Assembly (NCBI GenBank): GCA_943736015.1
Contig: OX031071.1
Location: forward strand, 43,340,619 to 43,404,618
DNA length: 64,000 nucleotides
Reading direction: 5' to 3'
DNA from: Tridacna crocea
Lineage: Eukaryota > Mollusca > Bivalvia > Cardiida > Cardiidae
Below, piece by piece: positions 1-64,000 of the stretch (its first letter is position 1; each line of letters begins with the position of its first letter). The notes below the pieces were generated by a model. The model saw only the letters and a program-made list of their open reading frames with translations. It was not told the origin of the DNA and did no database searches. Both the position numbers and the translations under genes were made by a program.

Positions 1-150
1 TCTGGATGCGGTTTGTATTTCAGCTATTTATTAATGATAGTCATTGCGACAGGATTCATTCCTCGAATCCTAGGATAGGCCTATTCGTCTACCGTGGGTT
101 CGAATCCCTCTGGATGCAGTTTGTATTTCAGCTATGTATTTGTGACGAAC
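1..150 (+). repeat. SINE-B-like tRNA-derived repeat, partial and locally duplicated
   Basis: A B-box-like GGGTTCGAATCC lies near 97-108. The phrase 'TCTGGATGC..TTTGTATTTCAGCTAT' occurs twice (near 1 and 110), so the piece is a partial tandem. A diverged relative lies at 11585-11695 ('GATTCGAAGCCTACCGATGC', 'TTCAGCCATGCATTTGT'). No tRNA fold is evident, so this is a SINE remnant and not a tRNA gene. Bases 151-345 show nothing recognisable. Confidence 0.4.
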
Positions 151-365
151 TTTCATGTTCCGAAGATTGGGGCTCGTCCGGGATTGGCTATTTAGCCATT
201 AATCCCTTTTGTTGTCCAAAAACGGACTTTCTGCTTAATAAGGCTTTGAGTCATCAATAAATCATGACTCCTTCATGCATAGCTTTGCCCTGATTTCAAT
301 ACAATACCTAACAACAGTTCTACTGCGTTAGGGAGATGTCTTTAAATCAGTGGTTATGGTATTGG

Positions 366-464
366 TCCTTTAAAGGTGGGTATTTAGATTTTTCACATAA
401 CACCAAACTAAGAAATATATATATATCACTGAAATATATATTAATCAAAGTACTGAAAGTACTG
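366..464 (+). repeat. M3-like fragment
   Basis: 'TTTAAAGGTGGGTATTTAGAT' followed by 'AAGAAATATATATATATCACTGAAAT' resembles the left end of the M3 element at 39855. The fragment overlaps or abuts the 3' remains of the LINE fragment that follows. Confidence 0.4.
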
Positions 465-985
465 TTAGAAGGCGAGTTTAGAATAAACACAGATGGGCGA
501 CTTCGAAAATATACAGGAAAAAAGGAAAACAAATCTCTGTCTAATTTCCTTATAACATGAGCATAAAAATAAAAAGTGATATGAGTCTTCAATATCTGTA
601 GCGTTACAGCAAGAACAGAATCTTTCAGAGCGGGGTACAGGGGCGCCGTTGCTGTATCTGCCAGTTTCAATTTGCAAGTTGAGTGATGAAAATCTAAGTG
701 TTGTAAAATAAATTCTCATATCTCTTGATAAAATATCTAAATATAGTTCGTAACCAAATATGTGTTTGATTAATGAATAGTCTTTTAAAGCTGCGCTATT
801 TTGTACAGTACTCAGCCAATCTTGAATAAAACAATCTATTGCTCTTTGTTTAAAAACTTTCGGGAATTGTTTCAAATACAAAGGATCATGAATAACTTTA
901 TCAAAAACATCTGAAGAACCATAGTTATTTAAAAGATTTTTAATATTGCTGATCCAGTTTTTTAAGCCATTTTTGCTATCTATTA
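465..985 (-). pseudogene. LINE ORF2 C-terminal fragment (zinc-knuckle region)
   Basis: On the minus strand this encodes about 170 residues matching the extreme C-terminus of APE-type LINE ORF2 proteins. It begins with an 'NGLKNWISNIKNLL' block, continues through 'CFIQDWLSTVQNS' and 'LQIETGRYSNG', and ends in a C-x2-C-x9-H-x4-C knuckle (FCSCC..DSYHFLFLC). The same order of blocks is seen in the LINE at 6.3-9.5 kb ('FKQNWHSSINNSS', 'LAIESGRKYN', CKNC..YHFVLVC). RT and endonuclease are absent and the frame closes early at 465, so it is a dead fragment. The frame remains open upstream of the first methionine (881) to about 985. The family is clear; the clade cannot be assigned without alignment. 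Confidence 0.75.
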
Positions 986-1992
986 CGGCTTGATTGTATT
1001 ATGTTCTGTTCTGTTCTTTAATTACACTATGTATAGTATCAACAATCCTTCTGAAAATGGCTTTTCAAAACACTTTGGGAAAAGGAGAAAATGCTGGTAA
1101 CAATTTTCTATATGTCTCACGATGTTTTTTTTTTACCTTTACATTTCTCATTGATTACAATATAGCTAATCGACATAAGATTGCATATTCTGTGCAGACT
1201 ATAGAATCATCTCCCTTGTCTTCAAAAGAGACAGGCGTAATAAGCGATTTAAGGGTTCATTGACATACATGGATCCGTGGAAATCGATATTTGACCAATC
1301 AGGTCATCGCATTTATTCTACCCGATTTGCATCGTTGTGTTCTGCTATTTCGGCTCACAAATAAACGACTGTTAACGTTGGAGGAATGCGATACTATTTA
1401 TTTATTTTGTGTTTTTAACGTTTGAATTTAAGAAAAATCTTAAAATATATGCTTTGCGAGCGTGTACCGCTGACGTGAGATCACGCAGAGGCTATAGACA
1501 AGTTTGAATTATGATAACAACTGAAAATTGGGACTAATATAAAGAATTTTGACGAGCGCTGGAAAATGGATTAAATAATGTTTACCCTCTGAAAGAAAAA
1601 AATTGAAAACAAAGGTAAAAATAGACCTATATGAAATACTGATAAAAAGGAAATGCGTTTACTTGAATATCTAATCTTGTTCAATAACCTATGCACATCC
1701 AAAAAGTGGCCGCGTAACTTGTCACCAATGTTTCAGTTTGACATTAATCTTAACCCATGGTGCTTGAAGAATATGCTAAATGGGTAGATACATATCAGAC
1801 TGAAAATTACATGATGTTTAGTCTTGGATTCAAACTACTGATATTTACAATAAGCACTTCAAATGACGTGTACTTCTTACTGCCTCTCTAAGAGTAGATT
1901 TCAATTTTAAAAACGTTTATCCTTTGTACTGGTGGAAGTTTAGCTCAATGGGCAACATGTTAATTTTTCTCTTGACTCAGCTTTTTCAACCG
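986..1992. other. No gene seen; half of an M1 element
   Basis: Bases 1066-1105 read 'CACTTTGGGAAAAGGAGAAAATGCTGGTAAC', the left arm of the M1 central palindrome without its partner. The rest is AT-rich and shows no coding, RNA or repeat signal that I can support. Confidence 0.5.
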
Positions 1993-2209
1993 TTAATCAC
2001 ATAAACCCGAGTTTTAACGACCCTTAGAAAGCTGTAAAAAGCATCACGAAAAAAGGAGAAGATGTTTGTAACATCCATTTTCTCCTTTTAAGACAGCGTT
2101 TTGTGCTCTTTCAAAAACAAATTTCAATTTTTGCATCATTTCATTTTTTGTCTACAAATTTTTGAGGTAGGGTTGTTCTAAAAATTTTGTCATTTGGTGA
2201 AGAGTTTGA
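1993..2209. mobile_element. M1 MITE, degenerate
   Basis: It starts at TTAA and carries a decayed central palindrome ('AAAAAAGGAGAAGATGTTTG' with 'CATCCATTTTCTCCTTTT'). The typical right arm follows ('TTTTTGTCTACAAATT', 'AAAATTTTGTCATTTGGTGAAGAG'). Both termini are mutated. Confidence 0.55.
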
Positions 2210-2248
2210 TTGGATTAGCACATCTGCACATTAGCACAAAGGGTGTTT

Positions 2249-2387
2249 TAGTAATCTGTCAATTGATAGGAAGCGTGTTTGATTGCAAAGCAATTTGCCG
2301 CTCTAATCAACTTGACCACCCGTTGTCATCAGTATATCATAAGATAAACTACCGTCAATGATATTAACAATTTTCTTAATTGACAAC
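2249..2387 (+). repeat. 139-bp direct repeat, left copy (candidate LINE target-site duplication)
   Basis: This segment begins TAGTAATCTGTCAATTGATA and ends TTCTTAATTGACAAC. It recurs without visible change at 5649-5787. The left copy abuts the 5'-truncated LINE reading frame and the right copy abuts that LINE's microsatellite tail, which is the geometry of a target-site duplication. Confidence 0.85.
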
Positions 2388-4071
2388 CTATCGACCTATT
2401 ACCATTTTAAGTTGCATGGGCAAACTTTTTACTTCAGTATTAAACCATAGGATTACAAACTTCATCGATGCTAATAACTTTTTAAATGAAAATCAAGCTG
2501 GATTTCGGAAAGGATACTCATGCTGTGATCATATATTTACTCTGCATTCTCTAATAGAAATTTTAAAAAAGAAAAAGAAAAAATTGTTTTGTGCATTCAT
2601 AGATTTTAATCAAGCATTCGATAAAGTATGGCGTTACGGTCTCTGGCAAAAAGTTCTTGCCGTAATAGATGGCAAAGTTTTTCGGGTTATTTATAATATG
2701 TATCAGAATATAAAATCATGTGTTAAGCACGATGGAGCTTTATCGGACTTCTTCCGATCTGAAATTGGTGTCAGACAGGGCGAGAATTTATCTCCTATTC
2801 TTTTCTCTATTTACCTAAATGATTTACAGGATCATCTCCTAAACGACAGTGCTATTGGTGTAGAGTTGAATGATACAATCGATGAAACTCATTGGCTTAA
2901 ACTGCTTATTCTTCTCTATGCTGACGGCACAATTATTATCTCTGATAACGCAATTGACTTTCAAAACTGTCTTAACTCCTTTCAGCAATACTGTGTTAAT
3001 TGGAAACTTAAAGTTAATTTATCAAAAACAAAAGTAATCGTATTTGGGGCTAGAAATATGCAAAATTTCGAGTTTAAAATTGGTGTAAACCCCATCGAAA
3101 TCATATCGAAGTATAAATACTTAGGTGTCGTATTCACTAGCAATGGTTCCTTTTTACAAGCTCGCAAACACCTTGTTGAACAAGCCAAAAAGGCCATGTA
3201 CTCCATTTTTCACAAAATAAACAATGCATACTTACCTGTTGATCTTGCCCTGAAATTATTTGATCATACTGTTACTCCCATACTTACCTATGGTTCAGAA
3301 ATATTTGGATTTGAAAACATAAATATGATAGAAAATGTACACAAAGAATTTCTTAGGAAAATTACAGGAGCCCGTAAAAGTACCTCATTATATATGCTTT
3401 ATGGAGAATTGGGCCGTTATCCATTAGAAATCATTATCAAAACCCGCATGGTCTCTTTCTGGAATAAATTAATAATGGGCAAAGAGCATAAATTATCTAT
3501 GAAAATTTATAGATACATGCTTAACCAAAATACAAACTATAAATGGATAAATAAAATTAAGGAAATACTTGGACAATGTGGAAGAAATGATATATGGCTA
3601 TTTCAGCCACTCTTAAACCAAACATCAGTCAATAAACAAATTAAAGCTATACTTATAGACCAGTTCAAACAAGACTGGCATTCCCAGTTAGAATTGTCCA
3701 ATAAATCGAAAGTCTATATGTCTTTTAAGGGAAATTTCCAGTTAGAAAACTATTTTAAAATCCTACCAAAACAAGATTATTTAATACTTTTTAGATACCG
3801 TACTGCTAATCATCGATTGCCCATTGAAACGGGTCGTTATGATGGAACTACTTTCGAAAATCGTAAATGTGAATTATGTTCTCTTGACAAAGTTGGATCT
3901 GAGAAACATTACCTGCTTGAATGTACATACTTTGCTGAAATCCGATCTAAATGTATAACAATAACTCGCCAAAATCAAGATACTTTTTTTGCAAGACTAA
4001 TTAATTCTGAATGTAGAAAGACATTAGTAAAGGTATGTCAAGTCATTCGTTCCATTCTTCGAAACTTTTAG
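2388..4071 (+). pseudogene. LINE ORF2, 5'-truncated reverse transcriptase with YADG box
   Basis: About 560 residues of a LINE ORF2: RT from the 'YRPITILSC' block through the C-terminal zinc knuckle. Visible RT blocks in order are 'NQAGFRKGYS', 'AFIDFNQAFDKVW', 'GVRQGENLSPILFSIYLND', then LLYADG where YADD is expected (tyrosine codon 2917-2919; GGC at 2926-2928 in place of an Asp codon), then 'LKVNLSKTKV' and 'YLGVVFTSNG'. The end carries 'NHRLPIETGRY' and a CELC..KHYLLEC knuckle. The endonuclease domain and the RT N-terminus are missing because the insertion is 5'-truncated at about 2388, inside the conserved RPIT block; no authentic start codon exists. The frame is otherwise open to TAG at 4069-4071. 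It is closest in style to the 53-58 kb LINE. Loss of the second catalytic aspartate predicts no RT activity. Confidence 0.9.
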
Positions 4072-4089
4072 ACACGCCAGTGCCCTTAG

Positions 4090-5168
4090 CTTTCATCAAT
4101 TGCCTTCGGTCTTATTCTCTTGAACAATTTTGGTATGTATAAGAAATTTATTCTTGCTACAAGAAAATAGGCCTTTTGAAACATTGTGGAAAGGGGAGAT
4201 GATGCTGGTGGCCAGCATCTTCCCCCATTCTCACAATGCTTTCAACTTTATCAATTTTCATCTTTTGCCTTTGGTCTTATTTTCTTGAACAATTTTGATA
4301 TGTATAAGCAATATACTCTTGATACAGGGAAATAAGCCTTTTGAAACATTGTGGAAGGGGGAGAGTATGCTGGTGGCCAGCGTCTTCCCCCTTTCTCACA
4401 ATGCTTTCAACTTTATCAATTTTCATCTTTTGCCTTCGGTCTTATTGATATGTATAAGCAATATACTCTCGATACAGGGAAATAAGCCTTTTGAAACATT
4501 GTGGAAAGGGGAGAGGATGCTGGTAACCAGCGTCTTCCCCCATTCTTTCAACTTTATCTATTTTCATCTGTTGTCTTCGGTCTTATTCTCTTGAGCAATT
4601 TTGATATGTATAAGCAATATACTTTTGCTTCAGGGAAATAGGCCTTTTGAAACATTGTGGAAAGGGGAGAGGATGTTGGTAACCAGCTAGCATCTTCGCC
4701 CATTCTCACAATGTGTTTTCTACTTTTATCAACTCTCATACTTTGTCTGTGGTCTTATTCTCTTGAGCAATTTTGATATGTACATATAAGCAATATATCC
4801 TTGCCTCAAGGAAATAGGTCTTATGAAACATTGTGGAAAGGGGAGAGAATGCTGGTAGCCGGCATCTTCGCCCATTCTCACAATGCTTTCAACGTTTATC
4901 AATTTTCCTATTTTGCCTTCGGTCTTATCTTCTTGAACTATTTTGATATGTATAAGCAATATGCACTTGCTACAGGGAAATTGGCCTTTTTAAGCATTGT
5001 GGAAATGGGAGAGGATGCTGGTGACCGGCATCTTCGCCCATTCTCACAATGCTTTCTACTTTGCCAATGACCGAGATGATTGTTTTTCTTACATCCAATT
5101 TAACCTGTCGTCTGTAGATTCTTACAATTTGGTCTAGCTAAATATTTTGTCGTTTGGAAAGGGGCTAC
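4090..5168 (+). repeat. Tandem array of about six M1-derived units in the LINE 3' region
   Basis: Six units of roughly 150-176 bp repeat the motif 'GAAACATTGTGGAAAGGGGAG..GCTGGT..CCAGC.TCTTCCCCCATTCTCACAATGCTTTC' with a spacer 'GGTCTTATTCTCTTGAACAATTTTGATATGTATAAGCAATAT'-like sequence. ACATTGTGG-type motifs start near 4181, 4346, 4496, 4652, 4828 and 4994. The right edge (5095-5168) looks like an M1 right arm ending in GTCGTTTGGAAAGGGG. An M1 insertion in the LINE 3' UTR followed by local amplification explains the layout. Short open frames here are an effect of the repeats. Confidence 0.8.
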
Positions 5169-5263
5169 GTAACTTCGATTGGCTCAGATAATTGGCCAAA
5201 TACACAAAGTGTGGACCCCCACCCACTAACCCTTGCACTTCAACAAAAAGAGATTTGGGCTAT

Positions 5264-5492
5264 TTGACCCTTTCCCGAACAATCTCTGGTTTTTACGGGT
5301 CAGGTATAGAAGCCTTTCGAAGGCATTGTGGAAAAAGGAGAAAATCCTGGTAACCGGCGTTTTCTCCTTTCCCCACAATGTTTTCTACCCTATCATATAG
5401 AAGGGTCATCTTTTTGGCAACTGTTGATTTGTCATCTGTAAAGTGCTTTCAATTTGGTCTGGTCCAAAATTTGTCGTTTGGAAAGGGGTTAA
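5264..5492. mobile_element. M1 MITE, full length (229 bp)
   Basis: Ends are TTGACCCTTTCCCGAAC (left, TTAA mutated to TTGA) and GTTTGGAAAGGGGTTAA (right). The central palindrome is 'GGCATTGTGGAAAAAGGAG..' against '..CTCCTTTCCCCACAATG'. Length equals the other complete copies. Confidence 0.85.
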
Positions 5493-5648
5493 TCGGAAAT
5501 GGTTTACTCTAAAAAGATATCAGATAGTTATAAAATCACTGAATATACCGGAAATCTTGTTTTAACTTTGCTTGGTATTCGTTATTTCCCCTTTTTGTAT
5601 GATTTGTATACTTGGGAGAATAAAAGATTTGTCTTGTCTTGTCTTGTC
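5493..5648 (+). other. LINE 3' end: poly(A) signal and (TTGTC)n tail
   Basis: AATAAA is at 5619-5624, followed by about four TTGTC units up to the start of the second 139-bp repeat at 5649. A short pentanucleotide tail in place of poly(A) marks the 3' terminus of the 5'-truncated LINE. Confidence 0.8.
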
Positions 5649-5787
5649 TAGTAATCTGTCAATTGATAGGAAGCGTGTTTGATTGCAAAGCAATTTGCCG
5701 CTCTAATCAACTTGACCACCCGTTGTCATCAGTATATCATAAGATAAACTACCGTCAATGATATTAACAATTTTCTTAATTGACAAC
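5649..5787 (+). repeat. 139-bp direct repeat, right copy
   Basis: Same sequence as 2249-2387. It follows the (TTGTC)n tail directly and ends TTAATTGACAAC before unrelated sequence. Confidence 0.85.
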
Positions 5788-6337
5788 ACACTTAACACAT
5801 TTTATAATCATCAGACAACCCTTTTCCTCTTAACCTGATATTGCAACTTTTCATTTACTTAAACCTCTCTGTTGAATCTGACAGTCTATAAATTTTTCGA
5901 AAGGTTTGTAATTCAGTGTTATTTAATTTGGTATGATGCTGAAATGACTTTACTAGCCAAAAGAAAGCAATTAGTATCTGTAATTCTATAATTCTGTGGC
6001 AGAACGGAGATTTTTTTTCGCATTGGAGTCCGAAATTTTGTTTAAACATGTAGATCTGTTACATTGTCCGTTGACCCGATAATGCTCCTTTTTAATACAT
6101 ATCCGTGTGTAAATTCGTTCAAGCATCTTTAAATTACTTATCGAGATTTTTTAATCGACAGAAATATACGATTAAAACATTTTTTCCGAAATTATATTGA
6201 GAGAAACAGTCATGACAGCACGATTTAAGTAGCCTATCTGCTATACAGTATATGTATTGACAGCGTTTGTTTGTGAGTCCTTGGCAACAGTAACTAAGGT
6301 AGTCCGTTTATCTTATCGCCACGGATCCATGTATTAA
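5788..6337. other. No gene or repeat recognised
   Basis: AT-rich sequence flanking the next LINE. The phrase CCACGGATCCATGTA at about 6320-6334 also occurs inverted near 1264-1280. No further structure seen. Confidence 0.5.
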
Positions 6338-9300
6338 AATGGAATAGTCTGGTTAAAGATGGATAAGTCATTGTTTTATTTTAATACTGATTTATACATG
6401 TGTTGTACATATATTCCACCTAAAGAATCAACACTACTTAATTCTGAGGAATTTGATATGTTTGAACAAATTGAAAGAGATGTATCAAAATACCAACTTT
6501 TAGGTAAAATTTTGCTTACAGGTGATTTTAACAGTCGCACTTCGACGGAACCTGATTTTATAACATTGGACAGATTTTTGAATACAGATCTATTTGTACA
6601 GTCTGATCTTGAAAGATATCCCCGTGTAAACAAAGACCACAAGCTTGACGCACATGGGTCTAAATTAATCGAACTATGTATAGCTGCCAATCTATTTATA
6701 GCAAATGGTCGTCTGCACGGCGATAGATCGATTGGAAACTATACGTTTATTAATAACAATGGAATGAGCGTTGTAGATTATCTTATACTACAAAAATATG
6801 ATTTCTCTTTCATTTCTAACTTTGATATTTTGTTACCATCTGATTTGTCAGGTCATAATCCGCTACATTTTTCTATTCAATGTTTAAACCCGTCAGATAA
6901 AGCATCAAAAAAGGAATGTTACAATAGTCACGCCCCAGAATTATTTATAGAATGGGATAAAGGTAAAGTAGATTATTTTCGTTCACATCTATTGGAAAAT
7001 ATAAATAGATTAGACGACGTCATCGTTAATTTAAATAAAAATACTATAAATCATAGTATAGATTCATTCACATTATACATGCAAAACAGTGCTTACGCGG
7101 TGTTTGGTAAACAAAGGAAAAATAACTCGAACAAGTCGAAAAATCGTAACAAAGGCTGGTTTAATAAAGAGTGCTATGAAGCTCGAAAAAAATTTAACGT
7201 TTCAAGAAATATTTTCATTAGAAATAAGAATGAAATAAATAAACAAGCTTATCTATCTGATAAACGTGAATATACAAAAATTAAACGTAATAGTAAACGC
7301 GCTTTCAAAACTATTGAGGGAAAAAGAGTTACAAATTTAGCTAAGACCGATCCTAAAGGTTTTTGGCAAAACATTAAGAGACAATACAAGCATACAACAA
7401 ACAAAACAAAAAACGTCTCTATCGAAGATATGTTTCAACATTTTAATACATTATATGGCTCTTCGCCTCCAGAGAATCAAGATGACTTCCTTTCTGCAGG
7501 TATCATAATCGACGAAGAACTTGACAGTGAATTTACAATACACGAAATTAAAAACGCCGTCTTTTCTCAAAATAATTCTAAAAGTCCAGGTACGGACACG
7601 CTTACAGCGGAAATATTCAAAAGCTCATTTGATAACATTTCAGACTTTTTACTAAATTTCTATAATAAAATCTTTAAAGATGGGACTTTCCCAGAGGGAT
7701 GGTGTGAGGGTATAATAGTGCCTATATTTAAAGGGGGTCCAGATGAAGCAAAAAATTATCGAGGAATAACACTTAATAACATTCTGTCGAAAATATATTC
7801 AAAATTACTTACAGATCGTTTGATAAAGTGGTCAATTAAGCATGAGAAAATAATAGATAATCAATATGGTTTCCAAAAGAACAAATCTACAGTTGATTGT
7901 ATTTTCATATTACATGCAATTATATCTAAAACATTGTCGGAAAAGAAGAAATTATTCGTAGCATTTCTTGACTGGGAAAAGATGTATGATAAAATTTCAA
8001 GAACACTATTATGGAAAAAGCTTTTAGACTCAAACGTTAGTAATAAATTTGTTACAGCCATTAGATCCATGTATAATGTAGTAAAAGCGTCTGTTCGCTA
8101 TAATTCAATGAAATCAGATCCTATATTATCAAAGGTTGGAGTAAAACAAGGAGATCCGTGCAGTAGTATTTTGTGTTTGTTCTACATAAATGACATTTTA
8201 CATAATATAAACAGCAGTATTGAAGGAATTTTTACACTTGATGATCTCAAATTATTCATGTTGTTATTCGCCGATGATGCCGTAGTATTTTGTCATGAGC
8301 CAAAATCACTTCAATCTATACTAAACGACATTGAAATCTACAGTAACCTATCGCGTCTCAGACTAAACGTTAACAAGACAAAAATTATGATCTTCGAAAA
8401 TAACAGCCATAGACCAACGACATACGACTTTTTCTTGTATAACAAAAAAATAGAAATTGTACAATCTTTTAAATACCTTGGAGTTTACTTTTTCAAAAAC
8501 GGTAATTGGAAACGTACCCAAAAATTAATAGCACAAAATGCAACATTTTCTATGCATAATCTATTTACGGTATTTAACCAGATAGATATACCAACATCAA
8601 ATAAACTAGATATTTTTGATTCCCTTGTATTACCAGTTTTAAATTATTCTGCAGAGGTATGGGGTACACACCCCTGCCAGGACATTGAATCAGTATTTTC
8701 CAAATTCTGCAGAAGAGTACTATGTATTAAACCATCTACGAACTTAAATGCTATATACGTTGAGCTTGGTCGTACTCCAATGACAATACATAGAAAATTG
8801 ATAATAATTAAATATTGGATTAAAATCTTATCTTCAAAGCGAAATTCTCTTATGTTTAAAACATACTATATGCTAAAAGTAGATGTCGATAGGAACTTTA
8901 CATATAGAGGAAATAATTGGGCATTCTATGTAAAACAAACTTTAGAAACGATAGGCATGGGAAATATATGGGACAATCAATTTAATATGGAGATACAGTT
9001 TAAACCTATAAAAGAGCGTATAATGGACATATTCAAGCAGAACTGGCATTCTTCAATCAATAATTCCTCTCGCCTTTCCACTTATAGCCGTTTTAAACAT
9101 ATTTTTGAATATGAAAAGTATCTGGACATTATACATGAATCTAAATACAGAACATCTTTAACTAGGCTAAGATTATCGTCACATGATTTAGCTATTGAAA
9201 GTGGTCGCAAATATAATATACCGGAAAATGAGAGAACATGTAAAAATTGCAACCTTGGCGTAAAAGAAAATGAATACCATTTCGTGCTAGTTTGTCCAAA

Positions 9301-9451
9301 ATTTTCCGATATTAGATCTAAATACATCAAGAACTACTATTACATTTCGCCAACTATTCAAAAGCTCGAAAACCTCTTATCTTCTTCTTCTAAAAATACT
9401 ATTCTTAATTTAGCAAAGTTTATATTCTTTGCAAACAAAGTCCGAACGTAA
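6338..9451 (+). CDS. LINE ORF2 (partial endonuclease, RT, zinc knuckle), 5'-truncated
   Basis: The longest frame starts at ATG 6359 (1030 residues), but the frame is open back to 6338 and begins inside the APE endonuclease ('GIVWLKMDKSLF', 'TYIPPKES'), so the true N-terminus has been lost. The endonuclease remnant keeps 'LLTGDFNSRT' and a 'SDLSGHNPL' histidine block. RT follows with 'YRGITLNNILSKIYSKLL', 'NQYGFQKNKST', 'AFLDWEKMYDKI', 'GVKQGDPCSS', F637-A-D-D640 (intact catalytic pair) and 'FKYLGVYFF'. A C-terminal CCHC knuckle is C961, C964, H974, C979. No stop or frameshift is visible in the remaining 3.1 kb, suggesting a young copy. It would drive target-primed reverse transcription if complete, but the truncated endonuclease and absent ORF1 make this copy non-autonomous. 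Clade (CR1/L2/Jockey-like versus other APE LINEs) is not decidable by eye. Confidence 0.9.
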   Translation, partial: NGIVWLKMDKSLFYFNTDLYMCCTYIPPKESTLLNSEEFDMFEQIERDVSKYQLLGKILLTGDFNSRTSTEPDFITLDRFLNTDLFVQSDLERYPRVNKDHKLDAHGSKLIELCIAANLFIANGRLHGDRSIGNYTFINNNGMSVVDYLILQKYDFSFISNFDILLPSDLSGHNPLHFSIQCLNPSDKASKKECYNSHAPELFIEWDKGKVDYFRSHLLENINRLDDVIVNLNKNTINHSIDSFTLYMQNSAYAVFGKQRKNNSNKSKNRNKGWFNKECYEARKKFNVSRNIFIRNKNEINKQAYLSDKREYTKIKRNSKRAFKTIEGKRVTNLAKTDPKGFWQNIKRQYKHTTNKTKNVSIEDMFQHFNTLYGSSPPENQDDFLSAGIIIDEELDSEFTIHEIKNAVFSQNNSKSPGTDTLTAEIFKSSFDNISDFLLNFYNKIFKDGTFPEGWCEGIIVPIFKGGPDEAKNYRGITLNNILSKIYSKLLTDRLIKWSIKHEKIIDNQYGFQKNKSTVDCIFILHAIISKTLSEKKKLFVAFLDWEKMYDKISRTLLWKKLLDSNVSNKFVTAIRSMYNVVKASVRYNSMKSDPILSKVGVKQGDPCSSILCLFYINDILHNINSSIEGIFTLDDLKLFMLLFADDAVVFCHEPKSLQSILNDIEIYSNLSRLRLNVNKTKIMIFENNSHRPTTYDFFLYNKKIEIVQSFKYLGVYFFKNGNWKRTQKLIAQNATFSMHNLFTVFNQIDIPTSNKLDIFDSLVLPVLNYSAEVWGTHPCQDIESVFSKFCRRVLCIKPSTNLNAIYVELGRTPMTIHRKLIIIKYWIKILSSKRNSLMFKTYYMLKVDVDRNFTYRGNNWAFYVKQTLETIGMGNIWDNQFNMEIQFKPIKERIMDIFKQNWHSSINNSSRLSTYSRFKHIFEYEKYLDIIHESKYRTSLTRLRLSSHDLAIESGRKYNIPENERTCKNCNLGVKENEYHFVLVCPKFSDIRSKYIKNYYYISPTIQKLENLLSSSSKNTILNLAKFIFFANKVRT

Positions 9452-9570
9452 TTTGTACACTATAACATCATGTGCTCTTCAGTTAACGAATGTGTTCATT
9501 TTTCTGCTATGATATATTTGTATTTGTATTTGTACTTGCTTTAAACATGTTATGTTTTCAAGCAATAAAG

Positions 9571-9601
<31 letters not shown>

Positions 9602-9602
9602 T
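9452..9602 (+). other. LINE 3' UTR with AATAAA and (TATC)n tail
   Basis: A short UTR leads to AATAAA at 9564-9569, followed at once by about eight TATC/TCTA units (9570-9602). This marks the LINE 3' terminus. No convincing target-site duplication was found by comparing the flanks at 6337 and 9603. Confidence 0.85.
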
Positions 9603-11104
9603 AACGCTTGTCTTTCATTAATCCCGCGTAACCGAAATGTACGTTCAGCTTGTCGGCAAACATGAAAGCAAAATGATTGCCAACTCGTCAATATTGAGAA
9701 ACACCCTATTCCTTTGTTCGATAAAAATTTATATCGTGTAGTTACACAGATACAGGCCTTTGGTCCGCGTTCTTATAAAATCATGAATACGTCCGATGCA
9801 CTCTAGCACAGTAGGATCCTTCGTGTCAAGATAATTTCATCATTGTGTTATTCAGTTTCGGAAAAAAGTGTATAGTTGAAGGAAATTCTTTCGAGGAAAA
9901 CAAATGGGATATATAACGTTAAGATTTCAGTTCTAATAATGACGGAGGTAAGTGATTAATTCATTGCGATAAGCGTTTATTCTTTACCTGACAAAGAAAT
10001 TCCAGACTAAGTTGAAATATGAAAGCACTGATTCATGCAGATGACAAAATCAGGGTGGCCCAAATTAGCGACGAAATTTGTTCTTGATAGGGTAGAAACA
10101 TTGTGGTAAAATGAAAAAAATGCCAGTTTCCGGTTGCAATTTCCCCTCTCCTCTCGATGTTTTTAAAAGCTTGATTTTCAGAGTCGATTCAAGTGTGTGG
10201 TAAAGGGTTAAATATTTATGAATACTTGCTGAACGTTAAACAACGTGACAACCAAAAGAAGAAGTTAAAAAACTTTTCGCGTGTTAAAACGGTTACAGAT
10301 CATGTTATTGTCATTTTTGACACAGTAAAATCCGATCATACTCGTACATAAGGAAAGAAGCGATCAGACTCGAACCCAGGCTATACATTATACTGACCAG
10401 AACTACTTCGAAATGACACATATTGTGATTTCAACTGATTTACCTTTTTCTTTTCACGGGTCTCCGGAATCAAAATTCGGTCACGCCGACGCGTAACAAT
10501 AACCTAGTCATTAATCATAAAGTCAAGCACGATTTGATAAAAGAAAAATAATATTTGTTTGAAAGAGAAAAAATTGTTTAAACACTTGATGATTCAAAGG
10601 AATTTATTTCATTGAAATTTTACTTCTCACAAAGACAGAATAAGGTTGCCAACAGAGGAAAGTGGTCTATCAGCGATACGTCATTCAAAGAAGCTATCCG
10701 ATTGGTTAGTTCTGGGATCGTAAATTTACATGTACGATCCCACTGGTTAGTTGTTTATGCGTTGTGAAGTGGAAGTAGGTCCGAATGACGTCATGTTAGT
10801 AGCTTTCGATTGGCTTATAATATAGCTACGGTTTATTTGTTGCTGTAGCAACATGATTGTATCAATGAACTGATCCAAAGTATTTTGCATTTGTCAAAAA
10901 CGATGCTTTTTACGAATTCGATTTCATTCCTTCTAGAAGCTTGAAGTTTCTTCTCGCTGTTCTGATTAAATTTACAATGGTCTCGACATTATTTTGTTCT
11001 AATGTACTCGAGAAGTATCGAACTATTTGAAAAGCGTTTTGATAATACTGCTCAGAGGCATTTTCAGCAAGCTGCTGAGCGTTGACATATGAAGGCGAGA
11101 ATGA
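9603..11104. other. No gene; partial M1 and a possible regulatory cluster
   Basis: A right half of an M1 element spans about 10080-10211 ('GAAACATTGTGGTAAAATG', ending GTGTGGTAAAGGGTTAA). A CRE-like palindrome and CCAAT-type motifs at 10701-10825 are listed separately. The rest shows nothing I can name. Confidence 0.5.
10701..10825. promoter_or_regulatory. CRE palindrome with inverted CCAAT boxes (possible promoter)
   Basis: TGACGTCA is at 10786-10793. ATTGG (inverted CCAAT) is at 10701-10705 and 10809-10813, and TATAATATA follows at about 10816. A hairpin with 9-bp arms GGGATCGTA/TACGATCCC spans 10714-10741. No supporting downstream gene is visible, so a promoter role is weak inference. Confidence 0.25.
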
Positions 11105-11584
11105 AAATCTCGCCTTCTAAAAACAATGCAAATCATCAATAATTAAGAATCATGAAATTATAAAAAAAAAAAATTGGGTGGTATTCCCTTAACAGGTTAC
11201 GTAGCCTCTTAATCTATTTTTAGATTTCCCGCCAAAAATAAAAAAAGCATAGTGGGAATGTTGAGTGACTGGCACGTGACAAATGTCGCTTAGATTACAT
11301 AACATAACAAACATGTAATTATTTTTCATAATATCTTCTTCAGACGCTATGTATGAAGCTTTGTGTGTGTATGTAAATGAGCGAGTTGCTCATGTAAAAA
11401 TAGACCTTGTTTCCCTTCGGCGTCAATCTGGGCTGTAGTAAATCTCTAATTTCTCTCGTTGTCGGATGATTTTCGACTGCTGCGATTTTATGAATGAAAA
11501 TTATAAGGCTTTGGGAGTATAAGGATGATTTTCTTTTGTATTTTTGTAAATTTTTCGTCCAAAATTCTGAAGGGACACCTTTAA
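11105..11584 (+). mobile_element. M3 element, left-truncated copy
   Basis: It shares with 39855-40295 the blocks 'AAATCATCAATAATTAAGAATCAT', 'AGCCTCTTAATC', 'AGTGGGAATGTTGA', 'TCTCTAATTTCTCTCGTTGTCGGAT' and the right end 'CCAAAATTCTGAAGGGACACCTTTAA'. The right TTAA is at 11581-11584. Confidence 0.7.
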
Positions 11585-11695
11585 GCCTCGAAAAGCGAGG
11601 ACATTTGTCCACCATGGATTCGAAGCCTACCGATGCAATTGGAAGTTCAGCCATGCATTTGTTGGGGACTTCCATGTTTGTAAGATTAGTATGAA
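11585..11695 (+). repeat. SINE-B fragment
   Basis: Relative of the repeat at 1-150, with a mutated B box (GATTCGAAGCC) and the 'GTTCAGCCATGCATTTGTTGG' body. It starts right at the TTAA end of the M3 copy, suggesting M3 inserted into this SINE. Confidence 0.45.
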
Positions 11696-11700
11696 ATCAT

Positions 11701-12073
11701 TTAAGGTAGTGGACCCATAATACTTTTAGTGCAACATGGAATAAAATTTCTTGACCGTTGATAAAGACAGATTTATATAGATATTATTATTTTTGCACAG
11801 TTTTAACCGATCAGAAATTCTTTTGATGTCTATCTTGAAATTATTTTGTTGAAACTTTTCGTTAGTTTTCAGACAAGGGAGATAAGTATCATATCTCTTT
11901 GTAATGAGAATATAGTGGTTTTAGATTTATAAATGATAATTCTAGGAAGGACAAAAAGGAAAAAGTGGCTCGCTGAAAGTAGTACAGTAATACTCATTTT
12001 TAAAAATAGCAAATTTTGTAGGATAATATTACAGTGGAAATAGTTGTTTTCTATTACGGGTCCACTACGTTAA
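11701..12073. mobile_element. M4 MITE (373 bp) with TTAA flanks
   Basis: The left end is TTAAGGTAGTGGACCCATAAT and the right end reads ATTACGGGTCCACTACGTTAA, giving TIRs of about 15 bp flanked by TTAA. A second, truncated copy lies inverted at 20640-20826. The interior is AT-rich and non-coding. TTAA target choice fits piggyBac-type mobilisation (Kolobok is another TTAA superfamily). Confidence 0.75.
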
Positions 12074-12081
12074 ATGTCAGT

Positions 12082-12310
12082 TTAACCCTTTCCCAAACGA
12101 CAAACTTTTGGACAAGACCAAATTGAAAGTATTTGTAGAAAACAATTCAACTCTTGCTGAAAATATTATTTCTGTCTATGATAAGGTAGAAAACATTGTG
12201 GGAAAAGGAGAAAATGCTGGTTACCAGCATTTTCTCCTTTTCCCACAATATTTTCAAAAGGCTACTATTCCAGACCCGTAAAAACCAGGGATTGTTTGGG
12301 AAAGGGTTAA
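12082..12310. mobile_element. M1 MITE, full length (229 bp)
   Basis: TTAACCCTTTCCCAAACGAC at the left and GTTTGGGAAAGGGTTAA at the right. The central palindrome runs GGGAAAAGGAGAAAATGCTG / CAGCATTTTCTCCTTTTCCC with a GTTAC spacer. It lies 8 bp from M4. Short frames across it are not genes. Confidence 0.9.
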
Positions 12311-12393
12311 GAGCTTATAAGGTCATGTCATGGCGGTCATTGACACACCCTTACTTTATGTTTCCAGGCTTTCTCACATCAGTAGTGCTGCCG

Positions 12394-12672
12394 AGCCGCT
12401 GTAGCTCAGTCGGTAGTGTACAGGACTTGAGAATAAGGGGTCGTGAGTTCGATTCCGAACTCGACCAATTTCTTTCCAAAGATTGATGATAGTCATTGCT
12501 CTCTCACCACTGATCTCTGTTTCGACAATGCTTATACAGGAAAGCAGCCAGTGGCTTGGAAAGAATATTGTGTGGAGTACTGGTAACAGAATCTCCAGGA
12601 AAGCATTGATTGGTGCACTGGCCGCCGCGATATTACTGAAATAATGTCGAAAAAGGCTTTAAACACCATACA
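12394..12672 (+). repeat. SINE-C, tRNA-headed
   Basis: The head has an A box (TAGCTCAGTCGGTA) and a B box (GAGTTCGATTCC). The acceptor-stem positions do not pair, so it is a SINE head and not a tRNA gene. The 3' domain is 'GATATTACTGAAATAATGTCG' followed by 'GGCTTTAAACACCA', a degraded form of the GCGTTAAAC domain seen in SINE-E. Confidence 0.7.
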
Positions 12673-12833
12673 ATAAGTCAAACAATCACACTAGTACTGA
12701 CAACATTTTTCTAATTCCTGTCACTGTATGTTGAAAAATATGAATTTTATGGTATAAATCTGTGTATATATATACTACTCAAAATTTGCTAGGGATCACC
12801 CTAAAAGATTCACCCTAAATATATATGTGGCAG

Positions 12834-13295
12834 CAGGCCCGTAGGAAGCAATTTTGGACTGGGGGGGGCCAACATCATTTTAGAATCGGCTTGTCCTGAT
12901 TTTACATATATTGTGTTTTGTTATGCAGTGAGAAATAACCCATCTACTAATAATAATGATCGAAAAAGAAGGAAATGTGTTCAACAATGTGGTGAATTAT
13001 GAGATTTGGAGAAAAAAAAAATAAAGCAGAGAATCAGACGGAATAAAATGTGACGTCAGAAATTCTTTGGTGTCTGTCAGATAACAAAAGTAAAGGAAAA
13101 ATTTCCATGGCTTGCCGCCGTTTGTTTAGAACTTTTAAATCGTTCGGAATTTTCTATTATTTCATCCTCTTTATGCAGGATGATTGTCTAGCAATATTCA
13201 GCGAAATGCTGAGATAGTCATTTTATTGATGATCAAATTATTGGGGGGGGGGGGGCCCGCCCCCCCCCTGGCCTCCCCCTGTTCCTACGGCCCTG
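12834..13295. mobile_element. hAT-like MITE with G-rich TIRs
   Basis: Left CAGGCCCGTAGGAA..TGGGGGGGGCC pairs with right GGCCTCCCCCTGTTCCTACGGCCCTG. Direct 'TGGCAG' is present just outside both ends, but an exact 8-bp duplication cannot be confirmed. TIRs of the form CAGGGSCGTAG with runs of G are common in hAT-type MITEs. The interior is non-coding. Flanking sequences at 12673-12760 and 13460-13535 are diverged direct repeats of each other ('AAGTCAAACAATCACAC.AGTACTG'). Confidence 0.6.
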
Positions 13296-13389
13296 CTGGC
13301 AGGTAGCATGTATGGTTTAACAATATTTTACATCGCCACACTGATCAATAAAATGACCTGTGGAAATGAATCTTTAAGCTTTTACCTCA

Positions 13390-13460
13390 CAATGCCGACT
13401 GTTAAAGACACTGAGAAAGAAGCCTTTGGAAAACATTGTTGGAAAAGGAGAAAAAGCTGG
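13390..13460. mobile_element. M1 MITE, left half only
   Basis: 'AGCCTTTGGAAAACATTG' and 'GGAAAAGGAGAAAAAGCTGG' match the left arm of the M1 palindrome; the right arm is missing. Confidence 0.55.
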
Positions 13461-13525
13461 ATAAGTCAAACAATCACACCAGTACTGAAAACATTTTTTT
13501 TCTAATTCCTGTCATCGTATGTGGA

Positions 13526-13528
<3 letters not shown>

Positions 13529-13565
<37 letters not shown>
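13529..13565. repeat. (AT)n microsatellite
   Basis: About 18 uninterrupted AT units. Confidence 0.95.
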
Positions 13566-13567
<2 letters not shown>

Positions 13568-14270
13568 AACAGGAATATCTATATAAGGCCGTTCTTTCTG
13601 GTAACTTTCCTTCCTGAATATTGCAACCTCCGATCCCTCGCCGATTCGGAGATAAAGACCGATGGAAATATAAGACTTCCCGTGAGCAGACGACAGAAAT
13701 TAACCGACAAAAAAAAAGGGGGGGGTAGATCTAGGTTCAGACTTAGTAGACTAAATAAAGTTAAAAAAATTGATTTTAATGCATAAATATCTATAATCTA
13801 GCTTTACTACTCTAGATCTATTGTAATTGGAAAGTTCCGATTACGTTATTTTAAAACAATATTAAAGATTTCTCAGATAATTAGAGTCCAGTGTTGTCAT
13901 TTACATTTCAATTCTCTCCTTTCTGTTGTCTGATCCCAGTCCGGTACGTGGCTGTGTCCAGTTGTCCTTATCCTAGATCTGTTGTTTAAATGTTAGATAA
14001 ATATACTTTAATTGTATAGAGAAAATTCGTTAAACTAAAGAAAAACTAGAAATTTCGTGGCAGAACTAAAAAGACGGAGTTTTGATGCATTAAGGCTGAA
14101 ATCTAGAGTGAAAAAGCTAGCGTTCCTTGTGCGCTTTCCCTTTTGTAATACCGCGCCCTTGAACACTTCAAAACTTCCAAATGCGTACACAGGCATTGAG
14201 TGACCAATCACAACATAGGCTCCTACAGAGTCTATATTAAGCTTGTCCAATGGTTCCGCTTTCGGTTTAC
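13566..14270. other. No gene seen
   Basis: Unassigned sequence with a G-run and A-run near 13707-13727. Short frames have no family resemblance. Confidence 0.5.
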
Positions 14271-14578
14271 CAGCCGATATAGCTCAGTAGGTAGAGCGTA
14301 GGACTTGTGAACACAATGTCCTACAGGTTGTGGGTTCGAATCCCCGGCTGGCCAACTAAAAATTACTAATAGTCTTTCGGATGAGACGTTAAACCGAGGT
14401 CCCGTGTGACGGTGCTACACACCGAGCACGTTAAAGAACCAGGCGGAATTCTCAGTAGTTTCGTCCTGTATCCTTGCACTATCACCCGTAACAACTAACC
14501 GTCTTCTGGGGGCGTCGCTCAGATGGGCAACCGGTAGCGACGATAAATAAACGAAAATAATCAATCAATCAATCAATC
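14271..14578 (+). repeat. SINE-A, essentially full length
   Basis: The head 'GCCGATATAGCTCAGTAGG' (A box) and 'GGGTTCGAATCCCCGGCTGG' (B box) is followed by a conserved body 'AGTCTTTCGGATGAGACG', 'CGAGGTCCCGTGTGACGG', 'GAGCACGTTAAAGAACCAGG', 'AGTTTCGTCCTGTATCC'. The 3' part is 'GGGGGCGTCGCTCAGATGGG' and 'GACGATAAATAAACG', ending in (AATC)n. It is the reference copy for all other SINE-A entries. The body contains GACGTTAA, a TTAA site used by M3 in other copies. Confidence 0.85.
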
Positions 14579-15189
14579 CGCTTTCGGAAAAATCCGAAAG
14601 ATGTGTAAGTCCGCCGAACAAAATCTAGTCCATGTTCGGATAGCAGAATGTTCCTTTCGGATTTTTAAAAGTGAATAAAACTGGCAGAGCGCTAGACCTC
14701 AAATATTCTAGTCACTCGTAAATACTTAGATAAAGTTATTGTAACATATCTTTTAGTACAAGGGAGGGTAATTCTACCTTAAAAGTAAATTTCACAAGAG
14801 ACAAGTAGTTCCGAAGCACCGGATGGCCTTACGACCAAAAATCTATATAATTTTTACAAACATGAGCAGGTCAAATGCCATTGATTGCAAGAAATAATCC
14901 ATAAAAGTAAGTTATCAATTCCTAGAGTCAATTTGATTGCATAAAATGCATTTCATGCGCTTTTCAGGCGTATGGAATGACTTATGTGCAATTGTAATGG
15001 GTTTCCATGACCTGTCAAATCTGAAGTTAACAATGCGAGTCCCTCCAATGACCAACTTTAAACAAGGTAAAAGAATAATTTATCGACTTCTAATGGTTAT
15101 GTATCTTCTGAGAAACATGACATGTGATCATAGAATCTTTATACATGTTTTCTGACTAGCAGTGGTCATAGGTGTACCTCACATTACAC
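14579..15189. other. Unassigned region with one exon-like segment
   Basis: Bases 14968-15066 look like a 99-nt internal exon: acceptor CTTTTCAG, an open frame reading 'VWNDLCAIVMGFHDLSNLKL', and donor AAG|GTAAAA. I do not recognise the peptide. The remainder shows nothing. Confidence 0.3.
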
Positions 15190-16011
15190 TACAGTCGATT
15201 AGGCAGTAGCGGATCTTGGGGTATAGCGGATAGGCCGTTGATTTTTTACCTATAAACAATTCTGTGAGTATGTTACAGATAATATCTATGTGCCATCGAA
15301 AAGAGTGATATTTCCACGATATATTTCATGATGTTTGTTCAAATTTACCATTTTCACGGTATTTTTATCGCACTAAAATCAAAACGAGGCAACCGGAAGT
15401 TTAATTTTTCAAGGAAGAAAAAAATACAGCAGACGACTTCTCTAATCTAATTTTCAGGTATGTAAAGTCTAATTTACAATTTTTTTGTATGATATGTTGT
15501 ATAAATATGTATAATTTTACTACAAAGAATAAGAAATTTATGTGTAAAAGTATGATATCAAAAACTGACCTTAAAATAAAGTAGGCGATTCGGTCAGTAG
15601 CGGATCGGCCATGCGAGACGATATAAACTTATCACTTGGAGGGACGAATGAGGGGAGCTTCTCAAAATCAATGATGACTGTCAGACTGATGTCAAATGCG
15701 AATTGAATTTGATCTATTACTACGTGATTGATCAATTGCATGGTCTTTAATGCCGTTTTCGGTCTAGTTTCAGTTGATAACCCATTTATTTTTGGCAGAT
15801 ATCCATCAAAATATTTTTACACAATTATGCCGCTTTTTCAACAAACAACATTTAATATGAAACTGATGCATAAATTGTAATATGATCTACTTCAGAAACA
15901 GACTTTTAAAAAAAAAATAAACATTGAATGAATAATTGAAACTGGTAAGAGCTCAGACAAGATTAGTTTGATAAAATTGAGCATCATTTAATGAGCATTG
16001 TCTTGTTTCAG

Positions 16012-16525
16012 GTACTAATGACTGGACTAGAACCATCAGGTATTTGTCTTCATCACAACAGACAAAAATCTACGAGTTCTGTATGCAGTGGCTGTGAAAC
16101 CATCATAATAGAAAACTCTGTAATTAAAGGCTACCATGCGTTTAAAATAAGGCCTCCACATACTGAACCAAAAACCAGGTTACAAGTGCACAGAGAGTAC
16201 ACCAATATTAATGATAGAGATGCTTGTCTGGTATGGATTCCAGAATTCTCAACTTTTGATGAGACTCTACATAGCATGGTAACAGATTATAAAAGAAATC
16301 GGATGCTTTCTGATGTGGCAGGTTTAGCAATAGGTCGATCATGTGGCGCGTATTTTGGCAAGTTGATTTCGTGATTTATTGGATACTGGAGAAGATATAT
16401 ATGCTACTGCCATGGGTGATCCTATGCAAAGTTTTCCTCCATGGGCAGCCCTGTCTGAGAAAGGTGGTGGTGCAGTAATACGATGCTCATATACAATTAC
16501 AGGAAAAATGTACCTAAAACATTAG
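16012..16525 (+). pseudogene. Frameshifted gene fragment, possibly HIRAN-like
   Basis: A splice-acceptor-like TTGTCTTGTTTCAG ends at 16011. The downstream frame reads to a stop at 16372-16374 with 'VCSGCETIIIENSVIKGYHA', 'NINDRDACLVW' and 'VAGLAIGR'. That order (a GYH strand, N..DRxA, then a GR motif) is reminiscent of HIRAN domains. Shifting frame at about 16370 restores 'DLLDTGEDIYATAMGDPMQS', 'FPPW' and 'GGGAVIRCSYTI', ending with TAG at 16523-16525. One frameshift therefore separates two parts of a single protein. Proteins combining these blocks are, from memory, found in invertebrate transposon-associated uncharacterised genes; I cannot verify that here. A second frame is also open over the first ~80 nt. 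It ends 5 bp before an M1 insertion. Confidence 0.45.
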
Positions 16526-16530
16526 ACTTG

Positions 16531-16759
16531 TTAACCCTTTACCCCATAAGGCATTTCTATGGTATCTCTAACTGACCCTAAATAACAGCAAGGATGAAGC
16601 TGTTTCTTATGCATATATGACACCTTTCGATAGGATAGAAAACATTGTGGCAAAAGGTGAAATTGCTCGTCACGAGCAATTTCACCTTTTGCCACAATGT
16701 TTTCCAAAGGCTCCTACAAGCAATGAGTAGAAATGAGTATCTATGGAGTAAAGGGTTAA
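16531..16759. mobile_element. M1-related MITE (229 bp), divergent subfamily
   Basis: Ends TTAACCCTTTACCCCATAAG and GGAGTAAAGGGTTAA. The central palindrome GGCAAAAGGTGAAATTGCTCG/CGAGCAATTTCACCTTTTGCC is perfect. Length is identical to the main subfamily although the arms differ in sequence. Confidence 0.85.
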
Positions 16760-16897
16760 ATAAGACCATGTCAACTATACCAGAAGGTAGTGTAATGTAA
16801 ATTAAGGTTAACCTTTAGAAACTACATATCAGACATTTTCAGCCTAGAGATATGAACCAATCAATAGCAATTTCATAATTTCTGGTGTTTACATGCG

Positions 16898-16985
16898 GTG
16901 TTTCAGCAAAGTGAACAGTGTAGATCAAAGATCAGGCTACACATTTTGTACAGCCTGATCTTTATCTGCACTGTCCGCAAGGGCA
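16898..16985. mobile_element. M2 hairpin
   Basis: 'GAACAGTGTAGATCAAAGATC' pairs with 'GATCTTTATCTGCACTGTCC' around CAGGCTACACATTTTGTACAGCCTG. Same hairpin type as 39465-39530. Confidence 0.7.
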
Positions 16986-17097
16986 ACTATGGTTGTGAAA
17001 GGACCTGTAAGGACTGTACCTTGGAATCCTCTGGACATGTATACAAAGCTATTAATGTACATCTTATCATCACATTTATTTTTGTAAACTCTTTACG

Positions 17098-17420
17098 ACA
17101 TGATCCTGAGTTTTAATGACACAGTGGCTTTCAAAAAAAAATGTTGGAAAAGAGAAAATGTTATTAACCAGAATTTTCTCCTTTTTCCACAATGTTTCTA
17201 GTATTTAACCTTCTGCCACACCATCACAAGTTTTAACGACCCCGAGGAAACAGCATTTTGAAAACATTGTTGGAAATTAAGAAAATGCTGGTAACCAGCA
17301 TTTTCTCACAATGTTTTCTACCCCATCACTGACTAATCGTACCACCCAATTAATATTTGATTTGTCATCTGTAAAATGTTTTCAATTTGGACCAGTCTAA
17401 TTAAGAGACCGAGATGTTCT
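17098..17420. mobile_element. Two decayed M1 MITEs in tandem
   Basis: The first (about 17098-17207) has 'GTTGGAAAAGAGAAAATG' and 'CATTTTCTCC'-type arms. The second (about 17204-17415) has a shortened palindrome 'GAAAATGCTGGTAACCAGCATTTTC' and the right arm 'TTTGTCATCTGTAAAATG'. They share boundary TTAAC sequences with the next copy. Confidence 0.6.
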
Positions 17421-17651
17421 TTAACCTATTACCACACAACCCCTACTTTTGACGCCCCCGAGAAAGAAGCCTTTAGAAAACATTGGGGAAAAAGGAGAAC
17501 ATGCTGGTAACCAGCATTTTCTCCTTTTCCCACAATGTTTTCTATCCTTTACAAAACAAATTTCAATTTTTTAAATCACTTTTATTTTGTTGTTTGCATA
17601 TGTTTTCGATTTGGACAAGCTAAAAATTTTGTCGTTTGGTAATGAGTTAAT
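17421..17651. mobile_element. M1 MITE, nearly complete (231 bp)
   Basis: Ends TTAACCTATTACCACACAAC and GTTTGGTAATGAGTTAA. The palindrome is GGGGAAAAAGGAGAACATGC / GCATTTTCTCCTTTTCCC. Third of three consecutive M1 copies. Confidence 0.75.
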
Positions 17652-19829
17652 ACTGATATATCCATCTGTAACTTTATTTCAAATCTTTTGATTCACCTGT
17701 CAGCATATCACTTTTGACTTGTCCTTACTATTTTAAAGTTCTTCCTAATTGCATGAGGTGATATCATTAAACAGTAATCTGTTGCAGTTTACCACTTTTG
17801 GTCTTTAATATGTGTTTCATGACTCCCATCCCAACAAAAAATAAAAAAAACCTCCCATGCAAGTTGATTCAACTGTCCAATATCAGAAATTATTTTGGCC
17901 AGCTTCTGAATCAAACTCTGTATCCATGTGGCGATAAAATGGACGTTGCTCAGTGGCGAAGTGTTGGACCTGGAGGCTCCAGATTTAAGCCTCATTGTAG
18001 GCACTTGGTTTTTCATGGCTGAAAGACACTTAATGTTGAAATTGGCGAAAAACATCATTCGACCCATCATTCAATATCCTTGTGATGATATCTGGCAAGA
18101 ACAACTTCTGTTTTGTAGATTTACAGCAATTGAAAGCTTTCGGAGTGGTTTGAGATTATCCCTCAATCCCTCATTCCAAACTATCCGTTACTACCCAAAG
18201 GTATCCGTTATTGACCTAATTAGAGTGGTCGAAAAAGAAGATACTGTGTATCGCAAAACGATTTCTCATAAAAAAATGTGGACTATTTTCGAAAGATCAC
18301 ATATTTTGCTATCGATTGTTATCATTTATAATCCCATATCTGATTAATTAAAAACGCATGCATCGATAATTTCGTTAGCGATCCGCTACTGCCTAATCGA
18401 CTGTACCAGTAAACATACCCTGTGTAGATATGTATCTAGTTTACATTCCAAGGCATCATTCTGATGCACGTCATTTGCCCCAAAATATAAAGACTTCCTA
18501 CAGTTTCATCCCAATTTTAACTAACTAGTATAATTTACTTCCGGGTAATGAAATCGATTCAGGGTTACATATTAGCAATGTACTTTACCTTTCAAGGCTA
18601 TAATCTGATGGATTAACTATGTCCAAATCACGTAATCACTTCTAACTCGTTTGTTATAATTGACAGGAAAATAATCTAGCGGCAGGACTCGGTAAGAACT
18701 TCGTACAACAGGAGGACGGCATCCATTGTTGACATTCATTAACAGAGGGCGTATCATGGAAATACCGATATGGACCGGAACAAACAGGGACGTACCGGAA
18801 TGGACCGGTATAGAGGTAAGATACTATGAAAAATGTTACAACATGAAATGAATGGAAAAAAAAAACTATCTTTTCTAGGAGTAAGGAAAAGGTGGAATAT
18901 ATGAACAGGCCCTACTTAAAAGGCGGTTCTATGAATTTGAAAAAAAAAAAAAAAAACGGGAACGACGGGAAGGGACCAAATTTATATCAGAAGTATCAAA
19001 TATCGCAAATTTGAATCATCAAAATGAACCAGAACTAAATTTAATGGAAAATCCGATATGGACCTGCAAGGACCCTCAAAGGCCCTCGACTTAGGAACCA
19101 AGAAAATCGAGAACCGGCATAACTAATCAGAAACATTAAATATCATGAATGACTCATTTCGACAGCCGGTCATTTGGACACCCGGTCAATTCGACACTTT
19201 TTGGTCATTTCGACCCCCGGTGAATTTTTTTTGCAAAGTTTGGTCGTTTCGACACCCGATTTTTTTCCGAGTGTTATTTATAGATGAGATAACAAAATAA
19301 AACTACTTTAAATGTTTACTTTGTCGGATTTCAGTTTTTTTTTTAATGAGCGTGATTAAAAAATGTGTTTTTGTATTGTTTTACATGTATATCGATTCAA
19401 ATAATGGACAAAAGTAATCGGCAATGTCGAATTCGAAAGCGGAATGTCATTGCTTTTGCCGTTACATGTATATCCCATTACCTAGATAAACTTATCTGTT
19501 TTTTAATGTTCTATTCTTGGTATTGATTGATTGATTGATTGATCGATTGGTTTGTGGCCGACAGCACAACAGTCCATGCTTTCCTAGACAGTTTAAATGC
19601 TGTTTTTATCAATGTTCTGCTTTCTGTATCCATTTTTTTGCTGCAACCAGTGCACCTATCTATGTCGTTCTAAAGATCATTTTACCAGTGCTCCGCCAAA
19701 CTTTTATACTTAAAAAAATGCAATGGTCAGAGTCTGACAGAGTCTAAATATCTGATATCTGACTTTGACTTCTTTTTCATCATAATTCCAGTTATTTGGA
19801 GGCGACCCTTACACAAATCTGTGCTTTTC

Positions 19830-20046
19830 TTAACCCTTTACAAGACGACAAAAGGTTAGCTTTGTCCAGATAGAAAGTACTTGCAGACGACAATTTCAGT
19901 TTGACTCAAAATGTACCTTGTTCTTTGAAAAGGTAGAAAACATTATTAGTTGCTGGTTATCAGCATTTTCTCCTTTTCCCGCAATGATTTCAAAATGCTT
20001 TTTCCCCGCCGTTGTTAAAAGTCAGTATTGTGTGGTAAAGAGTTGA
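19830..20046. mobile_element. M1 MITE with mutated right end
   Basis: Starts TTAACCCTTTACAAGACGAC and ends GTGTGGTAAAGAGTTGA. One palindrome arm is partly deleted ('GAAAACATTATTAGTTGCTGG'). The mirror copy at 49987-50203 has the same length and the same lesion, so the insertion and deletion predate the inverted duplication. Confidence 0.8.
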
Positions 20047-20553
20047 GGGCTTTACGTCGCACAATATTCATTCTAGGCCACAAGCTGAGTTTCCATGTAA
20101 CCGCCGTTGGTAAAAGTGAGTATTATTGAGGGTTGAGGGCTTAACGTCACAAAATATTCATTCTAGGCCACAAGCTGAGTTTCCATGTAACCGCCGTTGG
20201 TAAAAGTCGGTATTGTTGAGGGTTGAGGGCTTTACGTCGCACAATATTCATTCTAGGCCACAAGCTGAGTTTACATGTAACCGCCGTTGGTAAAAGTCAG
20301 TATTATTGAGGGTTGAGGGCTTTACGTCGCACAATATTTATTCTAGGCCACAAGCTCAGTTTACATGTAACCGCCGTTGTCAAAAGTCGGTATTATTGAG
20401 GGTTGAGGGCTTTACGTCACACAATATTCATTCTAGGCCACAAGCTGAGTTTACATGTTACCGCCTTTGGTAAAAGTCAGTATTATTGAGGGTTGAGGGC
20501 TTTACGTCGCACAATATTCATTCTAGGCCACAAGCTGAGTTTACATGTAACCA
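20043..20553 (+). repeat. 90-bp tandem repeat, about 6 units
   Basis: Units starting at 20043, 20133, 20223, 20313, 20403 and 20493 read 'TTGAGGGCTTTACGTCGC..ATTCATTCTAGGCCACAAGC..CCGCCGTTGGTAAAAGTC'. Each unit contains the last ~36 bp of the M1 end, so the array arose by duplicating the M1/flank junction. The A' copy has three units. Confidence 0.9.
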
Positions 20554-20639
20554 TCAACGCAATAGTAGTCAGCTGTGATAGAGGAATTAATTCAGTTCCT
20601 GCGTAAGAAATAGGTCGAGCCGGTGTCCTATCGAAGACG

Positions 20640-20826
20640 GTGACAAACCCCCCTTCTCTAGAAACTAACAAATGTATCTCAAAATAATTTCAAGATAGGA
20701 ATAAAGAAATTTCTGGTCGGTTTAAAATGTGCGAAAATATTATACCTGTATAAATGCGTGTTTATCAACTATAAAGAAAACTTTATGCAATGCAGCTCTA
20801 GAGGTATTAGGGGTCTACTACCTTAA
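20640..20826 (-). mobile_element. M4 MITE, truncated copy
   Basis: The reverse complement starts TTAAGGTAGTAGACCCCTAAT and follows the M4 copy at 11701 through 'AAACCGACCAGAAATTTC' and 'TATCTTGAAATTATTTTG'. It is cut at the segment A boundary. Its TTAA abuts a SINE-A 3' part. Confidence 0.75.
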
Positions 20827-20945
20827 GATGGGTTTCGTCCTGCATCTGCACTATCCCCCGTAACAATACTAACAGTCTTCAGAGGTCGTCGTCCATATGG
20901 GAAACCGGTGGAGACGATAAATAAACGTAAATTCAATCAAGACTA
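20827..20945 (+). repeat. SINE-A 3' part
   Basis: 'GATGGGTTTCGTCCTGCATC', 'CACTATCCCCCGTAACAATAC' shortened, 'GGGAAACCGGTGGAGACG' and 'ATAAATAAACGTAAATTC' match the SINE-A tail (subfamily with ATATGGG). It is joined to M4 at TTAA. Confidence 0.75.
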
Positions 20946-21250
20946 AGACATACGCAGACAACGATACCTAATGAACTATGCAGGACCTGATGTGGGTCTA
21001 ACACTGGGAAGTAACTCAATGCTTTGTTTTAAGAATATATGATAGACAGTTATCGTTCCTGACAGGCTACACGGACAAGGAAGAAAATAGAATAGTTTCA
21101 AATCCTTTAATCTTTAGGCTACCAAGCGTGACCTCATGGACCTTTTGTGGATAGATAGATTAAGATCAGACTGCACAAAACGTACAGTCTGATCTTGAAC
21201 TTATACTGTCCGATAATGTAAAGTCCTTCTCCGAAAACACCTTTGAAATA
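20946..21250 (+). repeat. Segment B with M2 element
   Basis: 'CAGACAACGATACC', 'GGGAAGTAACTCAATGC' and 'GACAGGCTACACGGACAAGG' precede an M2 element from TTAA 21107 (hairpin AAGATCAGACTGCACAAAAC / GTACAGTCTGATCTT). The whole is mirrored at 42335-42660; related blocks occur at 24547-24720 and 41046-41212. Confidence 0.75.
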
Positions 21251-21289
21251 CATGTAGCAAACAATGGGGACGTTATCGGCTCGAAAGCT

Positions 21290-21650
21290 TCATTCCATTC
21301 GTATAGAAGGATTTGGTTGGTTGTATTGGGGTTCAACGCCACTTTAACAGCTTAGGTCATATCGAAGGCCTCATTCCAGTCGTATAGAAGGATTTGGTTG
21401 GTTGTGTTGGGGTTTAACGCCACTTTAACAGCTTAGGTCATATCGAAGGCCTCATTGCAATCGTATAGAAGGATTTGGTTGAGTGTATTGGAGTTTAACG
21501 CCACTTTAACAGCTTAGGTCATATCGAAGGCCTCATTCCAGTCGTAAAGAAGGATTTGGTTGAGTGTATTGGGGTTTAACGCCACTTTAACAGCTTAGGT
21601 CATATCGACAGCTTCATTCCATTCGTACAGAAGGAAAAAGATAAAAAAAT
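21290..21650 (-). repeat. 81-bp tandem repeat derived from a SINE-E tail
   Basis: 'AAGGATTTGGTTG' starts at 21307, 21388, 21469 and 21550 (81-bp period). Each unit contains 'GGGGTTTAACGCCACTTTAA' and 'CAGCTTAGGTCATATCGAAGG', the reverse complement of the 3' end of SINE-E at 42240-42300. B' has a single unit. Confidence 0.9.
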
Positions 21651-21710
21651 ATATATTTTTCAATATGAGGTCCAAGGGTCATTTCAAACTTCTTAGAGAT
21701 TTTTTTTTCT

Positions 21711-21738
21711 AAGGGAATCCCTCTCAAGGGATTCCCTT
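21711..21738. repeat. Perfect 12-bp-arm hairpin
   Basis: AAGGGAATCCCT, a CTCA loop, then AGGGATTCCCTT. No associated gene; not called as a terminator. Confidence 0.7.
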
Positions 21739-22756
21739 GCCTATAGGGATCGTAAGCTGCTTTTTCCGGACTACTTTCAGACAAACTGTTGAACGGTGTG
21801 TCCACTCGATATCGCTGAGTCCGCCAAAACAACTAGTTTCCCTCAAATCATTCATCTGCAAAATGCCATGGAATTGCAAGGGTATTACGACCCTTAAATA
21901 ACTAACGAGTGTGTGTTTTTTTATCCCGTTTTCGTCTTTAACATTGACCCAATAAAGGGATAACCTAATAAACTTAGCTTTATCCGGCAGTTGTGTATTC
22001 CTACGCGCTATACGGTTAATATCTATAACATTGTGTTGACATTTGAACATAATATTATGTGTCACAAAAAGCGTCCCCGCTGAAATGCGAATGTAAATAA
22101 AACAAACTACATCTACATATAGAATATTGGCCCGTGTTACGTTTATCACTTTTTCTTACGTATATCGACTAAATCTAGGGTACTTTGACTGTGGTGCTTT
22201 CTAGACCGACAAAAATCAACTATTTCCCACTAGTGTGTCCACTTCTCTGCATACCACCCGCTGTTGTAATAGCAATTTCCGACTGCTGGAGAAATCGGCC
22301 CCTGGAAAAATCGTCCCCAAACTGCTTGAAGACGATTTCTCCGGAGAAATCTGGTGAAATCGTCCCCAAATAAAATTTTAGAGAAATCGACCCCAACGTC
22401 AAATTTCATCCATATCGTTATTCAAGTTATCTTTAAAATTATTTTTGAAGCTTCGTTGTCTTTAATACGTACATGTGTATTAGTTACCTTTATCCAAGAG
22501 TTATTTGGTAGTTTGCCATTGTTTATAACTGCCTATTTCACACTGATATAAAGAATTTCACACCTTTTACACCTGTCACAAATAGGTTACACCTGTGTGA
22601 TTCTTAAAATATGTATTTGATTGACTTTGATTTGAAACCAAATAAATGCTAATATTTTTTTTTTTTTCTGTAGTGGTTCGCTTGTCATTTAATGTATTTT
22701 TTTATATTTATATACATGTATGCCCATTATTTTGATTTATTGTATGAATATTTTTT

Positions 22757-22788
<32 letters not shown>

Positions 22789-24214
22789 GTATATTTTCCT
22801 GCCCTTTGCTACTTGTACATTTTCCATCGCCCAATACGAGATTCATGTCCAGCCGTCGATTGTGAAGTCACTAGTTCGATCCCATAAAGTGTGTTTTATT
22901 GAATCACATCTTTGGTTGCTGTATATTGAAACCCTTTTCCACAAAAGCATTTCCTCCTTTTCCCACAATATTTCCTAGTATTTGAAAGACGAATGTTACT
23001 TTTTTTATTAACATTTGATTTGTCATCTGCAACTGCTTTCAACTTTTTTTTCCAGAAAAAAAAGTCTTTTGGTTAAGGGAGATTTTTGAAAACAAAAAAA
23101 CACTTATTTACAGAGATTCAAAGGACTTAGATTTCAGAGACCTGTATATTTAGTATGTGATGGGAGAGAATTGTACCCTATCACAATACCTATCATCAGT
23201 CCTCAATAGGAAATTGACCGAGATTGTGTACTCTTAAAGTGTACTTCGCTACCAACTGAACTATATATATTCCACTGATAAAACCATCATTTTAGCAACA
23301 CTTCAGAGTTGTCTGCAAGATACTTTCAATGTTGATAATTCTGAAAATCTGGGGATTCGAGACTAGTGCAAGATACAAATATCTTTCAAACAGCCTATTT
23401 TCTCTCTCTCTCGAAATTACGTTACACCAGCCAGGCTGATTTAAAAAGCGTGTTGTCCACAGAGCATCTTGATTTTGAGACAAAACCACAATGTTTTTCA
23501 AGGCTCTTTCGGCTAACACCATGTTAAATTTTGCTTCTGATGAAGCACCTTAATTCATCAGCTGTAAAAGTTGCTTATAAATCTCAGTTTTTAATTGTAA
23601 TTATATGCTGGTCCTATAATATCTCATGAAGTGATTACTGATTCATGTGGGTCATCAAAGGAAATTAAATAGAGGTATAGTTGATTTGGCAATTAAAATA
23701 GTGATAAAACATTTTTAATACATGTATACAATCGACTGTGCGACGGAATTGACAATAAAGAACTTGTCATTTGATTAGGATAAATTTTGGGGAAAAATAT
23801 GCTGCTGTTAATAGACGGCTCATAAATGTGAAAAATAACGCTATTCAGGACTTCGTGAACATGTTTTCAGAAAATTTATATAAACAAAGTTGGTATTGCA
23901 CCGATTGAATAGTTCAATTTTGACTTGAGATTGTTTACAAGCACGACAAATTACTAAGTATTCTAAGCCATTATCAAGCACCCAATAACTGTGAGCACAT
24001 GCCTAGCTCTGGCTTAATTAGTTTCTGGCTGGTGCTTTCTTGTGTCAGTTCAAAATTTCCTCTTAAAACCAAGAATTCCAGGGGCTTAGTGGAATCCGCT
24101 TGTATCCCTGTCCGTCTACCTGTTTGTATTAATTAAAATTGACCTCTTGTATTGTTACGTATCCTCAATTATCTGGCCTTCAGTACTATCAGTACTTTGA
24201 TTAATCTACTTATC
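21739..24214. other. No gene; scattered simple repeats and MITE remnants
   Basis: Contains repeated 'AAATCGTCCCCAAA' near 22305-22370, a (CT)n tract at about 22764-22788, a tRNA-like B box (AGTTCGATCCC) near 22871, and a partial M1 at about 22930-23090 ('CCTCCTTTTCCCACAATATT', 'TTTGTCATCTGCAACTGC'). Short frames show no family features. Confidence 0.5.
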
Positions 24215-24720
24215 TACGAAGCTTTTAGATTTTCGTTGCCGCACGACTTTACTGCCAAACAGAGATACATGTTACTCTACATGTATCATGTGACGGCTGA
24301 AAGTTGAACACTAGGTCCCATTGAGACTTTATTAGTTTTACGGTCAGGTGGCAGGGGCCTTGGAAACTTGTTCACGGAATGGTGAATCAGGTCGCCCCGA
24401 GCCGATCCGAACTCGGGACGATATGATTCACCGGAGCCGTGAACAAGTTTCCAAGTCCCCTGCCACCTGACCGTACAACGAATTTATCATACTGCAAATA
24501 TACTATCCGAAAAAGGTCCTTGAAGTCACCCCTAGCAGCTTACGGATTAAAGGATCAAAAACTATTCGATTTTCTTTCTTGTCCGTGTAGCCTGTCAGGA
24601 ACGACAACTGTCTATCGCATATTCTGAAAACAAACCTTTGAGTTACTTCCCATTCTTAGACCCTATAGCTTGCACAGGTCAGTTGGTATCGTTGTCTACG
24701 CATGTCATATTCTTGGTAAG
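24215..24720 (-). repeat. Segment C (left part) with a 135-bp palindromic core
   Basis: Reverse-complement partner of 41046-41760 without the M1 insertion. The core 24340-24474 has arms ACGGTCAGGTGGCAGGGG and CCCCTGCCACCTGACCGT, extended by AACTTGTTCACGG/CCGTGAACAAGTT. TTAA at 24547-24550 is the unfilled equivalent of the M1 site at 41212. Confidence 0.8.
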
Positions 24721-24727
24721 TTGTTAC

Positions 24728-24987
24728 GCATCCTCGGATACCCGGGGGTCTCCCTATTTGCTACGCTACATCGACCCTGGGACAATTAATTGAATTTCCC
24801 TCGCTTTACCGCTGGCCGAATGCTGGCTTTTCATTGGTTCCATCATCATTTTGTGATGGGCGAGTGGACTATACGCTATGACGTTTCGTATCGATTTTCG
24901 GCGGTTGATTCAAAGTTTTATTAGTCAATTGTCCCAGGGGTCGATGTAGCGTAGCAAATAGGGAGACCCCAGGGTATCCGAGGATGC
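24728..24987. mobile_element. MITE with ~58-bp TIRs and 7-8-bp target duplication
   Basis: The left GCATCCTCGGATACCCGGGG.. is an inverted match of the right ..AGGGTATCCGAGGATGC, the TIRs extending through 'CTCCCTATTTGCTACGCTAC' to 'GGGACAATT'. TTGTTAC (possibly TTGTTACG) directly flanks both ends (24721-24727, 24988-24994). The 260-bp element is non-coding. It sits at the 3' end of a SINE-A copy. Confidence 0.8.
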
Positions 24988-24994
24988 TTGTTAC

Positions 24995-25225
24995 GGGGGA
25001 TAGTGCAAGGATACAGGACGAAACTACTGACAGCTTCGCCTGGTTCTTTAACGTGCTCGGCGCATAGCACCGTCACACGGGAGCTCGATTTAATGTCTCA
25101 CCCGAAAGACTATTAGTAATCTTAGTTGTCAAGCCGGGGATTCGAATCCGCAACCTGTAATGACCCGAAACATTGTGTTCACGAGTCCTACGCTCTACCT
25201 ACTGAGCTATATCGGCTGACAAGAT
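24995..25225 (-). repeat. SINE-A, minus strand
   Basis: Reads in reverse 'GATAGTGCAAGGATACAGG', 'AACGTGCTCGGCGCATAGC', 'GGGGATTCGAATCC' (B box) and 'CTACTGAGCTATATCGGCTG' (A box). Tail truncated by the adjoining MITE. It faces away from the SINE at 25553 (head-to-head). Confidence 0.8.
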
Positions 25226-25552
25226 ATATTTTTTAGGTATTCGACCTGTACTATACGGCGCATCACTCTCCTTGATATTGAAGAGATTGTAGTAATACGC
25301 GCTATAAAGTAGCAATGGATAAAATGGCTTTTATCAGTACGTTTGTGGAAAGGTAAGGCCTGTTTTAGCTCCAGATTTATCTTAACTGCTGATCATAGCT
25401 GAATGAATAGCACAGGTAGCGTTTTATTGAATAAACATTTGTTTTACTTTGAAATTCAAAGGTAGGGTTGTCTCGTACAAAAGTAGTCCAGTTTTGTACC
25501 CAGGATGCCCAAATTAGACATATGAGTATTTGTAGAATGCCATCTAGCGGGA
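25226..25552. repeat. Spacer between head-to-head SINEs (repeated unit)
   Basis: 'CGCTATAAAGTAGCAATGG', 'GCCTGTTTTAGCTCCAG' and 'GATGCCCAAATTAGACATATG' recur inverted at 40440-40735, and at 43565-43880 and 44065-44375. Function unknown. Confidence 0.7.
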
Positions 25553-25671
25553 GATAATGCAGTAGGTAACGTGTAGGACTCGAGAACGTAATGTTTTGAG
25601 TCACTTAAGGGTGTGGGTTGGATCCCCACGGCTGGCCATTTCAGATTACTAATAGTCTTTCGGATGAGACG
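25553..25671 (+). repeat. SINE-A head, cut by M3
   Basis: 'GATAATGCAGTAGGTAACG', 'GGGTGTGGGTTGGATCCCC' and 'TCTTTCGGATGAGACG' are followed by TTAA, where M3 sequence begins. The SINE body after GACGTTAA is missing. Confidence 0.75.
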
Positions 25672-25825
25672 TTAAAGATGGCCCTTCAGATTTTGGGACG
25701 AAACTTTCTCAAAAATAGAAAACAAAAACCATCTTAACACCCCCAAAGAGCCTTTTAATTTTCATTCATAAAACCCCAGTAGTCGAAAATAATCCGACAA
25801 CAAGAGAAATTCGGCCTCGGGGCCA
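25672..25825 (-). mobile_element. M3 element, truncated
   Basis: 'TTAAAGATGGCCCTTCAGAT' then 'TTTGGGACGAAACTTTC', '..AATAATCCGACAACAAGAG' match the right end of M3 in reverse. It is inserted at the SINE-A TTAA. Confidence 0.7.
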
Positions 25826-25994
25826 ATACGGCTGACCTCGGACCTATCACTGGGCCAATACGAAATCACTTGATGAATGACATTATAGTATTAATTGATC
25901 AATATCAACGGACAGAAACTCATCAAGCTGCAGTGTGGGAGTTTGCACTGATGAGTGAAAATGATCATCGCGTTGATCAGGTTAACTTGATTTC

Positions 25995-26153
25995 TTAACC
26001 CTGGTGGAAGATTATCCAAATAAAGGGTAGAAAACACTGTTAGAAAATGAAAAGATGCTCGTAACGAGCATTTTCTCTTCTTCCCACATTGTTTACAAAG
26101 GACTCGTACTGCAGACACCTACAAAACAAGGACTTATTTGGGAGAAGGTTAAG
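25995..26153. mobile_element. M1 MITE, shortened
   Basis: Begins near TTAACCCTGGTGG and ends TTGGGAGAAGGTTAA. Palindrome 'GAAAAGATGCTCG'/'CGAGCATTTTC'. A second M1-type end (GTGTGGTAAAGAGTTAA) follows at 26246-26264. Confidence 0.65.
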
Positions 26154-26157
26154 ATTT

Positions 26158-27925
26158 ACACGGATGCGCGAACAACAAATACGGCTTTATCGAGGTCGAT
26201 TACTACTTTTATGCCGCTAAGTAACAAGGTCATTAAAAGTAGGAATTGTGTGGTAAAGAGTTAATTAATACGTAAATAAATGATGGATGGATGGATGGAT
26301 GGATGGATGCGAGACAGACAGAGAGACTGACAGACAGACAAATAGATAGATAACCTTTGTCCTCTCACTTCAGTCCCTCTGGCTTTGAAATTATTGCCGC
26401 CATGAACACAGTACAGCAATATCCCGTAATACTTTAATCTTTCGTTTATTTTTTTGTATGCGCGGCTGGGCTTTTTGGACAACCCTAGAATCCCTATTGT
26501 AAAACTGCACACTTTTTTCACTTTGATAGCGCCCAAATGCGCTTTCAAATGTTTGAAAATCACCAAATTTCTGCCCGACGTGAATACTTTGAGCCATTTT
26601 GAGCGAATGATACAAAACTGGCTAGAAAGTGCTTTCAGAAAATGTCCGTGATTGAGTAATAGATTAATTATGTCGTTTTCCATGATTAATTAAAGAACAA
26701 TACAAGTTGAATAATGTTAGATCTTTTTGCGGTGTGTGCCAGTAATTAGTAAATTAAACAACGTCGACGTCGCGTCAAATACTGGTGACCTCCTGTGTTA
26801 CAATAAAGTAACGTTTATGTTTTTCAACGCTGACGTTTTCAGCGTCTGTGTGAAATAAAGATAACAGCAATCAGGATATTTTGTTGTTGACCTATCAATG
26901 CATTTATTAAAGCATTAGCAGTGCATGAATATTTTCTTTTTCAATTTTCATGATTTCTTATAAATTTACAATGACTCTTTATATTTAAAAAGAGCATTTC
27001 CTTAAGGACATCTTGGAAAAATAACGTCAGGGGGACATTTCATGGGAACAACTTAATTTACTGCTAAAAAGATTGGTAAATAAAAAACTACCTTAATTTG
27101 TATGTCATTACAATCGCAAGAAAAATCGTATTTTTCTACAGAAAACATTTTATTATTACAAAGGACTATTAGTTTAATTGAAAGCTTACAAGTGTGTTAA
27201 ATGAAAAAAGTGACGTCAATTTCTTGATAAGGGACATTTGAGGGAACAAACTATTTTTCGAATTACAGAAATATGTATATAGTATTTCCTTAAACGACAC
27301 TATATTTCAAAACTACACAAAAAACGTATTTTCGTGCAAATATAAAAATGTTTGGTGATGATTCTTTCAATGTTAAATATGTTATAAAAAGCGTGACTGA
27401 CAAATTTAGTAGCATGTGGGACACTTTCTCCTCAATAATAAAACTCGCTAAAGCGTTCTCAGTTAGTGTCATACAACAAAACAAATTCCAGTACAACATC
27501 AGAAAATGACGTCACATTAATGTTGCAGACAACAATAATGAGTTTCCCCGCCTTAATCGTCTGCATGAAGAAAGTTTCGGTGAGGTTCTGACGGAAAAGT
27601 AACATGGGACAGGTGAATTTTTACCAACCATTGGGATATGCACTGACAATTTTACGCAGACATGCAGGTATATTCAATCAATTACAACACCAGTGAAATC
27701 TGCAATCCTTTACCTTTATTTTGATATATAATAGTAGCATAGCAAAACTTTGTGTTTTATATAGTACACTAAATGAATGCTCACATTACCAAATTTCAAC
27801 AGGGGACGCGACCTTTTGACGCGACGTCCGACGTCATCATTCCCCATCTGTATTTTAGCGGCATAAACGTAGTACTTAATCGACCTCGTTATTTAAAGCT
27901 GTGTTTGTTGTTTGCGCATTCGCAT
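26158..27925. mobile_element. Candidate 1.8-kb element with ~63-bp terminal inverted repeats
   Basis: Left 'ACACGGATGCGCGAACAACA', 'GAGGTCGATTACTAC', 'TTTATGCCGCTAA' is inverted at 27856-27925 as 'TTAGCGGCATAAACGTAGTA', 'AATCGACCTCG', 'TTGTTGTTTGCGCATTCGCAT'. The interior repeats CGTCA-type blocks with 'GGGACATTT.A.GGGAACAA' at 27032 and 27232, and GACGTCGCGTC-like motifs near 26765 and 27815. No protein recognised. Only one locus is visible, so it could be a local inverted repeat. Confidence 0.45.
26281..26306. repeat. (GATG)n microsatellite
   Basis: Six ATGG/GATG units, followed by CAGA-type repeats to about 26340. Confidence 0.9.
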
Positions 27926-28180
27926 AGATCTACATCTTAAGCAATTAAGTCCATAACTAATCAACACAATTATTTTCTTCGCGCATCGAAGCAAACTCGC
28001 ACACAGCGACGTGTTTCTGTCCTTTGATGTCGAGATGGATACTAAACCATACTTATAACGTAACATAATATCTCTTTATTACACCCAAGTATTATACAAT
28101 ACAATATGGGGATATAATACAAATAACGCTGTGAAATAGAGAAACTAATGGCGTTCCGGGGAACAAAAGAGGAATATAGA
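27926..28180. other. No feature recognised
   Basis: Unassigned AT-rich sequence. Confidence 0.4.
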
Positions 28181-28930
28181 TAGTAAGGTAGAGAAAAACA
28201 TAGAGATTTTTTTTTCACAGTAAGAAAAAGTGGTCTGACCGAAAATAGTATTGTGGGGATAGAGAAAAAGTGGAATAATAGACGTAGTATAGATGGTGTG
28301 AAGGGAAAAATAAATAAACAAATTGGGACTGCAATTTTACCAAAAGTAGGATTTAAAAATGTACGCAAATAATACAATCAAAGAATGATGGCTAGAACAT
28401 TAGGTTATAGAGCATTGTGGGAGAATGAGAGAAAGTGGCAAAATGGACATACTTTAAACAGGGAAGAGAGGAAATGAGTAAACAAGTTGTGACTACAATA
28501 TTACAAAAAAGTAGGAATTAAAAAAAAAGTATATATAAATTAAAATCAAAGAACAGTGGGTACAACATTAGGGTATAGAGCATTGTGGGAGAAGGAGAGA
28601 AAGTGGCAAAATGGACGTACTTTAAACAGGGAAGAGGGGAAATGAGTAAACAAGTTGTGACTACAATATTACAAAAAAGTAGGAATTAAAGAAAATAAAG
28701 TATATATAAATTACAATCAAAGAACGGTTGGTACAACATTAGGATGAAGAGTATTGTGGGGGATAGAAAGAAAGTGGCAAAATGGACGTACTTTAAACAG
28801 GGAAGAGGGGAAATGAGTAAACAAGTTGTGACTACAATATTACAAAAAAGTAGGAATTAAAGAAGAAAAAAAGTATATATAAGTTACAATCAAAGAATAG
28901 TGGGTACAACATTAGGATATAGAGCATTGT
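28180..28930. repeat. ~169-bp tandem repeat, about 4 units
   Basis: Units carry 'AGAGCATTGTGGGAG', 'GAAAGTGGCAAAATGGACG', 'TACTTTAAACAGGGAAGAGG', 'AATGAGTAAACAAGTTGTG' and 'CAAAAAAGTAGGAATTAAA'. The first unit (28180-28380) is clearly diverged and the others are close, so expansion ran from the left. Confidence 0.85.
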
Positions 28931-29020
28931 AGAACGATAATTATCAAAACTGAAGTAAATTCATAATTTCTTATATGTATCTACAAAGTACCGTACCTCT
29001 AGCCTATACCATAAGAATGA

Positions 29021-29084
29021 CTAGAGATACGGTACCGTATCTTTAGACTCTGGGGCTAAAGGTACGGTACCGTACCTCTAGCCA
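29021..29084. repeat. Paired palindromes around GGTACC
   Basis: CTAGAGATACGGTACCGTAT followed by CTTTAG, then CTAAAGGTACGGTACCGTAC followed by CTCTAG. Each is nearly self-complementary and the two are related. Their role is unknown. Confidence 0.75.
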
Positions 29085-29119
29085 TTTCTTTAATATAGGC
29101 TAAAATAATTAAAGATCTC

Positions 29120-29395
29120 TGCATTGGACAGCGTAAATCCAAGATCAGGATGCTCGTTCTGTGCAGTCTGATCTACATCTTCACAATTCATTTAGCTCTA
29201 ACTCTGCTATTTAAAGGAAACGAAACTTTTGAGCTGATGGTAAAACTCCAAATGTAGTTGTTTTAAAGTTATATCTTTGGGAAAATATCTCTGCATCAGA
29301 CAGTGTAAATTCAAGAACAGAATGCTGGCTCTGTGCAGTCTGATCTTGATCGACAGTGTCCGCAAAAGGTCAGTCAGTCGCGATTAGCAGTTAAG
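29120..29395. mobile_element. Two decayed M2 hairpin elements
   Basis: 'GGACAGCGTAAATCCAAGATC' with 'TGTGCAGTCTGATC' (29125-29175), and 'CAGACAGTGTAAATTCAAG' with 'CAGTCTGATCTTGATCGACAG' (29295-29360). The right end CGCGATTAGCAGTTAAGAGTTAA resembles the inverted left end at 39424. Confidence 0.65.
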
Positions 29396-30460
29396 AGTTA
29401 AGTACCGGAAGACAGCACTGTCAATGTCAACCATTTACTACATAAACTGGCGTTTAAGGATCTGGGATGCTTTTTGAAAACATTATGGGAGAAGGGGAAA
29501 ATACTCGTAACCATTTTTCTCTCCTTACTCAGTAATATCGGTTTCACGCTCTTTGAAATACGGATCATACAAATACGCAATTACTGAATTCTTGAGTGTG
29601 CCTTTTCGGAGTCTGATCTAAATTTATATTGTTCACATGCAAACTTTAACTATTGGAAAAGGAAGCTTTAAAAACAGTAAAGCATCAGTTCTGATGATTC
29701 GTACGAGCAATCAGAGCTGCCGCTGTATTGTTTGTTGAACTTATCCTAGAAACAAACATGTTTGTAGTGACCTCGACACTCTGTAATTCGAATTCACAGA
29801 TAACTCGAAATGTGAGTTGCAAGACGATGGAGTAAAAAATCAAACCTATTAAATAATAATAATTGTATTATTAATAATAATAATAATAATAATGTATTTA
29901 TCAAACATTAAAATGAATGAATTATAATAAGAAAATCTTACCTTTTTGTGATTGTTATCGTTAACTTCGAAGTCTGTTTTCGATAAAAGCTTTTTTTTTT
30001 AAATGTTGATAGCTTGTGACGCTGTCAATTTCTTTTTTAAAAGTTGGTTACTTGTGATGGTGTCTGTGTCACTGCCACGAGAATCTGCTCGTATAGTGCG
30101 GAGACAGGGAGATATATAGAACCCAGGTGCGTGGTTGGTTAGAAAGTATCCAATCGTATTTGAACAAGTAAGAGACATGTAAGTGTTTGAGGCGTATTAA
30201 ACCTTTATCTTGAAAATAGCTGTTGCATAAATGATTCGTACATAAACATTGAAACAAATGCATAAATGATTAGTACAGAAACATTGAAACAAATGGAGAA
30301 GTTCCTTTCTGCGATTCTCTAAATTCCATCACGGTTTCTCTGAAGCAAAATACTTTGTATACTTTATGTACTTTGGTATTCTTACAAGGACTTGTAGTTA
30401 GACAAATCTGTATGGTTCTACGGTTTCTGGACAGAGAAATGAAGGAAACTGCCTTGATCT
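29396..30460. other. No gene; partial M1 and (AAT)n
   Basis: A partial M1 lies at about 29475-29530 ('GAAAACATTATGGGAGAAGG'). An (AATAAT)n tract lies at about 29855-29892. The rest is unassigned. Confidence 0.5.
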
Positions 30461-30687
30461 TTAACCCTTTCCCAAACAAGAAATTTTAGACTTTTCCAAT
30501 TTAAAAGACTATGCAGACGACAATTTTAGATTTGGAGAAAATGGCATAACGTTCTCATAAAGAATAGAAAAAACTGTGGGAAAAGGAAAAATTGCTCGTC
30601 ACGAACAATTTCTCCTTTTCTCACAATGATTTCAAAAGACTTTCACTGCAGACACGTAAAAAACAGGGCTTGTTTGGGAAAAGGATA
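30461..30687. mobile_element. M1 MITE, full length (227 bp)
   Basis: TTAACCCTTTCCCAAACAAG on the left; GTTTGGGAAAAGGATAA on the right (TTAA changed to ATAA). The palindrome has the GCTCGTCACGAAC centre of the 16531 subfamily with the arms of the main subfamily, so it is a mosaic. Confidence 0.85.
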
Positions 30688-31545
30688 AGAAAGGAAAACT
30701 GGAGAAAATGTTGCTGATGTGTTTAACTTTGCATTAGATGATCACGTGTTTCTATGAAGAAGGGATTTGAAAACATTGTGGGGTATGGAGAAAAAAATGA
30801 AAAACTGAAAAGTAACACTTACTCTATTTCTCCCCTTTTAAGGACCAATTATACAACACGAGATTATTTTTCTTTTTACTTTGTCGCTTTTTAATGTTTT
30901 CAGTTTGGAGAATTCTGACTTTTGCCCTCAGCTTAAACTTAAAACATACAGTAATTTATGGTCTAATAGACACATACGTTATGGCCATCATCTTTCCTAC
31001 CTGTTTAATAATAATGTCTCACACAGGATACACCGACTGACTAAAAAGTAAACTATTCTCTTAAGAGTCTTCTTCTTATTCTGATCTAGTTCAGAAATAG
31101 ATTTAGTGACGAAACTGAAATCAGCATGTAGGACAAAATAAACAAATAAGACAGGATCTGATAGTTAGGCCAATCACAGTATTGAAAGTATTGTAGAATT
31201 ACAGAAATATTTCGAAAACATTGTGGTTAAAAAAAGGGAAAATGACGGTAACCAGCATGTTTTTTTCCTTTTACCAAATGGAAAAAGCATACCTAAAGCA
31301 CAGAAATAAACATTAATGCTACAACTAATTTGTTGTCTGCAAACTTGTCTTCAATTTTGTCCTGTCCAACTTTCAGTTGTTTGAAAAATTGGGAAAAAGT
31401 TACAACGCCCCCAGCGCTCATCGAAGTAAAAAGAAAAAAAAATGGTTAAACAAGGTGGATAGTGAAAATCAAAGATCTGCATAAAACGTGCAGTCTGATC
31501 TTGATCTAGAGTTGCTTTAGAGTCAAAAAAGGTTTTAATTGTTTT
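30688..31545. other. No gene; M1 and M2 remnants
   Basis: Partial M1 copies lie near 30765-30840 and 31208-31400 ('GAAAACATTGTGGTTAAAAA'). An M2 hairpin remnant lies at 31463-31510 ('CGTGCAGTCTGATCTTGATC'). Confidence 0.5.
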
Positions 31546-31756
31546 TTAAACCTTTACCACACAATGTTGACTTTTAACAACCATAGGAAAATAGGCCTTT
31601 TGAAACATTATAAGAAAATGCTGGTAATAAGCATTTCTTCTTTTTCCACAATGTTTTCTACCATACCATGCGACAATTGCATCATATGAGCAATATTAAA
31701 ATTGTCGTCTGCAAATGCTTTCGATTTGGACAAAGCTAAAATTTGTCGTCTTGTTA
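31546..31756. mobile_element. M1 MITE, near-complete
   Basis: TTAAACCTTTACCACACAAT at the left and GTCGTCTTGTTAAGG at the right, with a shortened palindrome 'AAGAAAATGCTGGTAATAAGCATTTCTTC'-type centre (arms of about 12 bp). Confidence 0.7.
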
Positions 31757-33139
31757 AGGATTATATCGTTCTCTCCTGACCATCCTAGGAGACTCCGTTT
31801 CCATATAAAACTCTCTGGTACCTAGAAATAGAACACGTGATTTTGATGTCGCATGTTGCATTGTAAACAAGACACTTGACCTAAATCATACATATCCGCT
31901 TTTCGTGCAAGCAGACGATGTGTCCCTTTCCTTCTTCTTTGAATCATATAGATGTTTTCAATTTGTAATTTTTTGAGATACAACATAATTATTATAATAA
32001 GCAACACAATAGCAGAGTTTAACCCATTATCTTAATCATAATGATAATACATTGGTATGTGCAGCAAAACTTAAGATGATTAATAGAGTTTATTTCAATA
32101 GTGCTCCTACATCTTATAATGCATTTCACTTGCAAACACTGAATACGTAGATTACAGAAGCATAGCATAGCAAGATTCGGCGATGTCAGTAGATCCTAAA
32201 TCAGACTACATTTTGTCTGTCACTGGCAAAGACTACAGAGCCAGAAAATACAGGAAATGTTCTCCCGAGGACTAGTGTAGCATAACTTAGGATGTTTCAG
32301 CGGTATTAGCAGGTCCAAGATCAGACTACATGCCGTCCCTAAATCCTATTGAAGTCGTTTTTTACGGTAACAAAGTTTAAGTAAAACTCTGATAAATTGC
32401 GAATTTCAGAGGACCGCCAGATTTACCTCGCTGAAAGCATAATTTACTATGTTGATAGTGCAAACTTCGCTATCTTTTCTGACTCTTAGATAGATACATG
32501 TACATGCAGTATAACATCTTTTCAGCGAAAGAAATGTCCTGACATTTTTGTGTATGACCAGCACTGAAATATCGTTCGATTAACTAAAATTTATGTTTAT
32601 TAATCGAACTTGTCCTATCATGCGGGGCTTTTTGGATTTTCGCTCGATGAAAAAAGTTTGCAAAGAATCGAAGAAAATAAATGAAGTTTAACATTTATTG
32701 CCTAATTTCGTTGTGATTAGAACGTAACATGGTGGACAACCCGGGTAATATTCTGACAAATATTTCCGTAGTTAAATAATACAGTGAATGTAAAGTCAAT
32801 GAATTATTTAGCTGTGAACATTCTTTTGTTTTTATAGGTAATCCTCTTATATTCAAAACTGAAGCATAAATTGTCGTATGCAGACCTTTTTTTTAGGCTG
32901 CTAGGATTTTAAAAGAAACAAACAGTCGAACGTATATTTCTGCTGACTACACAAAACATATGACACCACTGCCCGGGTGGTCTACAAACAACCATTACTA
33001 AACGCAAAAAGGCAGTATCTGTTGTGTTTGGTAAGTTTTAATTAACACCAGTTGCGTGAGTTTCCATCATTTATTTACCCGGATGTTCTGCATAATTGGT
33101 ACAGACTAAATATTGATCAAATAATAAAATCATCATCGT
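31757..33139. other. Unassigned; probable gypsy LTR body in the right part
   Basis: M2-like remnants 'AAATCAGACTACATTTTGTC' and 'AGATCAGACTACATGCCGTC' occur near 32200 and 32313. The part nearest 33151 should be the gypsy 3' LTR (minus strand); its far end could not be located. Confidence 0.4.
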
Positions 33140-33165
33140 CCATATATTACATCTCCCCTCTTCAG
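33140..33165 (-). other. Gypsy polypurine tract and start of 3' LTR
   Basis: On the minus strand, GAAGAGGGGAGA is followed by TGTAATATATGG. A purine tract just before a TG start is the usual 3' LTR junction of Ty3/gypsy elements. It lies about 610 bp beyond the pol stop. Confidence 0.5.
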
Positions 33166-33772
33166 AAAGAATTAATTTTTTGAATTTCACTGTAGGAAGT
33201 CTTTGCCAGTTTTCATATCAAGGGAGATAACAAATGGTTTATCAATCTTCAAGTCCAATAGTCTATACACAGTTATTCCTCTTTGTATGTAATTGTTCCA
33301 CTCAAATTTTGCTCCTTTTTCAAGACTGTAAATAATGCTATTTTGCACAATACCAAAATAAAACATTGTTTATAATTAACGAAAATACAGCTGACTAGAA
33401 TAACTTTCAAAACTTTTAGACTCATCACCTTTCGAAGCATCTGCAAACAACATGTACAAATAATCTGTATTACCTGATACAGACAATAAGCCTATATTGA
33501 GACTTGCAGTTTACTGAATTTCTGAATGAACTTAAGTTTACCTAACTAATCAACATAAAATGTTTATATCATTACTTGTATGTGGTTTCACGAGGATTAT
33601 TATGCCTCTTAAACACAGTGAATGCCACAATAACTCATAAAATCTCATTTGATCTTATTTTGATGTACTATAAGTAATGCTTGCCATGTGATCTATTTCA
33701 ACATGTCCGAGTTATCTCAAAAGTCAAAGATCAGTATATTGCAGACCAACATCTGATCTTAATCTACACATT

Positions 33773-36365
33773 TTAAGAACCAATATGAAAATCATCATAT
33801 TTTGCAGGCATTTTAACTACTCTTCCAGATCTTGTCATGCTTGGTTTTTCTGTATGCAAATTACCCTGATCAGATGGCTTACATTGCTCTAGTACCACTT
33901 TTTCTTGGATATCCGCACAATCTTGATCACTTTCTGTAATGTTTGCTTTCGTTGGACGAATATGTTTTCTGTTCCGTCTGTATGTCTGTCCATTCTTTTT
34001 CTCAAGAACGAATGATCTCGGGCTTGAATGTTTACTAACCACTATGGCGGGTTCCCACTTTGTTGATTGTTCCCGTCGCATTAACACCTTATCTCCTGGT
34101 TCCAGATGTTTCTGCTCTTTACCACAATGTTTGTCGAAGTAACTCTTTTGCTTCATTTGAGAATATTCTTTGCGGCTTTGTACCACATCCGCATTACATG
34201 TATGTTGATTTGGCTTCAGCAAAGGTGATGTGACTGGCAACGTTGTTTTCAAACGTCTTCCTAAGAACATTTGAGCTGGTGATAAGCCTATTGGATTTAT
34301 AATGGTATCTCTATAGATCATAATAGACATATATGGGTCTTTGGCTTTTTTCAAGAGTGATTTTACAGTTTGTACACCTCTTTCGGCAAGCCCGTTGGAT
34401 TGTGGATACATCGGTGAACTGGTAGTGTGCAGAAAACCATAGTCTCTTGCAAACTTTTTGAAACTTTCTGATGCAAACTGGGGACCATTATCACTGTAAA
34501 CTTTGTCCGGAATTCCATACCTGGAAAACTGACTCTTCATATACGTGATAGTATTCTCACTCGATAGATTATCCAACTTAGCAATCTCTGGCCATGAACT
34601 GTATTTGTCTACTGTAATTAGATAATTGTTTCCCCGGAAAGCAAATAAGTCAACACCAATCACGGCCCATGGTCTATCTGGTAGTTCTGTTTTAATCAGA
34701 GGTTCTTTCGGATTTTTATTCTGATTCACAGCACATATTTCACATTTTGAAACGTGATTCTCTACTTCTTGTACCATCCCTGGCCAAAACAATGTCTCTC
34801 TAGCACGTGACTTACATTTGACAATACCAGTATGAGCCTCATGCACTTTTAGTAGCATTTCAGGTCTAAGTTTCTTCGGAATTATTAACTTATGCCCTTT
34901 GAATAGCATTCCGTCTATACATGTGATTTCATCTCGATAATTCCAGTATGGTTTTAACATTCCTGGGATTAATTCCTGCTTATCTGGCCAACCCTGTTCA
35001 ACAACTTTCCTTAGAATGTTAATCTCTTCATCGTTTTCAGTTGCTTCTTGAAATTCTCTGCGTTTCTCTTTAGATACTGGTAAGTATGTTAATAAATTGA
35101 TCGACAGCTCTTCAGAACCGAGATCTTCCTTGGTTTCATCCAGATATGCTCGACTAAGACAGTCCGATATGTACATCTCCTTACCCGGTTTGAATTTCAC
35201 ATTCAAATCATATCTTTGTAGACTCAACAGAATCCTTTGAAGTCTAGGTGGAGCCTGATGTAATGGTTTTGCAAATATCGACTGGAGTGGGCGGTGATCT
35301 GTTTCTACAAGAACTTCCTTTCCAAACACATATTGATGAAATTTGGTACATCCATAAAGGATTGCCAACGCCTCTTTCTCTATTTGAGCGTAGTTTCTTT
35401 GTGAATTAGTCAGTGCCCTAGAACCATAAGCGACTGGTTGCTCATTTTGTAGAATAACAGCTCCAAGACCTCCCTGGGATGCATCTACCTGAAGAGTAAT
35501 TGGTTGACTCTGATCATAATACTTAAGCACAGGTGCCTTAATAATGGATTCTTTCAGGCATTCATATGCTTCTTCCTGTTCTTTCTCCCAGTGCCACTGA
35601 ATATTCTTTTGAAGTAATTTTCTTAGTGGTTCACTCTTTTCTGACAGATTTTTGATGAATTTTCCTAAGTAATTCACGAAGCCTAAGAAAGTCATTAACT
35701 CTTTCACATTTTCAGGTTTTTTCATTCCCTTGACTGCTCTAACTTTCTCCTCATCAGGTTTTAAACCTTTGTTTGTGAGAGTGTGACCCACAAAACTAAT
35801 TTCTGTTTTCCTGAACTCACATTTAGCTTTGTTCAACCTGAGATTATTGTCATTTATTCTGTGGAGAACTTTATACAGTCTTGCGTCATGTTCTTCTCTA
35901 TTTGAACCTCATATGACAATGTCATCAATGATTGACTCACAGCCCTCAATATCTTGGACCATGGTGGAAATGAGTTTTTGGTACACTTCCGGTGCTGATT
36001 TGATTCCATAGGGTAACCTCCGAAAACTGTATCTGCCTAAAGGAGTATTCATAGTACAAAGTTTTTGTGACTGTTCATCTAATTCACACTGCCAAAAGCC
36101 ACAACTGGCATCCAGTTTACTAAAGATTTGGGCATTTGACATTAACGGTAGAATCTCCTCGATAGTTTTCATTGGATAGTGTTCTCTTTTAATCGCTCTG
36201 TTCAAATCTTTTGGATCCATACATATTCTCAATTTTCCATTTGGCTTTACGACTGTCACCATGGAGTTTACCCAATCCGTTGGTTTATCTTGTTTGACAA
36301 TAACATTCTGTCTCTCCATCGATTCTAACTCTTTCTTTATTTTTTCAACCTTCTGGCTGCTTTCC
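33773..36365 (-). pseudogene. pol: Ty3/gypsy retrotransposon pol (RT, RNase H, integrase) with one nonsense codon
   Basis: The upstream part (about 36365-35909) carries the RT palm: 'NGKLRICMDPKDLNRAI', 'SKLDASCGFWQ', 'RLPYGIKSAPEVYQ' and the IIDD catalytic box. A TGA at 35911-35909 interrupts three residues after IIDD, where family members usually carry Trp; the frame continues unbroken after it. The downstream 687 residues (numbered from 35836) give the RT thumb, RNase H (D118, E153, D180), a 'YISDCLSRA' linker, the integrase zinc finger (H332, H335, C365, C368) and the integrase core D396, D449 (SDNGPQF), E485. A basic tail ends near the 'SGRVVKMPAKYDDF' motif. Gag and protease are missing because the element is cut at about 36365 next to a SINE. 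It is a 5'-truncated, otherwise well-preserved copy; enzyme function would require passage through the stop. Confidence 0.92.
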
Positions 36366-36495
36366 TACATAACAGTTATTGCAACTGGGGCGAGTGATCA
36401 ATCCTCGGAAAGAAATTGGCCGAGCCAGGAATCCAACTAGGGACCCTCTGTTCTTGAGTCCTGAGCCAACTGACTGATCCACCGGCGCTCTGAGG
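36366..36495 (-). repeat. SINE-D, tRNA-like
   Basis: In reverse it shows 'GGTGGATCAGTCAGTTGGC' (A-box region) and 'GGTCCCTAGTTGGATTCC' (B-box region). It abuts the truncated 5' end of the gypsy pol. Confidence 0.5.
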
Positions 36496-38019
36496 TGATA
36501 AACCCGTCATTAAACCATTAATCATTGGTTTTCTAGATGAAAATTTTCGAACTCGTCAAATTGCTTGATGTAATGGTGAGCTTTTTTTAAAGTCACATAA
36601 CCTCTGTGTAATGTAACAAAAATGTTTGCCGGAACTACTTTATTCCTAAATTGCCCGTAGTCTAATGTCTCTGTCTCTGCTTCAAACACCTTTTGTAAAC
36701 AATAGCACAGTGAAAAGATTTTCGCTACAGTTTTTTCCAAACAACCCGGAGTTAAAGACCTTGTGGGAGAAATCTTTCAAACATTTCGAGAAAAGAAAAT
36801 CTGACACAAGAATGGGATTTGACAGGGATAAAGAAGTCGTCCTTCGGACTCGGACTCGTCCTTCGGACTCGTTTTTCAACCGCATCACACCCCATTCTTG
36901 TGATAGAAGTTTAAAATCACACACCCTAAGTTGATTATTCGCTATTCATCACATAACCTCCCTTGTTATCAGTGAAATGTACCCATTACGAATTTTCTTA
37001 ACTTATACACGTGTAATATCACAATTGTGTGACGTCATTTCTGACGTCATTTTGAACGTCTTTTCCTAGAAATGAACGATTTGTATAAGTTATTGATCAT
37101 ATATTTCATTTGTATGAAATTAAATCGGGGGGAGGCGAAGCCGACCAACAATTTAGTTTCATACAAATGAAATATATTGATCAATAACTATCTTACAGTT
37201 TACCCTACTTTCTAATTGACTGACAGCCACGGATGTGTGGATAGAGCCATACAAGAACGACAGAAAGCTCGGTTCGCCACGCCTCGTTTGATTGACGGTT
37301 GTACGAACGTGCGTTTTCAGTCGTACGGCGTTAACTATTATTTATGTTGTCCTTGAACTAGTTTCAGGACAATTGTCTGCAGTCAGGCTCATTCGGCATA
37401 TTACGGGTGATGTAGCCATTATATCCCTCGTCTGTATATAGTGGATTGATATGCAGCAGATCGGTACATTCATCGCCCGGAAATACGCCGGTTTACCGTT
37501 CTGAAAATTGGCAAGCTCATGTTTCAAAAGAAAACTTGGGTTTTAATTTTCTATCGAAATTTTTCGAACCATATTTCAGATGACATACAGTTCATACATT
37601 AATTTTTTATCAATTCCGATTGAAGTTTAACAGACAGAAAGACAGATATGTGAATAACTTCATCGAGGTCGTTTATGTCGTTGCTAAACGAATCACATTG
37701 GCCCGTCATGTATATAAGATCACGTGACTCGCAGTTCAAATGTAAACGACCGTTATACGGACGAGATTAGATGTAGTAAAAGAATCGGTAGAATTGCATG
37801 CTCTTTAAAGGGATAGATTCAGCAATGGATGCATGCTTTGAGCTGGTTGACGACGAGGAATTCTATAAAGAAGTTATTTCCCTGACGCAGGCGACGTCTC
37901 GCTAACACAACTGTGTACAATAAACACTCTATTAAAGTGGCTCACTGTCCAGGATCTGTTTTATTTTCAACCCATACCAGATGAGCCCTCTTTTTTACTG
38001 CCCTGTAGCAGAAGTAGCG
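36496..38019. other. No gene; one 100-bp palindrome
   Basis: The hairpin 37088-37189 has arms AGTTATTGATCATATATTTC.. and ..GAAATATATTGATCAATAACT around a GGGGGGAGGCGAAGCCG loop. The sequence before it (36945-37080) is related to the tandem units at 38.8-39.4 kb, including a double TGACGTCA-type motif at 37030-37050. Confidence 0.5.
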
Positions 38020-38240
38020 TGAAAACATTTCGGGTAGAGGAGAAATTGCTTGTTACGGGTATTTTCTCCTTTCCTGCTATGTTTCTTTTTTTCTTTCCAC
38101 AGACAAATCCTATAATTTGAGCAAGAACCAAGTTGTTGTCTGCAAAGGGTTTCAAATTCGACCCTATCCAAATTTCCCAGCCTAGTAAATACTTCCTTAC
38201 CAGGGTCGTTAAAACCAGAGGTTGTTTGGTAAAGGGTTAA
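38020..38240. mobile_element. M1 MITE, decayed left, intact right end
   Basis: 'GTGAAAACATTTCGGGTAG', a 'GAGAAATTGCTTG'/'GGGTATTTTCTCC' palindrome and the right end GTTGTTTGGTAAAGGGTTAA. Confidence 0.7.
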
Positions 38241-38559
38241 ATACCACGTGGTCAAGTAAGAGTTGTTTAGTCCCGATCTTGACGTGGAAATTACGTCACT
38301 GTTTTGGCGATGATGCAATTAGTTGGAATAGTCCCCGCCCCTTTTACTACAGTGTATGCATTAGATTGGCATTTACTCTACAAAGACCAGCTAAAATAAT
38401 GTGGGCGGAGCTTCTGGTAAACCGGGATACAACTGTATATAGGTCAACCATTTAATGATTAAGTGGTCACATATTGCAACATATTGAGTCTGTATGGAAT
38501 TAAATCCAGCAGTTTTGAACGAAATCCGGCGTTTTCATTGGTTTAGAAAGTAGGGCAAA

Positions 38560-39425
38560 CTGTAAGAATGGATATTACCGCGGGTGTATCTATAGGTGTT
38601 TTTGCGTCTTCTGATCTATAATTTATGAACTAGATCTATCATTAAGTGATAAAAAGAATCTGAAATTCGGTGGGCTTTAGATGACATTTTATTACACTCG
38701 TCAAGAAAAAAAAATGTTATTCAGCACGCCAAAGGCTCACTTAACAACATCTTCCTTAGACTCATTTAAAAAAGAAAAAAAAAACTAGGTCAAAAGTCAA
38801 CTCATATCCGACCCTATATTAAACACATAGTCTCCCTTGCTTTCAGTGTAATATACCCAATGCGAATTTTCTTATCTTATACACATTTGATATCACATTT
38901 GTGTGGCATCATTTATTACGTCTTTTTGTACATATTTCATACAAGTTAATGGGTCTTATCAATAATTCCGCTGGCGCATTAATGAATGTTTTTTCATCAT
39001 CTGATCAATATTTTGTGAACTATCGTTATGTGATAAAAAGAATCTGAGATTTGTTGGAGTTCGAGATAAGAATTTATTAATCTGGCCAAGGAAAATGTTA
39101 TCAAGCTCACAAAATCCTCGCTTAATAACATTTCCCGAGACTCATTTAATAAAATCTTATCTCAAAAGCCAACTCATGTCAGATCCTATATAACTTATAC
39201 ACGTTTAATATCAAATTTGTGTGATGTCATTGATGACGTCATTTTGTACATATTCTATACAATTGAATTGCTCTAATAATACCTCGGGCGCATTTATGAA
39301 TGTTTTTGCATCATCCGATCTAGCTTCTATATTTTGTTAAATATCGTAATATGATAAAAAAATCTCACATTCGTGAGCGTTTGAGATAAACTTTCATGAA
39401 ATTCGCCAAGAAAAATGTTATTAAC
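38560..39425. repeat. ~320-380-bp tandem repeat, about 3 units
   Basis: 'GATAAAAAGAATCTGA' and its variant occur near 38650, 39032 and 39353; 'TTATACACRTTTRATATCA' near 38877 and 39186; 'GAATGTTTTTGCATCATC' variants near 38605, 38985 and 39300. Units contain a TGACGTCA-like site. No protein-coding pattern is shared. Confidence 0.7.
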
Positions 39426-39540
39426 CCTTTGGCAGCTAAACGCGACCGGCTGACATTTTGCGGACAGTGTAGATCAAGATCAGACTGCACAGAACGTGCA
39501 GTCTGATCTTTGGTCTACACTGTCCGATAAGGAGATATTA
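39423..39540. mobile_element. M2 element with perfect hairpin
   Basis: TTAACCCTTTGGCAGCTAAACG begins the element. The hairpin is 'GGACAGTGTAGATC' / 'GGTCTACACTGTCC' around AGATCAGACTGCAC..GTGCAGTCTGATCT. The right terminus is not visible. Confidence 0.75.
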
Positions 39541-39694
39541 TTCCCCGATACATAACATTGAAGGAAAAATATTTGGGTTATTAATATTGAATTGAAAAAT
39601 TTACTTCTAGATATAGAACAGGAGAAGGTTACTACTTCAGAGAAGTAGCCCACCCAACATTCTCAAACATCATACAAAAACTTATCTGTCTATG

Positions 39695-39854
39695 CACTGG
39701 GAGGTTGATTGATTATATTTGCGTCTATCTATCATCGCCACTGGTTGCCCATATGGGCGACGCCCCCTGAAGCCTGTTAGTATTGTTACGGGGGATAGTG
39801 CAGATACAGGACGAAACATGCTCGGTGTCTAGCACACGACACACTGGACTCGGT
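39695..39854 (-). repeat. SINE-A 3' part (left half of an interrupted copy)
   Basis: 'ATCGCCACTGGTTGCCCATA', 'GGCGACGCCCCCTGAAG', 'GGGGGATAGTGCAGATACAGG' and 'GACTCGGTTTAA' match SINE-A in reverse up to the TTAA in which M3 is inserted. The copy continues at 40296. Confidence 0.8.
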
Positions 39855-40295
39855 TTAAAGGTGGGTATTTAAATTTCCATCAAATTAAGAAATATAATAT
39901 ATCACCGAAATTTATTTGAAGAAAACAATATAAATCATCAACAATTAAGAATCATAAGATTACAAAAAAAATATTTTGATGGTGCACCCTTAAAAGGCTA
40001 CGAATCCTCTTAAGGTACGTTAGATTTCGCCCAAAAATAATAAAAAAAAAAAAACTGTGGGAATGTTAACTGACTATTTAAACTTTAATTCCGTAACATA
40101 ATAAACATGTAATCATTTTCCATAATGTCTTCTTCGGACGCTATGTTTCAAGCTTCGTTTGTGTATTTCCGGTATGTCAATGAGAGTAAATCTCTAATTT
40201 CTCTTGTTGTCGGATTATTATCGACTACTGGGAGATGATTTTTGTTTTGTATTTTTGTGAAAGTTTCGTCCCAAAATCTGAAGGGTCATCTTTAA
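39855..40295 (+). mobile_element. M3 element, complete (441 bp), inserted in SINE-A
   Basis: TTAAAGGTGGGTATTTAAAT on the left; GAAGGGTCATCTTTAA on the right (inverted: TTAAAGATGACCC). Both TTAA boundaries coincide with the SINE-A TTAA (CGGTTTAA / TTAACGTGTCATCC), so the SINE is restored by removing 441 bp less one TTAA. Confidence 0.85.
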
Positions 40296-40430
40296 CGTGT
40301 CATCCGGGATAATATTAGTAATTTTAAATGGCCAGCCGTGGGGATCCAACCCACATCCTTAAGTGACTCAAAACATTACGTTCTCCAGTCCTACGCGTTA
40401 CCTACTGCGTTATCTCCCGCTAGATGGCAT
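40296..40430 (-). repeat. SINE-A head (right half of the interrupted copy)
   Basis: 'CGTGTCATCCGGGATAATA', 'GGCCAGCCGTGGGGATCC' and 'CCTACGCGTTACCTACTGCG' complete the SINE begun at 39695. Confidence 0.8.
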
Positions 40431-40740
40431 TCTACAAATACTCATATGTCTAATTTGGGCATCCTGGGTACAAAACCAGACTACTTTTCTACGCGACAAC
40501 CGTAACTTTGAATTTCAAACTTAAATTTTTATTCAATTAAACGCTACCTGGTGCTATTCATTCAGCTATGATCAGCAGTTAAGAGAATTCTGGAGCTAAA
40601 ACAGGCCTTATTTTTCCACAAATGTATTGATAAATGCCATTTACTCCATTGCTACTTTATAGCCCGGATTACTACAATCTCCTCAATATCGGGGAGAGTG
40701 ATGCGTCGTATAGGACAGATCGAATCTCTGAAGAATATAT
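40431..40740. repeat. Spacer of head-to-head SINE pair (C')
   Basis: Inverted match of 25226-25552 ('CTCATATGTCTAATTTGGGC', 'GAGCTAAAACAGGCC', 'CTACTTTATAGCCCGG'). Confidence 0.75.
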
Positions 40741-41045
40741 CTTGTCAGCCGATATAGCTCTGTAGATAGAGCGTAGGATTCATGAACATAATGTTTGAGG
40801 TCACTGCAGGTTGTGGGTTCGAATCCCCCGCTTGCAAACTAAGATTACTAATAGTCTTTCGGGTATGACATTAAACCGAGGTCCCGTGTGACGGTGCTAT
40901 GCACCGAGCACGTTAAAGAACCAGGCGAAGCTCTCAGTAGTTTCGTCCTGTATCCTTGCACAATCCCTCGTAACAACTAAACATCTTCTGGGGGCGTCGT
41001 TCAGATGGGCAACCGGTAGCGACGATAAATAAACGAAAAAAACCA
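40741..41045 (+). repeat. SINE-A, full length
   Basis: Head 'GCCGATATAGCTCTGTAG', B box 'GGGTTCGAATCCCCC', body 'AGTCTTTCGGGTATGACATT' and tail 'GGCAACCGGTAGCGACG', 'ATAAATAAACGAAAAAAACC'. Its GACATTAA keeps an unoccupied TTAA. Confidence 0.85.
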
Positions 41046-41760
41046 AGAATATGACATGTGCAGACAACGATACGTACTAACCCATGCAGGCGATGGTGGG
41101 GGTCTAAAATGGGAAGTAACTCAAAGGTTTGTTTTCAGAATATGTGATAGGCAGTTGTCGTTCCTGACAGGCTACACGGACAAGGAAGAAAATAGAATAG
41201 TTTCAGATCCTTTAACCCTTTCCCAAACAATCCCTGTTTTTTACGGGTCTGGAATAGTAGCCTTTTGAAAACATTGTAGGAAAAGGAGAAAATGCTGGTA
41301 ACCAGCATTTTCTCCTTTTCCCACAATGTTTTCTACCCTATCATAGACAGAAATCATCATTTCAGCAAGAGTTGAATTGTCGTCTGCAAATGCTTTGAAT
41401 TTGGTCTAGTCCAAAAGTTTATCGTTTGGGAAAGGGTTAATCCGTAAGCTGCTAGGCGTGACTTCAAGGACCTTTTGCGGATAGCATATTTGCAGTATGA
41501 TAAATTCGTTGTACGGTCAGGTGGCAGGGGACTGGTAAACTTGTTCACGGCTGTGGTGAAACATATCGTCCCGAGATCGGCTCTGGGCGATCTGATTCAC
41601 TACGGCCGTGAACAAGTTTCCAAGTCCCCTGCCACCTGACTGTAAAACTAATAAAGTCTCAATGGGACCTAGTGTACACCTTTCAGCTGTTACATGATAG
41701 CTCTGTTTGGCAGTAAAGTCGTGCGGCGACGAAAATCTAAAAGTTTCGTAGATAAGTAGA
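41046..41760 (+). repeat. Segment C' (left part) carrying an M1 insertion
   Basis: Reverse-complement partner of 24215-24720. It contains M1 at 41212-41440 and the 132-bp palindrome 41512-41643 (ACGGTCAGGTGGCAGGGG arms). Confidence 0.8.
41212..41440. mobile_element. M1 MITE, full length (229 bp) with paralogous empty site
   Basis: TTAACCCTTTCCCAAACAAT to GTTTGGGAAAGGGTTAA. At the paralogous locus 24547 the sequence reads (in reverse) GATCCTTTAATCCGTAAG; here it reads GATCCTTTAA..MITE..TTAATCCGTAAG. The insertion duplicated TTAA and nothing else. Confidence 0.92.
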
Positions 41761-42021
41761 TTAAAATTAGAGAAAGAAACATCTCTAAAAAGTTTGAAAT
41801 GACCCGAGCACCTCGTATTGAAAAAAAGTTTTTTTTTTTTCTTTTTCCTTCTATACGAATGGAATGAAAGATATGACCTAAAAAAATATGTTAAAAATCT
41901 AAAAGCTTTGTAGATTAGTAAATTCAAATTAGAAAAAAATACATATCTAAGAAGTTTGAAATGACCCGAGCGCCTCGTATTGAAAAATATATTTTTCGTT
42001 TTACCTTTTTCTTTCTATACA
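41761..42021. repeat. ~165-bp two-copy tandem repeat
   Basis: 'AAATCTAAAAG.TTTGTAGAT.AGTA', 'AAGTTTGAAATGACCCGAGC' and 'CCTCGTATTGAAAAA' occur twice (from about 41735 and 41899). Related to 21650-21690 in reverse. Confidence 0.7.
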
Positions 42022-42300
42022 AGCCCACCCGTGTGGCTCAGAGGTGAGCGTGTCGGATTCATGACCTGGTGGTTGTGAGTTCGATACCCGGTTGATGCGA
42101 ACTTTCTTTCCGGCGTATTTTCGCCTCTCACCTCTGCTGAAGCATGTGAGAAAAGTAGTCGGTGACTTTTGAAAGAAAATTGTGTTAGTACTGGTGTAAG
42201 AAAAATAGCAAACACATAAGCGTCATCGACCGCCATGATAAATTATGACCTAAGCTGTTAAAGTGGCGTTAAACTCCAATACACTCAACCAAATCCTTCT
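42022..42300 (+). repeat. SINE-E, tRNA-headed
   Basis: A box 'GTGTGGCTCAGAGGTGAGCG', B box 'GAGTTCGATACCC', then 'TGACCTAAGCTGTTAAAGTG', 'GCGTTAAACTCCAATACAC' and 'TCAACCAAATCC'. The 3' portion seeded the 81-bp array at 21290-21650. Confidence 0.75.
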
Positions 42301-42617
42301 ATACGAATGGAATGAAGGTATTTTCGGAGAAGGATTTCACCTTATTGGACAGTGTAAGTTCAAGATCAGACTATACGTTTTGTGCAGTCTGATCTTAATC
42401 TATATTATCCACAAAAGGTTCTTGAGGTCACGCTTAGTTGCCTAAAGATTAAAAGATTTGAAACTTTTCTATTTTCTTCCTTGTCCGTGTAGCCTGTCAG
42501 GAACGACAACTGTCTATCATATATTCTTAAAACAAAGCATTGAGTTACTTCCCAGTGTTAGACCCCACAGCAGGTCCTGCATAGTTCACTAGGTATCGTT
42601 GTCTGTGTATATCATAG
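42301..42617 (-). repeat. Segment B' with M2 element
   Basis: The hairpin 'CAAGATCAGACTATACG'/'GTGCAGTCTGATCTT' and 'CCTTGTCCGTGTAGCCTGTC', 'GCATTGAGTTACTTCCC' mirror 20946-21250. TTAA at 42449-42452 is unfilled. Confidence 0.75.
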
Positions 42618-42686
42618 TCTTAATTGAATTTACATTTATTTATCGTCGCCACCGGTTTCCCATGTGGGCGACGCCCCCTGAAGACA
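42618..42686 (-). repeat. SINE-A tail, part 1 of a twice-interrupted copy
   Basis: 'TTTATCGTCGCCACCGG' and 'GGGCGACGCCCCCTGAAG'. Resumes at 43137. Confidence 0.75.
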
Positions 42687-43136
42687 TAGAGGAATTTTGT
42701 CTGTTTCGGTGAAAGATCGAAATTTATTTCGAGTGGACACCATCGGTAATATTTTCACGAGTGGCACAGCCACGAGTGAAAATAATACCGATGGTGTTCA
42801 CGAGATAAAATAAATTTCGATCTTTCACCGAAAAAAACCCAACAAATACTCTATTTATTTCATGCTTTTAACCCTTTCTTGGAGGAGCTTTATCAAAATC
42901 CATTACAGTTCTTTTTCTGTTATTCCCCGTGGCATACCCATCCCTCATAGTGCAACGTATTACAATATTACGTCAACCGCTAGAAATGAAAGGTATATGA
43001 CGTTATATTTCTCACGTGCAACTTATCTAGGCAACAAGAACGTGAAAATCGGTATTTTCACTGCTTGTACCAGTGTAAGATCGAAAAATATTTTCACTGC
43101 TATTTCTCGATATCCTACTGGAAGGCATGAAATAAT
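42687..43136. mobile_element. ~450-bp insertion with a 140-bp palindrome inside SINE-A
   Basis: The palindrome 42703-42838 has arms TTTCGGTGAAAGATCGAAAT.. and ..ATTTCGATCTTTCACCGAAA, continuing through 'ACCATCGGTAATATTTTCAC' / 'GTGAAAATAATACCGATGGT'. The later part repeats 'GATCGAAAAATATTTTCACTG'. Both edges interrupt otherwise contiguous SINE-A sequence. The superfamily is not recognised. Confidence 0.6.
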
Positions 43137-43183
43137 GTTAGTATTGTTACGGAGGATAGTGCCAATACAGGACGAAACCCATC
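43137..43183 (-). repeat. SINE-A, part 2
   Basis: 'TTAGTATTGTTACGGAGG' and 'ACAGGACGAAACCCATC', up to the TTAA used by the M1 element. Confidence 0.75.
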
Positions 43184-43400
43184 TTAACCCTTTCCCAAAC
43201 AATCCCTGGTTTTTACGGGTCTGGAATAATAGCCTTTTGAAAACATTGTGGGAAAAGGAGAAAATACTGGTAAACAGCATTTTCTCATTTTCCCACAATG
43301 TTATCTACCCTATCATAAACGGAAATCATCTTTTCAGCAAGAGTTGAATTTTCGTCTGCAAATGCTTTCAATTAGGTCTAGTCCAAAAGTGTGTCGTTTA
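43184..43400. mobile_element. M1 MITE in SINE-A, right end shortened
   Basis: TTAACCCTTTCCCAAACAAT left end; the right end stops at GTGTGTCGTTTAG without the GGGAAAGGG terminus. The palindrome 'GGGAAAAGGAGAAAATACTGG' / 'AGCATTTTCTCATTTTCCC' is present. Confidence 0.8.
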
Positions 43401-43560
43401 GTTCTTTAACGTGCTCGGTGTATAGCACCGTCACACGGGACCTCGGTTTAACATCTCATCCGAAAGACTATTAGTAATTTTAGATGGCCAGCCGTGGGGA
43501 GCTAACCCACACCCTCATGATCACAAGTTCTATACTCTACCAACTGATCTATGCAGGCTG
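43401..43560 (-). repeat. SINE-A, part 3 (head)
   Basis: 'TTCTTTAACGTGCTCGGTG', 'CACGGGACCTCGGTTTAAC', 'CCGTGGGGAGCTAACCCAC' and 'CTACCAACTGATCTATGC'. Completes the copy begun at 42618. Confidence 0.75.
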
Positions 43561-44400
43561 GTTTGTCACAGTCTTCGAAGATTTGACCTGTCTTATATGA
43601 CGCATCATTCCCCCGATATTGAGATGATTGTGGTAATACGCGCTATAAAGTAGCAATAGAGAAAATAGCTTTTATCAATTGATACGTTTGAGAAAAAATC
43701 AGGCCTGTTCTAGCTCCAGATTTCTCTAAACTGCTGAACATCACCAGATAGCGTTTTATTGAGTAAACGTTTATTTTAGTTTGAAATTCAAAGGAACGGT
43801 TGTCGCGAAGAAAAGTAGTCCGGTTTTGCACCGAGGATGCCCAAATTAGATAGATAAGTATTTGTAGAATGCCCTCTAGCAGGAGATAACGCAGTAGGTA
43901 TGGCCTAGGACTGGAGAACGTGATGTTTAGAGTCACTGAAGGATGTGGGTTTGATTCCCACAGCTGGCCACCCAAAATTATTAATAATCTTTCAGATGAG
44001 ACGGTAAAACGAGGTCCCGTGTGACGGTGCCATGCATCGAGCACGTAAAAGCATTAAGATCTCCCACTTGATGGCATTCTATAAAGACTCATCTATCTGA
44101 TATGGGCATCCTGGGTACAGAACCGAACCCCTTTCCTACGCGACAACCGTTACTTTGAATTTAAAACAAAAACATGGTTTACCCAATAAAACCCTACCTC
44201 GTGCAATTCGCTCAACTATGATTACCAGTTTAGAGAAATCTGTTGCTAAAGCAGGTCTCATTTCTCCTCAAAAGCTATTTTCAAGATTGCTGCTTTATAG
44301 AGTGTAATATTACAATCAGCCCGCTTTCGGGGCTAGTAGTGATGCGTCATATAAGACAGTCGAATCTTCGAAGAATATGGCATGCGCAGGCAACGACGTA
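43561..44400. repeat. Inverted spacer pair around a SINE-A fragment
   Basis: Spacer 43565-43880 ('GACCTGTCTTATATGACGC', 'CGCTATAAAGTAGCAATAG') and its inverted relative 44065-44375 ('GCTTTATAGAGTGTAAT', 'GATGCGTCATATAAGACAG') flank a plus-strand SINE-A fragment at 43880-44055. Confidence 0.7.
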
Positions 44401-44417
44401 AAAGAACCAGGCGAAAC

Positions 44418-44632
44418 TTAACCTATTACCAAACATAAAAACATTTAGACTGGTCCAAATTGAAAGCAATTGCAGACCAAATAATAAACGGAACTCAAAA
44501 ATTGAAATTTGTTTCCAGCAGGGTAGAAAAAAAAAACATGGGAGAAGGAGAAAATGCTGGTTACCACAATGATTTCAAAAGGTTTCTATCTCAGGTTCGT
44601 AAAAAACAAGGATTGTTTGGTACTGAGTTTAG
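44418..44632. mobile_element. M1 MITE in SINE-A, one palindrome arm deleted
   Basis: SINE sequence 'AAAGAACCAGGCGAAAC' meets TTAACCTATTACCAAAC. The right end is TTGTTTGGTACTGAGTTTAG, followed by SINE 'GATGGGTTTCGT'. Only 'GAGAAGGAGAAAATGCTGG' remains of the palindrome. Same target TTAA as at 43184. Confidence 0.75.
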
Positions 44633-45180
44633 ATGGGTTTCGTATTGTACCTACACCATACCCACTAACAATACTAACAGCCCTCGGTGGGGTGGGGGGG
44701 GGGGGAGGGGCGTCGCCCATATTTGTAGAATGCCATCTAGCGGGAGATGGTGGATGGAAACTGAGAATCCATTCAATAGAAGAAAAACATTTCTAGTCCG
44801 GGAAAAAGTTTGTTAACTGTACTTGAGACCTTTATTAGTCTCTCATTGGACCTACTAAGTTGACAATTTGTGCATCTCATTCATTAGGCCTAGAACCGAT
44901 TCGGAATGGAAATTTTGGACATTTAAATCAAAAGTGAGGTGTTTTGACTGTGGGACGTATCTATCCCAGTGTATGGCATGAAGAAAATATCCCGTGATAC
45001 TATTATTTTTCACAATTTTTATCGATAAATTCTTTTGACAAGTCCAAATATAGATCTAACAGACTTTTAACAGCATGATACTGGACTTTTTGCACTACAA
45101 CTAGTGCATATGGGCGTAAAACTAGTGCGCATGCGCGTAAAGCGGACTTATGGGATCGAATTTCCTTGGCAATGAATGTC
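44633..45180. other. SINE-A tail remnant and unassigned sequence
   Basis: 'CACTAACAATACTAACAGCC' and a G-run (44690-44710) belong to the SINE tail. Repeated 'ACTAGTGC.TATG..CGTAAA' occurs near 45102-45140. No gene. Confidence 0.45.
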
Positions 45181-45392
45181 AACAATGGAAGCCGTCCTTC
45201 TGTAGTAAGAAGTTCTTACCGAGTCTTGTCACTAGATTTTTTTTCTGCCAATACTTTGACAAACGAGTTAGAAGTGATTACGTGATTTGGACATAATCGA
45301 TCAGATTATAACCTTGAAAGGTGAAGTACATAGCTTACCCTATATTTAGTCTTGAATCGATTTCAGTACCCGGAAGTAAATTGTAAGGGTTT
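45181..45392 (-). repeat. Segment A fragment
   Basis: 'AAGAAGTTCTTACCGAGTC', 'GAAGTGATTACGTGATTTGG' and 'CGATTTCAGTACCCGGAAG' follow 51295-51485 closely. It stops where the minisatellite-TIR element begins. Confidence 0.75.
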
Positions 45393-46287
45393 CAAGACAG
45401 TTCCCCAACAAGACAGTTCCCCGACACAACTTTTGGAGACAGTTCCCCGACAGATTTGAAGACGGTTCCCCGACACTTTTGAAGACAGTTCCCCGACACT
45501 TTTGCTCGATGTCAAACAACAAAATAGATCGTTATCGTATATAAAAAGAATTTTTTGATAAGGGATTATATGATCTTTTATGACTAATTGAAGTCTTTGT
45601 TCATGTATGTGATTGGCGAGTACATTTGATCATCGTGGTAACGTCTATAACTTGATAACTATATGACGGAACAATTTGATAGCCTATCGTCTTAAAATAT
45701 AAAGACATTATGGAAATGCATGTACATTCTCCCAAATGCTGTGCATATAAAGGGAGAACTAAAATATACATGTATGTAAAATTGTTCGAGTGTACAAGAT
45801 AAACAGAAAAGGTGTTTCACTCAGTAACACCCCTTCCACCTCGCCCTCTCTACTTCAGGCCTATTTCTATATAACAGGGAAAAGCATATAGGCCTACATG
45901 TAACTAAACTACAACACAAAATACTTTCTATTCTTTTATCATTTTTGATGCTGGCTAAAAGTCCCTTTAAAATTCTCTTATGTTCAATACAGTCGTGATT
46001 CGTTGAGAATTCATCCACGAGACAATTACTACCCGTCAAATTATATATAGCAATCTTCTTCAGAGGGTACAGATAATTCGATCACAACATCAATTATCCA
46101 CGAATATTTCAATTTCTCATGATTATCAACTATTACTGTGTTAATTCTACAGTATAAAGGTCATTTTCTATGAAACAAACGTGTCGGGGAACTGTCTTCA
46201 AAAGTGTCGGGGAACTGTCTCCAAATCTGCCGGGGAACTGTCTCCAAAGCTTGTGTCGGGGAACTGTCTTGTCGGGGAACTGTCTTG
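45393..46287. mobile_element. Foldback-like element with minisatellite TIRs
   Basis: The left ~112 bp (45393-45505) hold about five copies of GACAGTTCCCCGACA with spacers 'CAACTTTTGGA', 'GATTTGAA', 'CTTTTGAA'. The right ~108 bp (46180-46287) are the inverted equivalent in the same spacer order ('TGTCGGGGAACTGTCTTC', 'TCTGCCGGGGAACTGTC', 'GCTTGTGTCGGGGAACTG'). The 670-bp interior is AT-rich with no recognisable protein. Long TIRs built from subrepeats are typical of foldback elements. Confidence 0.75.
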
Positions 46288-46293
46288 TTCCCA

Positions 46294-47113
46294 TCACAGG
46301 AATTTGACATTCTATAACCAAAATAAATGATAAAACATGAAAAAAAATCTCCCCTATATAATATAAACACAAGGAACGCAACGTCTCGATTGCTGGGGCT
46401 AGCACCCGACAGCCTTTCCCAACCAAAATGCCCACGAAACAAACATTGATCATAATCGCATTCAGCCTAGCGATAGACAAGACAATAATGTACTTGCGAC
46501 ATCCGGCGATACTTCCGTAGACACCTTTCAACCGGAGATATCCGTCATGTTTTACAGCTCTATCAGGACATTTTGATTTATCCGGGTGGCCATTCGCTGA
46601 CGTCACAAGAAGTACAAGGAAGCGTATTTTCGTATTACTTACTACTATTATTTTTTTCGTTTTTAAGACATTTATGGACATCAAATGATACTAAAGATTC
46701 TAGAAAAATCTTTAGTATCATGTGATGTCCATAAGTATCTTAAAAACGGAAAAAATAATAGTAATAAGTAATACGAAAATACGCTACCTGCTACTTTCTG
46801 TGACGTCAGCGAATGGCCACCCGGATAAATCAAAATGTCCTGATAGAGCTGTAAAACATGACGGATATCTCTGGTTGAAAGGTGTCTACTGAGGTATCGC
46901 CGGATGACGCAGGTACATTATTGTCTTGTCTATCGCTAGGCTGAATGAGATTATGATCAATGTTTGTTTCGTGGGCATTTTGGTTGGGAAAGGCTGTCGG
47001 GTGCTAGCACCAGCAATCGAGACGTTGCGTTCCTTGTGTTTATATTATATAGGGGAGATTTTTTTTTCATATTTGATCATTTATTTTGGTTATAGAATGC
47101 CAAATTCCTGTGG
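46294..47113. repeat. 820-bp near-perfect palindrome
   Basis: Arms 46294-46699 and 46707-47113 are inverted copies about 406 bp long separated by 7 nt (CTAGAAA). Landmarks in the left arm are 'CACAGGAATTTGACATTC', 'AATCTCCCCTATATAATAT', 'CGGGTGGCCATTCGCTGACG' and 'ATGATACTAAAGATT'; each recurs inverted in the right arm with few changes. Frames inside mirror each other and are not genes. Confidence 0.9.
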
Positions 47114-48540
47114 TTCCCATTGTAAGGGCCTTTGACACAATTTGTCATACGTTGTTCAATAGAATGAGGTGCGGAATCGCTAGCGAGAGATCTCGGGGTC
47201 ATAATTTCTATAAACTGAAGTAGCTGGTGATTAATCAATTCAGTTCAGATGGAAACGACCGTAATACGAGAGGTTAGATGTAGGTACGGAATCGGCCGAG
47301 TTGTACGACGAGTGAATTCAGAGGTCACCATACGGTACATAGAAATACCGAAATTGACCGAAATGGATTGAAACGGACCGGAATGGACTTAAAGTAACGA
47401 TATAAACTCTTTTGGCATTACTTCAGTTATTTGACAAAACTCATGTAAAGGAAGGTAAAACAAACGGAACGGACCAGAACAGACCTTAAGAAATACATGT
47501 ATATGGACTTGTCAACCAGTGAGAAACTCCGAGACATGCCCAAAAAAACATAAAAATATTTCGGATATTTGAGTCTTGTACAAGAATTTAGTCCCTTCCC
47601 GATGTTCCCATTGTTTTCTAAGTTCAAACGTTAGCTTTAGTCTCAGTAATGACACGCCCTGGTGATCTTTTTCATATTTGGACATGTACTGTACACCGTA
47701 CCGTCTCAAGTCTATCGTAAATTTTCCGGTAGCAAATATAGAGGGCTATACCGACTTTCGGTTTCGTCGGTTTTATATGTATTGCAGTGAAATGCAATTA
47801 AATTTTAGCACTAATCATGACCAAAAACAAATTGTTAAACCATTCATTACATAAAAAGCTTGTAGAAGTCGCTTACAACATGTTTATCACGGAAAGATCA
47901 GGGACAAAATTTATCGTGCGTGGCGGCCATTTTGAATGTTTTCAGGAACGTAAACAGCTTGAGTCACTGATGAAATGCACGGTATTTTCTCACGATTAGC
48001 GTTTGAATTGAAAATATTTGTATTTCAAATAAAAGAATATTGAATACACAAGCCACAGGTATGTTTAAATCCTAGTTTTGTGCTATATTTGGGAAATTAT
48101 AAGAGTTCAAACTTGCACACAAAATCTGTGGGGTACTTTCAACTGATTTTGTCCGGATTATCTCTGTACCCAGAGGCAACCAGTCGAAAAGTAACATCGC
48201 CTTCGGGGACAGTTATCTGTACTAAGGTTAGCTTCTGCTGTACATTCAGGTCCATTTCGGTATTTCTATCCTCCAGTATCCGGGATCTTTTTTAATTTAC
48301 TGACAGTTCTCACAATTCTACCTCTGATATTGGTATCCAGTTGTTTCGACACCCGGTCATTTCGACATCCAGTCAGTTTGATACCTTTTGGTCATTTCGA
48401 CAACTATTTTGGTCATTTCGACCTCTATTTTGGTCATTTCGATCTCTATTTTTGGTCATTTTGACACCGAAAAGTTTGGAGTTTTTTTTGCAAAATTTGG
48501 TTGTTTCGACACCCGTTCATTTGCAGTGTCAAAAATTTGT
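47114..48540 (+). repeat. Diverged segment A relative with short tandem repeats
   Basis: 'AAATACCGAAATTGACCG', 'GAACGGACCAGAACAGACC' (47345-47485) and a minisatellite 'TTTTGGTCATTTCGAC' at 48340-48470 correspond to 18760-18800 and 19150-19260. Homology is patchy. Confidence 0.5.
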
Positions 48541-48899
48541 TTATAAATACATAGAGTTGTTTGGTGTGTGGCAGCATCAAACATGTAACACAGGTTAATC
48601 AAAAATAACTAGGCAGAAATTTTATTATTTTTTTCCCTCTACTGAATTAAACAACAGAACCACACAAACTATTCCGTCCATCTTTCATAAAATAACCAAC
48701 ATGTTATCCTTTCCACACAATGTTTTCAACCATATCAAAGGAAACTTCCATCACATTGAGTTACATTGAATTTTTTGACTGCAAATGCTTTCAAATAACT
48801 CATGCAGAAGTCGTCGTTGTGATCGAGTCAAAATGTTTTGTTGTTTGTTGTGTTCTCTTATAGACAATCAACCGCCATATTAGTTTCAGTGGAAAATAA
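48541..48899. other. Partial M1; otherwise unassigned
   Basis: 'CCTTTCCACACAATGTTTTC' and 'GACTGCAAATGCTTTCAAA' (48710-48795) are an M1 right arm without a left arm. Confidence 0.5.
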
Positions 48900-49145
48900 T
48901 TGATTGAATTTACGTTCATTTATCGTCGCCACCGGTTTCCCATCTGGGCGACGCGCGCTGAAGGCTGTTAGTATCCAAAGTTTCGCCTGATTCTTTAGCG
49001 TACACGGTGTATAGCACCGTCACACAGTACTTCGGTTTGACGTATCATCCGAAAGAATATTAGTGATTTTAGATGGCAAGCCCTGACGATCGAAGTCACG
49101 CCCTCATGATCACAAGTCATACGCTCTACCAACTGAGCTATACAA
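48900..49145 (-). repeat. SINE-A, minus strand
   Basis: Tail 'ATCGTCGCCACCGGTTTCCC', body 'ATAGCACCGTCACACAG', 'CATCCGAAAGAATATTAG' and head 'CTCTACCAACTGAGCTATAC'. The section around the B box is mutated. Confidence 0.75.
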
Positions 49146-49670
49146 AGTTTGAAAAAGGTTATGCAACCACAGCTCGCGGCTGGTGAGATTCGAGATCGGA
49201 CTTCACTCAGTGTGCATTCTAATTCTGATTCAACGCCAGCCGTTATAGAGGCTAAGTAGTTGATAACCGATTAAAGCTGAGGTAGATCTTAATTATTAGA
49301 AACATACAAAAAGTAGCAAATTCATTTTGTTTGACATTAGGTGTGCTTACAAAATACACCTTCATTTTAAAAGGTTCGGTATGAAGAGAGAGAGAGAGGG
49401 GTCACTGTATTGTTTAATATGCAGAACTTTACGTTATTTTTTGACTCTGTAAGATTTTGATGGCAATGTTGTTTCTTAAGAAAAAGATGTTTCGTTGTGT
49501 CCGTGCGATACATGTAAGTGGCCTTGATTAGGCTTATGGAATGTTCAGAGGTTGAAACTACTTTTTGGAAAACATTGAGGCAATATTCACTCATTAGTTA
49601 TAGCGAATCAGGACCGAGCTTCATTAGCTCAATCGCTTGTGTACATGACATAAAAGACTGTGGGTAGCTG
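49146..49670. other. No gene seen
   Basis: (GA)n at 49386-49399. Otherwise unassigned. Confidence 0.45.
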
Positions 49671-51621
49671 GATAGGACACCGGCTCGACCTATTTCTTAC
49701 GCAGTAATGGGATTAATTCTTCTATCACATCTGACTACTATTGCGATGATGGTTACATGGAAACTCAGCTTGTGGCCTAGAATGAATATTGTGCGACGTA
49801 AAGCCCTCAACCCTCAACAATACCGACTTTTGACAAGGGCGGTTACATGTAAACTCAGCTTGTGGCCTAGAATGAATATTGTGCGACCTAAAGCCCTCAA
49901 CCCTCAACAATACCGACTTTTGACAACGGCGGTTACATGGAAACTCAGCTTGTGGCCTAGAATGAATATTGTGCGACCTAAAACCCTCAACCCTTTACCA
50001 CACAATACCGACTTTTAACAACGGCGGGGAAATAGCCTTTTGAAATCATTGCGGGAAAAGGAGAAAATGCTGATAACCGGCAACTAACAATGTTTTCTAC
50101 CTTTTCAAAGAACAAGGTACATTTTGAGTTAAACTGAAATTGTCGTCTGCAAGTACTTTCTATCTGGACAAAGCTAACCTTTTATCATCTTGTAAAGGGT
50201 TAAGAAAAGTACAGATTTGTGTAAGGGTCGCCTCCAAATAACTGGAATTATGATGAAAAAGAAGTCAAAGTCAGGTATCAGATATTTATGGGACTCTGAC
50301 CATTGCATCTTTTTAAGTATAAAAGTTGGGCGGAACACTGGTAAAATGATCTTTAGAACGACATAGATAGGTGCACTGGTCGCAGCAAAAACATGGATAC
50401 AGAAAGCAGAACATTGATAAACACAGCAATTAAACTGTCTAGGAAAGCATGTATTGTTTTGCTGTCCGCCACAAACCAATCGGTTGATCTATCAATCAAT
50501 CAATCAATCAATACCAAGAACAGAACATTAAAACACAAATAAGTTTATCTAGGTAATGGGATATAACGGCAAAAAAAATTGACATTCCGCTTTCGAATTC
50601 GACATTGCCGATTACTTTTGCCCATTATTTGAATCGATATACATGTAAAACAATACAAAAACACATGTTTTAATCACGCTCATTACAAAAAAAAAAACTG
50701 AAATCCGACAAAGTAAACATTTAAAGTAGTTTTATTTTGTTATCTCATCCATAAATTACACTCGGGAAAAAAAATTTGGTGTCGAAACGACCAAACTTTC
50801 ACCGGGGGTCGATGTGACCAAAAAGTGTCGAATTGAAGGGTGTCCATTTGAATGACCGGCTGTCGAAATGAGTCATTCATGATATTTAATGTTTCTGATT
50901 AGTTGTGCCGGTTCTCGATTTTCTTGGTTCTTAAGTCGAGGGCCTTTGAGGGTCCTTGCAGGTCCATACCGGATTTTCCATTAAATTTAGTTCTGGTTCA
51001 TTTTGATGATTCAAATTTGCGATATTTGATACTTCTGATATAAATTTGGTCCCTTCCCGACGTTCCCGTTTTTTTTTTTTTTTTTCAAATTCATAGAATC
51101 GTGTTTTAGTAGGGCATGTTCATATCTTCCACGTTTTCCTTACTCCCAGAAAAGATCGTTTTCTTTTTGCATTCATTTCATGTTGTAACATTTTTCATAG
51201 TATCTTACCTCTATCCCTGTCCATTCCGGTACGTTCCGGTTTGTTCCGGTCCATATCGGTATTTCCATGATACACCATCTGTTAATGAATGTCAACAATG
51301 GATGCCGTCCTTGTGTTGTACGAAGTTCTTACCGAGTCCTGCCGCTAGATTATTTTCCTGTCAATTATATCAAACGAGTTAGAAGTGATTACGTGATTTG
51401 GACATAATTAATCCATCAGATTATAGCCTTGAAAGGTAAAGTACATAGCTAATATGTAACCTTGAATCGATTTCATTACCCGGAAGTAACTTATACTAGT
51501 TAGTTAAAATTGGGATGAAACTGTAGGAAGTCTTTATATTTTGGGGCAAATGACGTGCATCAGAATGATGCCTTGGAATGTAAACTAGATACATATCTAC
51601 ACAGGGTATGTTTACTGGTAC
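49671..51621 (-). repeat. Segment A', inverted partner of 18406-20630
   Basis: Begins 'GGATAGGACACCGGCTCGACC' shortened and ends 'GGGTATGTTTACTGGTA'. It contains three 90-bp units (starts near 49761, 49851, 49941), the mirrored M1, (AATC)n near 50490-50512 and the 'GGTCCATATCGG' block near 51250. Confidence 0.85.
49987..50203. mobile_element. M1 MITE, mirror of 19830-20046
   Basis: TCAACCCTTTACCACACAAT at the left and TTGTAAAGGGTTAA at the right; 217 bp like its partner, with the same deleted arm. Confidence 0.8.
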
Positions 51622-52403
51622 CTTCAGTCTGAAGGTGTCTGCTCCGATGCTATTTTTGTTACTGTTCTTCGCAAAAGGTATTGTGGTAATTTTACTGGTT
51701 TGACTTTAGCCATTCCCGCATGTGCATAATGAGCGCCGGAGAATCCCGCGCCATAAAGGTAGCCTCAAACGATATCGAGAAGCCAAACTGTAAAGACGTG
51801 TCTTTGTATCTTGTGTTTATTGTCGTGCGGCATCTGCCTGTAGAAAAGACGACTAGCAGTTTTTGTGACCCTCGGAGGCGGACCAGTTACAAATAGGCAA
51901 GTCTGATTTTACAACAGTATGCAGGTTTCCATAACTGGATTGAAAATTCATATTTTTATCTACTCCAGCAGGGTAAGTAGGTGCCAAAGTTTCTAGCCCT
52001 GTAGAGTTTTTCATTCCAAATTCATATCATGGACGACTGTTATCTGCAAATGCTTTCAACTTGGACAGTTCTAACATTTTGTTGTGCGGTAAAGGGTTAA
52101 GTGCAGGATGACATGGTCATGGCTTTGAAAATAGCTCTGTGAAAAAGCAGCCTGTACAGTGACAACATTTGAGACTAGTCCAAATTGAAAGTATTTGCAG
52201 GCAACAAAATAAATATGATTCAAAAGTTTAAAATTGCTTTTGGAAGGTAGAAAACATTGTGGGAAAAGGAGAAATTGCGTCTTTCTCAGAGTCGTTAAAA
52301 GTCAGGATTGTGTGGTAAGGGGTTAAAATTTTTGGGTGATGGTGTGAAGACCAGTCACAAAAATAGCATCGGAGCAGACACCTTCAGACTGAAGGTAGTT
52401 TAC
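51619..52403. mobile_element. ~785-bp element with ~40-bp TIRs, TA-flanked
   Basis: TACCTTCAGTCTGAAGGTGT.. at the left is inverted at the right as ..ACACCTTCAGACTGAAGGTA, TIRs extending through 'CTGCTCCGATGCTATTTTTGT'. GTTTACTGGTA lies just outside both ends, so the target duplication is either TA or a longer direct repeat. Two M1-type ends (52099 and 52325) are nested inside. The first ten bases of the TIR are themselves palindromic. Confidence 0.65.
52038..52325. mobile_element. M1 MITE remnants inside the TA element
   Basis: A right arm 'TGCAAATGCTTTCAACTTGG' to GTGCGGTAAAGGGTTAA (ends 52099) and a second copy with 'GAAAACATTGTGGGAAAAGG' ending GTGTGGTAAGGGGTTAA (about 52325). Confidence 0.65.
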
Positions 52404-52720
52404 TGGTATTTTCGTTCTCGGTATTTTGTTGTTAAAGTCTTGGCCTCCTACCTTCAGTTTGATGTTATTTATCGGTACGGCATGATTCGGATGATTAAGA
52501 AGAGTACAAATGTTGAAGACCCTTCTGCTGAGGGCAAACAGATCTAACTGCAACCTGTGAGAGCTTTTACTTACAGTGCTACAACACTAATACTAGCTGA
52601 TGTGATCTTATAACATTGAAGTCTTAACCCTGAAAACAACTTATGACTGAATTTCAACACCCGCTAAATATACAAACAACACGACTCGGCCAATTCCATG
52701 AGAATGTATAACTTAATCAA

Positions 52721-52753
52721 CAATACAATACAATACAATACAATACCTTTATT
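52721..52753 (-). other. LINE 3' end: AATAAA and (TATTG)n tail
   Basis: On the minus strand AATAAA (52753-52748) is followed by GGTATTGTATTGTATTGTATTG, five pentanucleotide units. This sets the 3' terminus of the full-length LINE. Confidence 0.85.
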
Positions 52754-52857
52754 CACTCTGTTCCTTTTACAGAAAACAAGAGGTAAATGTACATGAAACC
52801 AATTTTAACGAGGCAAAAATTGTATTTAGACAAACATAGTTCAAGTTCGTAATGTAA

Positions 52858-52858
<1 letters not shown>

Positions 52859-52899
<41 letters not shown>

Positions 52900-52912
52900 T
52901 GGGGGGAGAGAG
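52859..52912. repeat. (GA)n / G-run tract in the LINE 3' UTR
   Basis: About 16 GA units followed by GGGGGGGTGGGGGG. The tract is about 10 bp shorter in unit 2 (59768-59810). Confidence 0.9.
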
Positions 52913-52971
52913 AGGGTTGTCTAATTATTAATGATAAGTTGCAAAGATTAGTAAATTTACTTTTACATCAT

Positions 52972-55900
52972 TTAAAAGGAGTTTATGATGATTTTGATAA
53001 ATTTACACAAATTTACAATTTCAGAACGGTCTGTAGAATTTACTAGACGTTCAAATTTAACGACATTATGTCGCTTTGAAATTTTTTTAGAAATTAATTT
53101 TTTTCTTTGATCACTGAATGAGTTACACTCAAAAATATAATGATACTCATCACCAATGGAACTATTACAGAGGTTGCAGATTCGTTCTCTGGTTTCAAGA
53201 TTTGACCATCTTCCTACTTCAATAGGTAATCTATGATTATTTGTTCTGAATTTTATCATGTATTTCAAAAGTGCAGGAGGAGTCTGAATTAAATATTTTT
53301 CCAATCCGAATTTCTTTTTTATCAATCTGTAAGTATGACAACTATCATTATTTTCGATTTTACTAAACCAGGAATTAATATAAAGATCTTTTAACTTTTG
53401 TTTTATTGTTAATTTTAACCATTTATCATTTGGAAAACTTTGACTATCCCAAATATTTATCAAGCCGCATTTGACAAGGATATTTTTGACATTTTTTATC
53501 CAAAGGAAAAGGGGTATATTTGACACGGTTTCAGAGTTACAATAAATGTTATAAATATGTCTGTATACATTTGTTACTAGATAATTATGTTTACGTAAAA
53601 TAATTTTTGACCAAAACGAGATGAATCTTGTTTCTATATCAATAGATAAAGGATAAACCCCAGTTTCTCCGTAGATGATATGGGTTGGAGTTGACTTTTT
53701 TATATGTAGTATGTGTTTTAAAAACTTAAGTTGGACTTTTTCTAGAATTTGGTTATTTTCGAAAGACCAAAGTTCGCACCCGTAAAGCAAGATTGGTTTA
53801 ACGGTTTTTTCGAATAAATCAATTTGAGTATCGATTGGTAGAGCAAGTCTTTTAATTTTCCGAAGTAAACTGTACATCGCTCGAGTAGCTTGATTTGCAA
53901 TTTCTTCTTTTGTTTTATAGAAAGAACCAGATCGACTAAAAATAATTCCGAGATATTTGTATTCGTTTAAAGTTTCTATTGGCGCCTGATTATACGTAAA
54001 ATTGTAGGTACCTTGTCTTCCTTTTGAAAAAACGACTACTTTTGATTTCATTGTATTGACTGTGAGTTTCCATGTGTTACAATAATTTTCATATAAGTCT
54101 AATGCGTTTTGTAAGTCGTCTGCCGTACTTCCGAGTAGCACTGTATCATCGGCATATAATAGTATAAACATTTTTAAGAATAAGTTGTAATCCTCATTTA
54201 ATTCATTCGGTATGCTAAAACCGTTACATACTCCTGAGTTATTAAAAAAGTCATGGAGATCATTTAAATAGATCGAAAATGAAATTGGCGATAAATTTTC
54301 GCCTTGCCTTAAGCCATTTAAACATGGGAAGAGATTTGAGCACGTTTTGCCGACTCGAACGCATGATTTTATGTCATTGTACATATTTTTGATAAGACGC
54401 AAGCATTTACCGTTAATATTTACTGATATTAGTTTGTGCCATAGACCATCTCTCCAAACTGTGTCGAACGCCTGCTTTAAATCGATAAACGCACAAAAAA
54501 GTTTTTGTTTGGACTTGAACGCTAACTGAATTAAAGAATGTAGTAAGAACATATTGTCTGTGGTTGAAAAACCTTTTCTAAATCCTGATTGGTAATCATG
54601 TATAATTTTATTGGATTCGACATATTTATGCAGGCGTGTGTTAAGAATACTGGTAAATAATTTTCCAAGACAGCTTAGAAGAGTGATCGGTCTATAATTT
54701 GAAGGGATTGTGGGATCGCCTTTGTTTTTATAAACTGGGTGTATAATACCAGAGGACCACGATTTTGGGAAAATACCTTTATCTAAAATTAAATTGAATA
54801 ATTTGAAGTAGACATGTTTAAGAGACACGTAACTGTACTTGATATGTTCGTTGAGTATTTTATCAATACCGCACGCTTTATTATTTTTCAAATTTTTTAA
54901 AGCTTTTTCAATTTCATCGTATGTTATTTCACAATTTAATTCATTTTCAGAATTCTCATCATTGATGTTTAAATTTGGCATATTATCTCCAATTTGTGAA
55001 GACGAATTTATATCTTTGAAATAATCGTGTAAGTCTGTAATACTACACTTTATATCGCTTTGAGGGCTTTCGGAATTCAGTATTTTCCAAAATTTTCGGG
55101 GGTTAGAATGTTTTGTATTTTTAATTTCATTAGCTATTTTTTCCCTGTCAATTCTAGAGTATTTTGACAATGTATATTTATAATTTTTACTGCATTTTTT
55201 AAGATTTGACTTATTTATTTCACTTTTGCGTAATTTATAATTCAATTTCGCTCTGTGAAATTTTTTCCTTGCTCTTTTACAATCGCCTTTAAACCAATTA
55301 GGTAATGGATTAATAGTTAAATTGTGTTTATGTAATGTGCAATAATGATTTGGAGATTTAAATGTTGTTGTGCCAAAGCTTTTTTCTGCAGTTTCCATGA
55401 ATAAACTACCAATACTTTCAACGACAGAATCTATGTCTTTTTGATAATCTGTACTCTCATGTGTTATTCTAGAAATCTCATCTAGAATTTTGTTTATATG
55501 GTCATTTTTTATATTTTTCTCGAATTCGTCTTTTTTAAAATGATTCCATGTTTTTATGTCAGTATTCTCTGTTTGTGCGCAAGTGCATGTCGCTTTCGTG
55601 TGGAAAGAAGTACATAATGATACAGAGCAGTGAACATCAGATAAAAGAGGACAAAAGTCCCTCACAGAAAGACAATCAATAAAACGAAAGAGACTAGAAC
55701 TACATAAAAAATAATCGATAGTACTGACGTTTCTTGATGTTACTTTACCGTCTAGGTCGCCTCTAGTTCTACCATTCAAAATGAATAAATTTTGTTCCTG
55801 AGCAAAGTCAATCAATTTATAACCGAGGTTATTCATTGATTGATCACAATTTTTCCTATTTACGTTCACATTTGTGTTTTCAAATGATAAAATTTCTTGA

Positions 55901-56448
55901 TTATATTCCTCAATTAATTCTTCCGAATTCAATGATTGGAGAATACATTCATTTACGGCGATGAAATCAGCCTTTTCCTTTGTGCGTGAGTTAAAGTCAC
56001 CAAACAGTAAATAATGTGAATATATATCATAGACCGAATCAATTTCTTCCTTGATTTCAGAGTAAGGATCATTGACAGAGTATGCTGAGTTCTCTGGGGG
56101 TACATATAGTACACCACAGAGAACATCACCTATCTCCGTCAATTTATTAGATAATGTAAACCAGAGTGCATGTTTACTTTTAATGTTCAGTATACTAACA
56201 TGTGAAGCAATACTATTTTTAACCAATAACCCTATGCCACCTGATTTCCTGTTTGTAAGAGCACGTCTATTATTACTGTAGAAAGTATAATCTTTAATGC
56301 AAAAATAATCGGTGTCGTCCATTTTTATTTCTTGCAGTCCGATAATGTCATAGTTCTTAATTATTTCTAAAAACTCGGGAATCTTTTGTTTGCTTAATAA
56401 GCCACAGACATTTAAAGTTAAAAACGTCAAGCATTTCGAGCCGTCCAT
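52972..56448 (-). CDS. LINE ORF2: APE endonuclease, reverse transcriptase, zinc knuckle
   Basis: Full-length 1158-residue ORF2. The APE-type endonuclease spans about residues 8-280, with N13, E40, D151/N153 (GDFN) and S270-D271..H273 at the usual catalytic positions. A basic linker of about 280-480 follows. RT has 'NYRPITLLSCLGKLFTSIL', 'YQSGFRKGFST', 'AFIDLKQAFDTVW', 'GLRQGENLSPISFSIYLND' and Y765-A-D-D768. A 'HRLPIEVGRW' motif precedes a CNLC..EYHYIFEC knuckle near the C-terminus. The start ATG lies 153 nt after the ORF1 stop, so translation of ORF2 would need reinitiation or an internal start. The residue after SPI is Ser where unit 2 and the 2.4-kb LINE have Leu. This is the only complete ORF2 in the window and the best candidate for an active element; the Ser substitution may reduce activity. 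Confidence 0.93.
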   Translation of the reverse strand: MDGSKCLTFLTLNVCGLLSKQKIPEFLEIIKNYDIIGLQEIKMDDTDYFCIKDYTFYSNNRRALTNRKSGGIGLLVKNSIASHVSILNIKSKHALWFTLSNKLTEIGDVLCGVLYVPPENSAYSVNDPYSEIKEEIDSVYDIYSHYLLFGDFNSRTKEKADFIAVNECILQSLNSEELIEEYNQEILSFENTNVNVNRKNCDQSMNNLGYKLIDFAQEQNLFILNGRTRGDLDGKVTSRNVSTIDYFLCSSSLFRFIDCLSVRDFCPLLSDVHCSVSLCTSFHTKATCTCAQTENTDIKTWNHFKKDEFEKNIKNDHINKILDEISRITHESTDYQKDIDSVVESIGSLFMETAEKSFGTTTFKSPNHYCTLHKHNLTINPLPNWFKGDCKRARKKFHRAKLNYKLRKSEINKSNLKKCSKNYKYTLSKYSRIDREKIANEIKNTKHSNPRKFWKILNSESPQSDIKCSITDLHDYFKDINSSSQIGDNMPNLNINDENSENELNCEITYDEIEKALKNLKNNKACGIDKILNEHIKYSYVSLKHVYFKLFNLILDKGIFPKSWSSGIIHPVYKNKGDPTIPSNYRPITLLSCLGKLFTSILNTRLHKYVESNKIIHDYQSGFRKGFSTTDNMFLLHSLIQLAFKSKQKLFCAFIDLKQAFDTVWRDGLWHKLISVNINGKCLRLIKNMYNDIKSCVRVGKTCSNLFPCLNGLRQGENLSPISFSIYLNDLHDFFNNSGVCNGFSIPNELNEDYNLFLKMFILLYADDTVLLGSTADDLQNALDLYENYCNTWKLTVNTMKSKVVVFSKGRQGTYNFTYNQAPIETLNEYKYLGIIFSRSGSFYKTKEEIANQATRAMYSLLRKIKRLALPIDTQIDLFEKTVKPILLYGCELWSFENNQILEKVQLKFLKHILHIKKSTPTHIIYGETGVYPLSIDIETRFISFWSKIILRKHNYLVTNVYRHIYNIYCNSETVSNIPLFLWIKNVKNILVKCGLINIWDSQSFPNDKWLKLTIKQKLKDLYINSWFSKIENNDSCHTYRLIKKKFGLEKYLIQTPPALLKYMIKFRTNNHRLPIEVGRWSNLETRERICNLCNSSIGDEYHYIFECNSFSDQRKKLISKKISKRHNVVKFERLVNSTDRSEIVNLCKFIKIIINSF

Positions 56449-56601
56449 TTGGGATACACTTGCAGATGACGTACCGTTACTGCCTTTATCACGTGAGCTA
56501 TTGCGTTCTAAGGGATCAGACTGGTTATTTAAAGTACCGCTAGCTTCAGATTTCGGACTGTCACGTGTTTCCCATGCTTTATTTGACCTTCCCGCACATT
56601 C

Positions 56602-58143
56602 CTAGTCATAGACCGGACCTCCCGCAACGTTTGAGCACGTGCCATCCAAAACAATAGGGTTTTCTCTTATCGGGTTCAATACTGAGTGCGCTTGCCCTAG
56701 TACATTCGAGACGATTACACTTTGCTCATCGAACATGTTCGATGATTCGGAAGTTTTGTACTTTTTTGAATTTTCTTCTTCCAGTGGCGATCTGGCCTTA
56801 TTCTTATGGCCTTGCGATGATTTTTGCAGTGTTTTCCTAATGACATCATGTTCTGCAAGACTCTGGAAACGATTTGATAATGGTACTGGTGGATCAAATT
56901 CCCGGCTTCTGCGCTGAGTATTCGATTGAGGTCGAGGGTCACGAGAGTGATATTCACTCATAGGTATACCGGGGTTGTCGGTTTTTTCCTCTGGTATATA
57001 CTGTGTACCGTTAATAAATAACTTGTCACGGATAAGCACTACTTTATTTTCTTTATTTGCCTTGAATTTTCTCATAACTGGGTAGAGGGTTTTCCGTTTT
57101 TGTTCGATTTCGTAAGGGAATTGTTCCCGCACTGTATATCCGTTTTTTTCTCTATTTAGATTGAATGATTCCTTTCTCACATATTCTCTGTCGGTATATC
57201 TTTCAAATTTTGCGACTATTGGCCTAGCATTCGGTTTATCCCTGCTTCCTCTTCTCGCGCCTAGCCTATGAACTCTATCAAAGACTATTTGATCTACTGA
57301 TTCTGGTGAGTTTGGCAGAACTTGGTTTTTCAAAAAGTTTCTCAATTCTGTTTCTGTATTTTCACCTGGTTTCTCTTCTATCCCAAAGAACAATAAGTTT
57401 TCTTGCATTGAACGGGTTTTCAATTCAAGTATTTCATTCTGCAGTTTTTCGTAATTTTGGTTCATAGTTTTCACGTTTTGGTCTAAGTTTTGGTTTATTA
57501 ATTTCAGCTCAGTAATCTCCTTCTCAGTTCGCTCCCTTGAGTCTATATATGCGTTAAACATGGAGCTCATAGCTTGACATGATGTTTCAAATTCTGTCAC
57601 TTGGGATGAAATTCTCTCATTTTCTTTTTTCAGTTTGTTTACGTCAGTTTGTACTTTTTCCATAATATTTTCAATTTTTGACAATTTTGATACGTTGTTT
57701 TCTATTTCTGTGAGCCTTGTGAGTACATTTGTATTAGTTATTTGTGTTTGTCTAAGTTCTTGCTGAATTTGTTGTAGAACTCCATATATCCCGCTATTTT
57801 GCATATCGGAGCGGGACATTATGTTTGTATTGTTCATGGCTCCTGTGTATAACGGATTGGTCACGGGGTATGATTGGTGAATACATTTTCCTGTACTATC
57901 AACTGTGGGTGGGGATGGTGCTGAGGATACAGATGGAATGTTTGCGGTCAGAGTTTTAGGGTTTTGGCTTACTTGCATGTTAGATTCTGTATTAATCTGT
58001 CCCTTTGGGTTCTCCTGAATAATGTTCGTTAACAGTCTATTTCGATTTGATCCCTCTTCAGCAAATCCCGGAGGCTTTGTAGTATTTTTTCCCGCCATAT
58101 TTGTTCCTTTGTTTGCTCCTTTGTTGTGTTTTTTGCCGGTCAT
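56602..58143 (-). CDS. LINE ORF1: coiled-coil RNA-binding protein, L1-ORF1p-like
   Basis: A 513-residue protein encoded upstream of ORF2. The N-terminal 1-115 is basic, polar and probably disordered. Residues 120-245 form a long heptad-rich coiled coil ('RLTEIENNVSKLSKIENIM'). Residues 247-325 ('ENLLFFGIEEKPGENTETEL', 'VFDRVHRLGAR', 'PIVAKFERYTDRE') have the RRM-like arrangement of L1 ORF1p. Residues 335-385 ('TVREQFPYEI', 'VVLIRDKLFINGTQY') correspond to the C-terminal domain. By family analogy it forms trimers that coat the LINE RNA and act as a chaperone. The ATG at 58143 is used because the frame upstream is closed by stops. No break is seen. Confidence 0.88.
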   Translation of the reverse strand: MTGKKHNKGANKGTNMAGKNTTKPPGFAEEGSNRNRLLTNIIQENPKGQINTESNMQVSQNPKTLTANIPSVSSAPSPPTVDSTGKCIHQSYPVTNPLYTGAMNNTNIMSRSDMQNSGIYGVLQQIQQELRQTQITNTNVLTRLTEIENNVSKLSKIENIMEKVQTDVNKLKKENERISSQVTEFETSCQAMSSMFNAYIDSRERTEKEITELKLINQNLDQNVKTMNQNYEKLQNEILELKTRSMQENLLFFGIEEKPGENTETELRNFLKNQVLPNSPESVDQIVFDRVHRLGARRGSRDKPNARPIVAKFERYTDREYVRKESFNLNREKNGYTVREQFPYEIEQKRKTLYPVMRKFKANKENKVVLIRDKLFINGTQYIPEEKTDNPGIPMSEYHSRDPRPQSNTQRRSREFDPPVPLSNRFQSLAEHDVIRKTLQKSSQGHKNKARSPLEEENSKKYKTSESSNMFDEQSVIVSNVLGQAHSVLNPIRENPIVLDGTCSNVAGGPVYD

Positions 58144-58334
58144 TTCACCTTTTCACTATTTTTTTTTCACTTACAGGAACGGTTTTAAATGTGCCAATGA
58201 CTTAATCCTATTTTTATATTTATTCCCGAAAAAAATCACAATATATCAATTAAGAAAATTGCTGAATGATTACTATTTTCCTAGAGCACGTAAAAAGTAC
58301 GTCCATATTGGTAGCCTCGTTTTCGTATTCCTTT
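58144..58334 (-). other. LINE 5' UTR; presumed 5' end at 58334
   Basis: Sequence between the ORF1 start and the unit junction. The junction TTCCTTT|CCTTGAAAGG marks where LINE sequence ends and the duplicated flank begins. No promoter motif can be supported. Confidence 0.5.
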
Positions 58335-58526
58335 CCTTGAAAGGTAAAGTACATAGCTAATATGTAACCTTGAATCGATTTCATTACCCGGAAGTAACTT
58401 ATACTAGTTAGTTAAAATTGGGATGAAACTGTAGGAAGTCTTTATATTTTGGGGCAAATGACGTGCATCAGAATGATGACTTGGAATGTAAACTAGATAC
58501 ATATCTACACAGGGTATGTTTACTGG

Positions 58527-59311
58527 TACCTTCAGTCTGAAGGTGTCTGCTCCGATGCTATTTTTGTTACTGTTCTTCGCAAAAGGTATTGTGGTAATTT
58601 TACTGGTTTGACTTTAGCCATTCCCGCATGTGCATAATGAGCGCCGGAGAATCCCGCGCCATAAAGGTAGCCTCAGACGATATCGAGAAGCCAAACTGTA
58701 AAGACGTGTCTTTGTATCTTGTGTTTATTGTCGTGCGGCATCTGCCTGTAGAAAAGACGACTAGCAGTTTTTGTGACCCTCGGAGGCGGACCAGTTACAA
58801 ATAGGCAAGTCTGATTTTACAACAGTATGCAGGTTTCCATAACTGGATTGAAAATTCATATTTTTATCTACTCCAGCAGGGTAAGTAGGTGCCAAAGTTT
58901 CTAGCCCTGTAGAGTTTTTCATTCCAAATTCATATCATGGATGACTGTTATCTGCAAATGCTTTCAACTTGGACAGTTCTAACATTTTGTTGTGCGGTAA
59001 AGGGTTAAGTGCAGGATGACATGGTCATGGCTTTGAAAATAGCTCTGTGAAAAAGCAGCCTGTACAGTGACAACATTTGAGACTAGTCCAAATTGAAAGT
59101 ATTTGCAGGCAACAAAATAAATATGATTCAAAAGTTTAAAATTGCTTTTGGAAGGTAGAAAACATTGTGGGAAAAGGAGAAATTGCGTCTTTCTCAGAGT
59201 CGTTAAAAGTCAGGATTGTGTGGTAAGGGGTTAAAATTTTTGGGTGATGGTGTGAAGACCAGTCACAAAAATAGCATCGGAGCAGACACCTTCAGACTGA
59301 AGGTAGTTTAC
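58527..59311. mobile_element. TA-flanked element, unit 2 copy
   Basis: Same TIRs and flanks as 51619-52403. Confidence 0.65.
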
Positions 59312-59628
59312 TGGTATTTTCGTTCTCGGTATTTTGTTGTTAAAGTCTTGGCCTCCTACCTTCAGTTTGATGTTATTTATCGGTACGGCATGATTCGGAT
59401 GATTAAGAAGAGTACAAATGTTGAAGACCCTTCTGCTGAGGGCAAACAGATCTAACTGCAACCTGTGAGAGCTTTTACTTACAGTGCTACAACACTAATA
59501 CTAGCTGATGTGATCTTATAACATTGAAGTTTTAACCCTGAAAACAACTTATGACTGAATTTCAACACCCGCTAAATATACAAACAACACGACTCGGCCA
59601 ATTCCATGAGAATGTATAACTTAATCAA

Positions 59629-59661
59629 CAATACAATACAATACAATACAATACCTTTATT
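59629..59661 (-). other. LINE 3' end of unit 2: AATAAA and (TATTG)n
   Basis: Same tail as at 52721, with the same number of pentanucleotide units. Confidence 0.85.
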
Positions 59662-59869
59662 CACTCTGTTCCTTTTACAGAAAACAAGAGGTAAATGTAC
59701 ATGAAACCAATTTTAACGAGGCAAAAATTGTATTTAGACAAACATAGTTCAAGTTCGTAATGTAAAGGAGAGAGAGAGAGAGAGAGAGAGGGGGGGGTGG
59801 GGGGAGAGAGAGGGTTGTCTAATTATTAATGATAAGTTGCAAAGATTAGTAAATTTACTTTTACATCAT

Positions 59870-62800
59870 TTAAAAGGAGTTTATGATGATTTTGATAAAT
59901 TTACACAAATTTACAATTTCAGAACGGTTTGTAGAATTTACTAGACGTTCAAATTTAACGACATTATGTCGCTTTGAAATTTTTTTAGAAATTAATTTTT
60001 TTCTTTGATCACTGAATGAGTTACACTCAAAAATATAATGATACTCATCACCAATGGAACTATTACAGAGGTTGCAGATTCGTTCTCTGGTTTCAAGATT
60101 TGACCATCTTCCTACTTCAATAGGTAATCTATGATTATTTGTTCTGAATTTTATCATGTATTTCAAAAGTGCAGGAGGAGTCTGAATTAAATATTTTTCC
60201 AATCCGAATTTCTTTTTTATCAATCTGTAAGTATGACAACTATCATTATTTTCGATTTTACTAAACCAGGAATTAATATAAAGATCTTTTAACTTTTGTT
60301 TTATTGTTAATTTTAACCATTTATCATTTGGAAAACTTTGACTATCCCAAATATTTATCAAGCCGCATTTGACAAGGATATTTTTGACATTTTTTATCCA
60401 AAGGAAAAGGGGTATATTTGACACGGTTTCAGAGTTACAATAAATGTTATAAATATGTCTGTATACATTTGTTACTAGATAATTATGTTTACGTAAAATA
60501 ATTTTTGACCAAAACGAGATGAATCTTGTTTCTATATCAATAGATAAAGGATAAACCCCAGTTTCTCCGTAGATGATATGGGTTGGAGTTGACTTTTTTA
60601 TATGTAGTATGTGTTTTAAAAACTTAAGTTGGACTTTTTCTAGAATTTGGTTATTTTCGAAAGACCAAAGTTCGCACCCATAAAGCAAGATTGGTTTAAC
60701 GGTTTTTTCGAATAAATCAATTTGAGTATCGATTGGTAGAGCAAGTCTTTTAATTTTCCGAAGTAAACTGTACATCGCTCGAGTAGCTTGATTTGTAATT
60801 TCTTTTTTTGTTTTATAGAAAGAACCAGATCGACTAAAAATAATTCCGAGATATTTGTATTCGTTTAAAGTTTCTATTGGCGCCTGATTATACGTAAAAT
60901 TGTAGGTCCCTTGTCTTCCTTTTGAAAAAACGACTACTTTTGATTTCATTGTATTGACTGTGAGTTTCCATGTGTTACAATAATTTTCATATAAGTCTAA
61001 TGCGTTTTGTAAGTCGTCTGCCGTACTTCCGAGTAGCACTGTATCATCGGCATATAATAGTATAAACATTTTTAAGAATAAGTTGTAATCCTCATTTAAT
61101 TCATTCGGTATGCTAAAACCGTTACATACTCCTGAGTTATTAAAAAAGTCATGGAGATCATTTAAATAGATCGAAAATAAAATTGGCGATAAATTTTCGC
61201 CTTGCCTTCAGCCATTTAAACATGGGAAGAGATTTGAGCACGTTTTGCCGACTCGAACGCATGATTTTATGTCATTGTACATATTTTTGATAAGACGCAA
61301 GCATTTACCGTTAATATTTACTGATATTAGTTTGTGCCATAGACCATCTCTCCAAACTGTGTCGAACGCCTGCTTTAAATCGATAAACGCACAAAAAAGT
61401 TTTTGTTTGGACTTGAACGCTAACTGAATTAAAGAATGTAGTAAGAACATATTGTCTGTGGTTGAAAAACCTTTTCTAAATCCTGATTGGTAATCATGTA
61501 TAATTTTATTGGATTCGACATATTTATGCAGGCGTGTGTTAAGAATACTGGTAAATAATTTTCCAAGACAGCTTAGAAGAGTGATCGGTCTATAATTTGA
61601 AGGGATTGTGGGATCGCCTTTGTTTTTATAAACTGGGTGTATAATACCAGAGAACCACGATTTTGGGAAAATACCTTTATCTAAAATTAAATTGAATAAT
61701 TTGAAGTAGACATGTTTAAGAGACACGTAACTGTACTTGATATGTTCGTTGAGTATTTTATCAATACCGCACGCTTTATTATTTTTCAGATTTTTCAAAG
61801 CTTTTTCAATTTCATCGTATGTTATTTCACAATTTAATTCATTTTCAGAATTCTCATCATTGATGTTTAAATTTGGCATATTATCTCCAATTTGTGAAGA
61901 CGAATTTATATCTTTGAAATAATCGTGTAAGTCTGTAATACTACACTTTATATCGCTTTGAGGGCTTTCGGAATTCAGTATTTTCCAAAATTTTCGGGGG
62001 TTAGAATGTTTTGTATTTTTAATTTCATTAGCTATTTTTTCCCTGTCAATTCTAGAGTATTTTGACAATGTATATTTATAATTTTTACTGCATTTTTTAA
62101 GATTTGACTTATTTATTTCACTTTTGCGTAATTTATAATTCAATTTCGCTCTGTGAAATTTTTTCCTTGCTCTTTTACAATCGCCTTTAAACCAATTAGG
62201 TAATGGATTAATAGTTAAATTGTGTTTATGTAATGTGCAATAATGATTTGGAGATTTAAATGTTGTTGTGCCAAAGCTTTTTTCTGCAGTTTCCATGAAT
62301 AAACTACCAATACTTTCAACGACAGAATCTATATCTTTTTGATAATCTGTACTCTCATGTGTTATTCTAGAAATCTCATCTAGAATTTTGTTTATATGGT
62401 CATTTTTTATATTTTTCTCGAATTCGTCTTTTTTAAAATGATTCCATGTTTTTATGTCAGTATTCTCTGTTTGTGCGCAAGTGCATGTCGCTTTCGTGTG
62501 GAAAGAAGTACATAATGATACAGAGCAGTGAACATCAGATAAAAGAGGACAAAAGTCCCTCACAGAAAGACAATCAATAAAACGAAAGAGACTAGAACTA
62601 CATAAAAAATAATCGATAGTACTGACGTTTCTTGATGTTACTTTACCGTCTAGGTCGCCTCTAGTTCTACCATTCAAAATGAATAAATTTTGTTCCTGAG
62701 CAAAGTCAATCAATTTATAACCGAGGTTATTCATTGATTGATCACAATTTTTCCTATTTACGTTCACATTTGTGTTTTCAAATGATAAAATTTCTTGATT

Positions 62801-63346
62801 ATATTCCTCAATTAATTCTTCCGAATTCAATGATTGGAGAATACATTCATTTACGGCGATGAAATCAGCCTTTTCCTTTGTGCGTGAGTTAAAGTCACCA
62901 AACAGTAAATAATGTGAATATATATCATAGACCGAATCAATTTCTTCCTTGATTTCAGAGTAAGGATCATTGACAGAGTATGCTGAGTTCTCTGGGGGTA
63001 CATATAGTACACCACAGAGAACATCACCTATCTCCGTCAATTTATTAGATAATGTAAACCAGAGTGCATGTTTACTTTTAATGTTCAGTATACTAACATG
63101 TGAAGCAATACTATTTTTAACCAATAACCCTATGCCACCTGATTTCCTGTTTGTAAGAGCACGTCTATTATTACTGTAGAAAGTATAATCTTTAATGCAA
63201 AAATAATCGGTGTCGTCCATTTTTATTTCTTGCAGTCCGATAATGTCATAGTTCTTAATTATTTCTAAAAACTCGGGAATCTTTTGTTTGCTTAATAAGC
63301 CACAGACATTTAAAGTTAAAAACGTCAAGCATTTCGAGCCGTCCAT
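59870..63346 (-). pseudogene. LINE ORF2, unit 2 copy with an in-frame UGA
   Basis: Same protein as 52972-56448, but the codon after 'LFPCLNG' is TGA (61210-61208), replacing TTA. Residues 1-712 (63346-61208) retain the endonuclease and the N-terminal half of RT; the downstream frame continues unbroken to 59870 with an intact YADD box. Other substitutions are few: Ser to Phe in 'SWFSGI', Glu to Lys and Ala to Thr in 'KKEITNQ', and Leu in 'SPILFS' where unit 1 has Ser. The stop removes the RT catalytic half. Confidence 0.9.
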
Positions 63347-63499
63347 ATGGGATACACTTGCAGATGACGTACCGTTACTGCCTTTATCACGTGAGCTATT
63401 GCGTTCTAAGGGATCAGACTGGTTATTTAAAGTACCGCTAGCTTCAGATTTCGGACTGTCACGTGTTTCCCATGCTTTATTTGACCTTCCCGCACATTC

Positions 63500-64000
63500 C
63501 TAGTCATAGACCGGACCTCCCGCAACGTTTGAGCACGTGCCATCCAAAACAATAGGGTTTTCTCTTATCGGGTTCAATACTGAGTGCGCTTGCCCTAGTA
63601 CATTCGAGACGATTACACTTTGCTCATCGAACATGTTCGATGATTCGGAAGTTTTGTACTTTTTTGAATTTTCTTCTTCCAGTGGCGATCTGGCCTTATT
63701 CTTATGGCCTTGCGATGATTTTTGCAGTGTTTTCCTAATGACATCATGTTCTGCAAGACTCTGGAAACGATTTGATAATGGTACTGGTGGATCAAATTCC
63801 CGGCTTCTGCGCTGAGTATTCGATTGAGGTCGAGGGTCACGAGAGTGATATTCACTCATAGGTATACCGGGGTTGTCGGTTTTTTCCTCTGGTATATACT
63901 GTGTACCGTTAATAAATAACTTGTCACGGATAAGCACTACTTTATTTTCTTTATTTGCCTTGAATTTTCTCATAACTGGGTAGAGGGTTTTCCGTTTTTG
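63500..64000 (-). CDS. LINE ORF1, unit 2, C-terminal part (cut by window edge)
   Basis: C-terminal 167 or so residues of the ORF1 protein, from 'KTLYPVMRKFKANKENK' to 'NVAGGPVYD', matching unit 1. The frame is still open at base 64000; the coiled coil and start lie outside the window. Confidence 0.85.
   Translation of the reverse strand, partial: QKRKTLYPVMRKFKANKENKVVLIRDKLFINGTQYIPEEKTDNPGIPMSEYHSRDPRPQSNTQRRSREFDPPVPLSNRFQSLAEHDVIRKTLQKSSQGHKNKARSPLEEENSKKYKTSESSNMFDEQSVIVSNVLGQAHSVLNPIRENPIVLDGTCSNVAGGPVYD

Follow-up and report, generated by a model that had tools for sequence, protein, structure and literature searches.

How the second strand of the target is cut and primed is an open step in the life cycle of LINEs. 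In target-primed reverse transcription, a second-strand nick placed downstream of the first leads to a duplication of the target, as described in the available part of PMC2881922. In human cells deficient in nucleotide-excision repair, L1 insertions often came with duplications of more than 100 bp, 18 of which exceeded 1 kb, and two L1 duplications of more than 1.5 kb are also given for complemented cells (PMC5223499, available sections). In the same sections, the authors note that very large repeats of this kind may recombine and thereby delete the human L1 (PMC5223499). A further system is a tandem duplication in a human tumour with an L1 at the joint, which the accessible portion of PMC7058536 attributes to joining between sister chromatids.

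Here we describe a tandem array of LINEs in the bivalve Tridacna crocea, in which a 1,294-bp flank (F; four copies) alternates with a 5.6-kb LINE (L; three copies). Tandem proviruses that share long terminal repeats (LTRs) arise by unequal exchange between these LTRs. The array resembles them in its order of repeat-element-repeat-element-repeat, which would likewise stem from exchange between flanking repeats; the repeats of a provirus, however, are part of the element, whereas those of the array appear to be host target DNA. With the human L1 insertions that carry very large duplications, the array shares direct target copies of more than 1 kb on both sides of a LINE. The available sections of that work deal with an engineered human L1 in cultured cells and foresee loss of the L1 by exchange (PMC5223499), whereas here a natural copy of another LINE lies in an assembled genome and the product would be a gain. 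The L1-mediated tandem duplication in cancer is similar in that a duplicated segment has one LINE at its joint. According to the accessible portion of PMC7058536, the tumour case is of megabase scale and somatic, whereas the segment in T. crocea measures 1.3 kb and would then have been multiplied.

The window, that is, the whole 64,000-bp stretch of DNA analysed, corresponds to C16:43340619-43404618 (C16 is contig OX031071.1) in a genome of 1.05 Gb and 31 contigs. The array has the order A-F1-L1-F2-L2-F3-L3-F4-B, where A and B are the left and right flanks. A genome search placed the starts of the F copies at C16:43392045, 43398953, 43405851 and 43412749, all in direct order, with F-to-F spacings of 6,908, 6,898 and 6,898 bp. 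The LINEs between successive F copies are 5,614 bp (L1), 5,604 bp (L2) and 5,604 bp (L3) long and are all on the minus strand. In window coordinates, F1 occupies 51427-52720, on the 3′ side of L1; L1 is a full-length LINE at 52721-58334 with a (TATTG)n tail at 52721-52745; F2 follows at 58335-59628; and L2 begins at 59629, fills the window to 64000 and extends beyond it to C16:43405850. F3, L3 and F4 come after L2 and reach C16:43414042, 9.4 kb past the window end, an array end that is ambiguous by 2 bp (CA common to both). Self-alignment of the extended stretch showed that the array opens and closes with an F copy; at a shift of one unit, the identity was 99.78% over 15,102 bp, which is far above chance.

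The original prediction, made from the window, was that F recurs at 58335-59628 and that the LINE then starts again. Both statements were confirmed: the first two F copies are 1,294 bp each with four differences, minus-strand L1 lies between them and L2 starts after the second. Reading the sequence past the window, as had been proposed, recovered F directly after the 5′ end of L2, and each of the three LINEs has the predicted CCTTGAAAGG just beyond its 5′ end. The tandem array itself is thus real, but two LINEs had been noted where three are present, the third lying beyond the window. Each unit had also been thought to hold a complete LINE, which is true of the reading frames in unit 1 but not of unit 2, where ORF2 is split by a stop.

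ORF1 of L1 (56602-58143, minus strand; 513 aa) gave no Pfam match at E 0.001. ORF2 of L1 (52972-56448, minus strand; 1,158 aa) is open and contains an endonuclease (PF03372, E 5.7e-8) and a reverse transcriptase (PF00078, E 3.1e-38); among solved structures, human L1 ORF2 proteins are the closest relatives (best E 1.1e-26). The premature stop in ORF2 of L2 (59870-63346, minus strand) leaves open frames at 61208-63346 and 59870-61069, and L3 is identical to L2 over 5,604 bp. Since endonuclease and reverse transcriptase are encoded in one ORF, and since the element has a (TATTG)n tail, no LTRs of its own (three full-length copies) and 5′-truncated copies elsewhere (12), we conclude that it is a non-LTR retrotransposon (LINE) with an exo_endo_phos-type endonuclease. 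The possibility that F is an LTR of this element was ruled out, as three other full-length copies have no flanking repeat and F occurs without the LINE. All three LINEs of the array have five tail repeats each, the same 5′ end and the same junctions. This common tail length and 5′ end indicate that they multiplied as DNA and rule out repeated insertion of the LINE at one spot. Alignments of L1 to other full-length copies start at LINE base 6 or 10, so that as many as 9 bases next to the 5′ joint are of ambiguous origin; the first 9 bases of L1 (in LINE sense), which adjoin F2, do not align to the copy at C16:36.3 Mb.

The segment that holds F and its surroundings is repeated along C16 from about 29 to 43 Mb. 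Within F lies an older DNA-transposon-like insert (51619-52397 in F1) with inverted ends of about 55 bp (F 193-247 against F 917-971 in inverted order, 95%), which is present in some of the paralogous segments and missing from others. This insert in turn contains a dispersed repeat of about 235 bp (51682-51916), which is found in all four F copies of the array. The repeat is missing from all four fetched paralogs that have its surrounding stretch (L007 and L028-L030), the remaining seven of the 11 being without that stretch. The four F copies differ at no more than six of 1,294 bases: F2 and F3 are exactly the same, F1 differs from them at four positions and F4 at two. Paralog pieces that span a junction are 92.7-96.4% identical, a range that leaves out two second, older-looking A|F pieces in L026 and L031 (84.5-85.5%). 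The few differences among the F copies, compared with this divergence of the paralogs, and the 235-bp repeat argue that F was duplicated at the array locus.

Our query joined the last 600 bases before F1, F itself and the 600 bases that follow F4; it was aligned to 11 paralogous segments fetched from C16. The empty sites found in this way are paralogs on C16; they do not represent the array locus of a different individual. Ten of the 11 segments were spanned across both joints (A|F and F|B), with a single F between them. The exception (L032), an inverted copy inside the window, has A|F and is missing F|B. None of the 11 gave a match to the sequence of the array LINE. On the basis of coordinates, a same-strand A|F was situated within 8 kb upstream for 27 of 29 F|B places (gaps of 308-6,425 bp), two have no paired A|F junction, and no LINE copies lay inside the gaps of the 27 places among the matches listed. 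Six of the ten empty paralogs are without the inner transposon-like insert, so that their F measures about 0.5 kb, and the F of L028 is split by about 2.5 kb of other DNA. Since F is single at the paralogous empty sites, it was single before the LINE arrived. The ends of the LINE coincide with the ends of F, with up to 9 bases ambiguous at the 5′ joint. Taken together, these comparisons of sequence indicate that the F copies beside the LINE are a 1.29-kb target site duplication. The part of the original prediction that invoked a very long target duplication is hence supported by one F between A and B, both in the fetched paralogs (10/11) and by coordinates (27/29).

Very probably, then, the insertion of the LINE copied the 1,294-bp F to both of its sides, and unequal exchange subsequently built the array. 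Target-primed reverse transcription would have placed a full-length LINE at the right end of F (in window orientation), and the 5′ end of the new copy would have been attached to the chromosome on the far side of F, at a distance of 1,294 bp, resulting in F-L-F. The second break or nick may have lain about 1.3 kb away from the first one; alternatively, the cDNA may have been joined to a broken sister chromatid. The F pair would then act as LTRs do. Unequal homologous exchange between the left F on a chromatid or homologue and the right F on another one would yield F-L-F-L-F, and a second, very recent exchange would yield F-L-F-L-F-L-F. The position of the second nick, the use of a sister or a single chromatid and the choice between crossing-over and gene conversion are steps that we infer.

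We then asked how the other copies of the family compare. Three further full-length copies are located at C16:36.30 Mb, C8:7.64 Mb and C2:21.17 Mb (97.8-98.9% identity); a fourth and a fifth are in pieces on C6 and C17, and shorter copies also exist. Fetched loci on C6 and C17 contained direct repeats of 655 bp and 206 bp, respectively. A comparison of other full-length copies had been suggested as a check for long flanking duplications; in the three examined, none was found within 6.3-6.5 kb on each side, with all hits checked. Near one end of the C8 copy lie two diverged repeats, 63 and 95 nt in length with 74-79% identity, which do not amount to a duplication. At 12 truncated copies, no long duplication was flagged within about 800 bp on each side; matches of 7-8 nt occurred near the ends in four of the 12, and in L035 alone at both junctions. 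The 3′ flanks of seven of these 15 copies were also searched genome-wide. Among the best 40 of 2,017 candidates, no second copy of the seven flanks at 98% identity or more was present besides their own places, and for five of the seven their own place was the sole match; most of these 40 came from a single high-copy flank (that of the C16:36.3-Mb copy), so that diverged second copies could be missed. A long target duplication as a habit of the family is not supported (0/15 other copies tested), and the array locus is therefore an exception in its family.

This rarity bears on the manner in which F was duplicated. Joining of the cDNA to a break in the sister chromatid, which would give a tandem duplication, is a sub-case of the origin proposed above and does not exclude it. 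We consider this route possible, if somewhat short of probable. It has been described in a human tumour as a 22.6-Mb tandem duplication with one L1 at the joint (accessible portion of PMC7058536), and the lack of long duplications at the 15 other copies fits a rare accident and not a habit. However, the sequence gives it no preference over a long stagger between two nicks, as both leave the same sequence, and 1.3 kb is within the range of human L1 target duplications in the available sections of PMC5223499.

A long target duplication is also seen at a second, related LINE in the window (2249-5787). This LINE is apparently 5′-truncated, and its reverse-transcriptase frame is 43% identical to ORF2 of the array over 578 columns. 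It is bounded by an exact repeat of 139 bp (2249-2387 and 5649-5787; 139/139 bases). When its flanks were joined, they gave an unbroken match in 40 of 40 places at 92-95% (best 40 of 1,075), and these unbroken flanks at LINE-free places indicate that the 139-bp target duplication is real. The related LINE thus resembles the array in its reverse transcriptase, its exact target duplication and its empty sites; it differs in that the duplication is about nine times shorter and was not multiplied. That long duplications are plausible here, as the original prediction held, is borne out by this one related LINE but not by the array LINE's own family. The occurrence of two long duplications within 50 kb is suggestive, but it is not a rate.

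To follow the growth of the array, we polarised variable sites of F, with paralogs as outgroup, and of the LINE. Six positions of F are variable. F145 and F608 have the derived base in F2, F3 and F4, and the outgroup is ancestral in 11/11 and 4/4 sequences with a base, respectively. At F1274, it is F1, F2 and F3 that have the derived base (outgroup ancestral in 10/10). At F342, an outgroup base is absent, and the variant at F1197 is private to F1. Within the array, only F4 has the variant at F821; the outgroup row L032 has the same base in a poor alignment, and for segments that lack the inner insert, the outgroup base was taken from some other match. The distribution of derived bases at F145 and F608 as against F1274 fits no tree without recombination or repeat mutation. 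F2 and F3 look recombinant, F4-like on the left and F1-like on the right, with the switch between F608 and F1274. In this pattern, the right side is marked by one polarised site (F1274) and the left side by two. A repeat mutation at F1274 is possible but less likely. The pattern of F2 and F3 is the product expected when a right-hand F crosses with the left-hand F of another chromosome. Middle F copies that combine the outer ones, and an array that ends in F, point to a tandem array formed by unequal exchange. The second part of the original prediction, exchange between the duplicated copies, is likewise supported by this composition of F2 and F3 and by the return of F after L2.

The LINEs themselves fall into two types. 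L1 differs from L2 and L3, which are identical, by 17 substitutions and a 10-bp repeat difference; eight of the substitutions are derived in L1 and nine in L2/L3 (~0.15% each). Allelic variation may account for part of this divergence between L1 and L2. The third LINE was added either very recently or through an assembly loop. It is rather unlikely, in our view, that the number of units is an artefact of assembly, with a loop traversed again or haplotypes joined and a true structure of F-L-F or F-L-F-L-F. Zero differences between L2 and L3 and between F2 and F3 could stem from such an artefact, and the 0.3% between L1 and L2 could be allelic. On the other hand, two LINE types are distinct (17 sites and 10 bp between L1 and L2), as are three F types (four differences between F1 and F2/F3, two between F4 and F2/F3). 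The F-L-F core and the empty sites, moreover, are independent of the unit count.

Two other origins were weighed against insertion with a long target duplication. An ordinary insertion, followed by an unrelated tandem duplication or by reintegration of a circle that put F on both sides, would agree with a family otherwise lacking long target duplications (15 other copies), but we regard it as very improbable: a second, non-homologous joint would have to hit the LINE end, the LINE ends abut the ends of F on either side, and the array begins and ends with F. That F was already a tandem pair, with the LINE landing exactly at the F-F junction, would give F-L-F directly and agrees with the position of F in a chromosome-specific repeated segment, but it is almost certainly wrong, as ten of the 11 fetched paralogs have a single F, no such pair is found among the best 40 of 5,043 candidates and the insertion would have to hit the joint by coincidence.

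Among titles and abstract openings in the open-access literature, we recognised no LINE array made in the way proposed here. The type of event is known; what appears to be new is a natural example in a genome, with empty sites and a trace of recombination, that has grown into a tandem array. Empty sites, both junctions and the trace of recombination are here available together at base resolution. The locus also calls for caution in two respects, as the repeats beside a LINE can consist of target DNA instead of being LTRs, and arrays of LINEs need not arise by repeated insertion. More speculatively, and with considerable doubt on our part, very long target duplications may serve as LTR-like handles from which tandem LINE arrays grow, a route from dispersed to satellite-like repeats, and second-strand cleavage in this genome may be loose in more than one LINE family, given duplications of 139 bp and 1,294 bp within 50 kb. 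In the available sections of PMC5223499, target duplications of more than 1 kb are those of human cells in culture, most of them deficient in repair. The array locus indicates that such a duplication can arise in a heritable genome, survive there and seed the tandem growth of a LINE.

The sequences flanking the LINE array belong to a segment that is present dozens of times between 29 and 43 Mb of C16 (OX031071.1), in both orientations and at 83-97% identity. Examples are the C16 loci L007 and L023-L031 and, within the window, positions 18544-19125 (minus strand). Among the matches listed (the best 40 of 226 candidates), the border between A, the flank left of the array, and F, the 1,294-bp flank repeated within it, was found on C16 only. 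Part of B, the flank on the right, has further matches outside C16 at 74-81%.

F itself carries a DNA-transposon-like element (51619-52397) with inverted ends of ~55 bp, within which a ~235-bp dispersed repeat is nested (51682-51916); a genome search found copies of this repeat on other chromosomes too. Left of the array, a 90-bp unit occurs three times in tandem (49751-50020). Further away, the minus strand contains an open frame of 687 aa (33773-35836), which by eye reads like an LTR-retrotransposon polyprotein with RNase H and integrase.

Another LINE, with a (TTGTC)n tail and an apparent 5' truncation (2249-5787), has an exact 139-bp target duplication on both sides. Once joined, its flanks formed an unbroken repeat at all 40 places scored, the best 40 of 1,075 candidates. 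On C6 (46738000-46757999; loci L019 and L020), two identical 655-bp direct repeats are spaced 1,113 bp apart, and the insert is bounded by TTAAGG/CCTTAA-like ends. Neither an LTR nor a LINE duplication was demonstrated at these loci.

Two copies of the C16 segment contain an additional A-F border upstream of the main one, at ~1.3 kb in L026 and ~3.9 kb in L031 and with 84.5-85.5% similarity. These extra borders hint at earlier repetition within the segment.
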